DNA of 64,000 nucleotides from Phoenix dactylifera (Eukaryota; Streptophyta; Magnoliopsida; Arecales; Arecaceae), in assembly GCF_009389715.1 (NCBI RefSeq), contig NC_052399.1:20949045-21013044 (forward strand), in the 5' to 3' direction. Positions 1-64,000 of this stretch are shown in pieces (position 1 is the stretch's first letter; each line of letters opens with the position of its first letter). The notes beneath the pieces are model-generated. The model worked only from the letters and a program-made list of their open reading frames with translations, had not been told where the DNA came from and did no database searches. The position numbers and the translations under genes were made by a program.

Positions 1-142
1 GGAATTTTGAGCTGGGCTTTAGCTTATCTTAATTGAATATTTGATTTTAGGGCCATACTTTTATATACGTAGTACTTTATCCTTACTTCATTACCTCTCT
101 TTCTTTATCCCATCCACTAGATTATATCAGCTCTTGATTTTA
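1..142. other. AT-rich edge sequence, no feature seen
   Basis: AT-rich DNA at the window edge. I see no gene, repeat boundary or motif that I can support here. Confidence 0.5.
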
Positions 143-1358
143 TCCCTCATTATAAGGCACAATCCTTTCCGCTACTCAACCGATGTGGGACTAAATCCCG
201 AGCTCTCTTCTGCCTCTCAATACTAGCTCCCCTAGCAGGAAGGATTCGTGCGGAGGAGTTTCTGGGGAGCCCTTCCTCTTGCGCCATCTGTTAGAGCAGA
301 AAATGGAGCTGCGTCCCAACGCAAGGTATTGTCCATTTTGGAAAAGTATGTACGTGGTTTACATCGTGCGCAGCTCGTACACGGTAATTTTTTTTCTCAC
401 GGCTTTGTCCCACAAGGGGCACCTTGACTAGGAAGGAGAGTGCTGGAGCAGCTCAGCCTGGCTAGAGCAAGGTATTGTCCGCTTTGGGGGAGTACATATG
501 TGCTTTACATCGTGTGCAACTCGTGCACAGCAATTTCTCTCCCACGGCTTTGTCCTACAAGGGGCGCCTTGCGAGGGAAGGGGTGACCCCTCCTTATAAG
601 GCATAATCCTTTCCGCTCCTCAACTGATGTGGGACTAAAGTTCTGAGCTCTCCTCCCTCGAAACTTCTCCGTACGAATCCTTCTTGCTAGGGGGGCTAGC
701 ATTGGGGGGCGGAGGAGAGCTCGGGACTTTAGTCCCACATCGATTGAGCAGCGAAAATGATTATGCCTTATAAGGAGGGGTCACCCCTTTCCTCGCAAGA
801 CGCCCCTTGTGGAATAAAGTCGTGAGGGAAAAATCGCCGTGCACGAGCTGCGCATGATGTAAAGCACGTGGGTACTCATCCAAAGCAGACAATACCTTGC
901 TCTAGCCAGGCTGAGCTGCTCCAGCACTCTCCTTCCTAGTCAAGGCATCCCTTGCGGGACAAAGCCGTGAGGGAGAAATTGCCGTGTACGAGCTGCGCAC
1001 GATGTAAAGCACATGCGTATTTTTCCAAAGCGGACAATATCTTGCTCCGGCTGAGCTACTCCAGCACTCTCTATCTGTAAGGCGTCTTTTAAAAGACAAA
1101 GCCATGAGGAGAAAATTGCCGTGCACGAGCGGCACACGATGTAAAGCACGTGCGTACTTTCCCAAAACGGACAATACCTTGCGCTAGGACGCAATCTTAT
1201 TTTCTGCTCTAACATATGGCACTAGAGGAAGGGCTCCTCCGAAAGTTTTCCGCGCGAATCCTTCCTGCTAGGGGGGCTAGTGTTGGGGGGGGGGGGGGGA
1301 AGAGCTCGGGACTTTAGTTCCACATTGGTTGAGTAGCGGAAATGATTGTGTCTTGAGG
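143..1358. repeat. Nested foldback (large inverted repeat) element
   Basis: Two long arms in opposite orientation, about 143-656 and 710-1358, meet at a short loop near 657-709. The loop-proximal arms (592-656 against 710-772) share the module with GATGTGGGACTAAAG and GAGCTC. The outer ends (about 150-230 against 1305-1353) carry the same module again, so each arm is bracketed by copies of it. Between them lie units of about 135-144 bp: roughly two in the left arm and three in the right. A transcript through it could form a long hairpin. No transposase is visible and no clear target-site duplication was found, so the class is open (foldback or rearranged LTR material). Confidence 0.8.
799..1212. 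repeat. Three tandem ~140-bp units in the right foldback arm
   Basis: Units begin near 799, 944 and 1080. Each carries the same order of blocks: a GACAAAGCCGTGAGG-like block, a GTGCACGAGCTGCGC-like block, GATGTAAAGCACGTG, then GGACAATACCTTGC. The left arm holds two inverted copies (about 300-560). The different copy number in the two arms points to unequal exchange after the inversion formed. Confidence 0.7.
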
Positions 1359-1389
1359 GGTTACCCATTTCCTCGGTTGAGTAGAGGAG

Positions 1390-1700
1390 GTCTAACTCAT
1401 GGCTTATGTAGACTAGAATATATTGCAACACAGGCTCATCAAGGCTGATTATGGCCTATCATGATGTGCTTATTATTAGATTTGAATTAATTAAAATTTT
1501 TCAACCATTGTTTTTTGGGGAGATTAGGGGTTGTTACACATCACAAAGGAGGGAGAAGAGCTTATCCAAAGTACATATCACTAATGCATATGGGTGTTCT
1601 AATTCGCTCTCACGGGGAAAACTTTGTGCAAAAGATCTGGCCATGCCAAATCTTCGTACTAATATCTATAGTATAACACGGAAGAGAAGCCGCTCCCTCT
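1390..1700. repeat. Dispersed repeat, copy 1 (shared with 8,570-9,140)
   Basis: This stretch shares long blocks with 8,570-9,140, including GGGTTGTTACACATCACA, the ACATATCACTAATG block and the CAAAAGATC...GCCA...CCAAAT block near the end. The 8.6-kb copy has an extra internal segment. Shorter related pieces lie at 3,110-3,260 and 3,410-3,560. It is probably a degenerate retrotransposon end. No protein domain is visible. Confidence 0.6.
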
Positions 1701-2026
1701 TGGGCAAGTCTGATGGGATCCCTGGCCTACTTTGGGCTACAGAAGGAGCTGAACTTTGAACCAACCGGAGAACAACAAGCCTCATTCCAACATCAAGGTC
1801 TTTCTGACACAAACCAATCATCTAGCCGTAGGTTCGCTTGAATGAACAGTACAATATAAGAAACAAAGACTTTTTATAACAATGATGAAATAAAAATACA
1901 AAGAATGATGAATTTCTTTTATTGAATCTGATATAAAAAAAATTATACGAATGATGAATTCCCGAGAATACAATGCAGTTGTTCCCATTAATGGGATTTG
2001 TACTCCTCTCTGGTGTGAGAGAAAAA

Positions 2027-2206
2027 TCAATGAATAAGATAAGTAACAAGCAGGGCTACAATCATCAGGGCATAAGCTATCCCTTGATCAATCGCCTTGC
2101 CGTCGCTTGTTGGCGAGGGTGCCATGGCTTGGCCACGGGCGAGCTCCATAAGCCCAGACAAGAAGAAGGCGACGAAGAGCAGAGCATACGCTTTCACGGC
2201 AACCAT
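2027..2206 (-). CDS. Arabinogalactan peptide (AG-peptide) 1
   Basis: A single-exon gene for a 59-residue AG-peptide, a short GPI-anchored cell-wall proteoglycan of the AGP16/20/22 type. Residues 1-26 form a signal peptide (basic start, then a hydrophobic run ending ARGQA). The mature core AMAPSPTSDG holds the AP and SP prolines expected to be hydroxylated and glycosylated. The C-terminal segment KAIDQGIAYALMIVALL onward is the hydrophobic GPI-attachment signal. The ATG at 2206 was chosen because it directly opens the signal peptide; the frame extends upstream only through a non-ATG codon. A TATA box lies near 2349-2358. A second copy lies about 5.7 kb away in the same orientation, which implies tandem duplication. 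The frame is intact. Confidence 0.9.
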   Translation of the reverse strand: MVAVKAYALLFVAFFLSGLMELARGQAMAPSPTSDGKAIDQGIAYALMIVALLVTYLIH

Positions 2207-2348
2207 CTTCTGAACAACTAGAAAATACAACTGGATGAAATGAGTGGAAGGACAAGTTAGCGAGGTAGAAGAGATGTCAGAAGCCTTTGCTTAGAGAGCT
2301 GAGAGCAAAGAAGATCTGTTTGGTAAGAGAGGCAGGCCTTCATGTGCC

Positions 2349-2358
2349 TATATATAGA
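2349..2358 (-). promoter_or_regulatory. TATA box of AG-peptide 1
   Basis: CTATATATAG on the minus strand, about 145 bp upstream of the ATG. This would give a 5' UTR of roughly 110 bases. The copy-3 gene has a similar TATA box followed by AGAGAGAGCT on the plus strand. Confidence 0.6.
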
Positions 2359-4569
2359 GAGAGCTTTGGTCAGCAGTAAGAGTTCTTTAGGCCACCAAGT
2401 TTGAAATATAAGATTACCAAGGAAAAAAGTCTGTGGACTAGTAAAGAAAGAACAAGCTTTAGGCCTAAAACGATTTGTTGGTTGCAGCCTGCTTTGAATG
2501 TTATCGTCGTCAGTCTCTGAAGGATCTAAATTTTTCCTACCAATTAGTATCAGAGGAGGAGGCTTCCTTGGTCCTTTCGAGAGGAGAGCTATTCTCTTGG
2601 ATTGACCTCGCCGTCAATGGAAACGCCAATTATGAGCGAAGGGTTGGGCGTTCTAACTATTGCATGCCGTGTGTCGACAAATTAGGAGCAGTTGGCGCTC
2701 ATACTACTTGAATAAATCTTCGGGCTCGGTCAAGAGAGTGAGGTCAGCCAATGGACCGTTCCAACTTTCCTAAAAAGAAAGAAAAAAACAACTAAGCCGG
2801 CGGAAGACCAAACACTCGGCGTGCTGACCTCGATGTTTGCACCAAATCATCAGCCTCTCACTTCATCTCGTGCATTCCGTTTATTTTCGGTTGCGTGACA
2901 CTTGAATTAAGTGCCTGGTACATTGCAAGTGCCATGCACAACGAGAATCCTTCAACCCATACGTCGTCTTAGGAAGGAATTGCAAAGAATCCGTATACAT
3001 ATATATAGTTTTATACCGATTATTTATTAAAAAAAATTTGGATACTTATACATAATTAAGGAATAAAAAAAATAATAATCTTATAACTAGTATTTTTAAA
3101 TGAGATTTTGGATTATGACAAATAGTATCACAGGAGATTCGGACTATAGTGTTTGTAGACTAGGAGACATTGCAGTACAGATCTATTGGGGCTGATCATG
3201 AATCGATATAATGCTTGTAATTAGATTTGAATGAATTTAGATTCTTAGCATGATGAGAATGTTAGAACTTAAATAGGAAGAATATGCGAGGATCCTTGCG
3301 AGCAAATATTTAATTCCATATTGGTTATTCGTTAGAGTGATCTTAGGCACTTATACATGACTAAAAAACCCAAGAAGTATATTCTGGTTAGCCTTTTTGG
3401 GTGAAATCCTAAATCGTGACAAATGGTATTAGAGTAGATTCAAGTTATTACCTATGTGGACCAGAGAACACTGCAAAACGGGCTTATTGAGACTGACCAC
3501 AAGCTGATCGTGATGTTTGTGAGTAGATTTAAATAGGTTTAGATCCTTAGCCTAAAAAATCGTGGGTATCTCAAAAAATATTTTTTGGCTATTTTTTTAA
3601 AGTATAACGGTTACTCACACATCTCTAACGTAAGTATAGCCAAAAGAGTCGGCTATTTTTTTTTGAATGAGATTATAGATTGTGATTGAAATAATCACTC
3701 ATAAATGATTGTGTAAGAAGAATCTAGTGGTTTTTTGTTCTTTTTTTTATCATTAGAAGGATCAATTTAGCAATTAGAGATCCCAAGAGAACCAAAGGTG
3801 AGCCTTTTTATATATAGAAGTACACGAATAAAAGGTGGTAGCTAATAAGGGGTTGAAGAAAGGGAAGGCGAGGAGGAGGGGAGAGGTGTTAGTTTTCCTT
3901 GGTCCCTTTGAATTAGGAACATTGATTGGAGGACGGCGCAACTGATTTTTTTAATTAGAAACGATACACTAAAAGAGAGATTCAGGGCATAACCAAGAAT
4001 CTTTCTGCTTTGCAGACTGCTTACTCTATGCTTAGTCTCGAGAAGTGGAATTCTGCGCCTCCCCGTATGCCAGAGGAGAAGGAACCCGAATGTCGAATTG
4101 TCGACTTGCATGTGTTAAGTATATAGCTAGCGTTCCTTATGAGCCAAGATCAAACTCAGATTTTGACTATGATTGGGCCCTACAGTGGTAGAACCTGGTG
4201 AACCGGGCATACAGATTTTAAGAGAGAAGGCCTCATAACTAAAATTTGAAATGGTTTTAAAATAATAAAAAGTTTAATCAATTAACTAATGAAAATTAAT
4301 AGGTTAATGAACAAATGAGTAATTTGGACACCTCCGTGAAAATAACCAAAACTTAAGGATGACTAAAATTTTTATTTTCTTTTAAGACTGCTTTTGGTAT
4401 CGAAGACAAAAAAAATTTGCCTCAAATGTCGCCTCCCAGATCAACTATTTGAAACAAAGTCTCTCTCTCTCTCTAAAAAAGGGAGAAGAGCATAATTGAT
4501 ACATTATCTTATTCAATCCAGTCAATGTATTAAGTATATCAAAACTCTCACCAAGCACAACATACATCC
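2359..4569. other. Intergenic DNA with degenerate repeat pieces
   Basis: No gene recognised. Two diverged copies of one repeat lie at about 3,110-3,260 and 3,410-3,560. Both contain a TGACAAATRGTAT-like block and a GATCATGAA/GATCGTGAT block followed by TAGATTTRAAT. They resemble the 1.4-kb and 8.6-kb repeats and look like remnants of retrotransposon ends. Short open frames here have no family signal. Confidence 0.5.
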
Positions 4570-6294
4570 TGTAAAGGCCCACATGTTGGGTGGGCCGGCC
4601 TATAAGCAAGGGCAGCCCAACGCCAGAAAAAGGGGGAGAGAAGACTCCCGATCGTCTCTCCCTCCCCTGCTTTGAATCTCTTTCCCCTCCTTCCGAATCC
4701 ACCAGAAGGAGAGACTTAGGGTGATCAAACCCTACCATATTTGGGTCAATGCCACAAAAGACCTCCTCCCTCTCTTCCTAGGGCATCAACCGAGAGCCCT
4801 TCCATACACACACACAAAAAAAAAGGGGGAAAAGAGGGAGATTGGAGTTCTAAGCTTGCCGCGGGAGGGATCGGAGCATTCGCCATCGATCCGGTCGAGA
4901 GGATCTCGCCGGAGGCAAGGGGAGTCGTCCCTTCTTTTTCTTCGGTCTCCAAGTCCTTGTTCCTCTTGAATCCGGCCGGCGAGCCATTGGATTTGGAGAC
5001 CAAGGAGTCCCCGGTTACTTGTTCCTCCTCCCGTCGGCGGCTCATCGCCGGGGGTGGTGCGTGGCTTGCTGCCGCCGGGCGGCGCATGGCCGGCACCACG
5101 TTGGGGCCGTCGACCGCTGGGGTCGTCGGCCACGTGGCTGCTGCCACCGCCCACAGGGATGAAATAGAAAGGAGAGAGGGAGAGAGGGAGGAAGAGCCAC
5201 TCCGTTCTCTCCTCTTTCTTTGCCCTTCTCTTCTCTCTCTAGTTTATCTCTCTAGTTGGGGTTTTCTCTCTAAACTTAGATTTGGGGAGATCATTGTTTT
5301 GAGGGGTCCTAGGTTGTATCTTGGGTAAATTTTAATATTGACTTGGTGCTGTAGGGGAACAATTTGTTGGACGAGAGAACGCTGAGCAGGATTTTGCGCA
5401 TCCCAGTTCATAGATCGCCGTGAGAGATTGATTAAATGAACATTGACTTTGGGCCGTCTCATTATTATTGATTTGCCCGTCACAGGCTCTAAGTGTGACA
5501 ATGTTGGTTTGCTTGTCACAGGCTCTAAGTGTGACAATATTGGTTTGCCCTGTCATAGACTCTAAGTGTGATAATGTTGGTTTGCCTGTCACAGGCTCTA
5601 AGTGTGACAATGTTGGTTTTGCCCGTCACAGGCTCTAAGTGTGACACTATTGGTTTGCCCCGTCACGAGCTAGAAACGTGATCGGAATTTGGCCCAAAGT
5701 CGGAAAGATAATTGATCCGGATCAAGTTAATATAGAATGAAAAGAAAAAGCATTGAACACAGTAATGAATATTTATGAGCTATCATATGCTATATCATTC
5801 TTGTATGGCTGGACTTTCATTGATGTTTGACGTACATACTTATATTGATTATTTGAGTCTTTTGATAGCTGGTTTATGATTTCATGAAATGTGCATCGAT
5901 TTGTCGTAGTTTTCAAATTCATATTACTATTGTGATGGTATGGATGTGTAGGGGTTCTTACTGGGCTGTAAAGCTCGCCCCCCTTCTTCTTTCTCCTTTC
6001 AAAGTTGCAGGATGCATGCATGGATGGGTTGAGCGTCGAGCGCAAGTTTCAGAGTTATTAGCTAGCTAGTTAGTTTATCTTTCTTTGATGATGATGAGCA
6101 TTTAAAGATTTTGTAATTGAACCAATTTGATTATCTGGACATGTTGGATTTGTCTATTTGAATTAATTAATTAATTATGGATTTATTAGATTTTTGTTCA
6201 TCTTAGGCCTTGCATGATCTTTAGGGCACTGCTCTAGGGCTCATGCGGCGGTCGCGTACCGGACCTAGGTGCTGGGTTTGGGCGTTACACATCC
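4565..6294 (+). mobile_element. Solo LTR (Ty3/gypsy family P1), copy 1
   Basis: The LTR itself is 4,570-6,289 (1,720 bp). It starts TGTAAAGGCCCACATG and ends GGGTTTGGGCGTTACA. It is flanked by a perfect 5-bp target duplication CATCC (4,565-4,569 and 6,290-6,294), as left by LTR-LTR recombination. A TATA-like CCTATAAGC lies near 4,599. The same family is present as a solo LTR at 38,260-40,325 (minus) and as both LTRs of the element at 47,658-53,559 (minus). The 195-codon open frame inside (4,741-5,328) matches no gene and is a by-product of GC-rich LTR sequence. Confidence 0.9.
5479..5680 (+). repeat. 36-bp tandem array inside solo LTR 1
   Basis: About five and a half copies of a 36-37 bp unit. 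Each holds a dyad GTCACA-N9-TGTGAC (for example GTCACAGGCTCTAAGTGTGA at 5,479). The same unit occurs in every LTR of this family in the window, with different copy number. Confidence 0.85.
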
Positions 6295-7760
6295 AACATT
6301 TCACTAGATGCTATACCTAAACTTGGGCAAATGACCTAATGGGTTGGGTTTAGCCGTTTAGGTTATGTTAACCCAAAGCCAGCTGGAATAACTTCAAGAT
6401 TAGGGATGCCGGATGCATTCGATTTGCCCTTGTAAGACTTTCAAAACCAAAGAAGCCAATTCAACACTTTGACTTCGAGAGAAGTCCAAACTCTTCAAAA
6501 CAGGTTGACCAACAAGCTCAAAAGCTCCTCCTGCTGTACCACCTTACCTTGCATGGTTGCATGGATTCAACTGACCTACCAACCAATGCAAACTTCTCAA
6601 TCCGCTTGCCGTTCGAGTCACCAACTAATGTCGAAATCACAAGTTCCATCCAATTCCACCCAGTTGCTAAATAACTGGCAGAAGGAACTAGGTTGGTTAG
6701 CAACAAAATAGATGTAATTTTTCTTAAATGATGTTCTCAATCCTGCAGCCAAATAAAGTTTTCGAAATGCATTGGACATTTGCCATTGGCAATTTAGATG
6801 TAATTTATCTTGCATAGCTTAAAATAACCTATGAAAGAATGGACATGTGCTTGCCTTAGTGGAAAGATCCTCATGCACATGACCAAAGAATTTGTTAATA
6901 TTTTTTTTTTATAAATAACAAAAAACCAAAGTGATCTTGAAGGCCCCATGTTCATGTTCTATTAAAAGATGCATTTAAACGAGGTAAATTATTTTTGAAT
7001 CTAATAGAAAGAGTTAATGACTATTAGCTATTGTTTGATGAGAATGATTTTTCTTTTTAATAGAAAATATGATCTTTATTGTTTAAAAGGGAGAATCTGT
7101 CAGATCCATTGACAAAATATTTTCAACGAAAATGTTGGATCTTCAATTGAAGTTTGAAAATCTTCAGCATATTGCTCAATCATCTGTGTCAAATAATATT
7201 GCAGTTGAAGCAAGATCATCACCATATCAAAACATAAAGATAAGAACTGAATTGTTTCATTGTGCTTCGGTGAGCATCTCTGAAATTAGAATAAACTTTA
7301 ACTGCTGCTGTGTATATCCTCTTGGAGATGAAATGATTTAGCCTTTCCTTTTCATATTAAAGCCTTAATTACGCCAACTTGGTGTGCATTAAGATTGAAT
7401 TTGAGTTGCGGGCGGATAGTCACAAATCGGCAAAAAGTCCGAAGCTTGCATGGACCTCAAGAACCATTTTTGCACTAAATAAAACACTGTCATGCATCGG
7501 CATGCACACAGTTACAAGCCTGCAGATGCGTCGATGATGATAAATTGCTTAATCATTATTAAAAAATGTTATAGTAAGTGGATAAATGCGAACAACATAT
7601 ATGAGGCAGAGTTCCTCCAAAGAATTATTGGGAATGATACAAAAAAAAAAAAAAAAAAAAATCCAGCTTTTGTCATGGAGACTTCACAAATATGATCTTT
7701 TCCGACTGCTACAAGCATCCAAGAGACCAAAGTTCTTCATAGCCCAGAATGAAAAAGCCA
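6295..7760. other. Intergenic DNA with a Copia remnant
   Basis: No intact gene. At 7,088-7,132 the plus strand reads RENLSDPLTKYFQRK, which resembles the C-terminal end of Ty1/copia RNase H (the N-L-x-D-P-L-T-K motif). The frame is broken on both sides, so this is a decayed retrotransposon fragment. The rest is AT-rich with homopolymers and nothing recognisable. Confidence 0.5.
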
Positions 7761-7941
7761 TCAATGAACGAGGTAGGAAACAAAGTAGAGCCACAAGCAT
7801 AAGCGCATAAGCTATCCCTTGGTCTATCGCCTTGCTGTCACTCGTCTGAGATGGTCCCATGGTTTGGCCATGGGCAAGCTGCATAAGCCCCGACAGGAAG
7901 AAGGCAACAAAGAGCAATGCATAAACTCTCACAGAACTCAT
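7761..7941 (-). pseudogene. Arabinogalactan peptide 2, frameshifted near the C-terminus
   Basis: A tandem paralogue of the gene at 2.0 kb, with the ATG at 7,941. It keeps the signal peptide (VYALLFVAFFLSGLMQLAHG) and the GPI-signal start KAIDQGIAYALM. One extra T in a T-run after ALL shifts the frame. As given it reads into about 60 more bases of unrelated sequence, but dropping that T gives the family ending and a stop at 7,761-7,763. The proteoglycan core has changed: the AP-SP prolines of copy 1 are reduced to a single GPS, and the DG before the anchor signal is DS. It may be a decaying duplicate, or the extra T may be a sequence error like those in the neighbouring genes. A TATA-like TATTTAAA lies near 8,101-8,110. 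Confidence 0.8.
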
Positions 7942-8100
7942 CTCCTACTTGATGCAAACAAGAACAGCTTTAATGGAAAGGTACTAGATTTAACGCGTGG
8001 AAGCTAAGAGAAAAGGCTGGAAGGAGAGATGGAAGTTAATGGGAAAAGAAAATGTGGACGAAATTGGAGGATTGATGGAAGAGAGCTTTGATGGGCGCTT

Positions 8101-8110
8101 GTTTAAATAG
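8101..8110 (-). promoter_or_regulatory. TATA-like box of AG-peptide 2
   Basis: CTATTTAAAC on the minus strand, about 160 bp upstream of the ATG. The spacing is similar to copy 1. Confidence 0.45.
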
Positions 8111-8569
8111 AGTTCAGCAATGGTAACTGTTTAGCTTCTCGGCCGCCTGGTTTGAGGCGATCAAAGGAGACTTAGGAGAGGAAGGTTGTCAAAATTTTTG
8201 TTTGGTCTGTGTCGGATGAGAACGGGGTCCATCGGAATCCCATTAACCTTAGTAACGGTCAACTCTGAATCATCCGTGGGCACCATGTGGACTAATTGGA
8301 CGCGGTCCATTCAAAACCATTTCAGAGCAAAATTATTGCGGGGGCTTGAATTCGCAAATTGCAAACAGTTTGGCCATTAAGCAACACAATTTTGGTATGG
8401 ATACACCTACTTGCATGAGATAATGGCGTATGAAATATTTCAAAGGTGCATTATGTGAGGATCTATGTGGGCTTATATTTAGTCTTACAACGGTTATTCG
8501 TCAGAAAATTGTTTGGATATTTATACAAAATTGAGAAATTCAAAAAATACTTCCTAGCTATTTTGAGTT

Positions 8570-9140
8570 GTTATAGATAATATTAGATCTGATCCAGCAC
8601 AGACTTATTAAGGCTAACCATAAGCCGATCTATGTATGCTTATGATTAGATTTGAACGAATTTAAATTTTGGACTAATTTTTTTGAGTGAGATCATTATG
8701 GGTTGTTACACATCACATGGGAGGGAGAAGAGGTTATCCAAAATACATATCACTAATGAACATAGGTGTTCCAAATCGCTCTCATGAGGCGAACTCAAGA
8801 ACGGACTCCTACTTCGAGATATTTGGATTATGGTGAGTGACGAAGTGGCCTTTCAGACTAGGCAGTATATTTAGGGAGAGCAATAGAGTTGCGATTGGGG
8901 TGGCTCTTCTGTGGTCTCACTTCAAAAGGCATTTTGTGGGATAGAGAGGAGGATTGTCGGAAATATTTTGAGATTTATTATTTTCTGGCTTTTAATTCGA
9001 ACAGTATGAAGTGTCCATTGCGCACGACAAAAAAAAAAAAAAAAAAAAAAACCTCGAGAACGGAGACTCCCTTGTGCAAAAGATCGGGCCACGCCAAATT
9101 TTCGTACTAATAATCTATAGTATAAACATGGAAGAGGAGT
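8570..9140. repeat. Dispersed repeat, copy 2 (longer version of 1,390-1,700)
   Basis: Shares the blocks of the 1.4-kb repeat but contains an additional segment (about 8,795-9,060), including an A20-class run. It ends just upstream of the G-box cluster of the V-ATPase gene. No domain is visible. Confidence 0.6.
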
Positions 9141-9159
9141 CTAGCGCCCCTCAGATAGT

Positions 9160-9270
9160 GACACGTGTCTCTTCCTCTGGTTCCACCACGTGTCCTCTTT
9201 AAATAGCCTCGGATGTGCCACGAGGTACATTACGGTCCGCAGAGACGCAGGTCAAAAAAAGGACACGTGG
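9160..9270 (+). promoter_or_regulatory. Cluster of three G-box/ABRE (CACGTG) motifs, V-ATPase F promoter
   Basis: CACGTG occurs at 9,162-9,167, 9,187-9,192 and 9,264-9,269, each in an ACGTGT or ACGTGG context typical of ABRE/G-box elements bound by plant bZIP and bHLH factors. A TATA-like TTTAAATAG lies at about 9,198-9,206. Abscisic-acid or light responsiveness of the downstream gene is a family-level inference. Confidence 0.6.
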
Positions 9271-10006
9271 GAGATCGGACTCCCAGACGGCCAGACCCGA
9301 AGAGTGGGGATCCAAATTTTTTGCAACATTTGAGAGCCACTCCCGCATTCCGGCAAACACTTTGGTCCGAACCGAACCTAATCTTGCAGACCGGACCGCA
9401 GGCCTGAGAAGCCGAGCCCGACCGCGGGATCAGTTTTCGGACTTCACGGCCGGGTAAGAAATCGGGCCGAGTCGGGGCTCAACAGTACACTTTCTCGGCC
9501 CGACTCGACCCGGCCTTACATAAAAATATATAAGTAATATGTTTTTCCTTTTTCTCCTTAAATATAACAAACAAAAAATCTCCTCACAGCGTCGCTCGCC
9601 CCAAACGGCACCACTCTTGCGGTCCTCCTCCTCCTCCGCCGCCCGATCGATCGATCGATCTCGATCCCGTCACCAGGTTCTTTTTCGTCTCCAAAATCCT
9701 CCTTGTTCTGAGGATCCGGTCTTTTGGCTCCGGCACTCCGAGATCCCGATCAGGGTTCCAAGGGTTTCTTTCTTAGATCTGTGGGGAATCTTGGAATGCC
9801 CTCCATCGAATGGTGGCAGCCAAGCCAGTTTTCCGATCCCTTCTTCGTATCGGGAAATCTGTAGGGTTTCGATAACGGAGGCCATCCAAAAGTTGGGGCG
9901 GGTTCTTGGGGGATGGCCTAGAAAAGAGTAATTGGGGCTTGCCTCTGATTCTTGTTCTAACTCTAGTTTCTTTCCTTGTCGGTAGGTGTTTCTTGATTGA
10001 TTGGCG

Positions 10007-13000
10007 ATGGCCGGTCGAGCTCAGATTCGAAGCAATAACTCGGCCCTTATTGCTATGATTGCTGACGAGGTATGTTGATGGTTCTTTGATGCCAAGAGCA
10101 TGAACTCGGTCTATTTTATGTCTCCAAAGAGCTAATGATCAAAGAAACAGGGTTTTGTGGCGCCGATCAGAAGAAGAATTTAGGCATCCTGTTGTGTCTT
10201 TGTTTCATTCTTGTAACTATTATTCTCTTCTTTCTTCCCCCTCCGTGAATCTTTAATCCTGTGCAAAATTTTGTTATGAGATCATGTTAATCGGACTTAA
10301 TAGGCTCCAAAGCGCCCACACATCATCTGTTATTTATCAAGTGTTTGGCTATCTCTTTAATTCTAGAGATAGTTGATGTTTTATTAGCTAAGAGGCATGA
10401 ATACTTCAAATCACATGTCGTGTCTGTATATCTGATATTCTTTGGAATACTTCTCATATCTGTGACTTATACTTGTACTAAGTATCTTATTTTTTTAAAA
10501 TTAGAAAACCTCTGGATACTTCCAGATATATTTTAGATACTTTTCTGATTCCTCCAAAATAATAAGAGGGGACAATGTTGTAGTTTAAGGGTGTTAATTT
10601 TAAAAATATGAGGTATGGATTATGATTTATGGAATAATGACTAAATGATCAAGGCTATAAAAAATTAATGCTTACCATATAACGCATGGACTGTATTATT
10701 TGATAGTCTACTCTACTTTATGGATTTTTTTATATACATAAATAGGTAATAGGTATTTGTGCACATGTATATGTGCATGTATGTACTTTATGGATTCTTT
10801 TTTAAGATTTATCATATCAGCATATTCTGTATCCATATCCATGCTTTGTAGCTTATTAGATATGTACTTCGAACAACTAATGTAAGAAGAAAAGAAGAGA
10901 GAGAGAGAGAGGACAAGCATTCTTTTAGGACTCTGAAATGTGGAAATTAATCTTGTCCGAAAAGATTGTGAACTTTCTTTATTTATTTCATTAACCATTC
11001 TTATGATGTAGCTTAGAAGGAAAACATCAAATGAAAATGATGAAATTAGTTTTTATTTTAGAAAAAAAAAGGTGCATTTAGACTTCCTTTGAAGATAACC
11101 TGTTAAGAGGGGAATTGAATGGTGAATCTGAACCAAATATGATGCACAAAAAAGTTAAAATTGTGAAATGCCAAAAATTGGATATTAAATAAGATTCTGA
11201 TGATCTTAAAATTTTTAAGAGGCTTAGCGAGACTAACTTATGGCTTAGAATATCAAGAGAGAGTATGTGCAAACATCCATGAGTAAATAAGGAGCAGGAG
11301 AGGAAAAACTAAGGATGTTTCACACTATGCAAGCTATATGCAAGGAAAATGCAATTTTGACAGAATTCCAACAATTGATGATTGAGAGCATTGCTCAAGG
11401 GAGTTACTTTAGTAGGGAACCATACTTAAAGGATGTAGACATTGTAAATCATGTCCTGTAGGAAGTCATGTTAAATGACATGCATGCTTATGTCTGCTTA
11501 CATATGTTATGATATTGTTTTTGTGTGCTGTGTTCAAAATCAACAATCTGTATCCATTCCATTCTTGGATGAGTTTAATCACATTAACTGTTCTGCAAGA
11601 CCACATTACATCCATTTCCCTGCAGTTCTATCATAAGACCTAGCTCTTCAAAGCTGAGCATATGAACTTTAACCAAGTCTCCTGGATACAGTCACCATAG
11701 ATATGAATCTATATGCAGCTGTTATATTTCGTCTGAGATAGCATTTCTGGTCTTACTCTATGCATCAGAAGTTGTATAATCTGTGCGGCATAATGTGCAA
11801 AGGACTGCTGCTACTCTATGCAAAAGATTTTCTAAGAGCATGCTGAAATATTTGTTTCAGTTGTTGAGCTGCTGATATGATCTGTTGACTAGAGATGTAT
11901 ATCTGAAAATGGACTCTCTTGTTGTTATAGGACACTGTAACTGGTTTTTTGCTTGCTGGAGTTGGCAATGTTGATCTGAGAAGAAGACAAACTACCTCAT
12001 CGTGGACTCAAGTATGCTAATATGCTTGCTAGTTATTGTATTCGGCTAGCTTTCGGTTATGGTCTCTCGTTTCCTGTCAAGTTGAATTTCATTTAATTCC
12101 TGTCTTGAGACAGTACGTTGCTCAATGTCAAGCAATTTAAGTGTCTAGCCATGCGTACATGTAAGTCATAAGGGCACAAGTTGACCAGTAAGCTTGGGCT
12201 GCATTTCTAGTTGTTCTTATGATAATTCCCTTCCACCTTTACATCTTTGCATTCATCCCAGATGTTAAAATTTGTCTATGTGCTAATGCTAACTCGATGC
12301 AGTTTGTCACCCTTTTTTTCTAACAATTTACATCTGATGGTCCTTCTTTTTGAAAAAAGTTTTGTTGCACTAATTATTGCATGATTCGTAATCATGTAAG
12401 ATATATTGTGGACAATATGCTTTTTGTACTTGTTTCTTTTTCATATGAATCTGGCTTTCATAGTATCAAATGTTCTATCTTTAGGTTTAATGAGACAACT
12501 CCAAAGCCCAGACTCGAATAAATAATCTTTCTGATGCTCATCTAAGGATAACATTTGCTTGAATGATTAATAGCAACTTTCTTTCTGTTTATCAGAAACG
12601 ACTGTGAAAACAATCGAGGATGCTTTTAAAGAGTTTACCACCAAAGAAGACATTGCCATAGTGCTGATCAGCCAATATGTAAGCTTTCATATTTGAGCAC
12701 TTTATTAGTTGGTGTATGATTTTCTTTTTCTTCTAGTCACTATTGAACTTTGTTCGCCTGACATGATTTTTGGTTAGCCTAGTACATTTTGTTAATATAT
12801 CATTCTATATGATGCAGTAAAAGCACGAAACTGAGTAGTGTTTGGAAGTTAATGATCAAACTTGTGCATGCCACTATATTATTAAACACATCTTCGGCTG
12901 GCAGACTTAGAGTTGCCTTAAATTCTTGCATGTGAAATTTTTGCTTGTGTCAACTCAATGTCAACTCAACTTAACTTACCTTAGCTCAGCAGGAAATTGT

Positions 13001-14341
13001 GTACTGCACAAAAAATTTGTACATACGAATCAACACTAGCAGAGGAGAGACGCGGGGGGGGGGGGGGGGGGGGGGGGGTGGGGCAGTTGCCCCACTGAAA
13101 ATTTGCAATTTCTCATATAAAAAAGAATTTTATGGAAGATTCTGATATTGCCGTCGCTAATCTTAGAAGAGCAAGCCTAAAGAGTTTCCACTTCTACATT
13201 CTTTCTTGATATTTGCTCCCTCGAATTTTTAAATTACCCTGTAAATCATAAATATGGAAAGTCGACGACTGAAGGACTTCAATTGTCACTGTTAAAATAG
13301 GAAAAGAACTAAACATGCAACAATATCAAGAGGAGTAGCAACCATGCATCCTTTTTACCCCACATTTAAGTATATGTTTTATCTTTAAGAAAAAGGAATG
13401 ACACCTGAGATCTACTCGTCTCTCCATCTTTTGTAGGGGATATGATCTTTTCTTTTTTAAAATTTCTTCAATAATTTACTATGACACATTAATGTATTTC
13501 TTAACAACTTTGCGTAGCATCATTCGATTACAATTTGGTTGCAACTTGGATTAACGGTTTGAACATTATCCCTTTTTTCTTCTTTTTGTTTGTCATCGTT
13601 CTCATCTATTATCTATTTTTATTGATAACTTGCCTATTTAAGCAAACACCACTTTATACGTAGCTTTGGGATTTAGTAGTTATTTGCAAATCAGGTTTGC
13701 ACTTTTCTGCCAATAATGACAATAATCCTATATTCTTGGTGCCTTTATTTTAGTGAAAAATAAACTGAGAGTTTATGATTATAATGGTCCATTTATTAGG
13801 TTTCTACTAAAATGGTCTGTCTTATCATTTTAATACTTTAATAAGTGAAATGTTTGATGGATGTTGTGCCCCTCAAACAAGATCTTGGCTCTGCCGCTGC
13901 AAATCAAATTTACTCTACCGTTGGATTTGGCTGAACTTATTTTACTGCATAGGCCTGGACTTTCATGGACCCGAACTTTGTTTAGATCTTATCTCTAATT
14001 TTTGTTGACGTAATTTTTCCATTATATCATCTCAACTTGTTGAGCAACTGTTCAGACCATAAAACAGCTGAGAACTGGTTATCCTTTCCAGAAGTCACTG
14101 GCGTTTCAGTGCTAAAATAAAACATCTGTGGCGCCACTGACAAGTTTCTGTCTTTCTTGTTTTTGCTTTGCTTCAGGTTGCAAATACGGTCAGATTTCTC
14201 GTGGATAGCTACAACAAACCTATTCCTGCAATTTTAGAGATTCCTTCAAAAGATCATCCGTATGACCCAACACATGATTCTGTTCTTTCCGTGTGCGGTA
14301 CTTGTTCGGCATCGGAGTCAGTGGCATCAGGAAGGCGCTGA
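10007..14341 (+). CDS. VHA-F: V-type proton ATPase subunit F (VHA-F), with indels
   Basis: Subunit F of the cytosolic V1 sector, part of the central rotor stalk that couples ATP hydrolysis to proton pumping into the vacuole and endomembranes. Four exons: 10,007-10,069 (start [20 protein letters not shown]), 11,931-12,011 ([17 protein letters not shown]), 12,596-12,678 ([20 protein letters not shown]...) and 14,177-14,341 ([20 protein letters not shown]...). All junctions are GT-AG. Length corresponds to about 131 residues, normal for the family. Three single-site losses break the frame: one base in exon 2 after DLRR, one base in exon 4 after DSVLS, and two bases a few codons later, which restore the frame before the ending SVASGRR. 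Outside these sites codons match the family, so consensus error is as likely as a pseudogene. The 5' leader (about 9,230-10,006) includes a GATC repeat. Confidence 0.88.
13035..13905. mobile_element. Probable degenerate DNA transposon in VHA-F intron 3
   Basis: The left side starts near GCAGAGGAGAGACGCG with a 25-base G run (13,054-13,078), followed by GGGCAGTTGCCCC. The right side ends TTGGCTCTGCCGCTG. The right end and the GGGCAGTTGCCCC block are typical of plant TEs with CAGCGGCGGAGCC-like ends. Target duplication not found. No coding capacity. Confidence 0.35.
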
Positions 14342-15835
14342 AACGTCTATTTTGCATGATTTTTCTTTGATACTTATGATCGGATTTTTTTTATATATAT
14401 TTAAACAATCATATGAATCCCCCTTTCTTCCATGAAGAAATAGCGTATTGCCTACAATTGGAGCTGATTCTAGCAGCGTTTAAATAAAAATCTTGTCCTT
14501 GATGCTCAAAAACCAATTGGAACGAGCAGTGCTGAAGGTTTTAGTTTGATGCTTGATATCTTTTATTGTCTATCATTCTCTCATGAACTGGACCGTCCAT
14601 GTAAGCTTAGAATCATTGTCGGATTTGGTTCTTAACTGTTCCGGTGTGTTTCTCGTTCACCACCTCAGCCTCGATGGGCCAAGCTGCTGGTAAAAGTAAG
14701 AGCCAAGGAGCCGTTGCAGTTAAGCCAAGGGGCAGATCACAACTGACGTCCCGAAGCAGGAATTCATAAATTTGCGGCGGCGGTGTTGCGGGCATTCTGC
14801 ACCATGGGGTGTCTCCGTTTTCTGCCACCAACAATAACAGTCTCAGAAAGGAGGACGATGGTGCGGCGGTTCTATAAATTTGAGGTGACAAAAGCAGCCT
14901 GATAGCCAGATAGGAAAATTTCTTTTGGTCTCCTTATGTTCCCCGATCTTTCGTCGGTGAAGAATCAAGCCACGCTATGACTGAAAGTAAGAAGGCAAGA
15001 TATTTGCCGAATACCCTTGTTATTAATAAGATTACTGCTAGTGCGTTATGTGGCAAACCGCCTCTTTTCAGTGGTTCAACAAAATTTTAGTTTAGGTATG
15101 CGTGAGAGGACTGAGTATGAAGGCATTTTGGACTTTTAATCAAAAAATGCGCTTTGGTGAAAAAACAAGTGTTAATAATACTATTGAAGAAAATACTGCT
15201 ACTAAAGATCAAAAGAAGTATTTTCAGCAGAAGCTTTATGACCATGCTTCTTTTTTTTTTGTAAATATATGACCATGCTTCTCGCTGTACCTTAATTTGA
15301 CTGTTAATAACGACGAATCCAAATCTCTAACGCTATCCCTTGTCATGGTCGCTCACAAAAACCAGCCAATCTCCATCTGTCCAGTATGGAGACTGAATGG
15401 TTTTGGTTGAGCTGCTGTCGGTTTTATCGGGCACAACGTCGACGGCCGCCCTCCGCTATCCATCACCACCGCCTACTGCCACCGGACCAACATGATCACA
15501 TCCATCAATCCACCTTTTATTCTCCAATTTTGCCAAGAAAGAGGAAGAGAAAAAAAAAAAAAAAGATAGAGGGAGCGCTCATCCCTCTTTCTCTCTCTTA
15601 TTTTGTATCTCCTTTTTTTATCTCTTCTTCTTATTTCTCTCTCTAAATAGACCATGGTTCTCAATATGGGGTTTTGTTTACCTATTTTATGGATTTGAGT
15701 TGACCACGCAAAGAGGCCTTGAATTGCCCAGGTGTCCAGGCCAGCCTATCGACCAACCACCCTAGCCTTATAGAGTATGCTTGAGACCCACAAATGATGA
15801 ACCATGTTAGAAAAAAAATATTTATTAGAGTGTTC

Positions 15836-15868
<33 letters not shown>

Positions 15869-16039
15869 GCTCTTTTTTATTTTCTGTGGCCGAATAGGGT
15901 GATACTCGCGTTCAATTGTACACGAATCCCAGCCCACTCGCTGGCAGCTAGAGGTCTGGCTCCAGCTAAGGAACGATGCAAGAAAGAGGTTAAGGCCCTC
16001 GCGACGAATGTCGGTGGTGGTTGAGAAAAAGAAAAAAGA

Positions 16040-16448
16040 GGCAAAAACAAGGGATCCCTTATTTTGGTCGATTTTGCGGCTTGGCGATCGAGATTTTGAA
16101 AAAAGATTGGAGTGTTACCTCAGCACCGGAGGCGGTCGATGACCCTATTTTCTGACGAGCAATTGTAGACTCAATGGGAAAAAGAGAGAGGAGAGGGAAA
16201 GAGAGGTATTGTTTGAGGTGGAGAGCTATGGAGTATGGGGCTCTCTCTTTATAGAGGAGCCCTAGGGTCTCACGAACCCTAGGACTCCTCATCCCAGCCG
16301 AAATTGCCAGAGTGGAGGAAGACTCCTCTTAGGGTTGCAACCCTAGGAGCTCTCGGTGGTATGTGAGCGAACGTATGGTTTATTGGTTTTGCCCCCTTTT
16401 TGGGCCGAGCTTGAGTCAATCAAATGGACCGGGCTCAGGGCCTTCACA
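16040..16448 (-). mobile_element. LTR-like 5' end, minus strand
   Basis: Read on the minus strand it begins TGTGAAGGCCC at 16,448, close to the TGTAAAGGCCC start of the family P1 LTRs, and holds CCTCTATAAAGAGAG (a TATA box) near 16,242-16,256. The other end and a target duplication were not found, so this may be a truncated relative of P1 or a different LTR family with a similar end. Confidence 0.35.
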
Positions 16449-17334
16449 TCTAACATCTAAATATTAATTTATAACCAGCAGCTGCTGACAGCAGAAGAAT
16501 GGCCGCTTGGATGTGTCCCAGATTCATCCTATCGAAATTATTATCATCCACTATTCTTAATACATGAGATATATTTATTATATTATTTTGTCATTTGTAA
16601 TTTTAAATAGAAAGAAAAGAGAGGGGGGGTGGAAACGGGACCTTTAATTTAATTAATCCTACCACAAAGAGTTGAATATATAAAAAACGATTAAAAAGCG
16701 TCCGGAGTCTTCCCATTAGAGCGAAAAGCATCATTAATTGCTTTAGAAAAATATATATATATTTTTCTAAAAATCCATCCTGGACCATCCATGGTCCACC
16801 TTCTTATCACTTTACTCCATGGCTACTTTTATAGAACGTCGACATATGCCTTCCACTGGAAGGTAGGCATCTCATCAGGACCAAGATTTGCCCACGGCAT
16901 GCCAATATAGTGGAGATAATTTGGGCCGGTCTGTGTTAAATTCGGCGCATACTGCGGGCTAACATAGTTTTGCTCAAAAATGACTCGGCTACAATAAATT
17001 GATTGGATCCAAAAATGTACTGATGCATGGAGGCTGCCATCCATTATTTTAAGACATTTGAAATATGCTAGATAGAGATGTCGCATTTCAAGCTCAAGTA
17101 TGCTTTTAGAAAGGACCAATGAAAACTGGCAGGCTAATAGAATTGCAGATTGGATGGTTTTGTTTATGGTAAATTATTTTGAAAAAAATTTCTGAATTGT
17201 TAAGAGGGAGCTTAATATAGAATCTATTATTTTTTTTGACTTTTTTTGGATATATTTTATTAAATTTATATGGGTGATTCCGTTATAGCAAAAGAAATCG
17301 CCCGCTGTTTCATCCGGAAAGAATTCAAACGCTT

Positions 17335-17430
17335 GACCCACGGGAATGCGCAGATACCGCGCGCGCGCGCGCCCGGTTGACCCCAAGGAAAGCGTAAGAT
17401 ACCAGGCGCGCGCAAAAACCCACGCGAGCG
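17335..17430. repeat. CG-rich direct repeat upstream of GLB3
   Basis: Two imperfect copies of a block of about 50 bp, TTGACCC...AGATACC followed by a CG-alternating run (17,360-17,371 and 17,405-17,413). It lies just upstream of a TATA box CTATAAATG at about 17,437. Such a CpG-dense block is unusual against the AT-rich surroundings. Confidence 0.6.
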
Positions 17431-17543
17431 CGTGGTCCTATAAATGCGAGGCTCGTGCTCGATCCTAAATAGGATTGCCATCGCAACAACGGGCAGCTAA
17501 AGAAAACGAAAAGAAGAGTAGGGCTCTGCCTCGTCTCCTTGCA

Positions 17544-19441
17544 ATGGGAGTCCTCCAGCGGAAAGCGTCCGAGTGGAGCGGAGTGGCCGCCAGCGACGCC
17601 TTCGCTATCGACGAGACCCAACCTCTTCGAAACCCTCGGCGGTATCCAGCCCTTCGTCGACCTCTGCACCAATTTCTACACCAGGTTTCTCTTTCCGATC
17701 CTTTCTGTCCCCTTTCGTTTCCTTTCTCTCTCTGATTTGATCTTGGATTCGACCTAGGGTTTTCGATGACGAGGAGGAGTGGTTCCGGTCGATCTTTCGC
17801 TGACTCGGGGAAGGAGAACGCGTTCGGAACCTGTACGAGTTCTTGGTGCAGAGGAATGGGAGGTCCTGTTCTCTACTCCCAGAGGAAAGTAGAAGTCTGT
17901 CTTCTCTTACGATATGAGTTACGGTAGTCGGTAGATTGGAGGTTATTAGTGTTTCCCTTAGAGGCTCGTCCCATTTACATGACTGCAGTCCTTCTATGCT
18001 GGTTGACTTGTTCTTCAACTTGTCTTTTGTCCAGAATTTCCCTCTAAATTTCTCACCTTTCAGAGCCTGTTTGGGCTGAAAATCCTATAAAATTTTATAG
18101 AATTCTATAGAATTTTCAGCTCAATCATGCAAACAATACCCTTAATATTTTTTTTTCTACGTCTGTTCTCATGGATTTGTTTGGTAGCCTACTGCTGCAC
18201 GATTTTTTTCATGTTGATGATATAATTTTTATTTTTTCTTATACGATAGATATGGGATAAATTATCCGTTTTTCCATTATTTTATTAATAATATGATATG
18301 CTTGGTGTAAAAGAGCAAACACCGACCGTCTGCACGAGCAGGATCTATCGTTGATGTCTCAAAGTTAAAATGGTAACAGTGAACTATAGCAGTTTTTCTT
18401 TCTCCTCTCCTCAAATTGGATTGCATTGTGGTTGCGTACAACTGCAGTTTGCAATATCAAATTCTTGTTTAGTAGCATTTGGAATTTTAAGCCGATGCCC
18501 GTGCAGAAATCTCTATTCTGCTTAATTTTAACTTTTCGTCCTTGATGAAAACTTTAACGGAAAGAAAGTTCTTTTGTGCCAATTCCCTGTACTAGAGGCT
18601 TAGATTTTTGTCACCACACCCATTTTATCTTCAATTTTCCTTCGGTAGGTGACAGTAATTATCTGTGTGTTCGACTCAAGTCACCATTTCAACAAAGCTC
18701 CCTCCACCATCCTCTCCACCTTCTACCTTTGTAGGGATCTATGTTTCCTTGAAGCTTTATTATTATTTGATATTTTTGGATGTGTAACATAGTGAAATTA
18801 TTAATCTAGTGTGAGGAAAGGAGATAGGGATCTTTATCTTCTGAAGAAAAAAAGAAAAGAGAGTGTATCCAGTTGATCATAGTATTATAGAATCTCATAT
18901 TGAAGGAGAAGAAATACAATATTGATATGGTGAAGAAGGTGAAGGAAGAGAAAACTAGGATGGGAAGAAACACTGCAAATGAACGTTGAAGATGGGATCT
19001 GGACCCAGGTCACCAGTACCAACCCTGCATACCAATGTTGTTGGGTTACAACTTATTCAAAAATATCCTGCTAACCAAAATCTTACATACTGTGTGCTCC
19101 TGTTGCAGGCCATCCTGCACTGATTGGAAGACATCGGCCATTTCCAGTCACGCATCAGGCAGCAGAGAGGTGGTTGCACCACATGCAGCAGCTTTAGACA
19201 CCACCTCAAGCATGACCCAGATCCAAACTCAAAATGATGAATTTTTTCAGGCACTTACCTGTCCACTTGGATTTCTTCTGAGATGATTAATTTGCTGGAT
19301 CAGCATATACCATTTGGTATGTTTTACACCTCTTTTTTTCCCAGGCACACAGCATACTTCCTTGTTGCTGGGAATGAGATGACAAGGCAAGGGCAAGGAG
19401 TCCCTGCAAACATGCAACAAGCAAACCAGCTGCCGGTGTAA
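17544..19441 (+). pseudogene. GLB3: Plant 2-on-2 (truncated) haemoglobin, GLB3 type, with many indels
   Basis: Homologue of the plant 2/2 haemoglobin, a trHbII-like haem protein that binds oxygen and nitric oxide. Exon 1 (17,544-17,684) opens MGVLQRKASEWSGVAASDAF. Exon 2 (17,758-17,889) holds FDDEEEWFRSIF. Exon 3 (19,109-19,250) holds [20 protein letters not shown], with the likely proximal His in RHRPF and TrpG8 in RW. Exon 4 (19,345-19,441) holds HTAYFLVAGNEMTRQGQG. Single-base changes break the frame: an extra C in exon 1; an extra base, a missing C and an extra A in exon 2; a missing G at the exon 2 donor; three missing bases in exon 3; and a missing C in exon 4. The exon 3 donor reads GC. 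Nearly all breaks fall in short homopolymers while residues stay family-like. That favours consensus error, but a young pseudogene cannot be excluded. Confidence 0.82.
18064..18136. repeat. Short palindromic repeat in GLB3 intron 2
   Basis: GCCTGTTTGGGCTGAAAATCC is followed by AT-rich sequence and CTATAGAATTTTCAGC, a near-palindrome centred near 18,092. It resembles a very short Tourist-like MITE remnant. No clear 3-bp target duplication. Confidence 0.35.
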
Positions 19442-22400
19442 TTTCTTTGTTTTTTTTCCCTTTTAATCTTGTTTGTAGACTTAATGCGATGATATCCTAT
19501 ATATGTGTACGATTCCAACCATCAACATTTCAGTCTCACAGAAATTATGTATGCACATCTTTGGGAAAAAAAACATCTAAAATATATATTTGATTTATGC
19601 TTCCTGCCTGGTTGCTTCTTCTCTAATTATATTTTTGTCTGAGAGCTAATATTGTTTTCATGAGGTACAATATTATCATGCATCGATCATGTACCAAATC
19701 TTGGCATGACACAAATATGACCACCATGCTGCATGTCACCATTATTTGGCCATGTTCCGGTGGTGATTCTGTTGTTGATGTTCTGTACTGCGGAACATTA
19801 ATTGTTGTCGTCTTAGCGAAGGAAATCCTGCAAGTTTAGCTTTCTGAGCTAGCTATATGTCCAAAATGAATTGCACCTCAGCCATTCGTTATATTGTAGA
19901 TGTCAATCTGTTTTGTGTTGTCATTCCCTCTTAATAGATCCTTTCTGCAGTAATCTTCAAATCTTGGTGCCTTGACTACCTTCTTTCTTTGGAGGTAAGC
20001 TGTCTAGCTCTCCCTCCTGTTTGCACAGGCCAAAATCAGAGGACATACTCTTGATAGCTCAACTATATGCGCGCACCATGTTGGTGTGCTGAGAGAATTT
20101 GATTGGGCTAAGACAGTTTTGGTTAAAATAGTTGCTGTTTCAACTCAAGGATTAAATGGTTATAGTGTAACTTCGCAAGCAGGCTGTCAACTCAACAATT
20201 AAATTAAGCTATTAGTAGTGTAACTTCACAAGCAGGGCATAAGGGGCTGTATTTGGTATGATGGTCTGAGATTGAACTCCATGTTGGGATGACATAAAAG
20301 AAAATAAGAGAGCATGTGCAAGTTAGCTGGCTGAGCTTTAGCCATGAGGATCTACTCCAACATGCAAGCCTCTACTGGTGCTAGATCAGAGTGTGGCATG
20401 GGACATGGCATGTTAATGAGGTTCCAGTCTCAAGCTACCTATTTGGGTTATAAAGTTAGCCTTTTTCCTTGCAACCCACACAAACACAAAAGCTTTCTAG
20501 GTTGGGCTAAAACTGATAGAGAACCTCAATTCGCCTATATCTCTCACCCATTCGTTAGCAAGGGTTAGGGCTTGAGTTTACATTCTAAGGCCTAGAAATA
20601 TAGAGCTTGCTCTTGCTTGGCGAAAGTGGATTAGTGGGCAAATTCTAGGCCTACAAATAAGATAGTTACATCGAACCTTATGTAAACACCTCAAATTTAG
20701 GTCTAAATTAATAGGGTTTGCTAAACAAACTGTCGTTCACTTTCTGGATACTGCGAAGTTGGTGAGGCTAGCTAGTCATGGGCCAAAACTTAAAGATATG
20801 TTGGCTGCAAGAAAAATTGCTGAAAACCATTTTTTTTTTTTTGGAATCTAGTTTCTTAAATTGTTTATTTCATTAGAAAATAATAAATTTGGCAAGCTTA
20901 TGACTAGTTCCTGAAGAAACTTTTGTTGTCCAAGGAAAAACCATATTTTTTCCTTATCATTTCTGTCTATTTCCTCGCAACCAAGTAAGCTTTATTCCTT
21001 GGGATTCGATTGCAGCTTACTCTTGCTTCTTAGGAACCCATTTGGATCAAACTCATCTCTATAAAATTGGACTGTAATTAGGCTACAGAAAATGATGGCA
21101 ATAAGGGGTTGACAAGGTTGCTTACATCAAAACCACGATTTAGAAGGCACAACCTTGTGGTTAGCATGCACGGTAAGGGTACGTAATTTGTATTGTTGGT
21201 TCTGTACACTGCGGCCACCACTTCAGAAAATAAGAAGTGAATGAATTAACACTGGGTTGTGCCATGATACAATCAGCAGAAATATATTCTAGAGCATGCC
21301 ATCACCACACCTACAGCTCAGAACTATAATTAAGAAATCATTAATGGAATATTAGAACTGTGTGTTACGTATACCTATTCCAAGACCTACGTTTCTTGGC
21401 AATCTCAGCTGACAAAATATTGATACAAATACTACTGAAAGCGAAGCTCATTCTATCGCAGCCCCGCTTGTTTCCCGTTTGGAACACGCCAAAGCCAAGG
21501 AGTTAGACATACGTGAGAAGGAGAAATCCTACTTCTTTTTCGGTTTTTGGGCTACAAAATCGGGGTAGCCCTCCCGAGAAACAAGCCATTTGAGTCCCTT
21601 AAATTTGGGCAAAGCAGCTCAACCTACAGTGGAAGTCCATCACCCTTGGAAGATTGGCATAAAGTTTAGCCTCACAAGCACCGTCTTCAAGTGTAATAAG
21701 GAGAGCACAGGGGGATGAATTTCTTGCTTATCGGAGCATCACAACCTGATGGACATCAAAGACAGAGCAATCGAATACTCTACAGTAGGTTTCTAGTTGA
21801 TGACCTACCAGTTGTAAATCCCCATTTGCATATGATTGTAGCTGGGCAGCAGCATAACATGTTGGCATGCAGATGTACGTGTACTTACCAATAGAATACA
21901 GAGAGGTCAATATGTATAATTAATTTTGGGGTGTTTTTTGATACTAAGGGAGGCAAAACCCCACTCAGGTCTTATTAAAAGAATTTAGTAATTATAGAAA
22001 AGATGAGTTACAGGAAGTAGAAAGTATGTCAGATCGGAACTACAAGTGTTAGTTGTAACCAAACAAACTCATGAGAAAGCAAAGAAGATAATAATCTATT
22101 AGCTGTGTATAAGTCAAACAGAAACAAAAAGAAAGAATTGTGTCATCTTTTGAAGAGCAGACCAGCCAGCCAATTTAGCAAATTAAGAAGATCTTTCTGA
22201 TTGTTAGAGTATAGATCAATTCCTTAAACAGATGCATTACCTTCCCAAAATACCTTTTGTTTTGTTGAGCTTTTGTAAAGAAACATCCTAGCCGGAGCCT
22301 GCAGATTAATTTTGGGTGTTGAACTAAGTTAGCTAGAGTCTGCAGTCATTTTTGAATAACCTACAAGCACGCCGATCATCAGAATGTTATTCTTTTAATG

Positions 22401-25400
22401 GTAGATGTGGAAGCTTTTTCCAGCTGCTCTTGTTAATCTTTTTTTAGATCGAGGGGCGGCTTCTCCCCTTTCTTCATCCTATCTCATCATGTGCTCCATT
22501 TGCTATGCTTTGTTGAGATCATCCGCTATAAGAAAAGAAAAGGTTTCGGCTGCCCACGGCAATATAAGCGCCCTCTTTGCTACGGCATTGACATAGTGCG
22601 AGTCTGAGAGAAGTTTTGCAGCGAAGACATTTAATTGATGTTCAAAGAAATTCAGTTTAGTTGTTATATATTTTATATTTATATACATATTCAAGGATGT
22701 GCTTATATTTAGTTATACATTTGTTTTTGTTAAAAAAATATATAAAATATGTATTATATTTCTTAATAAAAAATTATTTTATTTTATCTAAAAATTTAAA
22801 TTTTTTTAAAAAATTGTTTTAATTTTTAGCTGGTAAAAATTAATTTTTTCATATTTTATATATTTTTTATAAAATATGATTGAAAATTTTTTTTATTATT
22901 TTTAAAAAATGTTTTCAACCAATTATAAGATATTTTTTATCTGGTTGACCCATTCTTTTTCCTTTCCTGGTGGTCCAATGAAACCGACTTTGAAAGTCTG
23001 TCCTAGGGAAGTCCATTTCCGAATGATGATGAATTGAGATAAAAGGCCATTAGGTGTGACATTTGTTTAATGCCTGTAATTGATATAAGCTAATTTTAAG
23101 CTGGGCTAGCACTTGCTAAAGGCGGCATGGCCTTTGTGTGTTTAAAGAAATATTACTCCCCCTCAGATCGGCCACCTTTCTAAAGGAGAGCATGATTGCT
23201 CAATCTCATCAGAAATAGTTCAGGCTAATTCATGGGTTAATTAACAGCAACCTTCTGGGACCGTTGTTGCACTGCACTGGATGAACCAGGAGAGAGAATT
23301 GAATCTGTAGGTTCACAAATTCTTATTAGGGGCTCTATTAAAGTGATGGAGGAATAGATTGATTGACGGGATTATATAATAATATTTGGTCTCTACTTGA
23401 TCGATACGGGATGGACGCTATCGCAGAAAAAAAAAAAATTTGTTACCGTACTATATTGATGCTGTATTAGTATGACAGAGACAAGCAAAACTTGTTGTGT
23501 ATATTTCAAATCAAGGACTTTTTTGTTGGGAACATTTTCAAAGTAAGGAACACATAGGTATGCCTCTTTGATTGATTGTGGCTGAGTCATCTTTCAAAAA
23601 AAATGCATGAGGCTATTATGCGATGATCTTGCGGTGCTCAAATGAAGCTGGCCGATCTGCCAATCTTTTTAGGTAGTAGGAATGCATGCCTAGCAAAACT
23701 TGTCGAACTTGTTGGCTGATCCCACATGATGTTTGATTGCTGATAAACAAAAAAACTATTTATTATCAAACCGAGTATACGTGACTTTTTTATTGGTCTA
23801 CCTCAATCAATAATAAAGTATTTTTTTTCTTTTTTTCCAGGATAGATTTATATTTATCTCATTGTTCCTGTATGAATTGTTGGAGTTTTTAAATTTTTAA
23901 ACCAATCTTATCCTTTAAATCTTAGTTAGTTTATTTTTATTTTTTATTTTTTGGGCAACACCTCTTTGTGAAAAGTTATGACTTTTCAGAAGAGAATAAA
24001 TTTTAAAATATTATATATATATATGAGGCATCCGACAGTGTATTGGCTTCCAAGATTGAGATATTATTTTTTAATACTTTTAAGACTGGGACACTATTTT
24101 TCTTAAGTACCCTTTCTTTCAAGTTTCTACTTTTCTTTTTATTTTCTATAAAATTTAAAAAAAAATCATTCGGATTAAGCTTTTTAGCGATTGTACATGT
24201 TAAAGGAGCATCGAACTAAAGTATATAAAAAAATTTTAGCTTAGAAATGAGATTACCATGAACTTGTATATAAAAGGGTGATCACATTATTTAGAACAGT
24301 GTATATTACATACTTCGATTCAAATAAATTTTTTAACCTTTTAAAATTTATTTTAATAAATTATTTTTTAATGATATTATTTTTAAAATAATAAAACAGC
24401 AATATAATAATTTTTAGACCGTATTCCTCCACCATGAATATTATACTCCAGATAGCATCGTTAGCCAATAAAATATTTCAAAAACGTGGTTCACTACTCA
24501 ATTTTTATTCCACATCTGGGTAAAAACTAAAAAGTCATTAGGGAGGAGGTAGGCGGCAGCGGCGGCTTCATGAACGCATTAAATGAGATTGGTCGTCTCT
24601 TTGAAGGAAGAAAATGAAAAAAAGAGATTGGTTGTCCATTCCCAGGACTTTCCATGTCCGAACACTGCACTTAAGTTTAAATGCCAAGAGTTCCCCTCCT
24701 CTGCATCCATTGAAGAGTCCACCTAAAACTAAGATTTGGTGAGGCTTATATATATGACGCTAAGTTTGTTTGAAAATCCCATCCTTTTCTCATTCATATA
24801 ACATCCTGGTCATCAGATTAATCTAGGCATGTGCTCGAGTTGGTATTTTGTCCGCTTTTCTCAGGTCTAAAAAGGCTGCGGTTGTTGAACTTGTGTTCCA
24901 TGGGATTAGAATCACAAACACTATAGATGTATACTCCAAAGAAACCTAGCTTTTGCTGTGTCCATAGTCAAATCTTCAAAGCACGTGATGTTTGGACTTT
25001 TGAAAGTGAGGATGCAAGAGCTCAGGGCGAGGAGAGGAAACCATGAGTTTTTTGAAGATATGGACATGGGAAAATGCCCAAGGTTTATCATCAAAAGAAA
25101 AATGCCAAAAGGTTTGGTATCTCACAGACGAGATAAGATCACCAGTTAATTAGTTCTATCTCTATCTAGCGGGTCTTCTTTTTTCCTTCCTTTCTTTTTA
25201 ATGTGTTTTGTAATTTTTTTGTTGAGAACTTGGTATTCTGAGCTATTATAGTAACAGGGTTCGCAAAGAGAAAGGTGAAATCCTTGTCATTTTTAAAGAA
25301 GAGAAACCAGCTCATCCAAAGTGAGGGAACACAATCTGTATCTTCTAGTGACTGGAAGTTAAACAAATGAAGCCGTTTATTCGTCACTATAAATTTTCTT

Positions 25401-25752
25401 TTTGCCTATCTCAAGTCTCAACTATCCACACTAAATTTGTTCATCTGCATGCAGTTCCTCGTTCCCAATATATCCAAGCTCTATGATTTAAGTAAATCAG
25501 AACAGTTGGAGTATCGACAAGAAAAGATAAATAATTTGAACTTACGAAAGATAAAAACGGGGAAAAAGAAACTAGTAGTAAGTTGAAAACATATACAGAC
25601 TCAAATTGAAGGTTATAATTCCAAAACGGCAGTCCCGTTTCTGGATTCTAACCATGTGTAGGAAGAGAGAGAGAAAGACACGCTTGGAGAGGCTCGAATG
25701 CGTGCAGCAATCGGTACTTTAGGATGTACACTTATAACATAACAATACTCAT
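19442..25752. other. 6.3-kb region with no recognised gene
   Basis: AT-rich DNA with no family-level coding signal on either strand. At about 21,925-21,990 the minus strand reads like the 3' tail of a plant LINE (TTTTGCCTCCCTTAGTATC followed by an A run). At 22,640-22,930 there is an extremely AT-rich stretch with inverted TATTTTATA-type motifs, possibly a decayed MITE. Short open frames (for example 24,958-25,149) have no supporting evidence. Confidence 0.45.
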
Positions 25753-26087
25753 TCATCCACGCACTCTCTGAAATGGTCCTGAGGGGACGGCGAACCGTGC
25801 GGAGAAAGAGCGTGACAGGTTCTCCGGCTCGACGGACGCCGATCCTTCATCAAAGTTCTGGGCATATGTGCAGGGATCGTAAGGAACCTGCATCGGGGCG
25901 CCGAGTTAAAGATCCTCCGTTTCTCCTTGATGATCCTCCGCCACCAACCCCGCCACCTCGTGCCGGTGGCCCGGGCCGATGGGTACTCCAACTCATCGTC
26001 GACCTCCCGGCTGAACCCGGAGCCCCACCGGCGGCCGTTGCCAACGTAACAGGACCTCTGCCTCTCGAGCTCTGCTCTGTAGTCCAT
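25753..26087 (-). CDS. Stress-induced-type small plant protein (PTHR33168-like), one frameshift
   Basis: Single-exon gene. The ATG at 26,087 starts MDYRAELERQRSC; the open frame extends upstream only through a TTG codon. The protein shows the pattern of a small plant family often annotated 'stress induced protein': a VDDELEYPSARATGTRWRGW segment, a basic IKEKRRIFNS stretch, then VPYDPCTYAQNFDEGSA and ENLSRSFSARFAVPS near the end. The second part is in another frame, so one base is missing between FNSA and VPYDP, in a GGCGCC context where GGCGGCC would keep the frame. With that base the length is about 111 residues, stopping at 25,753-25,755. No enzyme domain; biochemical role unknown. The family name is from recall. 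Confidence 0.7.
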
Positions 26088-26133
26088 GGCCCTCAGCCCC
26101 TGCAAGGCTGGGCTCCATGGGGTTATGTCCGCA

Positions 26134-26141
26134 TTTATAAG
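26134..26141 (-). promoter_or_regulatory. TATA box of the stress-type gene
   Basis: TTATAAAT on the minus strand, about 50 bp upstream of the ATG at 26,087. The implied transcription start near 26,105 leaves only the downstream ATG as start codon. Confidence 0.6.
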
Positions 26142-26531
26142 CAGGGGTTGGGCTGGTGATCACGGACGTGGCATAATGATGGATTTTTCCATGTTCCTCC
26201 ACTATTTCTGGACCCATGATGAGAGCGATTGCTATTGGGCCATCCGCCGCGCGTCATAGCAGGCCTAAAAGATTTCAGAGCCCATCCAATATGGGCGGCT
26301 GTGAGCCATATCGCGATGCGGATAATAGTGGGCCATTGGTGGGGATTTGGGCCTGATCCATGAGAGCTGGCTCGTAGTTGGATAGCCGTGGATTTATTGC
26401 TCCATGGATATGAGCTGAAGTCAGAGTCAACGGTCGAAGAACCGGGCGTTTGGTCAACCTTTCGCCTCACGCCGCAATGGTTCGTGAATAAGTTTCATTT
26501 TAATACGCTGTCGTGACGGTGGAATTTGTCT

Positions 26532-27501
26532 GCTATCACTAAGGCTGCAAATGGGTCGGGTCGACCCGTGACCCGACCCGACCCGACCCGCGTAGACCCG
26601 ATCCGACTCGAATTTTAGGACCCGCGGGTCCGGGTCGGGTCCTAAAATTGGACCCGAATCATTTTCTGGGTCGGGTCTGGGTTTACCAAACGGACCCGAC
26701 CCTACCCGAATGGACCCGAAGAGAGAGAGAGGAAAAGCAAAAGAAAGTCTTTTCTTTTTCTTTTTCTTTTTTTTTTTTTTTGGCGTGGGTTGTGGTACTG
26801 TTGGTCAGTGTGGGAGGATAGCAAGTTAGCAACAAGCATAGGTTCATAGAATCCAAAGGAACGTCGGCCCGTCAGGATTCTCTCTCGATCTATTACACTG
26901 TTGAGACCTCTGGTGTGTAGCTGCCTTTTTTTTTTTTTTCCTTCTGTTTTTTGGTTTTTGTTTCTTTTAACTTTTGAAGGGAGAAAGTGAGGGAACACTG
27001 CAACTGAATATGGGTCATGTGCCAGTTTTCTGTAATGGAATTGGATTTTGGAAGAAGGTCTGGGATTTTTTTTTGTCCTCGTGAGAGGGCAGCTGGGAGA
27101 CACCGAGTTCCATCCAATCAGTCATATAGATAAAAAATAGTGTGATATGAAATTTGGCTTGTAGACCGACTTAGTTAGTGAGTCATGGGTCATCTGTTCT
27201 GACTGGAGCTCAATTGCAAAGTCTTTCAAAGTCATGGGTCACCCAGCACCTCATAATTATGGTATGACCAAATTAGATTTGTCCAAATTTTTTCCCAAAA
27301 GCACAAAAAAATTGGACCCGATCGGATCCGGACCCGACCCGAATCAGACCCGGACCCGACCCGAACCCGACTCGGACCCGACCCGATCTTTCAACCGGGT
27401 CGGGGTCCGGGTCCAAAATTGGGACCCGAACAAAAACCGGATCGGATCGGGGTCACCTAGGACCCGACCCGACCCGACCCATTTGCACCCCTAGCTATCA
27501 C
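26532..27501. mobile_element. Non-autonomous hAT-type MITE with GACCCGACCC arrays
   Basis: The element spans 26,540-27,493, flanked by a perfect 8-bp target duplication GCTATCAC (26,532-26,539 and 27,494-27,501). Terminal inverted repeats are TAAGGCTGCAAATGGGTCGG at the left and the complement of TAGGGGTGCAAATGGGTCGG at the right. Both ends pass inward into arrays of GACCCGACCC or GGGTCGGGTC. 8-bp duplications and TAGGGGTG ends are hAT hallmarks. The middle holds poly-T and poly-A runs and no transposase. Confidence 0.85.
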
Positions 27502-27899
27502 AATATATCATGAGAGACGAAGTAACATGGAGAAATTGTATCCTGGAGCCGGTCTATCAAGTCTGTAATACAGGTCCACATGGTCGGATGTTATTGGCCT
27601 GGCCTACGGTGGACCCAATCTAGAATATAATTTTTTAATAATATGTGCCATAAAAGTAACTTATCTATAGATTCTTTAAATTATTATATAAACATTAAAT
27701 TAGAATGGTGATCTCCAGATATCTTGGATGGCGGTCCTTGGTTTATCATGTTATAAGATTATGATGAATTAAGGGGTACTTTTGTCCCTAAGAAGTTTTA
27801 ATTGATATGAAGATGATTTTTTGAAGCATATCAAGTAGAGTTTGGACCTGAAAACTTTAAATTAGAATATATTTCTAGTAGACTTTCGGAGGAGTCAGA

Positions 27900-28365
27900 A
27901 AGCTGTTCTAAAATTTTTATCAAACATCTTAAAAATTATTCAATAGAGTGCTTGGCGATTCAACAAGTACTTTTTGGTTCTGAACCAACAATGCCAAACC
28001 AGACCTAAATAGGGTGATGGGATTGAGTCGTTATAAGCGTAAGCTATTCTACTGGTTTAATAGACCATCTGTTGCAACATGAAAATAAAAGATTAAGAAC
28101 TAATTTTTGGATGCTCTCCTCGAGGTTTTTCATCTTAAAATTATCCAAAAGGGTTTTTAGCGCTTCATCAAGTATTTTTTTGACTCTCCAACAGTAACGC
28201 CAAATGAGACCTAAGTAGGGTGATGGAATTGACTCATTATAAGCGTAAGCTATTCTACCGGTTTAATAGACCATCCCTTGCAATATGAAAATAAATGATT
28301 AATAACTAATTTCTTGATGCTTTCCTCAAGGTTTTTCTTCTTGAAATTTTTCATCCATCGCTTTG
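27900..28365. repeat. Tandem duplication, unit about 208 bp
   Basis: The block beginning near 27,999 (AGACCTAAATAGGGTGATGG, then CGTAAGCTATTCTAC and GGTTTAATAGACCATC) recurs from about 28,207 with small changes. A partial third copy precedes it (AACAAGTACTTTTTGGTTC against CATCAAGTATTTTTTTGAC). No coding potential seen. Confidence 0.75.
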
Positions 28366-28761
28366 CTTATCTAATGTAAGGGTAATACCAATAAAAGACG
28401 GTATTTGTTTTCCATGAGGTTCAAGTATGCCTTAATCCAGGCGTGCACTTGGCAGTTTGCGCCCAATGTTTTTAGAGTCTTCTAATAACTAACGGCCGTG
28501 GCAGTGTTTTAAGAGGGAAAGCAATGTAATTGAAGTCTCCAACAATTCTTGTTGATATCGGTCAGTCGCCTGTATTTGACGAGTAAAAAATAACAATTAG
28601 CATTTGGATATCACAATTAGGAAGCCTCTATCTTTCCCACCCAAACAAGAAAAACAAAGCAGAATAGAAAATAAAATTATTTTTCTTATGGATTCACCCA
28701 TCTCTTCTCTATATGACAAAGTTATAAAAAGTGCAAATAGATGGAGAAACTTAGAACTCAC

Positions 28762-28909
28762 CATCAATCATTCCAGCATTTCCTGGATACAAGATATTCA
28801 CCAACAAGATGTATGCAAGTAGGAGAATTGCACCACCTCCATGAATCCCAAGGAACAAGTAGTGTTTGATGGTTACTAATATAACGTTTATTTCGAGAAA
28901 GAAGACCAT
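28762..28909 (-). pseudogene. Orphan exon-like ORF with a signal-peptide-like segment
   Basis: A TATA box (CTATAAATG on the minus strand, about 28,975-28,983) precedes an ATG at 28,909. The frame reads MVFFLEINVILVTIKHYLF, then a hydrophobic ILLLAYILLVNILYPG, and ends MIDG directly before a good donor GGTGAGTT. The donor phase (one base of a Gly codon after D) is the same as in the intron-containing AG-peptide gene at 30.4-30.7 kb. No second exon of that type was found downstream. It could be a decayed relative of that gene or an unrelated short exon. Confidence 0.3.
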
Positions 28910-30114
28910 GGCGTTTATTCGGGATGGAGGAAGAACGAGATGGACTGGATCTTGCTGATGTGCCTCTACCTCATTTATAGGATAGATCGATGCTATCCAC
29001 TCCAACCAATGAAGAAGCACCACGTAGCAGATAATGGTCCAACACTCAAGATTTACAAGATTTTCCGGATATGCTCAACCTAAGGGTAGTGGTCTTGACC
29101 GGCCGGATGAACGGTGCTCGATTCCTTTCGACGTTTTCCAGCATCTTCTGGCATGGATCGGTCTTGAGACGTGAACCCCACGGCCGGGAAAGAGGAGCTC
29201 TGAGTATTTAAATGCAATCAATGTGGGATGAGCTTGGAAAATATCAACAATGGGCCTCTAGGTGTGAAATTTAAATTCAAGCATCTAAGAGATCTTATTC
29301 TCCACAAAAAAAAAAAAAAACTTCCCATTAAAATAAATAATGATGTTGTTTTTTACATCAAATAAGTGGCTGGTTAGAAATTTGATCCGCAAAGCTTTTA
29401 TGCAGTGATTTGTAATGTGTAGGTGATTAATGGAATTTGCTTTCATTATCTCAATGAAATTGGATGCATTTCCCCCTCCTGTCTCCAATAAAAAGAAGAA
29501 AAAAATTACCATCGGCTCATTTACTATAGCCATTAAAGCTAATTAAGTGTTCTAATCATTATAAGATATATTTCTAACTGGGAGCACTCAATCTTCTCCT
29601 GATGTGGTGCTGCTGATATGAGGTTGTACCAATGAAGAATGAAATGTGCTTGGTGTAATAACCAATCTAATTAAAGCAAAATGAAACTTCACTATAGGCC
29701 TAGCTCATGTGTTTCACCCACAATTGACTCATAATTCAGCCGATTGACCTAAACGAAGAAAGCTAGATTTGCTCTTACCAAATCTCAAGATCTAAATTTC
29801 TCGGAGTGTTGTGGGTATGGTTGGATTTCTAGCCAAACTAAAGCAGAAGCACACTTCCATATATAGTCATGAATACCACTAGCCTTTTTTTGAGATAAAT
29901 TAGTTTCACTATCTTGCCTAATCTTTGGAGAAAAAAAAAGTCATGATTTGAGGTGCAATCTAGTGAGGGGTCGGTCACATTAGAATGCTGTCATGGGTCA
30001 GCCATTTGTGGTCGATATGTCCAGGTTGCCGGCTATTGCGGAAATATATGAGAAGCCTGGAAATGTGAGGGCGTGTGGTCTGGATGTCTCTTTAACAAGA
30101 ACTCCTAGAAAACC
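28910..30114. other. Intergenic, nothing recognised
   Basis: Apart from the TATA-like site noted for the orphan exon, this stretch shows only short homopolymers and open frames without family signal. Confidence 0.45.
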
Positions 30115-30411
30115 CATTTTATGAATCATTTTAATTGTCCGGTAAGTGACCGGGAAGCAAGACATGCATGTTTGGAAACAAAGACATGGAGTTCTTGTTT
30201 TATAAAATCAAGTACATGGAGATACAATTCCCATACAGCATTCTGGTGCTGCTTACGTATAATTTTCTATACAACTCTTGCTTACAGAATCTTTAAACAA
30301 GAAAGTTAATGCACAAGTTTTGAGCGATCGTCCCATGCACCACAATATAGGAGGAAAGTGAACACAATTTCGGGGAGAAAAGAAATCAATCCATCCAATG
30401 CAGTATGACAG

Positions 30412-30743
30412 TCAGTGGACAAGATAGGTCACGAGGAGTGCAACGATCATAAGCACATAAGCTATCCCTAGATCGATTGCCTTGCCTGCATAAAACAAAA
30501 AAAAAAAATTTAAATATGAGAAAGGGAAACATTAATGTTCACTGGATTAAGAAGGAATTCGAATATCCAAAAGAAAAGAATGTTAGAAACGTAAAATAAA
30601 CAAGAAATGGATGCATGCGCACCATCACTGCTCGCTGCTTCCACAACGGTCGATGTGGCCGAGCCTTGGCACAGTAATGGATGAAGGAGCACTGCAAGCA
30701 AGACGTAGGTCAGGATGAGAGCTTGAACTTTGATGGAGCCCAT
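30412..30743 (-). CDS. Arabinogalactan peptide 3 (intron-containing, proline-poor)
   Basis: Two exons: 30,623-30,743 and 30,412-30,485, joined by a 137-bp GT-AG intron that splits a Gly codon. The 64-residue product has a signal peptide (MGSIKVQALILTYVLLAVLL...), a short mature part (SATSTVVEAASSDG) and the GPI-signal tail KAIDLGIAYVLMIVALL characteristic of plant AG-peptides. Unlike copies 1 and 2 it has an intron, and the mature part has no proline, so it lacks the AP/SP sites needed for arabinogalactan O-glycans. It may be a GPI-anchored peptide that is no longer a proteoglycan. A TATA box lies at about 30,864-30,873. The gene lies in unit A of the segmental duplication and is missing from unit B. 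Confidence 0.85.
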
Positions 30744-30863
30744 ATTGGTTCTCGAGCGTACAAGAAATGATGAGGAAAGGCAAGTGGTCAGGTAGAGAAG
30801 TGGTAGGTGAATTGGAAGTGAAGGGTGGCTGATGGTTGGAGAGAGGCCTTCCTACGTGCATCG

Positions 30864-30873
30864 ATATATATAG
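30864..30873 (-). promoter_or_regulatory. TATA box of AG-peptide 3
   Basis: CTATATATAT on the minus strand, about 125 bp upstream of the ATG. It sits in the same ATATATAGAGAGAGCT context (plus strand) as the AG-peptide 1 promoter. Confidence 0.55.
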
Positions 30874-31985
30874 AGAGAGCTCTCGAAGCAATTGAAGTTG
30901 AGATATCTTGTCTCCTTTAGAGTGAACTTAACATCGTTGACCAGTCTCTGGAGAGGTGCAGCGTGTTTCTCGGAAGGTGGGTTAGTACTGATTAATTTGG
31001 AATTGACCGGCCCACCGGTTTTGATTAGATCCAACGTATACCGTACGGGGTTGGTGCGTAGACGTGGAAGTGCAGTTCCTGCAAGCTGCTCATATTCCTT
31101 AGAGAGATATTTGTCCGAGTCGGCTGGCGTCGTTGGATTAGAATCTTGACCGCTAAAGGAGTCTTGGACCCAATGATACGTACGAATACATACATATACA
31201 CACACATATATATATTATATAAATTTTGTCACGGTGAAATAATTTGTTTGGCATGGTAAACAGGCAAACAGCAACTTGAGAGAGGATCTCAATCCTCCAT
31301 TTATCGACGTTAAATGGTGTTGTTTGAACCTGGACATCAATGGCAAACGTGAGAACCTTCTCGGGCTCTTAGTCCACTCCCGGCCAAACCAATGGCATCG
31401 ATTGGAAATTGTTCAGCGACGACGACTACGATGATGATGATGATTGATGAATATAAGAACCACAATATTATGTTCAGACATTTTGTATTAGGCCGGCAAG
31501 CATAGCAAGGATGAGTCAACTTCTCATACAGGCCTTTCGGACCCAGTCAAAGGAAGACCAAAAAGGTGGAAGTGGTGAACAATTAGTTGAAAGAGAGAAT
31601 AGCTTATTAAGATAAAATAGTAAAAGCTCTTGTCATAGTGCAAGTGATCTGAAAACATGAATAGGAAGAGAACCGACAGTGCAACACATCTCTAGCGTCA
31701 TGCCTCAGCTTTCAACAAAAATCTCAAATTTACAACTTATTTAATTAATTTAATCACCTAGTTAGAAAATTTGTTACAAAGCCAATATAATCTTTTTGAG
31801 CATAGCTCAGCGATATAGACAAGAATATCTACAGACAACACATCCATATCAAATAGATTTATGTCCCGTGAAGTTATGAATGGTCGTGGCTTGCTACCTA
31901 CATACATAGCAAGAGGAAGAACAGTAGCATTCGTACTGGTGCACTAAAATGATAGACCCAGAGAAGATGGGAACAGAGAGAGATA

Positions 31986-33506
31986 AAGAGGAAGCAAGAC
32001 CATGGGAGTGGTATGTCCTAGCTGGCTGGCGGAGGGTATCACCGCTTTGGCGTAAGATCTGCAGGTACGTGCCCATGGTCATGTCGCGATGCAGGTGGCT
32101 GATAGGGGATGGCTAGCGAGTTGATGTGGTGGAGGATGCATGGGTGGACGAGATCCCATTAAGGCGTTGGCCGACCCTAGTCCGTGTTAAGGTTGGGGAG
32201 GGACTGCGGATGGATGATCTGCTCCTTTCCGATGGAGGGGGGTGGGATACTCGCCAGATCAGTTAGCTGTTTGGTGAGCCATTTGTAGAGCGGATTCAGG
32301 GATCCCAGTTCCGATACACCCATGCCCAAATATCAAAATTTAGAGCTCGTCTTGTAGATCTACAGTCAGGGTGGCCGACATCTGGCACGTTGTCTAGAAG
32401 AGCGAGTAGTAAGCAGTGGATTTTGATTGGATTTGGTGGTTTGGGTTGCACCCTAGGATTGCTTTGTTTTTTTGGAAGATCGCTTAGGGTCGCCAACTGA
32501 TGAGGCTTTTACTTTTTGAGAGGGGCATGGGCATCCAACCTCAGTGCCCTGAATGTTTGACAAACGAGTCGCTAGATCATGCTATTTTTCAGTGCCACTG
32601 GGCTAGGAGGATCTGGAGGTGAGCAGGGTTTTCCGTGGAGTTCTGGTGTCATGCGACGTCGATCCTTTCTGGAGGTGCTGGGACGTTTGGCAAGGGCCTC
32701 GCATTCTAGACCGGAGGCGTTGAGGGCAACCTATATTGCCTACCAGATATGACTGGCGAGCAACGCATGGAGGTTCGGAGAGTCGAGCCCCCATCCGGGG
32801 GGTGGTGGTGGAGAGGGTGAGGCTGCTAGCTAGCAGCGGAGATCTCTCAGGCGGACCATTTGGATAGACTTTTGATAGCTCGGAACATCTGGAGCTCCAC
32901 CTTTGCTAGTAGAGCACCATGTATGGTGTTTTTCACCTGGGAGCTCCTACCCCCGAGCTTCCTCAAGGTCAATTTTGATGGTTGCGTCCTGCAGGGCGGC
33001 ATAAGGGAAGGTACGGACTTTGTGGTTGGAGGCCCGAGCTCCAGGGTGGTTGCTGCTGGGGGTTACTGAATGTTTGATACCTCGGTGCCCGGAACTGAGT
33101 TGAGAACGACTTGGTCTGGCTTATACTATGTGAGGCATGCTCTACAGACGAGAATGGCCGTTTTAGAGGGTGATTTTGCGAGGATCATTGGGTGGATTCA
33201 GAGGACTTCGGGGGGGATTGGCAATCACCACCCGTTGATGCGAGATATTTGGGCCATGATTCGTGCTGGGCTGATCATACAAGCACGGCACATTTTTCAT
33301 GAGGCTAATGGAACTGCCGATTGGGTGGTTTCTTTTGTTCCCAATCATTCAGAGGGACACCTATGGGTGGGTGAGTGGGAGGTGCCTAGTGCTCTTTGAG
33401 ATGTACTGCTTTTTGATTTTCTTAGTTGTATTCGTGCTCGTCTAGTATAAGTCTTTCGGTTTAGCAAAAAAAAAAAAGAAAAAAAAAAGAGGAAGAGGAA
33501 GCAAGA
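31986..33506 (+). mobile_element. 5'-truncated LINE with a 14-bp target duplication
   Basis: The insert spans about 32,000-33,492 and is flanked by the 14-bp repeat AAGAGGAAGCAAGA (31,986-31,999 and 33,493-33,506). The 3' end is an A-rich tail (33,466-33,490). Unit B of the segmental duplication has the uninterrupted site near 40,790. Two recognisable pieces on the plus strand are a zinc-binding RT-associated motif (CPECLTNESLDHAIFQCHW, about 32,548) and an RNase H-like region (about 32,930-33,399). The RNase H frame is broken by a stop at about 33,067. Confidence 0.85.
32860..33399 (+). pseudogene. LINE RNase H domain, interrupted
   Basis: Plant LINE RNase H-like region. The first part holds FLKVNFDGCVLQGG; the Asp of NFDG is the first catalytic acid of the fold. 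The second part holds ELRTTWSGL, LEGDFARIIGW (second acidic site) and ARHIFHEANGTADWV near the end. A TGA at about 33,067-33,069 separates the two. The polymerase domain is missing through 5' truncation. Confidence 0.75.
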
Positions 33507-33609
33507 GGGTGTATGAAAATATAAACAACATACCATGGCCTTTAAGATATAGAGAGGATTGGAGAGTGACTGGGGATATTACAACCTAACCCAGCATGGC
33601 CAATTCAGC

Positions 33610-33805
33610 CTGAACTGCAAATTCTTAACCGTCCACTCGGTTCCTTGGAAAAACGGACAAGAATATTCCATCCCGAGGTCCAAAAAACTTGGATCTTGCC
33701 TGATCTCCTTCGTTGAAAAGTGGGCCAGGTGTTGGATGACCAACACGATTCGATTCCACGTACGATTCGTTGGAATTGCCAGATCCAGCTAGCATTCCAA
33801 AGCAC
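33610..33805 (-). pseudogene. Frameshifted copy of the exon-like ORF at 41,365-41,561
   Basis: The minus strand carries the same VGHPTPGPLFNEGDQARSKF segment as unit B, but a one-base insertion after the GPRDG codons breaks the frame. The gene of origin is not recognised. Confidence 0.4.
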
Positions 33806-33878
33806 TATGGATGAACCAAGTCATCCACCAGCCTCCTCCTTTCTTGGTTAGAATGGTGTCTACGAATCCTGCAGCTCA

Positions 33879-34093
33879 GATCTCAGAAACAAACTTCCCA
33901 CGTTGTAGAGAAACGAACAGCTTCAAATTCCATTCCATTTTCCCATTCGCCATCCTTTTCTATTTTTTTACAGAATTGACGCATCCGGAGATCTCAGAAA
34001 CAAACTTCCCACGTTGCAGAGAAACGAACAGCTTCAAATTCCCCTCCATTTTCCTACTCGCCATCCTTTTTTGTTTTTTTACAGAATTTGTAT
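33879..34093. repeat. 111-bp tandem duplication in the F-box leader of unit A
   Basis: GATCTCAGAAACAAACTTCC begins at 33,879 and again at 33,990. The copies run to the TTTTTTTACAGAATT block and differ by a few substitutions. Unit B has a single copy (41,656-41,760), so the duplication happened after the units split. Confidence 0.85.
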
Positions 34094-34499
34094 CATGAAG
34101 TGCTCCTTCACGAAGAGCGGAGCGGCGGAGAGGGGAGGGAGATGGGACTGCATGCAAAGAGACATAGCTGCGAGTATTTTCCAGCATCTGAACATCATGG
34201 AGTTGCTGCTGCTGGTCACCTCGAGTCGACCTCTGAACGTCCTCGCTTCCAAGAAGCGTAACATCAATGATTGGAGCCTAATCCTGCATGCGCTCTCTTG
34301 CTCCAGAAGCTCTAAATTAAGGAGCTCCGAAAGAAGTGAGGCCTACCTGCTTTCTGAGATCACTCACTGGTTGAAGTGCTCGGCCTCGTTACAAGCACCA
34401 AAAGATTTTCGAAACCGATGCATTAAAACAAAAGAAAGCATACATCAGCAGAAAGTCTCACAAGGACGGCACTCGACTCCCTGTTTCTGGACCCCGTAA
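34094..34499 (+). pseudogene. Truncated F-box/LRR gene copy (unit A)
   Basis: The first about 41 codons (MKCSFTKSGAAERGG, then CMQRDIAASIFQHLNIMELL) match the start of the intact F-box gene at 41,761. After LLLV (about 34,216) the sequence diverges and there are no LRRs. Downstream matching resumes at about 34,370 with sequence that lies beyond the end of the intact gene (44,222 on), so the F-box core, the intron and exon 2 are deleted or replaced. The remaining open frame to 34,499 is not expected to be functional. Confidence 0.8.
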
Positions 34500-35262
34500 G
34501 TCGGAATCCAGACATCTACGACCCCTGCTGATTAGAATTTCTGTAAAAAGAGCCTCAAAACTCTGAAGCAGCAGCTTCGAAAAGTTGGTACAGTCTCGAT
34601 CTCTAGCCAACAAAAAGGAGGAATTCAGGAACCTGACTCATAACATTCCATTAATTCTGATTATAGTTCAAGATTCTAGTCCCTATCTCCTTCCGTTAGT
34701 AAACTTTTAATCCTCGTTTCGGTCTCCCTGGGGTTTTATGTTGGCAGATACCCTAGAAATGCATTATTATCTCCTTTAACTCCCATGTAATAAGACTGCA
34801 CAATCTTTTATTTTAATAGATTTGGTTGGTCGTCGCCACCCTTATATCAAAAGAATACATAGATAGATAGATATTAAACAAGTCGAAAATTCCGAGAGAA
34901 ATAAACAGACCATAATCTTTGCAAAAACTTACAAAAGTCGTGCAATAATAAACAAGTCTATCTTTGCTGCGATGCGACAGAAGAAGGAGAGAACAGAAAT
35001 ATTCTAAGCATATATGCAGCTTAACTACTGCTGAATCCAAAAACAAGACGATAAAGCAAGAACAGGAAGCGACGGAAGCATACGATTTAAAGAAAGGATG
35101 CAAGCAGCACTGAAACTGAAAACAACGCAGCATGTCCGGTGTTAACATAAGGTAGCGGAAGTTAAACATCAAGACACAAGATGACACAGCATCGCATCAT
35201 AAGGTATCATCGTAACTTAGAGCACCTTGTTCTCATTTGAGAACTCTCAATCTGAAAAACCT

Positions 35263-36566
35263 TTAGCGATGCCGCGCAGGCCTTAATGCCTGAATGTCTT
35301 GGAACTCCTTGAGTATCTCATTATCACTAGGCCTCTTTGATGCTTTCCGCAGACATCTTCTTGCCAAAGCAATTAGGCTCTGTAGCTCCTTTGGTTGATA
35401 AGGAGAAGGGCGCAATTTCTTTGAAAGAAGAAAATCAAGAGCTCTACTTTTATACTTCTTGCCATTGATTTTTACTGCTAGATCTTTGCCCTTCCTGGAG
35501 ATTGGTTTTCTTCCCAACAGCACCACTAGCATCAAAACACCAAATGAGTAGGTATCTATTCCTATGCTGGCACGACCTGCTAAGGGAAAAAAGGTCGAAA
35601 TTTGTAACTTGCATAATAGTTTAACAGCAGTTTCATAAGAGTTTTATATGTGTGAAAATAAATTAAGAATGCACGTCGACCTTTCTTTCTATAGGAAGGA
35701 TCTGTGTAACCAGGTGTCCCCATTGTTTCTGGGGCCTGGATAAAAGTATTTGGGGGCCTAGGTCCGTCGATTGTCGCTCCAAAATCAACCAATTTCGCAT
35801 TCATCTCCTTGAAGATATAAGAAATGATCATGTATATCCTCTAGAAAATATGCAAGCTAAGAGCTAGATAGCATACAAAGAGAGAAGTAAATAAACCTAC
35901 AGGATCGAGCACTATGTTGACAGCTTTTAGATCACGATAGATCAAATTCTTTTCATGAAGATACGTCATAGCTTTTGCTACGTCATGAAGTATATCGACT
36001 CTTTTGTCCCACTCGATCGGCACAACTTCCGGTCTTTCTAAAGCAGAATAAATATTCAGTCAGCTTGAACAGATAAATAAATGGGTAAGCTGCAAAAAGA
36101 TAGATTAATATATACCTTCAGTGCCAAAGATCCGCTCCTTCAAGTTTCCTCCGGGAACGTGTTCGAGAACCAAAGCTTTTTTCTCTTGTCCGTCGTGAGG
36201 CTTGTCATGAAAATAACCAATCAATCTGACGATATTTGGATGATTTAATTTCATGAGATGCTCTCTCTCAATCTGCAAACATCGTAATGGATTAGAGAAG
36301 AAAATTATGCTGACATAAATGTATGGATTGTTATATAGTTTATCTAGCTAGTTTAATTACCTCCCATAGGTGAAATGTTTTAAGCTCTCTGAAACTATAC
36401 TCCTTAACTGCAACTTGTTGGGCCGACAATCCACCTCTGAAACCATCAGGAATAAGTCCTGCCCACACCCTACCAGATCGCCCACTTCCTATCACTACGT
36501 TACCCGCTTGATCCAAAATATGTATAATTTCGGGTTCAGTGAACACTAGGACCGGATCCGGCTGCT
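35263..36566 (-). CDS. Receptor-like cytoplasmic kinase (Ser/Thr kinase), 5' end unresolved
   Basis: Exons on the minus strand: about 36,361-36,566, 36,116-36,272, 35,901-36,037, 35,681-35,807 and 35,263-35,576. All introns are GT-AG and the frame is intact throughout. Kinase features in order: glycine loop GSGRSGRVWAG, the VAVK lysine, MKLNHPNIVRLIGYF, hinge region LVLEHVPGGNLKERI, catalytic loop IYRDLKAVN (Tyr in place of the usual His of HRD; the Asp is kept), DFGA, an activation segment with GTPGYTDPSY, DTYSFGVLML, and a C-lobe ending LARRCLRKASKRPSDNEIL. It should be an active RD-type kinase. No transmembrane segment is seen in the exons found. The first exon begins at an acceptor with no ATG in frame, so an upstream exon is expected before about 37,065. 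The gene lies between the two duplication units. Confidence 0.85.
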
Positions 36567-37090
36567 CTGAATGTCATGAAAATATGTCGTTTAAATTATA
36601 TATAAAAAAAAAACGAAGAAAATTTTGCCGAGCTTATTTATTGGATGGCCATCGAGATATATTGGCAGTGGCGCATATCTCAATAAAAATTTCAAAGCAT
36701 CATCTCATCTCAAACGTGGTTATATGAGAAATGACGCTTCCAACGGCAAGTATATATATATAATTGTTTCACGTCGCTCCATGCATGAAATGATGGAGTA
36801 GCAACGATAATTAACTTGAGTAAAGGCAGCAAATTAATAACCGACCACTGGTTTCTCCTGCTTTCTGTTTCTTTGGATCAGCCAGCATCCCAGTGGATGA
36901 GCCAGCCCGTCCCTTCCCTTTGTCGGCCTGTAAGCGAAGAAGTAATTAATAATACATATAGAAGTCATCAAAGAAGAGGAGAGTTTTTTGTTTCTTCTTC
37001 TTCTTCTTCTAAGAAAACACTAATTTTTACCATCAGAACTTCTCCCTGCCTCTTCCCCTATGAATACTGCTTGCTCTCCTGAACTTCTCC

Positions 37091-37100
37091 TTTTATAGCG
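37091..37100 (-). promoter_or_regulatory. Candidate TATA box of the kinase gene
   Basis: CGCTATAAAA on the minus strand. A transcription start near 37,065 would fit a leader or first coding exon located between there and 36,600. Confidence 0.45.
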
Positions 37101-38892
37101 AAAATGGGCAGCATGACTCACTATTTCTCACCAACAGTCCTTGTCTTCTTTCTCCCTCCTGCAACCATTACTCTGAAAAAGAAGAAGAATATTCGCCCAC
37201 TACTCTGCAAACAAATCAGGGCAGACCTGCCAAGTTTGTTTTATTTTTTCTTTTCTTTTCCAGAAGCTTCATTTCATTTCGTTGCAATGTAATTATGGGG
37301 TCGTCGACGTCCTTTTCACCTGGATTTCAGGGCTGCAAAACCTGCAGGCCCCTGACAAACATCATCTTTTGGTGAATGAATGGCCGCGCCTGAATGCCAG
37401 CTTTGCTGCAAAATAAATTAAACAAGTTTTAATCTTTGCTGCATTTTGTATAATAACAACAAGTAGTTGTGATTTCCACCCCAAATATAGGAGAAGCGTG
37501 GAAATGCGAGATGTCTGCTCCCGGATTCCGAACTCCATTACATGGAATTCATAGCTTCTATTCGGGCATTTGCTCATTCGTGGTTTGACGCATCCAAGTA
37601 AAAGAAAAGAAAACCCAGCCCATTTATGAATCATTCTAATTCTCCCTAAGTGACCGGGAAGCAAGATATGTTCGGAAACAAAGTCATGGACTTCTTGTTC
37701 TATAAAATCAAGTACATGGAGATACAGTTCCCATGCACAGTATTCTGGTGTTGCTTACGACTCTTGCTTGCAGAATCCTTAAACAAGAAAGTTATTGCAC
37801 AAGTTAATTTGAGTGCTCGTGATCCCATCACAATAGGAGGAAAGGGAACATCAATGGTAAACAGGCAAACAGCTACTTGAGAGAGGATCTCACTCCTCCG
37901 TTTATCGACGTTAAATTGTATTGTTCGAACCAGGACATCAAAGGCAAACTTGAGAACCTTTTCGGGCTCTTAGTCCACTCTCTGCAAAACCGATGGTGTA
38001 GATTGGAAATTGTTCAGCGATGACAACATTAACGTTCAAACATTTTGTATTTGGCCAGCAAGCATGGCAAGGACAAGTCAACTTCTTGGACCGAGCCAAA
38101 GGAAGACCAATGGTGGAAGTCGTGAACAAATGTCAAGCCCATAACTAGCTAATTAGTTGAAAGAGAGAAAGGACTATTAAGATAAACTAGTACGTAAAAG
38201 CTCTTGTCATAATGCAAGTGATCTGAAAATATGAATAGGAAGAGAAATAACAGTGTAACTGTCATGACCCGAACCCAACACTTAAATTCGGCACACGACA
38301 CGCCCGCATAAGCCCTAGAGTAGTGCTCTAAAGACCATGCAAGGCTTAAGATGACAAAAAACTGATAACATCTCAATAAATCAATTAATCGAAATAGATA
38401 AAGTCAACATATCCAATTAATCAAACTGGTGCAGTTACAAAATCTTCAAATATTCATCGGTATCAAAAAAAGATAAACTAACTAGTTAATAACTCTGATA
38501 CTCGTACTCCATGCCAACCTATTTGGAACTATGCTTTCTGCAACTCTGAAAAAGAGAAAGAAGAAGAAGAAGAGGTTGCGAGCTTTACAACCCAGTAAGA
38601 ATATTCACACATCCACACCAACATAATAATAATAATATAAGTTTGAAAATTATAAGAAAACATTGTACACATCATAAAATTACAAACCGACTATTAATAA
38701 TACTCGAATAATCAATATACAGTATGTATATCAAATACCAATAGATATACAACTACATAAGGATAAAATATCATATGACATCTCATAAATCTTCAATAGT
38801 ATTTTTCAAGACTTTTTATTCCATTTTTTTTTAACTTGATCCGGATCAATTATCTTTCCAATTTTGAGCTAAATCCTGATCACGTTTTCAGC

Positions 38893-39125
38893 CTGTGATG
38901 AGGCAATCGATAGTACCACATTTTTAGCTTGTGATGGGGCAATCGATAGTATCACATTTTCGGTCTATAATAGGGCAGTCGATAGTATCACATTTTTAGC
39001 TTATGACGGGGCAATCGATAGTATCACATTTTTAGCATATGATGACAATCGATAGTATCACATTTCTAGTATGTAATAGGGCAATCGATAGTATCACATT
39101 TCCATCATATAATAGGACAATCGAT
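38893..39125 (-). repeat. 36-bp tandem array inside solo LTR 2
   Basis: About seven copies of a unit with TCACA-N9-TGTGA and GGGGCAATCGATAGTA. Two further diverged units lie near 39,218-39,290. Confidence 0.85.
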
Positions 39126-39860
39126 AGTAACAAGATAAGCCCAAAGTTCTTGTTCATTTAATTAAGTTCACATCCACACACCATTTTCTTTTTATTTTCG
39201 ACTTTAGACTAACCACGGTCGCGTTTCCAGCCCATGATGGAGCAATCGGTAATATCACGTTTCTAACATGTGACGAGACAATCGATATAACATGGTTAGT
39301 CTAGAACACCACATTCATTAGTCTGATCATGCAAGTGTAAGTTATGCTCATATAAGTATCCATCATACCATCAATCACATGTATACTTGATAAAAATATG
39401 ATTTAATATAGAAACCATCATAAAATTATTCTTGATTCTTACTTATCTTGATCATTAGCACATAATCACATTATACATATATAGGTGCAAAAATATTTAT
39501 ATCATGCAGTTTAGTGTATAAGAATTCTTATATCTTTGCTGGCAACCAAACAAATCAATTACCTGCCCACACCACGATCTGCAAACTGGGATCCGCAGAA
39601 CCCTGCTCAACGTCCTCTTGTCCAACAAATTATTTTCCTACAAAACCAAGTCAATATTAAAAATTATCTAGGATATTTGACAACCCAGAACCTTCTATTG
39701 ATCCTCTAAAGGGTTCACCATCACCTAGCAACCCAGGACTATCCAGTAGTCCTCACAAACAATGATCTCTCCGTATCAAGCTAGAGAAAGAAAACACCTA
39801 CAAGAAGAGAGAGAAATTAGAGAGAGAAAAAAACAAGGAGAGAGGAAGAGAGGAATGGGA

Positions 39861-39861
<1 letters not shown>

Positions 39862-39920
<59 letters not shown>
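39862..39920. repeat. (CT)n microsatellite within solo LTR 2
   Basis: About 59 bases of CT dinucleotide with one TT interruption. It lies in the same position as the shorter CTCTCTCTCT tracts of the other P1 LTRs (48,672 and 52,976), so it grew from an LTR motif. Confidence 0.85.
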
Positions 39921-39924
<4 letters not shown>

Positions 39925-40838
39925 TCCTTCTTCCCAGAGGAAAATGCTTGGCGACGGCGGTCGCTCATAGCCGACGCCCCTTGTGGTCGTTTCCCCCTAG
40001 CAGTCCTCTGGTTGGCCCAACGATGAACACTTTGAGTTCTTTCCCACGGCAAGCTTAGAGATCCAAGTCTCTAATGGAAGGATTTCCAAAGACGAAGCCA
40101 AAGGAGAGGGGAAGAGAATATTTTATAGATCGAGACTGACTCAAACTAGGTAAGGTTTGATCACTCTAGAGTCTAGACTCCTCCTTCCGGTGGACTCGGA
40201 GGGAGAGAGTCGGAATAGGGGAGGAAGAAGACTTTGATCGGAAGTCTCCCTCTCCTACCACACGGGCCGACCGGTGCTGTGGCCCAGAAGCCGACCCACG
40301 CCCAAAAATAATATGGGCTCTTACAGTAACACATCTCGAGCGCCATGCCTCATCTTTCAACAGCATTTAAAAATCTCAAATTCAGTGTTTGTTTAGCCAA
40401 TTTGATACGCCTAGCTTGGGAATGGTACGCAGTTGGACTTGCCAGCCACATGCATCCAACAGAGGTAAGGCAATAAGGAGGTGCACTGTGGAAACTATAG
40501 CAAAGTTTATCTGAGATAAGATCGAATTTTATATATGATACCAGGTAGAAAACATGCAACTATGGGTGTTACTACAAAGCCAATGCAATCTTCTTAAGCA
40601 TAGTCCAGCGATATAGACAAGAATATCGACAGACAACACTTTCACATCAAGCATATTTATGATCTGTGAAGGTATTGATGGTCGTGGCTTGCTTTCTGCA
40701 TTAACAATAAGAGGGGGAACACGTATTGATATTGGTGCACGAAAATGATACACCCAGAGAAGATGGGAATAGACAGAGATAAAAGAGGAAGCAAGAGGGT
40801 GCATGGAAATATAAGCAACATACTACGGACTTAAAGAT

Positions 40839-41325
40839 TTAGGGCTCGTTTGGTTCGCGGGAAAAGAAGGAGGGAAAGTGTGGTCAACGGGAAAGTAATG
40901 AAATGCCTCTTGTTTGGTTGGAGTTTTCAAAGGAGAGAGAAGGGAAAGTTGTATTCCCATGGGAATGTGATTCTCACATTTCATGGGAAAGTCTTTCCCA
41001 TGAGAAACATGGGAAAGTTACTTTCCCATGAGGCGGGAATCGCTCCATTTTTACTTTTTCCCAAAAAGTCCCTTCAGCATTAAAGAAGCATTAAAGAGGC
41101 ATTAAAAACCTAATTTTTATTAAGGGCATAATAGGAATTATATATAACTTTCCTAGGAAAGTGGATGGCCAACCAAACATAAGCATCTTGGAAATTTGTC
41201 ACTTTCCCATGGTCAACCAAACATGCCAAAAGTACTTTCCTAGGCATCCTCTTCCTAGAAATTTGTTTCCCAGGAATCATATTCCTAGGAAGAAAAATGC
41301 TTCCCGCGAACCAAACGAGCCCATA
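40839..41325. mobile_element. Tourist-like (PIF/Harbinger) MITE
   Basis: The element spans 40,842-41,322 (481 bp). Near-perfect terminal inverted repeats start GGGCTCGTTTGGTTCGCGGG and end with its complement. The flanks are TTA at the left (40,839-40,841) and ATA at the right, fitting the TWA target preference. Unit A has no insert at the matching site (about 33,548). It has no coding capacity, and the interior is rich in TTTCCCATGGGAA-type palindromes. Confidence 0.85.
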
Positions 41326-41364
41326 GAGATGATTGGAGAGTGACTGGGGATATTACAACCTAAC

Positions 41365-41561
41365 CCAGCATGGCCAATTCAGCCTGAGCTGCAAATTCTT
41401 AACCGTCCACTCAGCTCCTTGGGAGAACGGCCAGAATTTGCCATCCCGAGGTCCAAAAAACTTGGATCTTGCCTGATCTCCTTCGTTGAAAAGTGGGCCA
41501 GGTGTTGGATGACCAACACGATCCGCTACCACGAACGATTCGTTGGAATTGCCAGATCCAG
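41365..41561 (-). other. Exon-like conserved ORF, gene not recognised
   Basis: The minus strand is open with a plausible acceptor (ATGCTAG) near 41,562 and donor (TGG|GTTAGG) at 41,364. It encodes GNSNESFVVADRVGHPTPGP, then LFNEGDQARSKFFGPRDGKF, then WPFSQGAEWTVKNLQLRLN. The composition looks like genuine protein and the same segment is present, frameshifted, in unit A. No other exon was found nearby, so it is probably a fragment carried with the duplication. I cannot name the family. Confidence 0.35.
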
Positions 41562-41760
41562 CTAGCATTCCAATTAAAGCACTATGGATGAACCAAGTCA
41601 TCCACCAGCCTCCTCCTTTCTCGGTTAGAATGGTGTCTACGAATCCTGCAGCTCAGATCTCAGAAACAAACTTCCCACGTTGCAGAGAAACGAACAGCTT
41701 CAAATTCCACTCCATTTTCCTATTCGCCATCCTTTTTTCTTTTTTTACAGAATTTCTATC

Positions 41761-43473
41761 ATGAAGTGCTCCTTCACGAATAGCGGAGCAACGGAGAGTG
41801 GAGGGAGATGGAACTGCATGCAAAGAGACATAGCTGCGAGTATTTTCCAGCATCTGAACATCATGGAGTTGCTGCTGCTGGTCCCTCTGGTGTGCCGATC
41901 ATGGCGTGCCGCATCCCTCGACCCCCTCTGCTGGTCCACCCTCGACATGAGGCTCATCGCCGATTTAAAGGACTACTGGGAGTTTTCCGATCCCAACATT
42001 AATGGACGAGTACATATGCGAGTGTTCAAAGCGGCCGTCGACCGCTGTGGAGCAGCAGTCAGATGCTTCATCTTCTCCATATTTGTCCCGCCGACCGATG
42101 AGGAGTTGGAGTATATCTCTCAGAGGTTAGATTCTATCATAATTTTTTTGTCATGGAGTCTACTCACTCGATCGAGTGAGGTATTGAGGTGCGACCAGGA
42201 AATATATATTAGCAATCATGCTGTTAATTGTTATTTTTTATATTTGCACCTAGCTGTCCCAATATCAGCTCTGGTTACCCACAAGCATCCCTCAATCCAT
42301 CAGCAGTAGTGCTGAGGAATCAAACCAGCAGCCTGTGCTGTTGCCTCGGTCTCATATAATTCCACCATGACTTTTGTATGTGTGGGAAAAAATCCATTTT
42401 ACTGACCCAGCATAAGCCTTCGTTTAAGCTTCAACCTCGAGAGCTGGGTTGAATCTCCTCATTCACCGGTCGACACTCTCTAACGAGATGCATGCAGCTG
42501 CTATCCTTCCCAAAGATGTTATCCTTGCGCGCGGTAACTGAGATGGGGCAGTATCATCCGAACTAGCATTGGTGGTCTATATACGAAATCTGACCACACA
42601 AAAGAAAAGATGTTCTAGATCTCTTATTGCATGATCAATTTTTATAGTTTTGGCAATCACTTCTCAAAAAAGGTTTTCGACATTCATTAAAATATTCTTG
42701 GCAGATGTCGCAACCTCAAGCAGCTTGTCTTGCCCAACTGTGAGCTCCTCTCAGCTGACGGCTTCTGCAATGCCTTGAGCAATTGGAGTGAGCTCGAGGA
42801 TTTAGCTATGCACCCCAAAGACACATATCTATGCGGTTGGCCTCCGAATAGATCCCTCCCTCCGTTGTATTTCTCGAGGATTATGGAGGGCATCGGCATG
42901 CACTGCAAACGACTGATCAAGCTCAGACTTTTGAGTTGTATCAGTCTCTCCAACGCATCAGAAATAACAAAACACATCCCTTGGCTCAAGATTCTGGATC
43001 TCTCATTTGCGCCAATATCGGAGGCAGGCTTTGCACTTATTTTAGAGGGCTGCAAGCAATTGATTCACCTAAATATCGCTCACTTCCGCAGTGATACTGA
43101 ATATCGAGGCAGCGGTTGGTGTCCAGCTGCCGGTGAATTCAATCCGGAGCTCATCACCAGAGCAGCTCATGGCCTCAAGGAATTCATCCGGTGCCACCCA
43201 GATGAATGTGACACGTGCCAATCTATGTTCCCTGATCTGCACCTATTAGATGTCAGATATTTTTGGCTATTAGAAGGGCATCCAGTTTCGTTGGCAAAGG
43301 CCGCCTTTATGGATTTTTATCCAATCGATATTGGTTGGAGCTATCTGAATGCTCGGTTCATCCCCAAATATATATCGACCACTTTAATATGCAACCGAAG
43401 AAAAATTTTCTGGCATCGCGGAAGGGTGCGGCGGGTCTATGAAAAAACCTATGGACAGAGCTTGATTCTGTAA
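41761..43473 (+). CDS. F-box/LRR-repeat protein
   Basis: Two exons, 41,761-42,125 and 42,705-43,473, with a 579-bp GT-AG intron that splits an Arg codon. The product has 377 residues. The N-terminus carries an F-box at about residues 18-62 (MQRDIAASIFQHLNIMELLL, then VCRSWRAASLDPLCWSTLDM), the part that binds SKP1 in an SCF ubiquitin ligase. Leucine-rich repeats follow: CRNLKQLVLPNCELLSADGF, HCKRLIKLRLLSC, IPWLKILDLSFAPISEAGF and CKQLIHLNIAHF. The C-terminal part is less repetitive and contains CHPDECDTCQSMFPDLHLLD. The ATG is followed by an uninterrupted frame and the leader matches unit A. Substrate unknown. The truncated copy is at 34,094. Confidence 0.9.
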
Positions 43474-44107
43474 TGTGTCTTGCCTAGGACATGTTTTCCT
43501 GACAATTTTATTTCTTACTCTTTGATTTCACAAATCAAACAAGACAATAAACGAACCCTTCTCTGCTGATATCTAAATTTGTTATTTTATCGTTATTTGA
43601 CAAAATAATTTTTTATGGTCAAAATAAATTTAATTTTTAAGAAGAAAGAATAAAAACACAAAATAGTTGGAGTTAGGCCCATGCAACTACTCCTGCTTCC
43701 GCCCGCGGTATATGAAGGCCCCTGGAGGAATGCTAGAGTTAAATCTCGCCACCTCAAGTCGAAGCGCCGAGCGACCTCCAAACATCCTGACAACCATAAG
43801 GCTAAATAGATTAAATCTGTTGAAATCACTACTTATTCCAAAAGCTTAAGTTTTTAGGACAAGTTGTGATTTCAACATGGTATCAGAGCAAAAGTACTAA
43901 GTTCGAACCATGTCTCCGTACTATTTAACTCCATTATTAAAAATTTCACTTGGACTCACCCATTAAAAAAAAGTCCGACCCATATGTATCAGGACAAATG
44001 GTGATTTCAATAAAATCTTTGGCAACCACTTTCCACTAAGGTAATCATGAATAGCCATTATTGATTGTTTGGTTGATTTATTAGAATAATTGTGAAAAAG
44101 TGAAAAA

Positions 44108-44140
<33 letters not shown>

Positions 44141-44613
44141 CAGCATAATTGTGCACATCGGCTATGATGTGATTGCCTTGCAAGAATCAGAGTAGGAGGG
44201 TCCATCATTGGGTTAATGAAGTTGATGTGCTCGGCCTCATTACAAGCACAAAAGAATTTTGGAAACCAGAAAATACTGCTGTCTCCAGGATGCACTAAAA
44301 CAAAAGGAAATATGCATCAGCAGAAAAATCTCAAAGGGACGGCCGTTTACTCCCTTGACCGGACCCTGCAAATCGGAATCAAGTCATGCATGGCCTCTGC
44401 TGATTACTGTAAAAAGAGCCTCAAAACTCTGAAGCAGCAGCTTCAAAAGGATGGTACATTCTCTATAGCCAACAAAAAGGAGGATTTTAGGAGTGATATT
44501 AGTATCAGTAAACAAATCGTGAAAATGAACAGAATAAATATTTTGTAAGAGTATTTTAGTACCCATATTGTTGCTGTGCAGAGCTTGTATTTAAGGCTGT
44601 TAACGTGTTTCAA
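43474..44613. other. Downstream of the F-box gene: retrotransposon remnant and microsatellite
   Basis: 43,820-43,990 contains TGGTATCAGAGCAAAAGT (43,881 on), the primer-binding-site motif complementary to initiator tRNA-Met, beside a repeated GGTGATTTCAA/GTTGTGATTTCAAC block. This looks like a degenerate LTR end plus PBS. A (GA)n tract of about 30 bases lies at 44,109-44,139. No gene is seen, but 44,222-44,485 matches unit A. Confidence 0.5.
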
Positions 44614-47600
44614 TTATTCACCGTCATCCTGGGTTTGCAGGTTCATAGGTTCAGGAATATCTTCTGTTGGTGTATGCACTGCGTCATGATCTAGCTGCAA
44701 CATCAGAGTTGATAAACAAGTTGAAAACGAATAAAACCTCTTCAGCATCTTCATTTGCTGAAGCTACATTGTCTCTACACGATTGGTTGATGCTGTACAA
44801 AGAGGAAGATTTATATACCTGGCTTCATGCATGAGGTTGTGGAACCTAACTCATAACATTCCATGCTCATTATAGTTCAAGAATCTTGTCCTTATCTCCT
44901 CCCATCAACTATACTTTCAATCCGCGTTTCAGTCTCCCTGGGGTATTATGTTGGCAGATACCCTAAAAATACATTATTATCTCCTTGAACTCCCTTGTAA
45001 TAAATACAATCTTTTATTTTAATAGATTTGAGTGGTCATTACCACCCTTATATCAAATAAATAAATAAATAATAAACAAATTGAAAATTTGAGAGAAATA
45101 AACAAGCCAAATCTTCGCAAAAAAACTACAAAAGTTGTACAATAATAAACAAGTTTATCTTTGCTCCGATACAATAGTAGGATAATGGTTAGGCTACATA
45201 TGATCGTTCATTGCCTTACTATTCTTCACAACCAGGAAAGACTGGACTGTCAAGTTTAGCATGAGATCAGTCTTGACATCCATGATCAGCCATATCCTAC
45301 AACTGATATTTGGATATCTAAAAATCCTTCAAATACATTAGGATTCCAAAGAGGATATCTATTCTTTAACTTGGTTTGGTTAGGTCACCTTTTCACTGAT
45401 ATACCAGGTAATCAGACAAGAGTTACAAGATTAAATCGAATGCTTATACTTCAGGTCGAACTCAGATCAATCCCAATCTTATCTCAACCTGGTCCATGAA
45501 CAAGTATAATGATGAGAAAGCAGGACTAAGGTGCAAGAGGAATAAGAAATTCAGAAAATGACTTAGATATTAACTTAACAATTTCGTTTTGAATGTTACC
45601 TACAGCCATTAATAAGTGGCTTGAATTTTATAATAAATGTCACCTATTTGAACTGTTGTTGATGCTCTGACCTAAACCTGCTCTGATATCAAAATTTTCT
45701 AACCCATGCTTGGGACAAATCAAGTTGATAAAAATTCAGTTGGTGGGTTAAAACAAACATGGTCAATCTTCGTCTAGCAAATACACAGAAATAATTTCAA
45801 CATCAAGCAGTGCCTTGGGCCAATCAATATAGGCAGAAGTCACAAAAGAAACTCGAGACTCCAATACATCAAGATTGCAGCTCCTAACTGCATGGTAAGA
45901 GAGGAGGTGGCAGTGGGGCATATCCAAGCAATGATAGAGAAAGTGAAGAGGAGAAGGTGAGGAAACAGGAGGTGAAGATCACCAATAGGGAGAGCATGGG
46001 TTAGGTAATGGTCAGGGATTTAAATTTTAAGAATATGAAGATATCCATTGTGCGATACTATATTATGTCATATCATAGCATTTTACATCGTATCAAGTCA
46101 TATCATATTAGTCACTCAAGCTTCATTGGGGGTTGGTTGAGGCCAAGGGAAGCCCTCGCATGGTCAAAATCCATCTCAAGTTTAAGAGGATGAGCCTAAC
46201 ACAATTCACTGGACAACTTTGTTCAGTTCCACTGGCGAGCTAATCTAAGCATCCGAGCTCCTAGCAGTCAAAAGTTAAGAACGAAGGATCATAATCTTGA
46301 TTTCTGCATCCTAAAGCAGCAAGCCCAGTCCAAAATAATTAGTAAAAACAATATCGATCCTTTCTTTCCAAGGCCAGAAACTAAACCACCTTCTCAGCAT
46401 ATTTCTACATTAAAGCAGTACTTGGTACCCTTCACACAATCTTAACATAAATGAAGCCATTTTTCTATGGGGCAGAACAATCAGCAACATTTAGCCTTTA
46501 TGAACTACAATAAACAAGGCATGATAGAGGTATTTCTTCTAACATCACTATGCTGTGATTTGATAAAAATGGGTTCTCATGATGAAAGCAAAACAGATTT
46601 CTATAGCTTGCCTTCCTACATAACCTGAATTATAAAGTTGAAAGGAGAAACCATAGAAAACCTTAGAAATCTATCTTTACACGCCAGAATAATCAATAGA
46701 AGACACTACATATACATGTATCATAAAGCATGCAAAGTCTGTTTACTTGAAGCATATATAAAGAATTGCCCATAACAACCAAAACTTTACATACCAACAT
46801 AAGGAGCAGCACTGCAGCAATAATGCATTGAACTTGATAAAGCTCTGCAAGACTCCAGCCTTCATGAAACATCAAGTAAGAAATCATTTGCAAGCTGCAC
46901 ACTTATTAGTAAATTGCAAACAACATGGAGCTCTCAAAAAAGATCAGCATGTCAAGTTAATATAAGATATGACATAATGAGAAGGCAAAAAGGGCTTTGC
47001 GTCTTTTAACCAGTACTAGAGTATAGAAATTAATCACAATAAAATTGCTCTCCATGCTTTGATCATCTTCAAAAACTTTTCCAATTGCAGATAAACATTC
47101 TTGCCAGCATTCTGTCTGAATAACCTTTTATCTGCAGATAAGAGAAGCATGATCAAACCATCATGGTAGAGTGCTATCAACAAGGTTCTTACTGCAACTA
47201 CAAATAAAATTAATTTTATGAATTACTGATTGTACCAAACAAAGATGATAAAATCAGGTTCTTCCTGGAGAGTCTGACCTGAGACATTTCCACCTGACAA
47301 AAAAAGGAAGGGTAGGGGGAGTGGATCTGGAACATAGGTAATACCTTTTGCTGCCAAATGCACACTTAGACCGTGCAGTCTACAAGATTAGCAGAACTAC
47401 AGAAAGGGGAGATGAATTTCACCAAGCTCACAATTGAGGCAGTGACAATACAAAAATCATTTAGTACAGTCCTGGTGGAGCAAAGTAAGCGGGTCAACAC
47501 CATGTGGTACCATTGGTAGTCACAAGCAAAAGCTGTCCAATGGCTTAAAAACAAAAAGAAATGACTCATAATAGGTTGTCCAAACAGTCAATTTTGTTGC

Positions 47601-50600
47601 ATAAGCATAAGCAATGGGAAATGACCATTCAGTACAGTGACTGTATACAATACTATATGTCACGCCCCGAACCCAGTATCCGGGTCCGGTACGCGACCAG
47701 CTGCATGAGCCCTAGAGCAGTGCCCTAAAGATCATGCAAGGCCTAAGATGAAAAAAAATCTGATAATTCCACAGTTAATCACTTAATTCAAATAGATAAA
47801 TCCAACATGTCCAAATAATCAAATTGGTTCAATTACCAGATCTTCAAATGCTCATCGGCATAAAAAAAAAAAAAACTAATTAACTAATTAATAACTCTGA
47901 GACTCGCACTCCGCGCCCAACCCATCAATATCTATGCATCCTGCAACTCTGAAAAGAGAAAGAAGAAGGGGGGTGAGCTTTACAGCCCAGTAAGAACTCC
48001 TACACATCCATACCAACACAATAGTAATATGAACTTGAAAACCATGACAAATCGATGCACATTTCATGAAATCATAAACCGGCTATCAAAAGGCTCAAAT
48101 AATCAATATAAGTATGTACGTCAAACATCAATGAAAGTCCAGCCACATAAGAATGATATAGCATATGATAGCTCATAAATCTTTCTTACTGCTTTCAATG
48201 CCTTTTATTTTCATTCTATATTAACTCGATCTGAATCAATTATCTTTCCGACTTTGGGCTACATTCCGATCACGTTTTCGGCCCGTGATGGGGCAATCGA
48301 TGGTATCACATTTCCAGCCTGTAACGGGGCAATCAATAATAACGAGATAAGCCCAAAGTCCATGTTAATCAATTCACAAACACACATCAATCCCTTTTTT
48401 CACTTTATTTCCGACCTAGACTAACCACGGTCACATTTTCGGCCCGTGACAGGGGCAATCAACATAACATGGTTAGTCTATACCACCATATCCATAAATC
48501 CAATTATGTAGGTATAGGTTATACGCATACATGCATCCATCATAATACCAATCACAAGCCAATACGATCAAAATACAATTTAATATAAAATTATTTTTGC
48601 TTTGTCTGGATCATAGCATATCATACATATATGGAAAGGGAAAAGGGAAGAGAAGACCCAAATAAACTCCCTTTCTCTCTCTCTCTTCTTCATTCTTTCC
48701 GACAGAAAGGGGGAAGATGCTTGGCAGCAAGCGGCCTACGGCCTGCGATGCCCCATGGTCGTCGGCCCGTGGCGGTGCCGGCGGTGCGTCATGCTCGACG
48801 ACGGCCGGCTGAACGAAAGAAGGGACCAAGCCACCGAGAGCAGGATCGGTTCTCCTCAATCCGACAGCTTACTGGCCATATTCCCAAAGAAGTAATGGCC
48901 CAAAGATGAAGGAGAAGGAGGAGAGGGTGCTCACCTTGCCTCCGGCGAGTTCCCTCGGCTAGATCGGTGGCGAATACTCCGATCTCCTCTCACAGATTGC
49001 TTGCCGGTCAATCCTCCTATGGAAGGGCTCTTGGTTGATGCCCTAGGGAGGAGGGGAAAGGGAGTCTTTATAGGCAAGAATAAGGCTCAATTTAGGTAAG
49101 ATTTGAGCCTCGTTTTCCTTTGGTTTTTTTTTTCGATGGATTCGGGAGGATGAAGATGGGTTTGAAACAGGGGAGGGAGAAGACCTGATTGGGAGTCTCC
49201 CTCCCCCTTCTCATGGTCGGATTGATACCCCAAGCCCAATAAAATGTGGGCCTTTATATTCTCCCCCCCTAAAAAAAATTTCGTCCTCGAAATTAGCATA
49301 CCTGAGGTTTCAAATAGTTGTGGATGCTTGACCTTCATCTCTTCTTCGAGCTTCCAAGCAGCCTCTCTTTCGAATGATTGTTCCATTGTACTTTCACAAA
49401 AGGAATGGTTCGATGCCGTAGTACCTGATCTTTTCGGTCCATGATTCGTGTTGGAAACTCCTCATAGGTCAAATCCTCAGGAAGATGTAATGGCTCATTT
49501 GCTATCACGTGACTTGGGTCTGGGACATATTTTTTTTCAACATTGACACATGAAAAATATTGTGCACACTGGATAAAGCCGGTAGTAAAGCCAGTCGATA
49601 TGCCACCTCTCCAACCTTGTCCAAAATCTCAAAAAAAAACCAACATACCTAGGGCTCAATTTACCACGAATCCCAAATCTCATCACTCCCTTAGTGGGTG
49701 ACACTCTCAAGAAAACATGATCCCCAATTTAAAATTTCAGTTTTCTCCTTCTATTATCAGCATAACTCTTTTGACGACTCTGAGCTGTACGAAGTCGTTC
49801 TCTGATCACTTGCACCTTATCTATGGTTTATTGCACTATCTTTAGGTCTAATAATTTTCTCTCGCCCACATCATCCCAACAAATAGGAGATCCATGTTAA
49901 AACATTCCAAGTCTAAGACCAACCAAGGAATCATCAACCGTTAACGCTAAATTTAAGATACCCAAGATTCTTCCAAAAGTTGTCAACAATAGAAGAACCC
50001 ACTGGTGAAAATTACATAGCTACCTCTAGATCATCCATAGAATCAACAACATTCTCCTCTACTGGAAATTAACTCAAGTGTTCCATCATAATACCTTTTA
50101 AATTAAATATTAATGTCTTTAACCAGTTTCAAAATAACTCAAACCACCACACTTTCACTACGCACTCTGATTTAATTCATTAAATGCTCTAAAGCCTCTA
50201 AATGATTTATGACTGAAATATCACTTTGTACTAGGAGTAAGAAAATCTAAATTTTAAAACTTTAATTGAGCAGAACCTCCAGATCTCTCTATCCTCAATT
50301 TATGTAGAGTATACTTACCATAACTAAGTCTAAAGCTATTATTCAAGTTTAAGGTCACTGCATGATCTCCACAACTTATAATCCAAAATATTTAGGTTTA
50401 ATTAACTTTGGATTTTCTTAACAATTCGATTAGACAATCTAGATTGATCTTCCTTCCAACAGGATTTACTCCAAATTCAATGGGTTAAAAGTTACTGAGC
50501 CAATATCACTATGATTAGAAATTAACTCTATCAACCTTCAAATCTTTCTTTACCAAGATTCTTAATATGTATGATCAATGCTATATATGATAACTCACAT

Positions 50601-53600
50601 AAGCATCTCAAAATCTAAATCTCTACTCAATGACAAAGATTCTTGGTTAGATCATAAATCTAGACTTTAGTTTAAATTACACATCCAATATTCTCTAACA
50701 ATTATAAGAAAAATCCAATAAACTGATCCAAATATGAGAATTTAATTTACTACAATTTCCACCAATTTGCATACTCTATGGCCTTAAGAATTTAATCCAC
50801 CGATAGGAATACATCTATTGCAATATCTAAGCATGCCAATACCAAATATAATCCATATGCAGATTTAACCTCGAAAAACAATCTACTCTAATATTATGAA
50901 AAATCTTTCTTAGCTCACTCCAATACTATGACAGATCCATGCACAAAGTATACTTCAAAAATTAGCAGCAAAACCAAAAATACTATTACATCTACACCCA
51001 TATCAAGTTTAAACTTCCAAATCATTGACGCAATATCTAAATATGATATAACTGATATGCCATGGTTAACCTTCATACACTTACGTTAGGTCTAACCTCT
51101 CGTATCATGATCAGAGACAATTTATCCAATCTTTCCGTACTCATCGAATATCAAACCCAATACTTATATTTTATCACAATGCCGAGTGATCTTACATCTA
51201 AGCATTAAATTTAATTCTGCTACTTTATGTCAAGTTCAGAATGATCATAACCTCAAGATCTGACACAATTCTATCGCAATCCCTGGTGATCCTAAACTTA
51301 TGCTTTGGTTCTAATTTTGTCACTATCCCCAATGATCTTAAACCTCAAATTGTAATGCCACTAAGGCCAGAGTCTCTAGTTGTCTTAAACCTTAGATTAT
51401 AATATCATTCCTGTTACAATGTCAAGTGATTATAAACCATGGCTCTAATAGTTTTTCTATCATAATTGCCCACTCACCTTAACCTAAACCCTAGGATACC
51501 TTAACTTGAAGCTCTGATACCATTCTATCACGCCCCGAACCCAGCACCCGGGTCCGGTACGCGACCGGCCGCATGAGCCCTAGAGCAGTGCCCTAAAGAT
51601 CATGCAAAGCCTAAGATGAAAAAAAATCTGATAATTCCACAGTTAATCACTTAATTCAAATAGATAAATCCAACATGTCCAGATAATCAAATTGGTTCAA
51701 TTACCAGATCTTCAAATGCTCATCGGCATCAAAAAATATAAACTAACTAACTAATTAATAACTCTGATAATCGCACTCCGCGCCCAACCCATCAATATCT
51801 ATGCATCCTGCAACTCTGAAAAGAGAAAGAAGGGGGTGAGCTTTATAGCCCAGTAAGAACTCCTACACATCCATACCAATACAATAGTAATATGAACTTG
51901 AAAACCACGACAAATCGATGCACATTTCATAAAATCATAAACCGGCTATCAAAAAGCTTAAATAATCAATATAAGTATGTACGTCAAACATCAATGAAAG
52001 TCCAGCCACACAAGAATGATATAGCATACGATAACTCATAAATCTTTCTTACTATTTTCAATACCTTTTTTTTCTATTCTATATTAACTTGGTCTGGATC
52101 AATTATCTTTCCGACTTTGGGCTACATCCCGGTCACGTTTCTGGCCCATGATGGGGCAACCGATAGTATCACATTTCCAGCCTGTGACGAAGTAATCGAT
52201 AGTATCACATTTCCAGCCTGTGACGGAGCAATCGATAGTATCATATTTTCAGCTTGTGACGGGGCAATCGATAGTGTCACATTTCCAGCCTATGACGGGG
52301 CAATCGATAATATCACATTTCCAGCCTATGATGGGGCAATCAATAATAACGAGATAAGCCCAAAGTCCATGTTCATTTAATCAATTCACAAACACACACC
52401 AATCCCTTTTTCCACTTTATTTCCGACCTAGACTAACCACGGTCACGTTTCCGGCCCGTGACAGGGCAATCAACATAACATGGTTAGTCTATACCACCAC
52501 ATCCATAAATCCAATTATGTAGGTATAGGTTATACGCATATATGCATCCATCATAATACCAATCATAAGCCAATACAATCAAAATACAATTTAATATAAA
52601 ACTATTTTTGCTTTGTCTGGATCATAGCATATCATACATATATGGTACAAAAGTATTTATATCATGCAGGTTGGCGTACAAGAATTCTTACACTTTGTTG
52701 AAAAACTCAGACAAACTAATCACCCGCCCTCATGGCGATCAATGAATTGGGATGCTCAGAACCCCGCTCAGCGTCCTCTCGTCCAACAAATTGTTTCCCT
52801 ACAGAATCAACTCATCATTAAAACTTATCCAAGATATATGACAATCCAGAATCCTCAAAACAATAATCTCTCCGGATCCAAGGTTAGGGAGAGAACCCCC
52901 AACTAGAGAGAAAAGAAAAAAACATATAATAAGAGAAAAGGGAAAGGGAAGAGAAGACCCAAATAAACTCCCTTTCTCTCTCTCTCTTCTTCATTCTTTC
53001 CGACGGAAAGGGGGAAGATGCTCGGCAGCAAGCGGCCCACGGTCGGCGATGCCCCATGGTCGTCGGCCCGTGGCAGTGCCGGCGGTGCGCCATGCTCGGC
53101 AACGGCCGGCTGAACGAAAGAAGGGACCAAGCCACCGAGAGCAGGATTGGTTCTCCTCAATCCGGTAGCTTACCGGCCATATTCCCAAAGAAGTAATGGC
53201 TCAAAGATGAAGGAGAAGGAGGAGAGGGTGCTCACCTTGCCTCCGGCAAGTTCCTCCGGCTAGATCGGCGGCGAATACTCCGATCTCCTCTCATAGATTG
53301 CTTGGCGGTCAATCCTCCTATGGAAGGGTTCTTGGTTGATGCCCTAGGGAGGAGGGGAAAGGGAGTCTTTATAGGCAAGAATAAGGCTCAATTTAGGTAA
53401 GATTTGAGCCCCGTTTTCCTCTGTTTTTTTTTTCGGTGGATTCGGAAGGATGAAGATGGGTTTGGAACAGGGGAGGGAGAAGACCTGATCGGGAGTCTCC
53501 CTCCCCCTTCTCATGGGTTGGATTGATACCCCAAGCCCAATAAAATGTGGGCCTTTACACTATAATGAGTGTGAATTGAAGCCTTTAATTTCCACGTCTG

Positions 53601-54779
53601 TATGATGGACCCACAATTAATGATCCAACACTAATTTTACGTTAGTCTAGATGGAGAAGTCACCTGAAGCAGGCTGATAATGATCCAAGAAACTATAATA
53701 GGACTGGAATCACCCAACAGCTTAAGGTATCACTCTTATCATTTCTATAGAGGTACACTCTAGTATACCTTAGAAGAATCTACTTGCCGCAAAATAAAAT
53801 GCAGAGTCCAAAGGACAAACCATAGTACAACAGGTAGAAAGTCCAAATTTGTATTCGACACAGAAAAATTCATAGCACAAAATAAAAATATAACAGTTTG
53901 AAAGGGATGTGTGCATTGTGAATCCAATAGATTGTAACTTTAAATATCTTCCGAAGCTGGCAGAGCATGAACTAATCAAGGTTGTGGAATAAAGTGTCGA
54001 ACTATGCCAGAGTCCCTAATTTTCTTTCTTTCTTTTTTTGGTTAACAAAATCCCTAACCTTCTTAATGAACTAGCATTCTAACTATAAGAATAAATCCTA
54101 ATTAAACCAAGATTTCGAAACACAAATCCTTTACAAGAATCCGAGGACTCTGTCCAAAAGCTTTTTAAAAATCAAAAAAAAAAAAATTCTTTGAACAGAC
54201 TGGATTTCAAACAGTCGAGAGAGAATCTCATCTTTTCAGCGAAATAAAATTCGATCTTTAAAGACATGAACACCGCATGCAGACACATGATCCACCGCAA
54301 CAGAGATTCCTCAGAAGAATCCAAGAACTGGAACCCTAAGAGAGAGAAAAGAAAGACCCTGATCTTTTCAACAAACCAGAATTCAAACAATAAAAGTAAA
54401 ATCGTAAATGAGAAAGCGAAACAAAAAGCCGTCGGAAGAATCCGAGAACTATATCCAAAAGTCTAACATGAAAAGAAACATTAGACAGAAGAAGAAGCCC
54501 GAATCTTTTCAATGAAGATCGCACATGCGACACCGATTGAATCCCACGCCCCTCTAACAAAGATTGCAATTTCTAGGGTTCTTGATCGATTTCTAGTGTT
54601 CTTGGTTTCCTTTCCTTTTCTTTCTTGTCTGTCGATCCGGTGATGGATACCAATGGAGAAGAGATGAAAGGGAAAGAAGGAGTCAAAGATCTTTGAAAGA
54701 AAAGCGAGAGAGATGAAGAGAAGAAAGAGAGATTACCAGATGGGAAGGACGTCGCCTTAGTTGCCCTGGTGCTCTCCAT
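44614..54779 (-). CDS. Tentative four-exon gene for a small membrane protein
   Basis: Model built from splice sites and phase only. Exon 1 is 54,737-54,779 (MESTRATKATSFPS, donor G|GTAATC), exon 2 is 47,038-47,131 (KRLFRQNAGKNVYLQLEKFL..., acceptor TTATCTGCAG), exon 3 is 46,795-46,894 (LQMISYLMFHEGWSLAELYQ, then VQCIIAAVLLLML) and exon 4 is 44,614-44,694 (LDHDAVHTPTEDIPEPMNLQ, then a stop). The phases join without a break to 105 residues. There is one probable membrane helix (about residues 65-80) and an acidic tail. A TATA box CTATAAAGG lies at about 54,813. Intron 1 (7.6 kb) contains the whole gypsy element in the same orientation. I do not recognise the family. The exon 2 donor (ATT|GTGATT) is weak and exon 4 lies in sequence absent from unit A, so the model could be wrong at the 3' end. 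Confidence 0.38.
44695..46794. other. Putative intron 3 of the small gene; no other feature
   Basis: AT-rich sequence. 44,846-45,180 matches unit A of the duplication. Beyond 45,180 no repeat or coding signal is seen. Confidence 0.4.
47658..49258 (-). repeat. 3' LTR of the P1 element
   Basis: 1,601 bp; begins TATAAAGGCCCACATTTT on the minus strand (the second base is changed from G) and ends GGGTTCGGGGCGTGACA. Compared with the 5' LTR it lacks the 52,643-52,931 segment and has only about two 36-bp units (48,280-48,350). Confidence 0.92.
49259..49278 (-). other. Polypurine tract of the P1 element
   Basis: The minus strand reads an A-run followed by GGGGGGGAGAA immediately before the 3' LTR, as expected for plus-strand DNA priming. 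Confidence 0.85.
49270..49860 (-). pseudogene. Integrase C-terminal remnant of gypsy pol
   Basis: Read on the minus strand with frameshifts, in order: a LRTAQSRQKSYAD-like motif, a GDHVFLRVSPTKGVMRFG-like motif, a KLSPRYVGF segment, a VHNIFHVSMLKKYVPDPS motif, and EREAAWKLEEEMKVKHPQLF near the end, followed in another frame by an ANFEDEIF-type terminus. These are typical of the C-terminal integrase of Ty3/gypsy elements of the Tekay/Del type. Catalytic core, RNase H, reverse transcriptase, protease and gag are absent. Confidence 0.85.
49870..51510. other. Internal region of the P1 element without domains
   Basis: AT-rich, with no coding frame. From about 51,180 to 51,460 there is a loose repeat with TGATC(C/T)TAAAC(C/T)T at intervals of about 55-65 bp, upstream of the PBS-proximal end. 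It may be a degenerate tandem repeat in the leader. Confidence 0.45.
51511..51522 (-). other. Primer binding site of the P1 element (tRNA-Met type)
   Basis: The minus strand reads TGGTATCAGAGC, the standard plant PBS complementary to initiator tRNA-Met, three bases inside the 5' LTR. Confidence 0.9.
51526..53559 (-). repeat. 5' LTR of the P1 element
   Basis: 2,034 bp; begins TGTAAAGGCCCACATTTT on the minus strand and ends GGGTTCGGGGCGTGATA. It holds a TATA box CCTATAAAGAC (about 53,364-53,375) and the 36-bp array. It is longer than the 3' LTR because it keeps about 290 bp (52,643-52,931) and four more 36-bp units. Confidence 0.92.
52147..52350 (-). repeat. 36-bp tandem array in the 5' LTR
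   Basis: Six copies of a 36-bp unit (TATCACATTTCCAGCCTGTG plus ACGGGGCAATCGATAG). Because 36 is divisible by three, it produces a spurious repetitive open frame at 52,117-52,380 that is not a gene. Confidence 0.88.
53565..54736. other. Putative intron 1 sequence outside the retrotransposon
   Basis: No coding signal I can support. The leader-proximal part (54,000-54,700) contains repeated short blocks with TCCGAGAACTCTRTCCAAAAG and ATCTTTTCAAC, a low-order local repeat. Confidence 0.4.
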
Positions 54780-55490
54780 CTCTCCGTCTCCTCTCTCGCT
54801 TTCTTGCACCTTTATAGCGAAGGTTCCGCTCCTGAGATCTTGGGACGACATATATCGGTTAAGCAGAGGCCTCGATTTCGTCGCCGCAAGTTATTATTAT
54901 GCGGACGTTTTATAGACGGTATAGACCGCCACGTGTAACGAAAATATTTATGCGCAAAAGGCCTGGATTGGTTCGTCAAGATTCGTACCATGAACCATGA
55001 TGTCCCTACCTCCTCTCTCCCTTCCTAGTGTAGTTATGAACTTGAAAGAATCCCCACTTGCTAATAGTTTCATGGTATAATTAACGCCCACCTTACATCT
55101 TATAGACATCCCAGTATTGCAATTTAGATGACACGCCAACGAAAATGACTCAATGGGAAACATCATTAAAGTTCTAAAAAACTTAAAATTCATATATGCA
55201 TGAGATCTAGCAACACTCTGTAAGTAACAAGCATATAGTGACACAATAGATGAATGATAATTTTGTATTTCATGTTGGACATATTACTTCATGTTTGGAT
55301 GATGTTCGTATGTATTAAAATATCCATTACTTCAAACATATTTTAGATTCAAACAGCATTTGCAACTATTATGTTTAATCCATGAGATTATCCAAATCTT
55401 GGCGATGATACGCAAGAAATTGTTTACAATAAGCAAGAAACTTGCTAGCATGTGAAACTTTTGCGCTGCTCATCATCACTTAACCAGCAA
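54780..55490. other. Promoter side of the small gene and intergenic DNA
   Basis: Two TATA-like sites on the minus strand (CTATAAAGG at about 54,813 and CTATAAAACG at about 54,910) precede the ATG at 54,779. Beyond 54,950 nothing is recognised. Confidence 0.45.
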
Positions 55491-55979
55491 TTGTTAGACA
55501 ATGATGTGGCCTAAATCTAATCCGCCCATTACGGCTCGGCACGTGACGAGCATTTTGAAAAGATTTGAATCTGAAAAAATGTAACTTTTTCGTAGGGTCC
55601 AAACCAGAAAGGAGATTATAGCATCTTTGAATCAAAGTAAGGAAAGAAGTCACGACAGTCCCTTGATTTTCGCCTCCAAATCATAATAGATATATGCTCC
55701 CTCCTCTATATAAATAAGGCCAAGGGACTCCAAAAGAGGGAGAGAAAGCAACGGTTAGAGGTTCCCGAGAACAAACGGCGAGAAGCTCCAAAAAAGAAGC
55801 TCTCAAGACTCATGATAACAAGACGAGCTCTCATGGAGAGAAGCTCCCGTGGAGAGGCCTTCGAGCTCTCATGGCTACCTCTGTGCCTAACTCCTCTTCC
55901 ATAACCATCCCCGCATGCTATCTCCTCTACATATGGGATATGCGTCCTTAGAGACTAGGGTAAGCATCCTTAGAGGCCG

Positions 55980-58205
55980 CCCTTCTATATCAACCGAGAT
56001 CCAAGCACCGTGCGTATGACACCCGCATCCTTGGAGATTAGGATGCGAGTTTCTAGAGGCCATGCTCTTTTGTGCCACTGGAGACATGAGCGTCATGATG
56101 TAGGATGCGCGTTCGCCGACCGAAGCCATGTCGAACTCCTAGTCTGCGCATCTTTAGAGACTAGGATGCGAGTCCCTAGAGACCGGAATGCGTGACCACC
56201 GATCAGAGCCAAGCCGAGCTCCCAATCCATACTCCCAGACTGAGCTATTAGTCTGTGCTCCCAAGCTAAGCTCCCAGTTCATGTATCCTCAAAGACCAGG
56301 ATGCGAGTCCATGAAGGCCAGGTTGCGCGTCTCCCGACCAGAGCTATATCAAGCTCCTAGTTCATGCTCCTAGTCTGCACATCCTCGAAAACCAGCATGA
56401 AGTCCCTAGAGACTAGAACGCCGGACTTCCGACTAGAGCCCTGTCGAGCTCCCAATCCATGCATCTTCGAAGACCAAGACATGAGTTTTTGGAGACTAGG
56501 ACATGAGTTTCTAGAGACCGGGATGCGTGGCTGCCGACCAGAGCCAAACTAAGCTCCTAGTCTGCATATCCTTGGAGACCAAGATGCAAGTCCTTTGAGA
56601 CTGAGACATGCATTTGCCGACCAGAGCCACGCCGAGCTCCCAATCCGCACTCCCAATCTATGCATCCTTGGAAAACTAGCACGCAAATCCCCGGAGATTG
56701 GGATAGCGACTACTGACTAGAACCATGCCGAGCTCGCAGTCCATGCTCCTAGTCTTTGTGTCCTTAAAGACTAGGATGCAAGTCCCTGGAACCGGAACAC
56801 ATGACCACCGACCAAAGCCATGTCGAGCTCCTAGTCTGCGCATCCTTGGAGACCAGGATGCGAGTTTATGGAGATCTGGATGCGACCGTCGACCAGAGCC
56901 AAGCCGAGCTCCCAGGCCAAGTTTCCAGTTCGTGCTCCCAGTCTGCGCATCCTCAAAGACCAGGACGCGAGTCCCTGAAGACTGAGACATGCGTCCGCCT
57001 GCCAGAGCCTTGCAGAGCTCCCAATATGTGCTCCCAAGTAGGGGTGGCAATCGGGTCAGGTCAGGCATAAACAGGTCGGGTCAAATACAGGTCGGGATAG
57101 AAAACTATAAATCTGAACCCGACCTGTTTATTAAACGGATCAGGAATTACAAACCTGAACCTGACCTGTTTATTAAACAGGTAACCTGACCCGACCCGTT
57201 TAACCTGTTTAATAAACAGGTAACCTGTTTACCCAACCCGACCCGACCTATTTAACCTGTTTGCCCAACCTGACCCGTTTAACCTATTTAGACCTGTTTA
57301 ATCTGTCCAACCCAACCTGTTTAACCTGCCCAACTCGACATGTTTAGACCTGTTTAGACCCGTTTAACCCGTTTAACCCGTTTAATCCGTTTAACCTGTT
57401 TAGACCTGTTTAACCTGCCCAACAGTTAAACGGGTTAAACGGTTTAAACGGGTCAGATATCTAAAACCCGTATCCGACCCAATTAATAAACAGGTTAAAC
57501 GGGTCGACCTGTTTACGACCCGAACCTATTTAGGCCAAACCCAAACCTATTTATGGCGGGTCAAACACGGGTCGGATTGGCGGGTCGGGTCATATTTTGC
57601 CACCCCTACTCCCAAGTCGCGCATCCTTAGAAACCACCATGCAAGTCCTTGGAGACCGGGATGCGCGACTGCTGACCATATCCATGCTAAGCTCCCAATA
57701 CGTGCTCCTAGTCTGCACATCTTTGGAAATTAGGATGCGAGTTCCTGGAGACCAGAATATGTGATGCCGACTAGAGCCATGATGAGCTCCCGATCCACGT
57801 ATCTTTGGAGATTAGGATGCGATTCCTTGAAGACTGGGACAAGCGACCATTGATCAGAACCATGCTAAACTCCTAGGTCAAGCTCCCAGTTCACCCGTCC
57901 TTAGAGACTAAGATGCAAGTCTCTAAATACTAGGACGTACAACTGGCGACTAGAGCCATGCCGAGCTCCTAGTTCGTGCATCTTTGGAGACCAGAACACG
58001 AGTCTCTAGAGATCCGGACGTGCAATCTCTGACCAAAGCCATGCTGAGCTCCTAGGCAAACCTCCTAGTCTGTGCTCGCAGTCTGTGCATCCACGTAGAC
58101 TAGAACGTGAGTCCTTGGAGACCGAAATACGTGTCCGCCGACCAGAGCCATGCCGAGCACTCTAGGCCAAGCTCCTATACCGAGCACTCTAAGTCGAGTA
58201 CTCCA
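55980..58205. repeat. Degenerate minisatellite, modular units of roughly 70-110 bp
   Basis: Repeating modules (GAGCCATGCCGAGCTCC; CAGTCTGCGCATCC; TTGGAGACCAGGATGCGAGT; CCCTGGAGACCGGGATGCG) alternate with variable omission of modules. Unit length is therefore not fixed. The array is interrupted by a hAT MITE. Confidence 0.8.
57031..57616. mobile_element. Non-autonomous hAT-type MITE inside the minisatellite
   Basis: The element spans 57,039-57,608 (570 bp) with a perfect 8-bp target duplication CTCCCAAG (57,031-57,038 and 57,609-57,616) and terminal repeats TAGGGGTGGCAA / TTGCCACCCCTA. The interior is packed with ACCTGTTTAACC- and GGGTCGGGTC-type short repeats. It has the same type of ends as the 26.5-kb MITE. 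Confidence 0.9.
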
Positions 58206-58972
58206 AATCAGACACTCAAGGCCTAACGATCTAGGAAAATCATCCTACTCTGGTGTTTTTTATTTTCTTGCCATTTCATGCTGTTAATCCAAAGCCTGTT
58301 TGACTTAAGCATCAGAGGAGGCCCGGCCGGAGCCATCCTGATGGACCTTTCGCTTCTCTCTGTGTGCAAAACTGCGACTCTCTAAGGTAGTTGGCGCTCC
58401 GTTGTTTGCCATCGTGGATCGAGCAGGTTGTTCTGCACCCCGCACACCTCCAGATCATCAAAATATAATCGGGCATGATTTAGGCATCAACAGGCACATA
58501 CACGAACCTGATCAAAGAGCATAAAAGATTGAATCCCGTTTTCTTTTATTTGTTTTTTAAAATAAAACTCCCGTTTTCCCTATTACTGGGCCCACCAATC
58601 CATCAAACAAACCAGTCCCACATCATAAGTTTTAAGATTTAGAAACATCAACCATAGTCGACTCGCAGATCTCCACCGTCGAATACACATCCCCCGATCA
58701 AACGGACGAGATGTTGTCTCTGAAGCTGGTGGACCGGGATTAACTTTCACGCGCCTCCTCTCCCAGGCTCTTTTGGATTCGGCAAAACTTGGGCCGACGG
58801 ACATGAGAAGAATACGCCGCCCCCCTTCTTTGCCCATCCTTCGTCTTCTTCTCACGGCATCATTCGTCCTCCCCCCTCTTCTTCTCGATTCCCCGAAAAA
58901 AAACTGATCAAGAATCTAATCTCTAGGGTTTCGTTTTCGTCGATCAATCAATCTTGGAATCGAACGGCATCG

Positions 58973-60556
58973 ATGGCGAAGAAGAGCAAGTCGGAGGCGA
59001 CGCGGCTGGACGAGGTGGATCGGAGCGTGTACTCGACCTTCTGCGGCGCGGCGAACTCGCTGTCTCAGATCTACACGCAGGCGATGGCGCAGCAGAAGGT
59101 CGCCTTCCAGGCCGGAGAGCGCCACGCCTTGGTTTGTCTGTCCTCCCTTCTCCCTCTCACTCTTCTTGCTTTCTCTCAGCTTCTTTTGTTTGCCGATCGG
59201 CGATGAGATATGTCTGCCCCATATGCGCCTCTTTTCTTTGGCTTTCTTGTGTGGGTTTTTCGTTGATAATAATGGAATCCTTTTGTTTTTCCTTTTCCTT
59301 TAAAAGGAATTATGTTCTACTTGATGAATGGGTTTTAGTCGACGGAATAATCTATTTAGTGGGGCGTATCCTATGATTGTTGATATACTTTCAGATCCAA
59401 ATCTTTTTTTCTTTTGTTTTGATTCAGTTGCTTGTTAGCTTTTATAAAAGAAAGGAAAATTTGTTGGTGTGTTGTTCGATTTTGCTTTAATCATGGGGAA
59501 ATCTTCTGGTGCACGAGCTTCTCTTTGCTTAATAAATCTCAAGTGGCGATAAATTTGTCCTGCACTGTGAGGAATTTTTCCCCTCTTTAGTTACTGTGTT
59601 TATATTTGTTTCTGTCTTCTTCTTCTTTTAATGCTATCTTTCACAGATAATCCCCCCCCCCCCCCCCCCCCTTCTTTCTCCTTCATTGGTGACGGTCCCT
59701 TGGAGTATTTTTCAAATGCTGCATACCGCAATTAAAGGGGTGATAGATGAGCACTATTTCTCACTTTTTATTATGAATTATAAGCATGCTCTAACTAGAA
59801 CTTGTCATTCTTCTTATCATAGACGTGGAAAATTGAAGTGAGGTTACTGGTCCTTTCTTGGATCAAAGGTTTTATCTACTCCAGTAGTGAATGTACTAGG
59901 ATAATGATAACAGTAGACAACTCAGAACAATGCCTTTCTTTTTATGGATTTTTTGCCTTGAATCTATTGCAATTGAAATTTTTGTTTAGAGTGGATCCCA
60001 GGCTGTGCCAGTAAATTAATCAAGTGTGACTTTCATTTGCCTGTACTTTTCATATGTCAATTTTGATCTATATGGATTTTCTGTTTTATGAAAAATTCAT
60101 AAGCAAGCTGCACTCACAAATTCAGATTAACTTCAGCCCTGATGAGCTCTTCACAAAGGTCTTGCCTTTTAGCTAGTAGTTATATAGTTTACTCCATTTT
60201 AATTTGGGGATGGTACTTTCAGTTTCAAAGCATTTTAATTTGGGGATGGTACTTTCAGTTTCAAGGTCTGTTTTGCTCTCCTGGGTTTTGTGCTCTCTTT
60301 GTGGTTGTTATATTGGTTATGCTGCATAAGCTTCTTACTGTTTCTGAATTTATGTTTTATGCAGGAAAAACTCTACCAGTGGATTCTGAGGCAGCATGAG
60401 GATGGGGCAAGGGTGACTGCAGCAGATGTCATGACTTATTTGCAGGTTTTATTAATTTCTTATTCTTTCAATTTGATATTTTTGTGGTTTTATGCTGTCT
60501 GATTTGACATATAGCTTTTAGTTTACCCTCTTCAATAATTACAGCTCAAGCTTCAA

Positions 60557-60609
<53 letters not shown>

Positions 60610-63238
60610 TCTGTGTGTGTATGTTTCCCCTGCTTTAACTGGGACATATATTGTGTATTTTTTCATTGCACTTTTTTCCTTGGGTGAGCAATTAGTAGGA
60701 GCCTTTTTCAATCGGATTTAATTGTTGATTTATAAATTGTAATATAATTTCCTTGCCTATTTTGTGGGATTTTGCTTTTTGTGGGTTGGTTGTTTCTCTA
60801 ACATAATTGGCCTAAGCACTCTAGGCTGACTGTCTTGTGATGTTTAATACTTCACGTTCTTTGTTTACGAAACTACAAGTTTTGTTGAAATTGGTCCTCG
60901 AATCAAGTCCCTATAAGGTATAAGGTTGTTTCTCTTGGGGGTGTTTAGGTGCCATTTAATTCTGTACAATGATTAGAAAGCTGGAGAGTTCAATCCTTGG
61001 ATAGAATTGCCCTGGGTATGCTTTGGAATAGTTCAAGAAGAAGATGCATGAAAACAAGGTAACTGAAGATGCATAGCTTCTGTTCGAGAGTCCAGCTTTG
61101 ATCCAACATGAGGTGGTTAATTCTGAGTATCTCGGGTGGATGGCATGTTATTTATAGCACGACAAGGCATACAAGTAGTCGTATGGGCTTGCACATATGA
61201 TGCTTGATGAGTTATTCACTTTTCTTAGTTATGCTTAGCACTATAATGGAATCATGAATGTTAAACATAATACAAACCTGACACTTGTTAGTCCTTACAG
61301 TAATTGAATTTTATGATATTGGTTGCATCTTTCTAATCCATGTAAACCCATCATTTTCATTTAGATTGATTTTCATTGCAGCCATATGCTAGTTTGTGCC
61401 CACTTTGCATCTGTTTGTTGGAAGCACACAGTTGTGACACACTTAAAAGAGCAAAATGTTGGTTGCTCTTTTAGTTCCTTAAAGACTCTTGGGTTTTAGT
61501 GGTTCATGGGAGAAGTCCCTATTAATATGTTGCTCGAAACCTTGTAGATTTTTAGTTGTACATGGATGATTTTGACTGCCTTTTTGAGCTATTGTCATCA
61601 GTGTCCCTGAAACCTCAAGATATCTACCTCATGCACAATTTGTCTGATTTATTTCATGCGGTGGGAAAATGGAATAAGAAGTTGGAGCTTTTTGATGTTC
61701 AGATTCCCCATTACCTCTATCTCGTGGTGAATTAGATGGATGTAAAAGGGATGTCATTGGGTTGGGTCTAGGCAGAGCATATACAAAATTTAGAATAGGC
61801 TCAACGGAATGACATGGCTCAAAACTGTGTAAGATGAGGCCAGTGAATCTGTCTGTTGACATCCCTATGGACAACCATTTACTCTATGAGATCCAAAAAT
61901 GTAATCTTGTACTACATCTATTTAAGCTGCTTGATTATTAATCTGTACCAGGAGATAGGTGTATCATCTTTAATTCCATAGCTTGTTTTATAGGACTCAG
62001 GCTTGCTTTATGGTGTGTTGATCTTTATAGCTAAAAGAACAAATGATTGTCTCTAAGTGGATGCGTAGAATCTATTGGATGTTCACTTGGTGACACTTCA
62101 CTCATTTTATTAGTAGTTTTAAAATTTTAAGGGCTCCCTGGATCCATCGTTTTCCTTCAGTAAATCTGGGCTTTAGAAGTGGACATATGTCTATCATATT
62201 TTACATGTGGCACAAGCGAAAGCACAAATAAATACTATAATGAACCTAGGAAGATGCAGCATGATGGATATGGTAATTCCTTATTAGGTGTGATGAAAAA
62301 ACCAGTGTGTCACCTTGAGTCCTTGTACTTGCAGTCACCTTTGGTTTGCACAAAATATCTGCAGCGATGCTAACAACCATTCAGCCAAATGCTTGTTTAC
62401 TTGGTGCCAATTCTCCCATCATCCAAAAATTATCTGTTCGTTCTTCTGAATTTCTCAATCAAATGATTAGAAACAAAATCTTTGAAGGACTGTGCAAGTC
62501 AGATTCTTGTTTCTTATTGACCGTGACATGAATACTCAATGGTAGATGTGGCATCTGCCCCTCGTTGACATGTGTCGTATTGTTTTGTTAGCATCATTGT
62601 ATTGTAGTTTGCTTTGTGGTGTTTTACAAGAACACTAGTTAGTGAACTAGTATAGTGAGATGGTTTGATTTCCTTTACATTTTGAATTTCCTTGGTTGCT
62701 TTAGTGTTTCTGATGACAAACAGGTTGTTTTTTCAATATTCTTAAATAGGAAAGCTTAGAACTATCGTGTTAACTGCATATTTTCTGGTATGTAGATCAT
62801 ATCAGACATGTCATGTAACTTGTTATGGTCTTGCAGCACGAGATTGATTGTGGAGGGGAGGATGTGTCAATGCCTCCAAGGCTGCAATTTCCTAGCCATC
62901 CTCAACCCACAATGCACTTTACGAACACAAACATCCAGGCCTCTTCTGGTGTTTCTGGACCAACAACTGTTGGACTTGCCCCACGGATTGGGCACTCTGA
63001 TCAAACGAAGAACCCAGTTTTCTCAAATGCTCTCTCTGGCCCTGTTCCTCACAGCCTTCAGCCTTATCACCTAGCCCAGGGTGGAGGATTTTATCCAAAT
63101 GGTGTCTTGCTAAATGGAAGTGGAACTCGGAACAATGAAGTTGTCTTTCCTAATCAAATCCGGGGCTCTAACTCCCTCAGCTCCAGCGACTTATCTATGG
63201 ATATGCATTCAGATAGCCCACCTCATGAATCCTATTAA
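58973..63238 (+). CDS. Plant-specific conserved protein of unknown function
   Basis: Three exons (58,973-59,131; 60,365-60,445; 62,837-63,238), all GT-AG and in phase, encode 213 residues. The N-terminus MAKKSKSEATRLDEVDRSVY and then FCGAANSLSQIYTQAMAQQK and FQAGERHAL are predicted helical. Exon 2 supplies EKLYQWILRQHEDGARVTAA and DVMTYLQ. The C-terminal half is low-complexity and ends LSMDMHSDSPPHESY, the conserved tail of a plant family often labelled holocarboxylase-synthetase-like. No biotin-ligase domain is visible, so that label should not be used for function. The basic KKSK start and absence of a signal peptide suggest a soluble, possibly nuclear protein. The frame is clean. The ATG at 58,973 opens the conserved block directly. 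Confidence 0.88.
59652..59671. repeat. C20 homopolymer in intron 1
   Basis: A run of 20 C. Together with the 25-base G run at 13,054-13,078 it is unusual for AT-rich plant introns, and its length is likely to be unreliable in the assembly. Confidence 0.8.
60193..60264. repeat. 36-bp exact tandem duplication in intron 1
   Basis: The block CATTTTAATTTGGGGATGGT plus ACTTTCAGTTTCAAAG occurs twice back to back. It is unrelated to the 36-bp LTR array despite the same length. Confidence 0.85.
60561..60606. repeat. (CT)23 microsatellite in intron 2
   Basis: Perfect CT dinucleotide tract of about 46 bases, followed by a short GT tract. Confidence 0.9.
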
Positions 63239-64000
63239 TGTTTTTCAGTAAAGTTGCACCATTTCTTTGTTGTTAGTCTCAGTAACCCTATCTGCAGTTA
63301 CTTCATTAAAACTCCATCCTCAAGAACTTGGTGAATCAAGAAGGTGCTATAATAGTGAGGTCTGCAGGCTGGAGTTTTTGTGGAGGCATCCAAAGTACAT
63401 GTTTCTCATGAATCTCCCTCCACCCTCACAGCCAAAGCAATCTGTTAGTTCCAAGCTTACTTTTGGCCTCCTGCCGTTGGCCTAATTCCATGTTAAAAAT
63501 GGCCCCATTTTGTTTTTTTCTTTTTTGTTTTTTTAGCTGCTTGTCTTTTTGAGTTGGATCATATGGATTTGGTGGACTTGGTAGATAGTATATTTGGTTT
63601 TCATGTGATGATCCTGTGAATCAAATAGGTATCTAACAAACACAGCTTGGTTGAAGCCTCATATTATGCACATGGATGCATGTTTGAAACAGGGAGACTT
63701 AAGCCTTTGGTTGATTGCTCAATCTGTTCAGCCTTGACAGCTTGCTGCAAGGAACAATCTGGCTGCATGTTATTCAACAAATGATGGTTTCAAGGGTTGA
63801 TATGCATTTTTCTGGTTTAGTTTTTCCTATTGTGAACGCTGAAGATTTTAGTTGCTTCCTGTCGTTTAAGCGCTGCCCTCGTTCAATTTTACTCAACCGT
63901 GTGCTGTTTCCTATTGGGTCCTCTCTTGCTAGTCGCTTAGACTGGGGACTGTTTTTGGAAGCAGAATAACTAGTAAAGTCATTTAATGTCGTTATTCCTT
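63239..64000 (+). other. 3' UTR and downstream sequence
   Basis: Follows the stop codon of the preceding gene. Probably 3' UTR at first; no polyadenylation signal or further gene can be fixed. Short open frames here have no family signal. Confidence 0.45.

Follow-up and report, generated by a model that had tools for sequence, protein, structure and literature searches.

A tandemly duplicated segment of the Phoenix dactylifera genome with an AG-peptide gene missing from one unit and a truncated F-box gene in the other

The window analysed here is a stretch of 64,000 nucleotides from Phoenix dactylifera in which two direct units, A and B, lie on either side of a spacer containing a kinase-like gene (Table 1). 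Unit A carries an arabinogalactan peptide (AGP) gene and a truncated F-box gene, and unit B carries an F-box-like gene in two exons. No second copy of the kinase-like gene was found in the window, including the region after B, either with two of its exons by tblastn or as a DNA match at 1e-6.

Table 1. Coordinates of the features of units A and B and their surroundings, in positions of the window
Feature	Position	Strand	Remarks
Duplicate unit A	30042..34990	+	Collinear with B
Duplicate unit B	37483..45187	+	Collinear with A
Older AGP relic left of unit A	28483..29681	-	From comparison with the C9 AGP gene
Block b1 in A	30042..30375	+	Pairs with 37483-37856; K2P 0.18 over 30107-30375
Piece present in A, absent from B	30376..31252	.	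Holds the AGP gene and upstream region
AGP gene of A, exon 2 with stop codon	30412..30485	-	Splice site read by eye
AGP gene of A, exon 1	30623..30743	-	Splice site read by eye
AGP upstream segment common to A and C9, absent from B	30944..31035	.	Collinear with b2
Block b2 in A	31253..31725	+	Pairs with 37857-38259, resumes past the LTR at ~40326; K2P 0.14, and 0.27 for the portion past the LTR (97 sites)
Dispersed repeat in A, left part	31726..31999	+	Copies L003, L006, L007, L008; resumes about 33507-33581
Putative LINE 3′ fragment in A	32000..33494	+	A-rich tail; empty site in B
Young tract in A	33553..34217	+	Counterpart in B 41323-41882; covers the promoter side and the 41 initial F-box codons
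100-bp duplication in the tract of A	33878..34088	+	Copies 33878-33977 and 33989-34088; single in B at 41655-41754
Truncated F-box gene in A, 41 codons	34095..34217	+	37/41 residues identical to B
Sequence unique to A after the F-box fragment	34218..34369	.	152 bp
Block b6 in A	34370..34640	+	Pairs with 44221-44500; K2P 0.18
Block b7 in A	34628..34990	+	Pairs with 44838-45187; K2P 0.19
Kinase-like gene in the spacer	35266..36573	-	Exon frames; last exon matches Pkinase at E 9e-4, below cut-off
Probable solo LTR in B	38260..40325	+	TGTCATGACC...CTCTTACA; empty site in A
MITE in B	40842..41322	+	Terminal inverted repeats GGGCTCGTTTGGTTCGCGGG; borders the left edge of the young tract
F-box-like gene of B, exon 1	41761..42125	+	Splice site read by eye
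F-box-like gene of B, exon 2 with stop	42705..43473	+	Splice site read by eye
Sequence separating b6 from b7 in B, absent from A	44491..44840	.	Partly resembles C9 past its b6

Self-BLAST recovered nine direct matches in the same order in both units (30107-34973 against 37608-45170; E 2.5e-8 to 0), two of which overlap in B because of the 100-bp duplication in A, and local comparison extended the left edges to 30042 and 37483 (28 bp, E 1.6e-6). Outside one tract, A and B differ by a K2P distance of 0.14-0.27, and heterogeneity among the seven trimmed non-tract blocks gives p 0.094. Several unique, same-strand, collinear blocks of similar divergence are thus present, as in a tandem segmental duplication, and the collinearity of A and B claimed in the first-pass annotation is confirmed. 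Its alignment over seven blocks stands as to order, but some of those blocks are a dispersed repeat (31726-31999, then about 33495-33552 together with the opening ~30 bp of the block that follows, with copies in L003, L006, L007 and L008), and the far lower divergence of 33553-34217 had gone unreported. Four blocks (30107-30368, 31253-31685, 34370-34630 and 34628-34973) yielded no additional copy in the candidates that were scored (40 of 258; 40 of 571), which argues that the A/B match does not consist only of shared transposons, an objection that the annotation had itself raised.

The differences in size between the units are largely the result of later insertions: one in A, which we take to be a LINE fragment, and two in B, of which the larger is presumably a solo LTR and the other is a MITE. 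The LINE fragment is flanked by a 12-bp target duplication, GAGGAAGCAAGA (31988-31999 and 33495-33506), and its RVT_3 match (E 0.0033) is weak and below the cut-off. The probable solo LTR has a 5-bp target duplication, GTAAC, and related copies at 47658, 51525 and 5244-6292; the MITE has a 94.7% copy in L027 and an empty site in A. Polarised changes in the repeat block are uneven, with 26 in A and 14 in B.

The joined 64-aa AGP product of A matches PF06376 (E 1.7e-15; 56.9 bits against a cut-off of 25), in agreement with the earlier statement that A keeps an AG-peptide gene. The mature core of an arabinogalactan peptide is expected to contain proline, for hydroxyproline-linked glycans; in A, the stretch between the presumed signal and anchor, delimited by eye, is QGSATSTVVEAASSDG and has none. 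Another AGP copy, at 2030-2206 of the window, is open and canonical and carries APSPTSDG. PF06376 has at least 37 places in the genome at E 0.01 or better, some of which may be broken, and five of them lie within 36 kb on the contig of the window. The proposal that one functional copy of each gene survives therefore fails for the AGP gene. To the left of A, an older relic has the 3′ UTR, intron, exon 1 remains and promoter in common with the AGP gene of the homeologous contig C9; its exon 2 body is missing and its exon 1 is internally deleted.

Taken from the BLAST ends, the piece of A that B lacks is 884 bp long, the size first reported; the alignment gives 877 bp. Apart from relatives of AGP exon 2 and a low-complexity stretch, no second genomic copy of it was found (23 of 23 candidates scored). 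The junction in B shows about 2 bp of homology, read by eye, and the right edge of b1, ~37 bp past the AGP stop codon, suggests that part of b1 is probably AGP 3′ UTR. The C9 homeolog carries an AGP gene and the b2, b6 and tail sequences in order. Upstream of the gene, 30944-31035 matches C9 at 74.5% over 94 columns (E 5e-8; 5.5e-9 in another comparison). Because this segment is common to A and C9, in order, and is absent from B, it was B that suffered a deletion. Polarised in this way, the absence of the AGP gene from B reads as a loss and not a gain, as in fractionation.

The C9 homeolog also places the duplication in time. Over 350 gap-free columns, pooled from portions of the b2 and b6 alignments that were picked by hand, the distances are 0.125 for A-B, 0.365 for A-C9 and 0.361 for B-C9; as the first is far below the other two, the duplication is younger than the split between C9 and C8, the homeolog with the units. 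Polarised changes against C9 are even (17 and 16). The AGP gene of A compares at 0.669 and 0.806 (exons 1 and 2) with the C491 gene and at 0.621 and 0.736 with C9, over 124 and 72 sites only; being closer to C491, it may predate the C8/C9 split, although this is a hint and no more. Contig C11 was considered as a source of an outgroup unit and set aside: it has AGP genes, but L057 and L071 contain no b1, b2 or F-box match. Blocks b6 and b7 adjoin in A and are separated by ~350 bp in B, where 44572-44673 (E 0.005) and 44637-44725 (E 1e-4) match C9, weak tail evidence for a deletion in A. Since part of this B sequence resembles C9, A has probably deleted its counterpart. The spacer segment 37330-37462 was considered as the counterpart in A of B 44560-44740 and rejected: each of the two resembles C9, yet their mutual similarity is at noise level, unlike that of A and B elsewhere, and they are taken as an older pair.

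The gene in B had been described as an intact F-box/LRR gene. It is indeed open across 377 aa in two exons, but its profile scores fall below the curated cut-offs, just short for F-box-like (23.0 bits against 24.3) and F-box (20.2 against 20.5) and well short for LRR (17.8 and 18.3 against 27), and we therefore call it F-box-like. As reported earlier, A retains only about 41 codons of it. Five of these codons differ from B and four of the five are amino-acid changes, so there is no sign of coding constraint. The open frame of the fragment continues into unrelated sequence (134 codons), and A lacks everything between the end of codon 41 and b6. The 152 bp at the break have a single match in the genome, themselves, and no source in B 41880-44230 or C9:21602601-21622400. 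At E 0.001, all F-box matches beyond A and B are 28-50% identical.

The young tract differs between A and B at 25 of 552 sites, compared with 205 of 1,479 in the other blocks (Fisher p 2.8e-10), an approximately threefold lower divergence; the counts omit gap columns and the 100-bp copy at 33989-34088. The change point in divergence lies at 33557 (2-lnL range 33540-33676), and none of 300 permutations on a 4-site grid was as extreme. Its divergence lies significantly below that of the blocks on either side of the tract, as in interlocus gene conversion, the block on the left being short (52 sites) and part of the repeat. By its divergence, the tract appears to have been exchanged or copied long after the duplication; the putative mechanism is ectopic gene conversion or repair copying, with a direction that is likewise putative. 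All F-box-linked sequence common to A and B falls within this tract and, being about threefold less diverged, is no proof that A possessed an F-box gene of its own at the outset.

The 100-bp duplication within the tract may bear on how the gene in A was lost. Its copies are separated by about 11 bp and differ at 7 sites from each other, and at 5 (first copy) and 3 (second copy) from the single copy in B. These values would fit a repair that failed, in which a break in A was filled by ~0.6 kb copied from B, the copying stuttered, giving the internal duplication, broke off at codon 41 and was end-joined next to b6. The distance between the copies in A (7/100) is at least the A-B distance in the tract, as such a repair predicts, although 100 sites cannot prove it. 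We consider this course of events possible but doubtful, and equally tentative is its corollary, that conversion tract, internal duplication and truncation were one event.

The explanation that we favour, with a probability of roughly two in three, is a tandem duplication after the C8/C9 split, deletion of the AGP gene in B, later conversion or copying of the F-box 5′ end and truncation of the gene in A. A segment of perhaps ~6 kb would have been duplicated in direct tandem after the homeologous split, which we infer, like the dates, to be that of the palm whole-genome duplication. B then lost 877-884 bp with the whole AGP gene by simple deletion, the step polarised by C9. Much later, the F-box 5′ end would have been homogenised between the units up to a left edge at the MITE of B, by a presumed mechanism and in a presumed direction, and the full F-box gene of A was most likely lost by a deletion that followed the conversion or formed part of that failed repair. 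Ordinary transposon insertions would have pushed the blocks apart. As A holds no F-box sequence of duplication age and C9 has no F-box gene, the full gene in A is one that we infer. Of the earlier scheme of duplication followed by complementary loss, the tandem duplication, the AGP deletion in B and the truncated gene in A stand, and an original F-box gene of A's own is not established by so young a tract.

The other explanations have odds that overlap partly with this one and with one another. The F-box gene may have reached B only after the duplication, A never having had a full gene; a break in A may have been filled with ~0.6 kb copied from B, from the shared dispersed repeat onwards, before the ends were joined. 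On this view, what A holds is a piece transferred from B rather than the remnant of a gene that it lost. Every F-box-linked base of A lies in the young tract, b2 and b6 of C9 are 1.6 kb apart with no trace of F-box sequence found between them, and C9, C11 and C491 have no F-box match at E 0.001. However, no donor copy was found, the matches outside A and B being so distant, and a gene insertion followed by transfer to the matching place is required; moreover, C9 could simply have lost the gene. We regard this late arrival as unlikely, while giving it real weight. The first-pass annotation had named a single outgroup unit lacking one of the genes as evidence against its scheme. C9, with an AGP gene and no F-box gene, is such a unit and leaves an ancestral unit with both genes unsupported, but the same possible loss weakens the objection.

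That the low divergence reflects purifying selection on promoter and 5′ end, duplication and loss being otherwise plain, is improbable: the tract does hold the promoter side and the start of the open B gene, and if B had been frozen while A evolved neutrally, a deficit of this size would be only moderately improbable (p 0.0125), yet this value still disfavours it, as do the coding differences, four of five of which are non-synonymous, and the sharp left edge at the MITE. That B represents the original state, the AGP gene having been inserted into A, is very improbable. In the place taken in C8 by b1 and the AGP gene, C9 carries just ~230 bp, but B retains b1, whose end lies within 40 bp of that gene's stop codon, and yet lacks the C9-shared upstream segment; one deletion explains both, and no donor copy was found. 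Shared transposons as the whole explanation are scarcely credible: dispersed repeat makes up b3, b4 and the initial ~30 bp of the tract, but none of the candidates scored was an additional copy of the coding block or of the four remaining collinear blocks.

Reciprocal gene loss in the strict sense occurs between lineages, and in fractionation alternate duplicates are lost once a segment or a whole genome has been duplicated. Different losses in two units of one genome are fractionation, and the label of reciprocal gene loss given to the locus earlier is not supported. As in fractionation, different genes are missing from two collinear segments; here, however, the segments lie in tandem and just two genes are concerned, one of them from a large family. 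Reports on hybrid lethality from duplicate genes in Mimulus (PMC5896889) and duplicated sterility genes in rice (PMC5555463) likewise describe the loss of different duplicate copies, but those cases concern interspecies crosses and a hybrid phenotype, whereas ours concerns two different genes in one genome. A bounded tract much more alike than its flanks recalls interlocus (ectopic) gene conversion, as treated in PMC4467073, except that the right edge here is a deletion break, which hides the full tract length. Repair-mediated duplication of proximal DNA, described for vertebrates in PMC2671141, also combines copying of nearby DNA with local duplication at a break, and at this locus is no more than a possible reading.

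The locus is probably ordinary fractionation together with gene conversion within one genome. It offers a readable example of how plant tandem units diverge, in which a deletion polarised by a homeolog is accompanied by a probable conversion tract, owing to which a gene fragment seems younger than the duplication. Shared coding fragments can thus misdate a duplication and mimic complementary loss, and, if conversion tract, internal duplication and truncation were indeed one repair event, gene conversion itself would be the cause of the gene loss.

The locus is real and well resolved, an ordinary plant case of tandem duplication with fractionation and probable gene conversion. Self-BLAST and pairwise alignment bore out the two direct units, A and B, with identical block order (b1–b7) that the first-pass annotation had described; their left edge reaches 30042 in A and 37483 in B (window positions). 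Outside a less diverged tract, the K2P distances of the A–B blocks are 0.18, 0.14, 0.27 (97 sites), 0.20, 0.16 (56 sites), 0.18 and 0.19, and the seven trimmed blocks are homogeneous (p 0.094). The genome search covered 773,078,369 bases in 2391 contigs; a passage of PMC10787024 puts the date palm genome at ~800 Mb, with less than half of the assembly anchored. Blocks b3 and b4, along with about 30 bp at the start of the tract, belong to a dispersed repeat that also occurs elsewhere in the genome (L003, L006, L007 and L008). For b1, b2, b6 and b7, scoring 40 of 258 candidates in one search and 40 of 571 in another yielded no further copies. Elements with empty sites in the other unit interrupt both A and B, and their classes are presumed from the look of their ends.

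Features of units A and B
Feature	Position	Strand	Description	Other unit or genome
AGP_A, arabinogalactan-peptide-type gene of A	exons 30743-30623, 30485-30412	minus	two exons, 64 aa; PF06376 56.9 bits	
A-specific 152 bp	34218-34369		after F-box codon 41, before b6	single occurrence in genome search
LINE 3' fragment (presumed)	unit A		A-rich tail, 12-bp target duplication	empty site in B
Probable solo LTR (presumed)	unit B		5-bp target duplication	empty site in A
MITE (presumed)	unit B		long terminal inverted repeats	empty site in A

More copies of the LTR-like element interrupting B lie at 47655-49256, 51525-53557 and 5244-6292, two of them 93–95% alike, in direct orientation and with internal 72-bp minisatellite-like repeats. 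Elsewhere, 56100-58170 is an imperfect block with internal repeats (many matches 64–81% alike), into which a segment with many GGGTCGGGTC-like words intrudes at ~57040-57610.

Relatives of the flank gene (58974-63239) lie on three other contigs, C9 (81% over the last exon), C491 (61%) and C11 (57%), with AGP genes 14 to 106 kb off in all three. C9:21.59-21.62 Mb was taken as the recent, inverted homeolog; the window itself spans 20949045-21013044 of C8 (NC_052399.1). The C9 segment carries, in this order, an AGP gene, a match to A 30944-31035, portions of b2 and b6, and a sequence like B 44572-44725 as its tail, the last with weaker matches (E 0.005 and 1e-4). Because the tail between b6 and b7 is absent from A and resembled in C9, A probably underwent deletion as well. 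Just 5′ of unit B, 37330-37462 is 71% like C9 sequence past the C9 b6 and is taken as an older paralogue of B 44560-44740, which points to an earlier local rearrangement.

As first described, the AGP-bearing piece is missing from B: 30376-31252 is absent there and the joint is clean. Since B lacks 30944-31035, which is matched in C9, this absence is, on sequence comparison, a deletion in B. Apart from relatives of its exon 2 and one simple-sequence stretch, a genome search with the 871-bp piece found no other copy. The presumed mature stretch of the AGP_A product is without proline, so the AG-peptide name rests on the profile, not on a glycosylation motif. The claim that one functional copy of each gene survives fails for AGP: PF06376 occurs at no fewer than 37 places in the genome, five of them on C8 between 20944015 and 20979530, and the plant was thus not left with a single AGP gene by B's loss. 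Two of these five, which lie within 36 kb, are intron-less copies: 2030-2206 is open with a canonical APSPTSDG core, and 7783-7941 has a changed C-terminus and, by eye, is probably frameshifted.

Two exons make up the F-box-like gene of B, whose 377-aa product scores just below the F-box profile cut-offs and well below those for LRR. Genome matches outside A and B (E 0.001) are all 28–50% identical. A indeed retains only codons 1–41, five of which differ from B, four as amino-acid changes; the A-specific 152 bp leaves the frame open, giving a 134-aa ORF. Downstream of the gene in B, 43817-43988 is a common dispersed element with many genome copies, mostly 82–88% alike.

The tract, 33553-34217 in A, pairs with 41323-41882 in B and shows 25/552 differences, against 205/1479 in the other blocks (Fisher p 2.8e-10). 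In a change-point fit, the left edge of the tract falls at 33557 (2-lnL range 33540-33676), a few bases from B's MITE site; 0 of 300 permutations reached this fit. Under selection that froze the B lineage and left A unconstrained, a count of 25 differences or fewer has p 0.0125. We interpret the tract as the probable product of ectopic conversion or of copying during repair, at a time well after the unit duplication. A 100-bp duplication within it in A is of about tract age, as its copies differ 7/100 from each other and by 5 and 3 from B. The tract, this duplication and the truncation in A may possibly stem from one failed repair event.

Complementary loss, as originally proposed, holds for B's AGP gene, where the deletion is polarized through C9, but not as firmly for A: every F-box base common to A and B is young, so the A fragment is no proof of a former full gene there. 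Of the two genes proposed to have stood in one ancestral unit, C9 has the AGP gene; F-box similarity was not found in its 1.6 kb between b2 and b6. Both this and the youth of the shared bases would suit an F-box gene that reached B late and was then partly transferred to A, a reading that we nevertheless consider less likely, because it needs more steps than a gene at the matching place in both units and no donor copy was found. Loss of the F-box gene from A is the reading we favour.

Over 350 gap-free columns, distances are 0.125 (A–B), 0.365 (A–C9) and 0.361 (B–C9). If the C8/C9 split is the palm whole-genome duplication, set at ~75 MYA (oil palm split ~65 MYA) in a passage of PMC10787024, and the rate was steady, we infer that the unit duplication is roughly 25 MYA old and the tract roughly 8–9 MYA. 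Such dates, if true, predict one single unit in oil palm.

An older layer is visible at 28483-29681, the relic of a second AGP gene, which has its 3′ UTR, intron, exon 1 and promoter in common with the C9 AGP gene and has lost the exon 2 body and part of exon 1; its C9 counterpart, with matching UTR and promoter, lies at ~21.621 Mb. At the place that b1 and AGP_A occupy on C8, C9 holds just ~230 bp. The counterpart of the relic on C9, together with the lack of AGP_A at that C9 place, suggests complementary AGP loss between the homeologs; the comparison that orders the AGP genes relative to the C8/C9 split covers ~196 sites and is suggestive only. If both AGP genes predate that split, C8 would have kept one and C9 the other, a clearer case of complementary loss than the one proposed between A and B.
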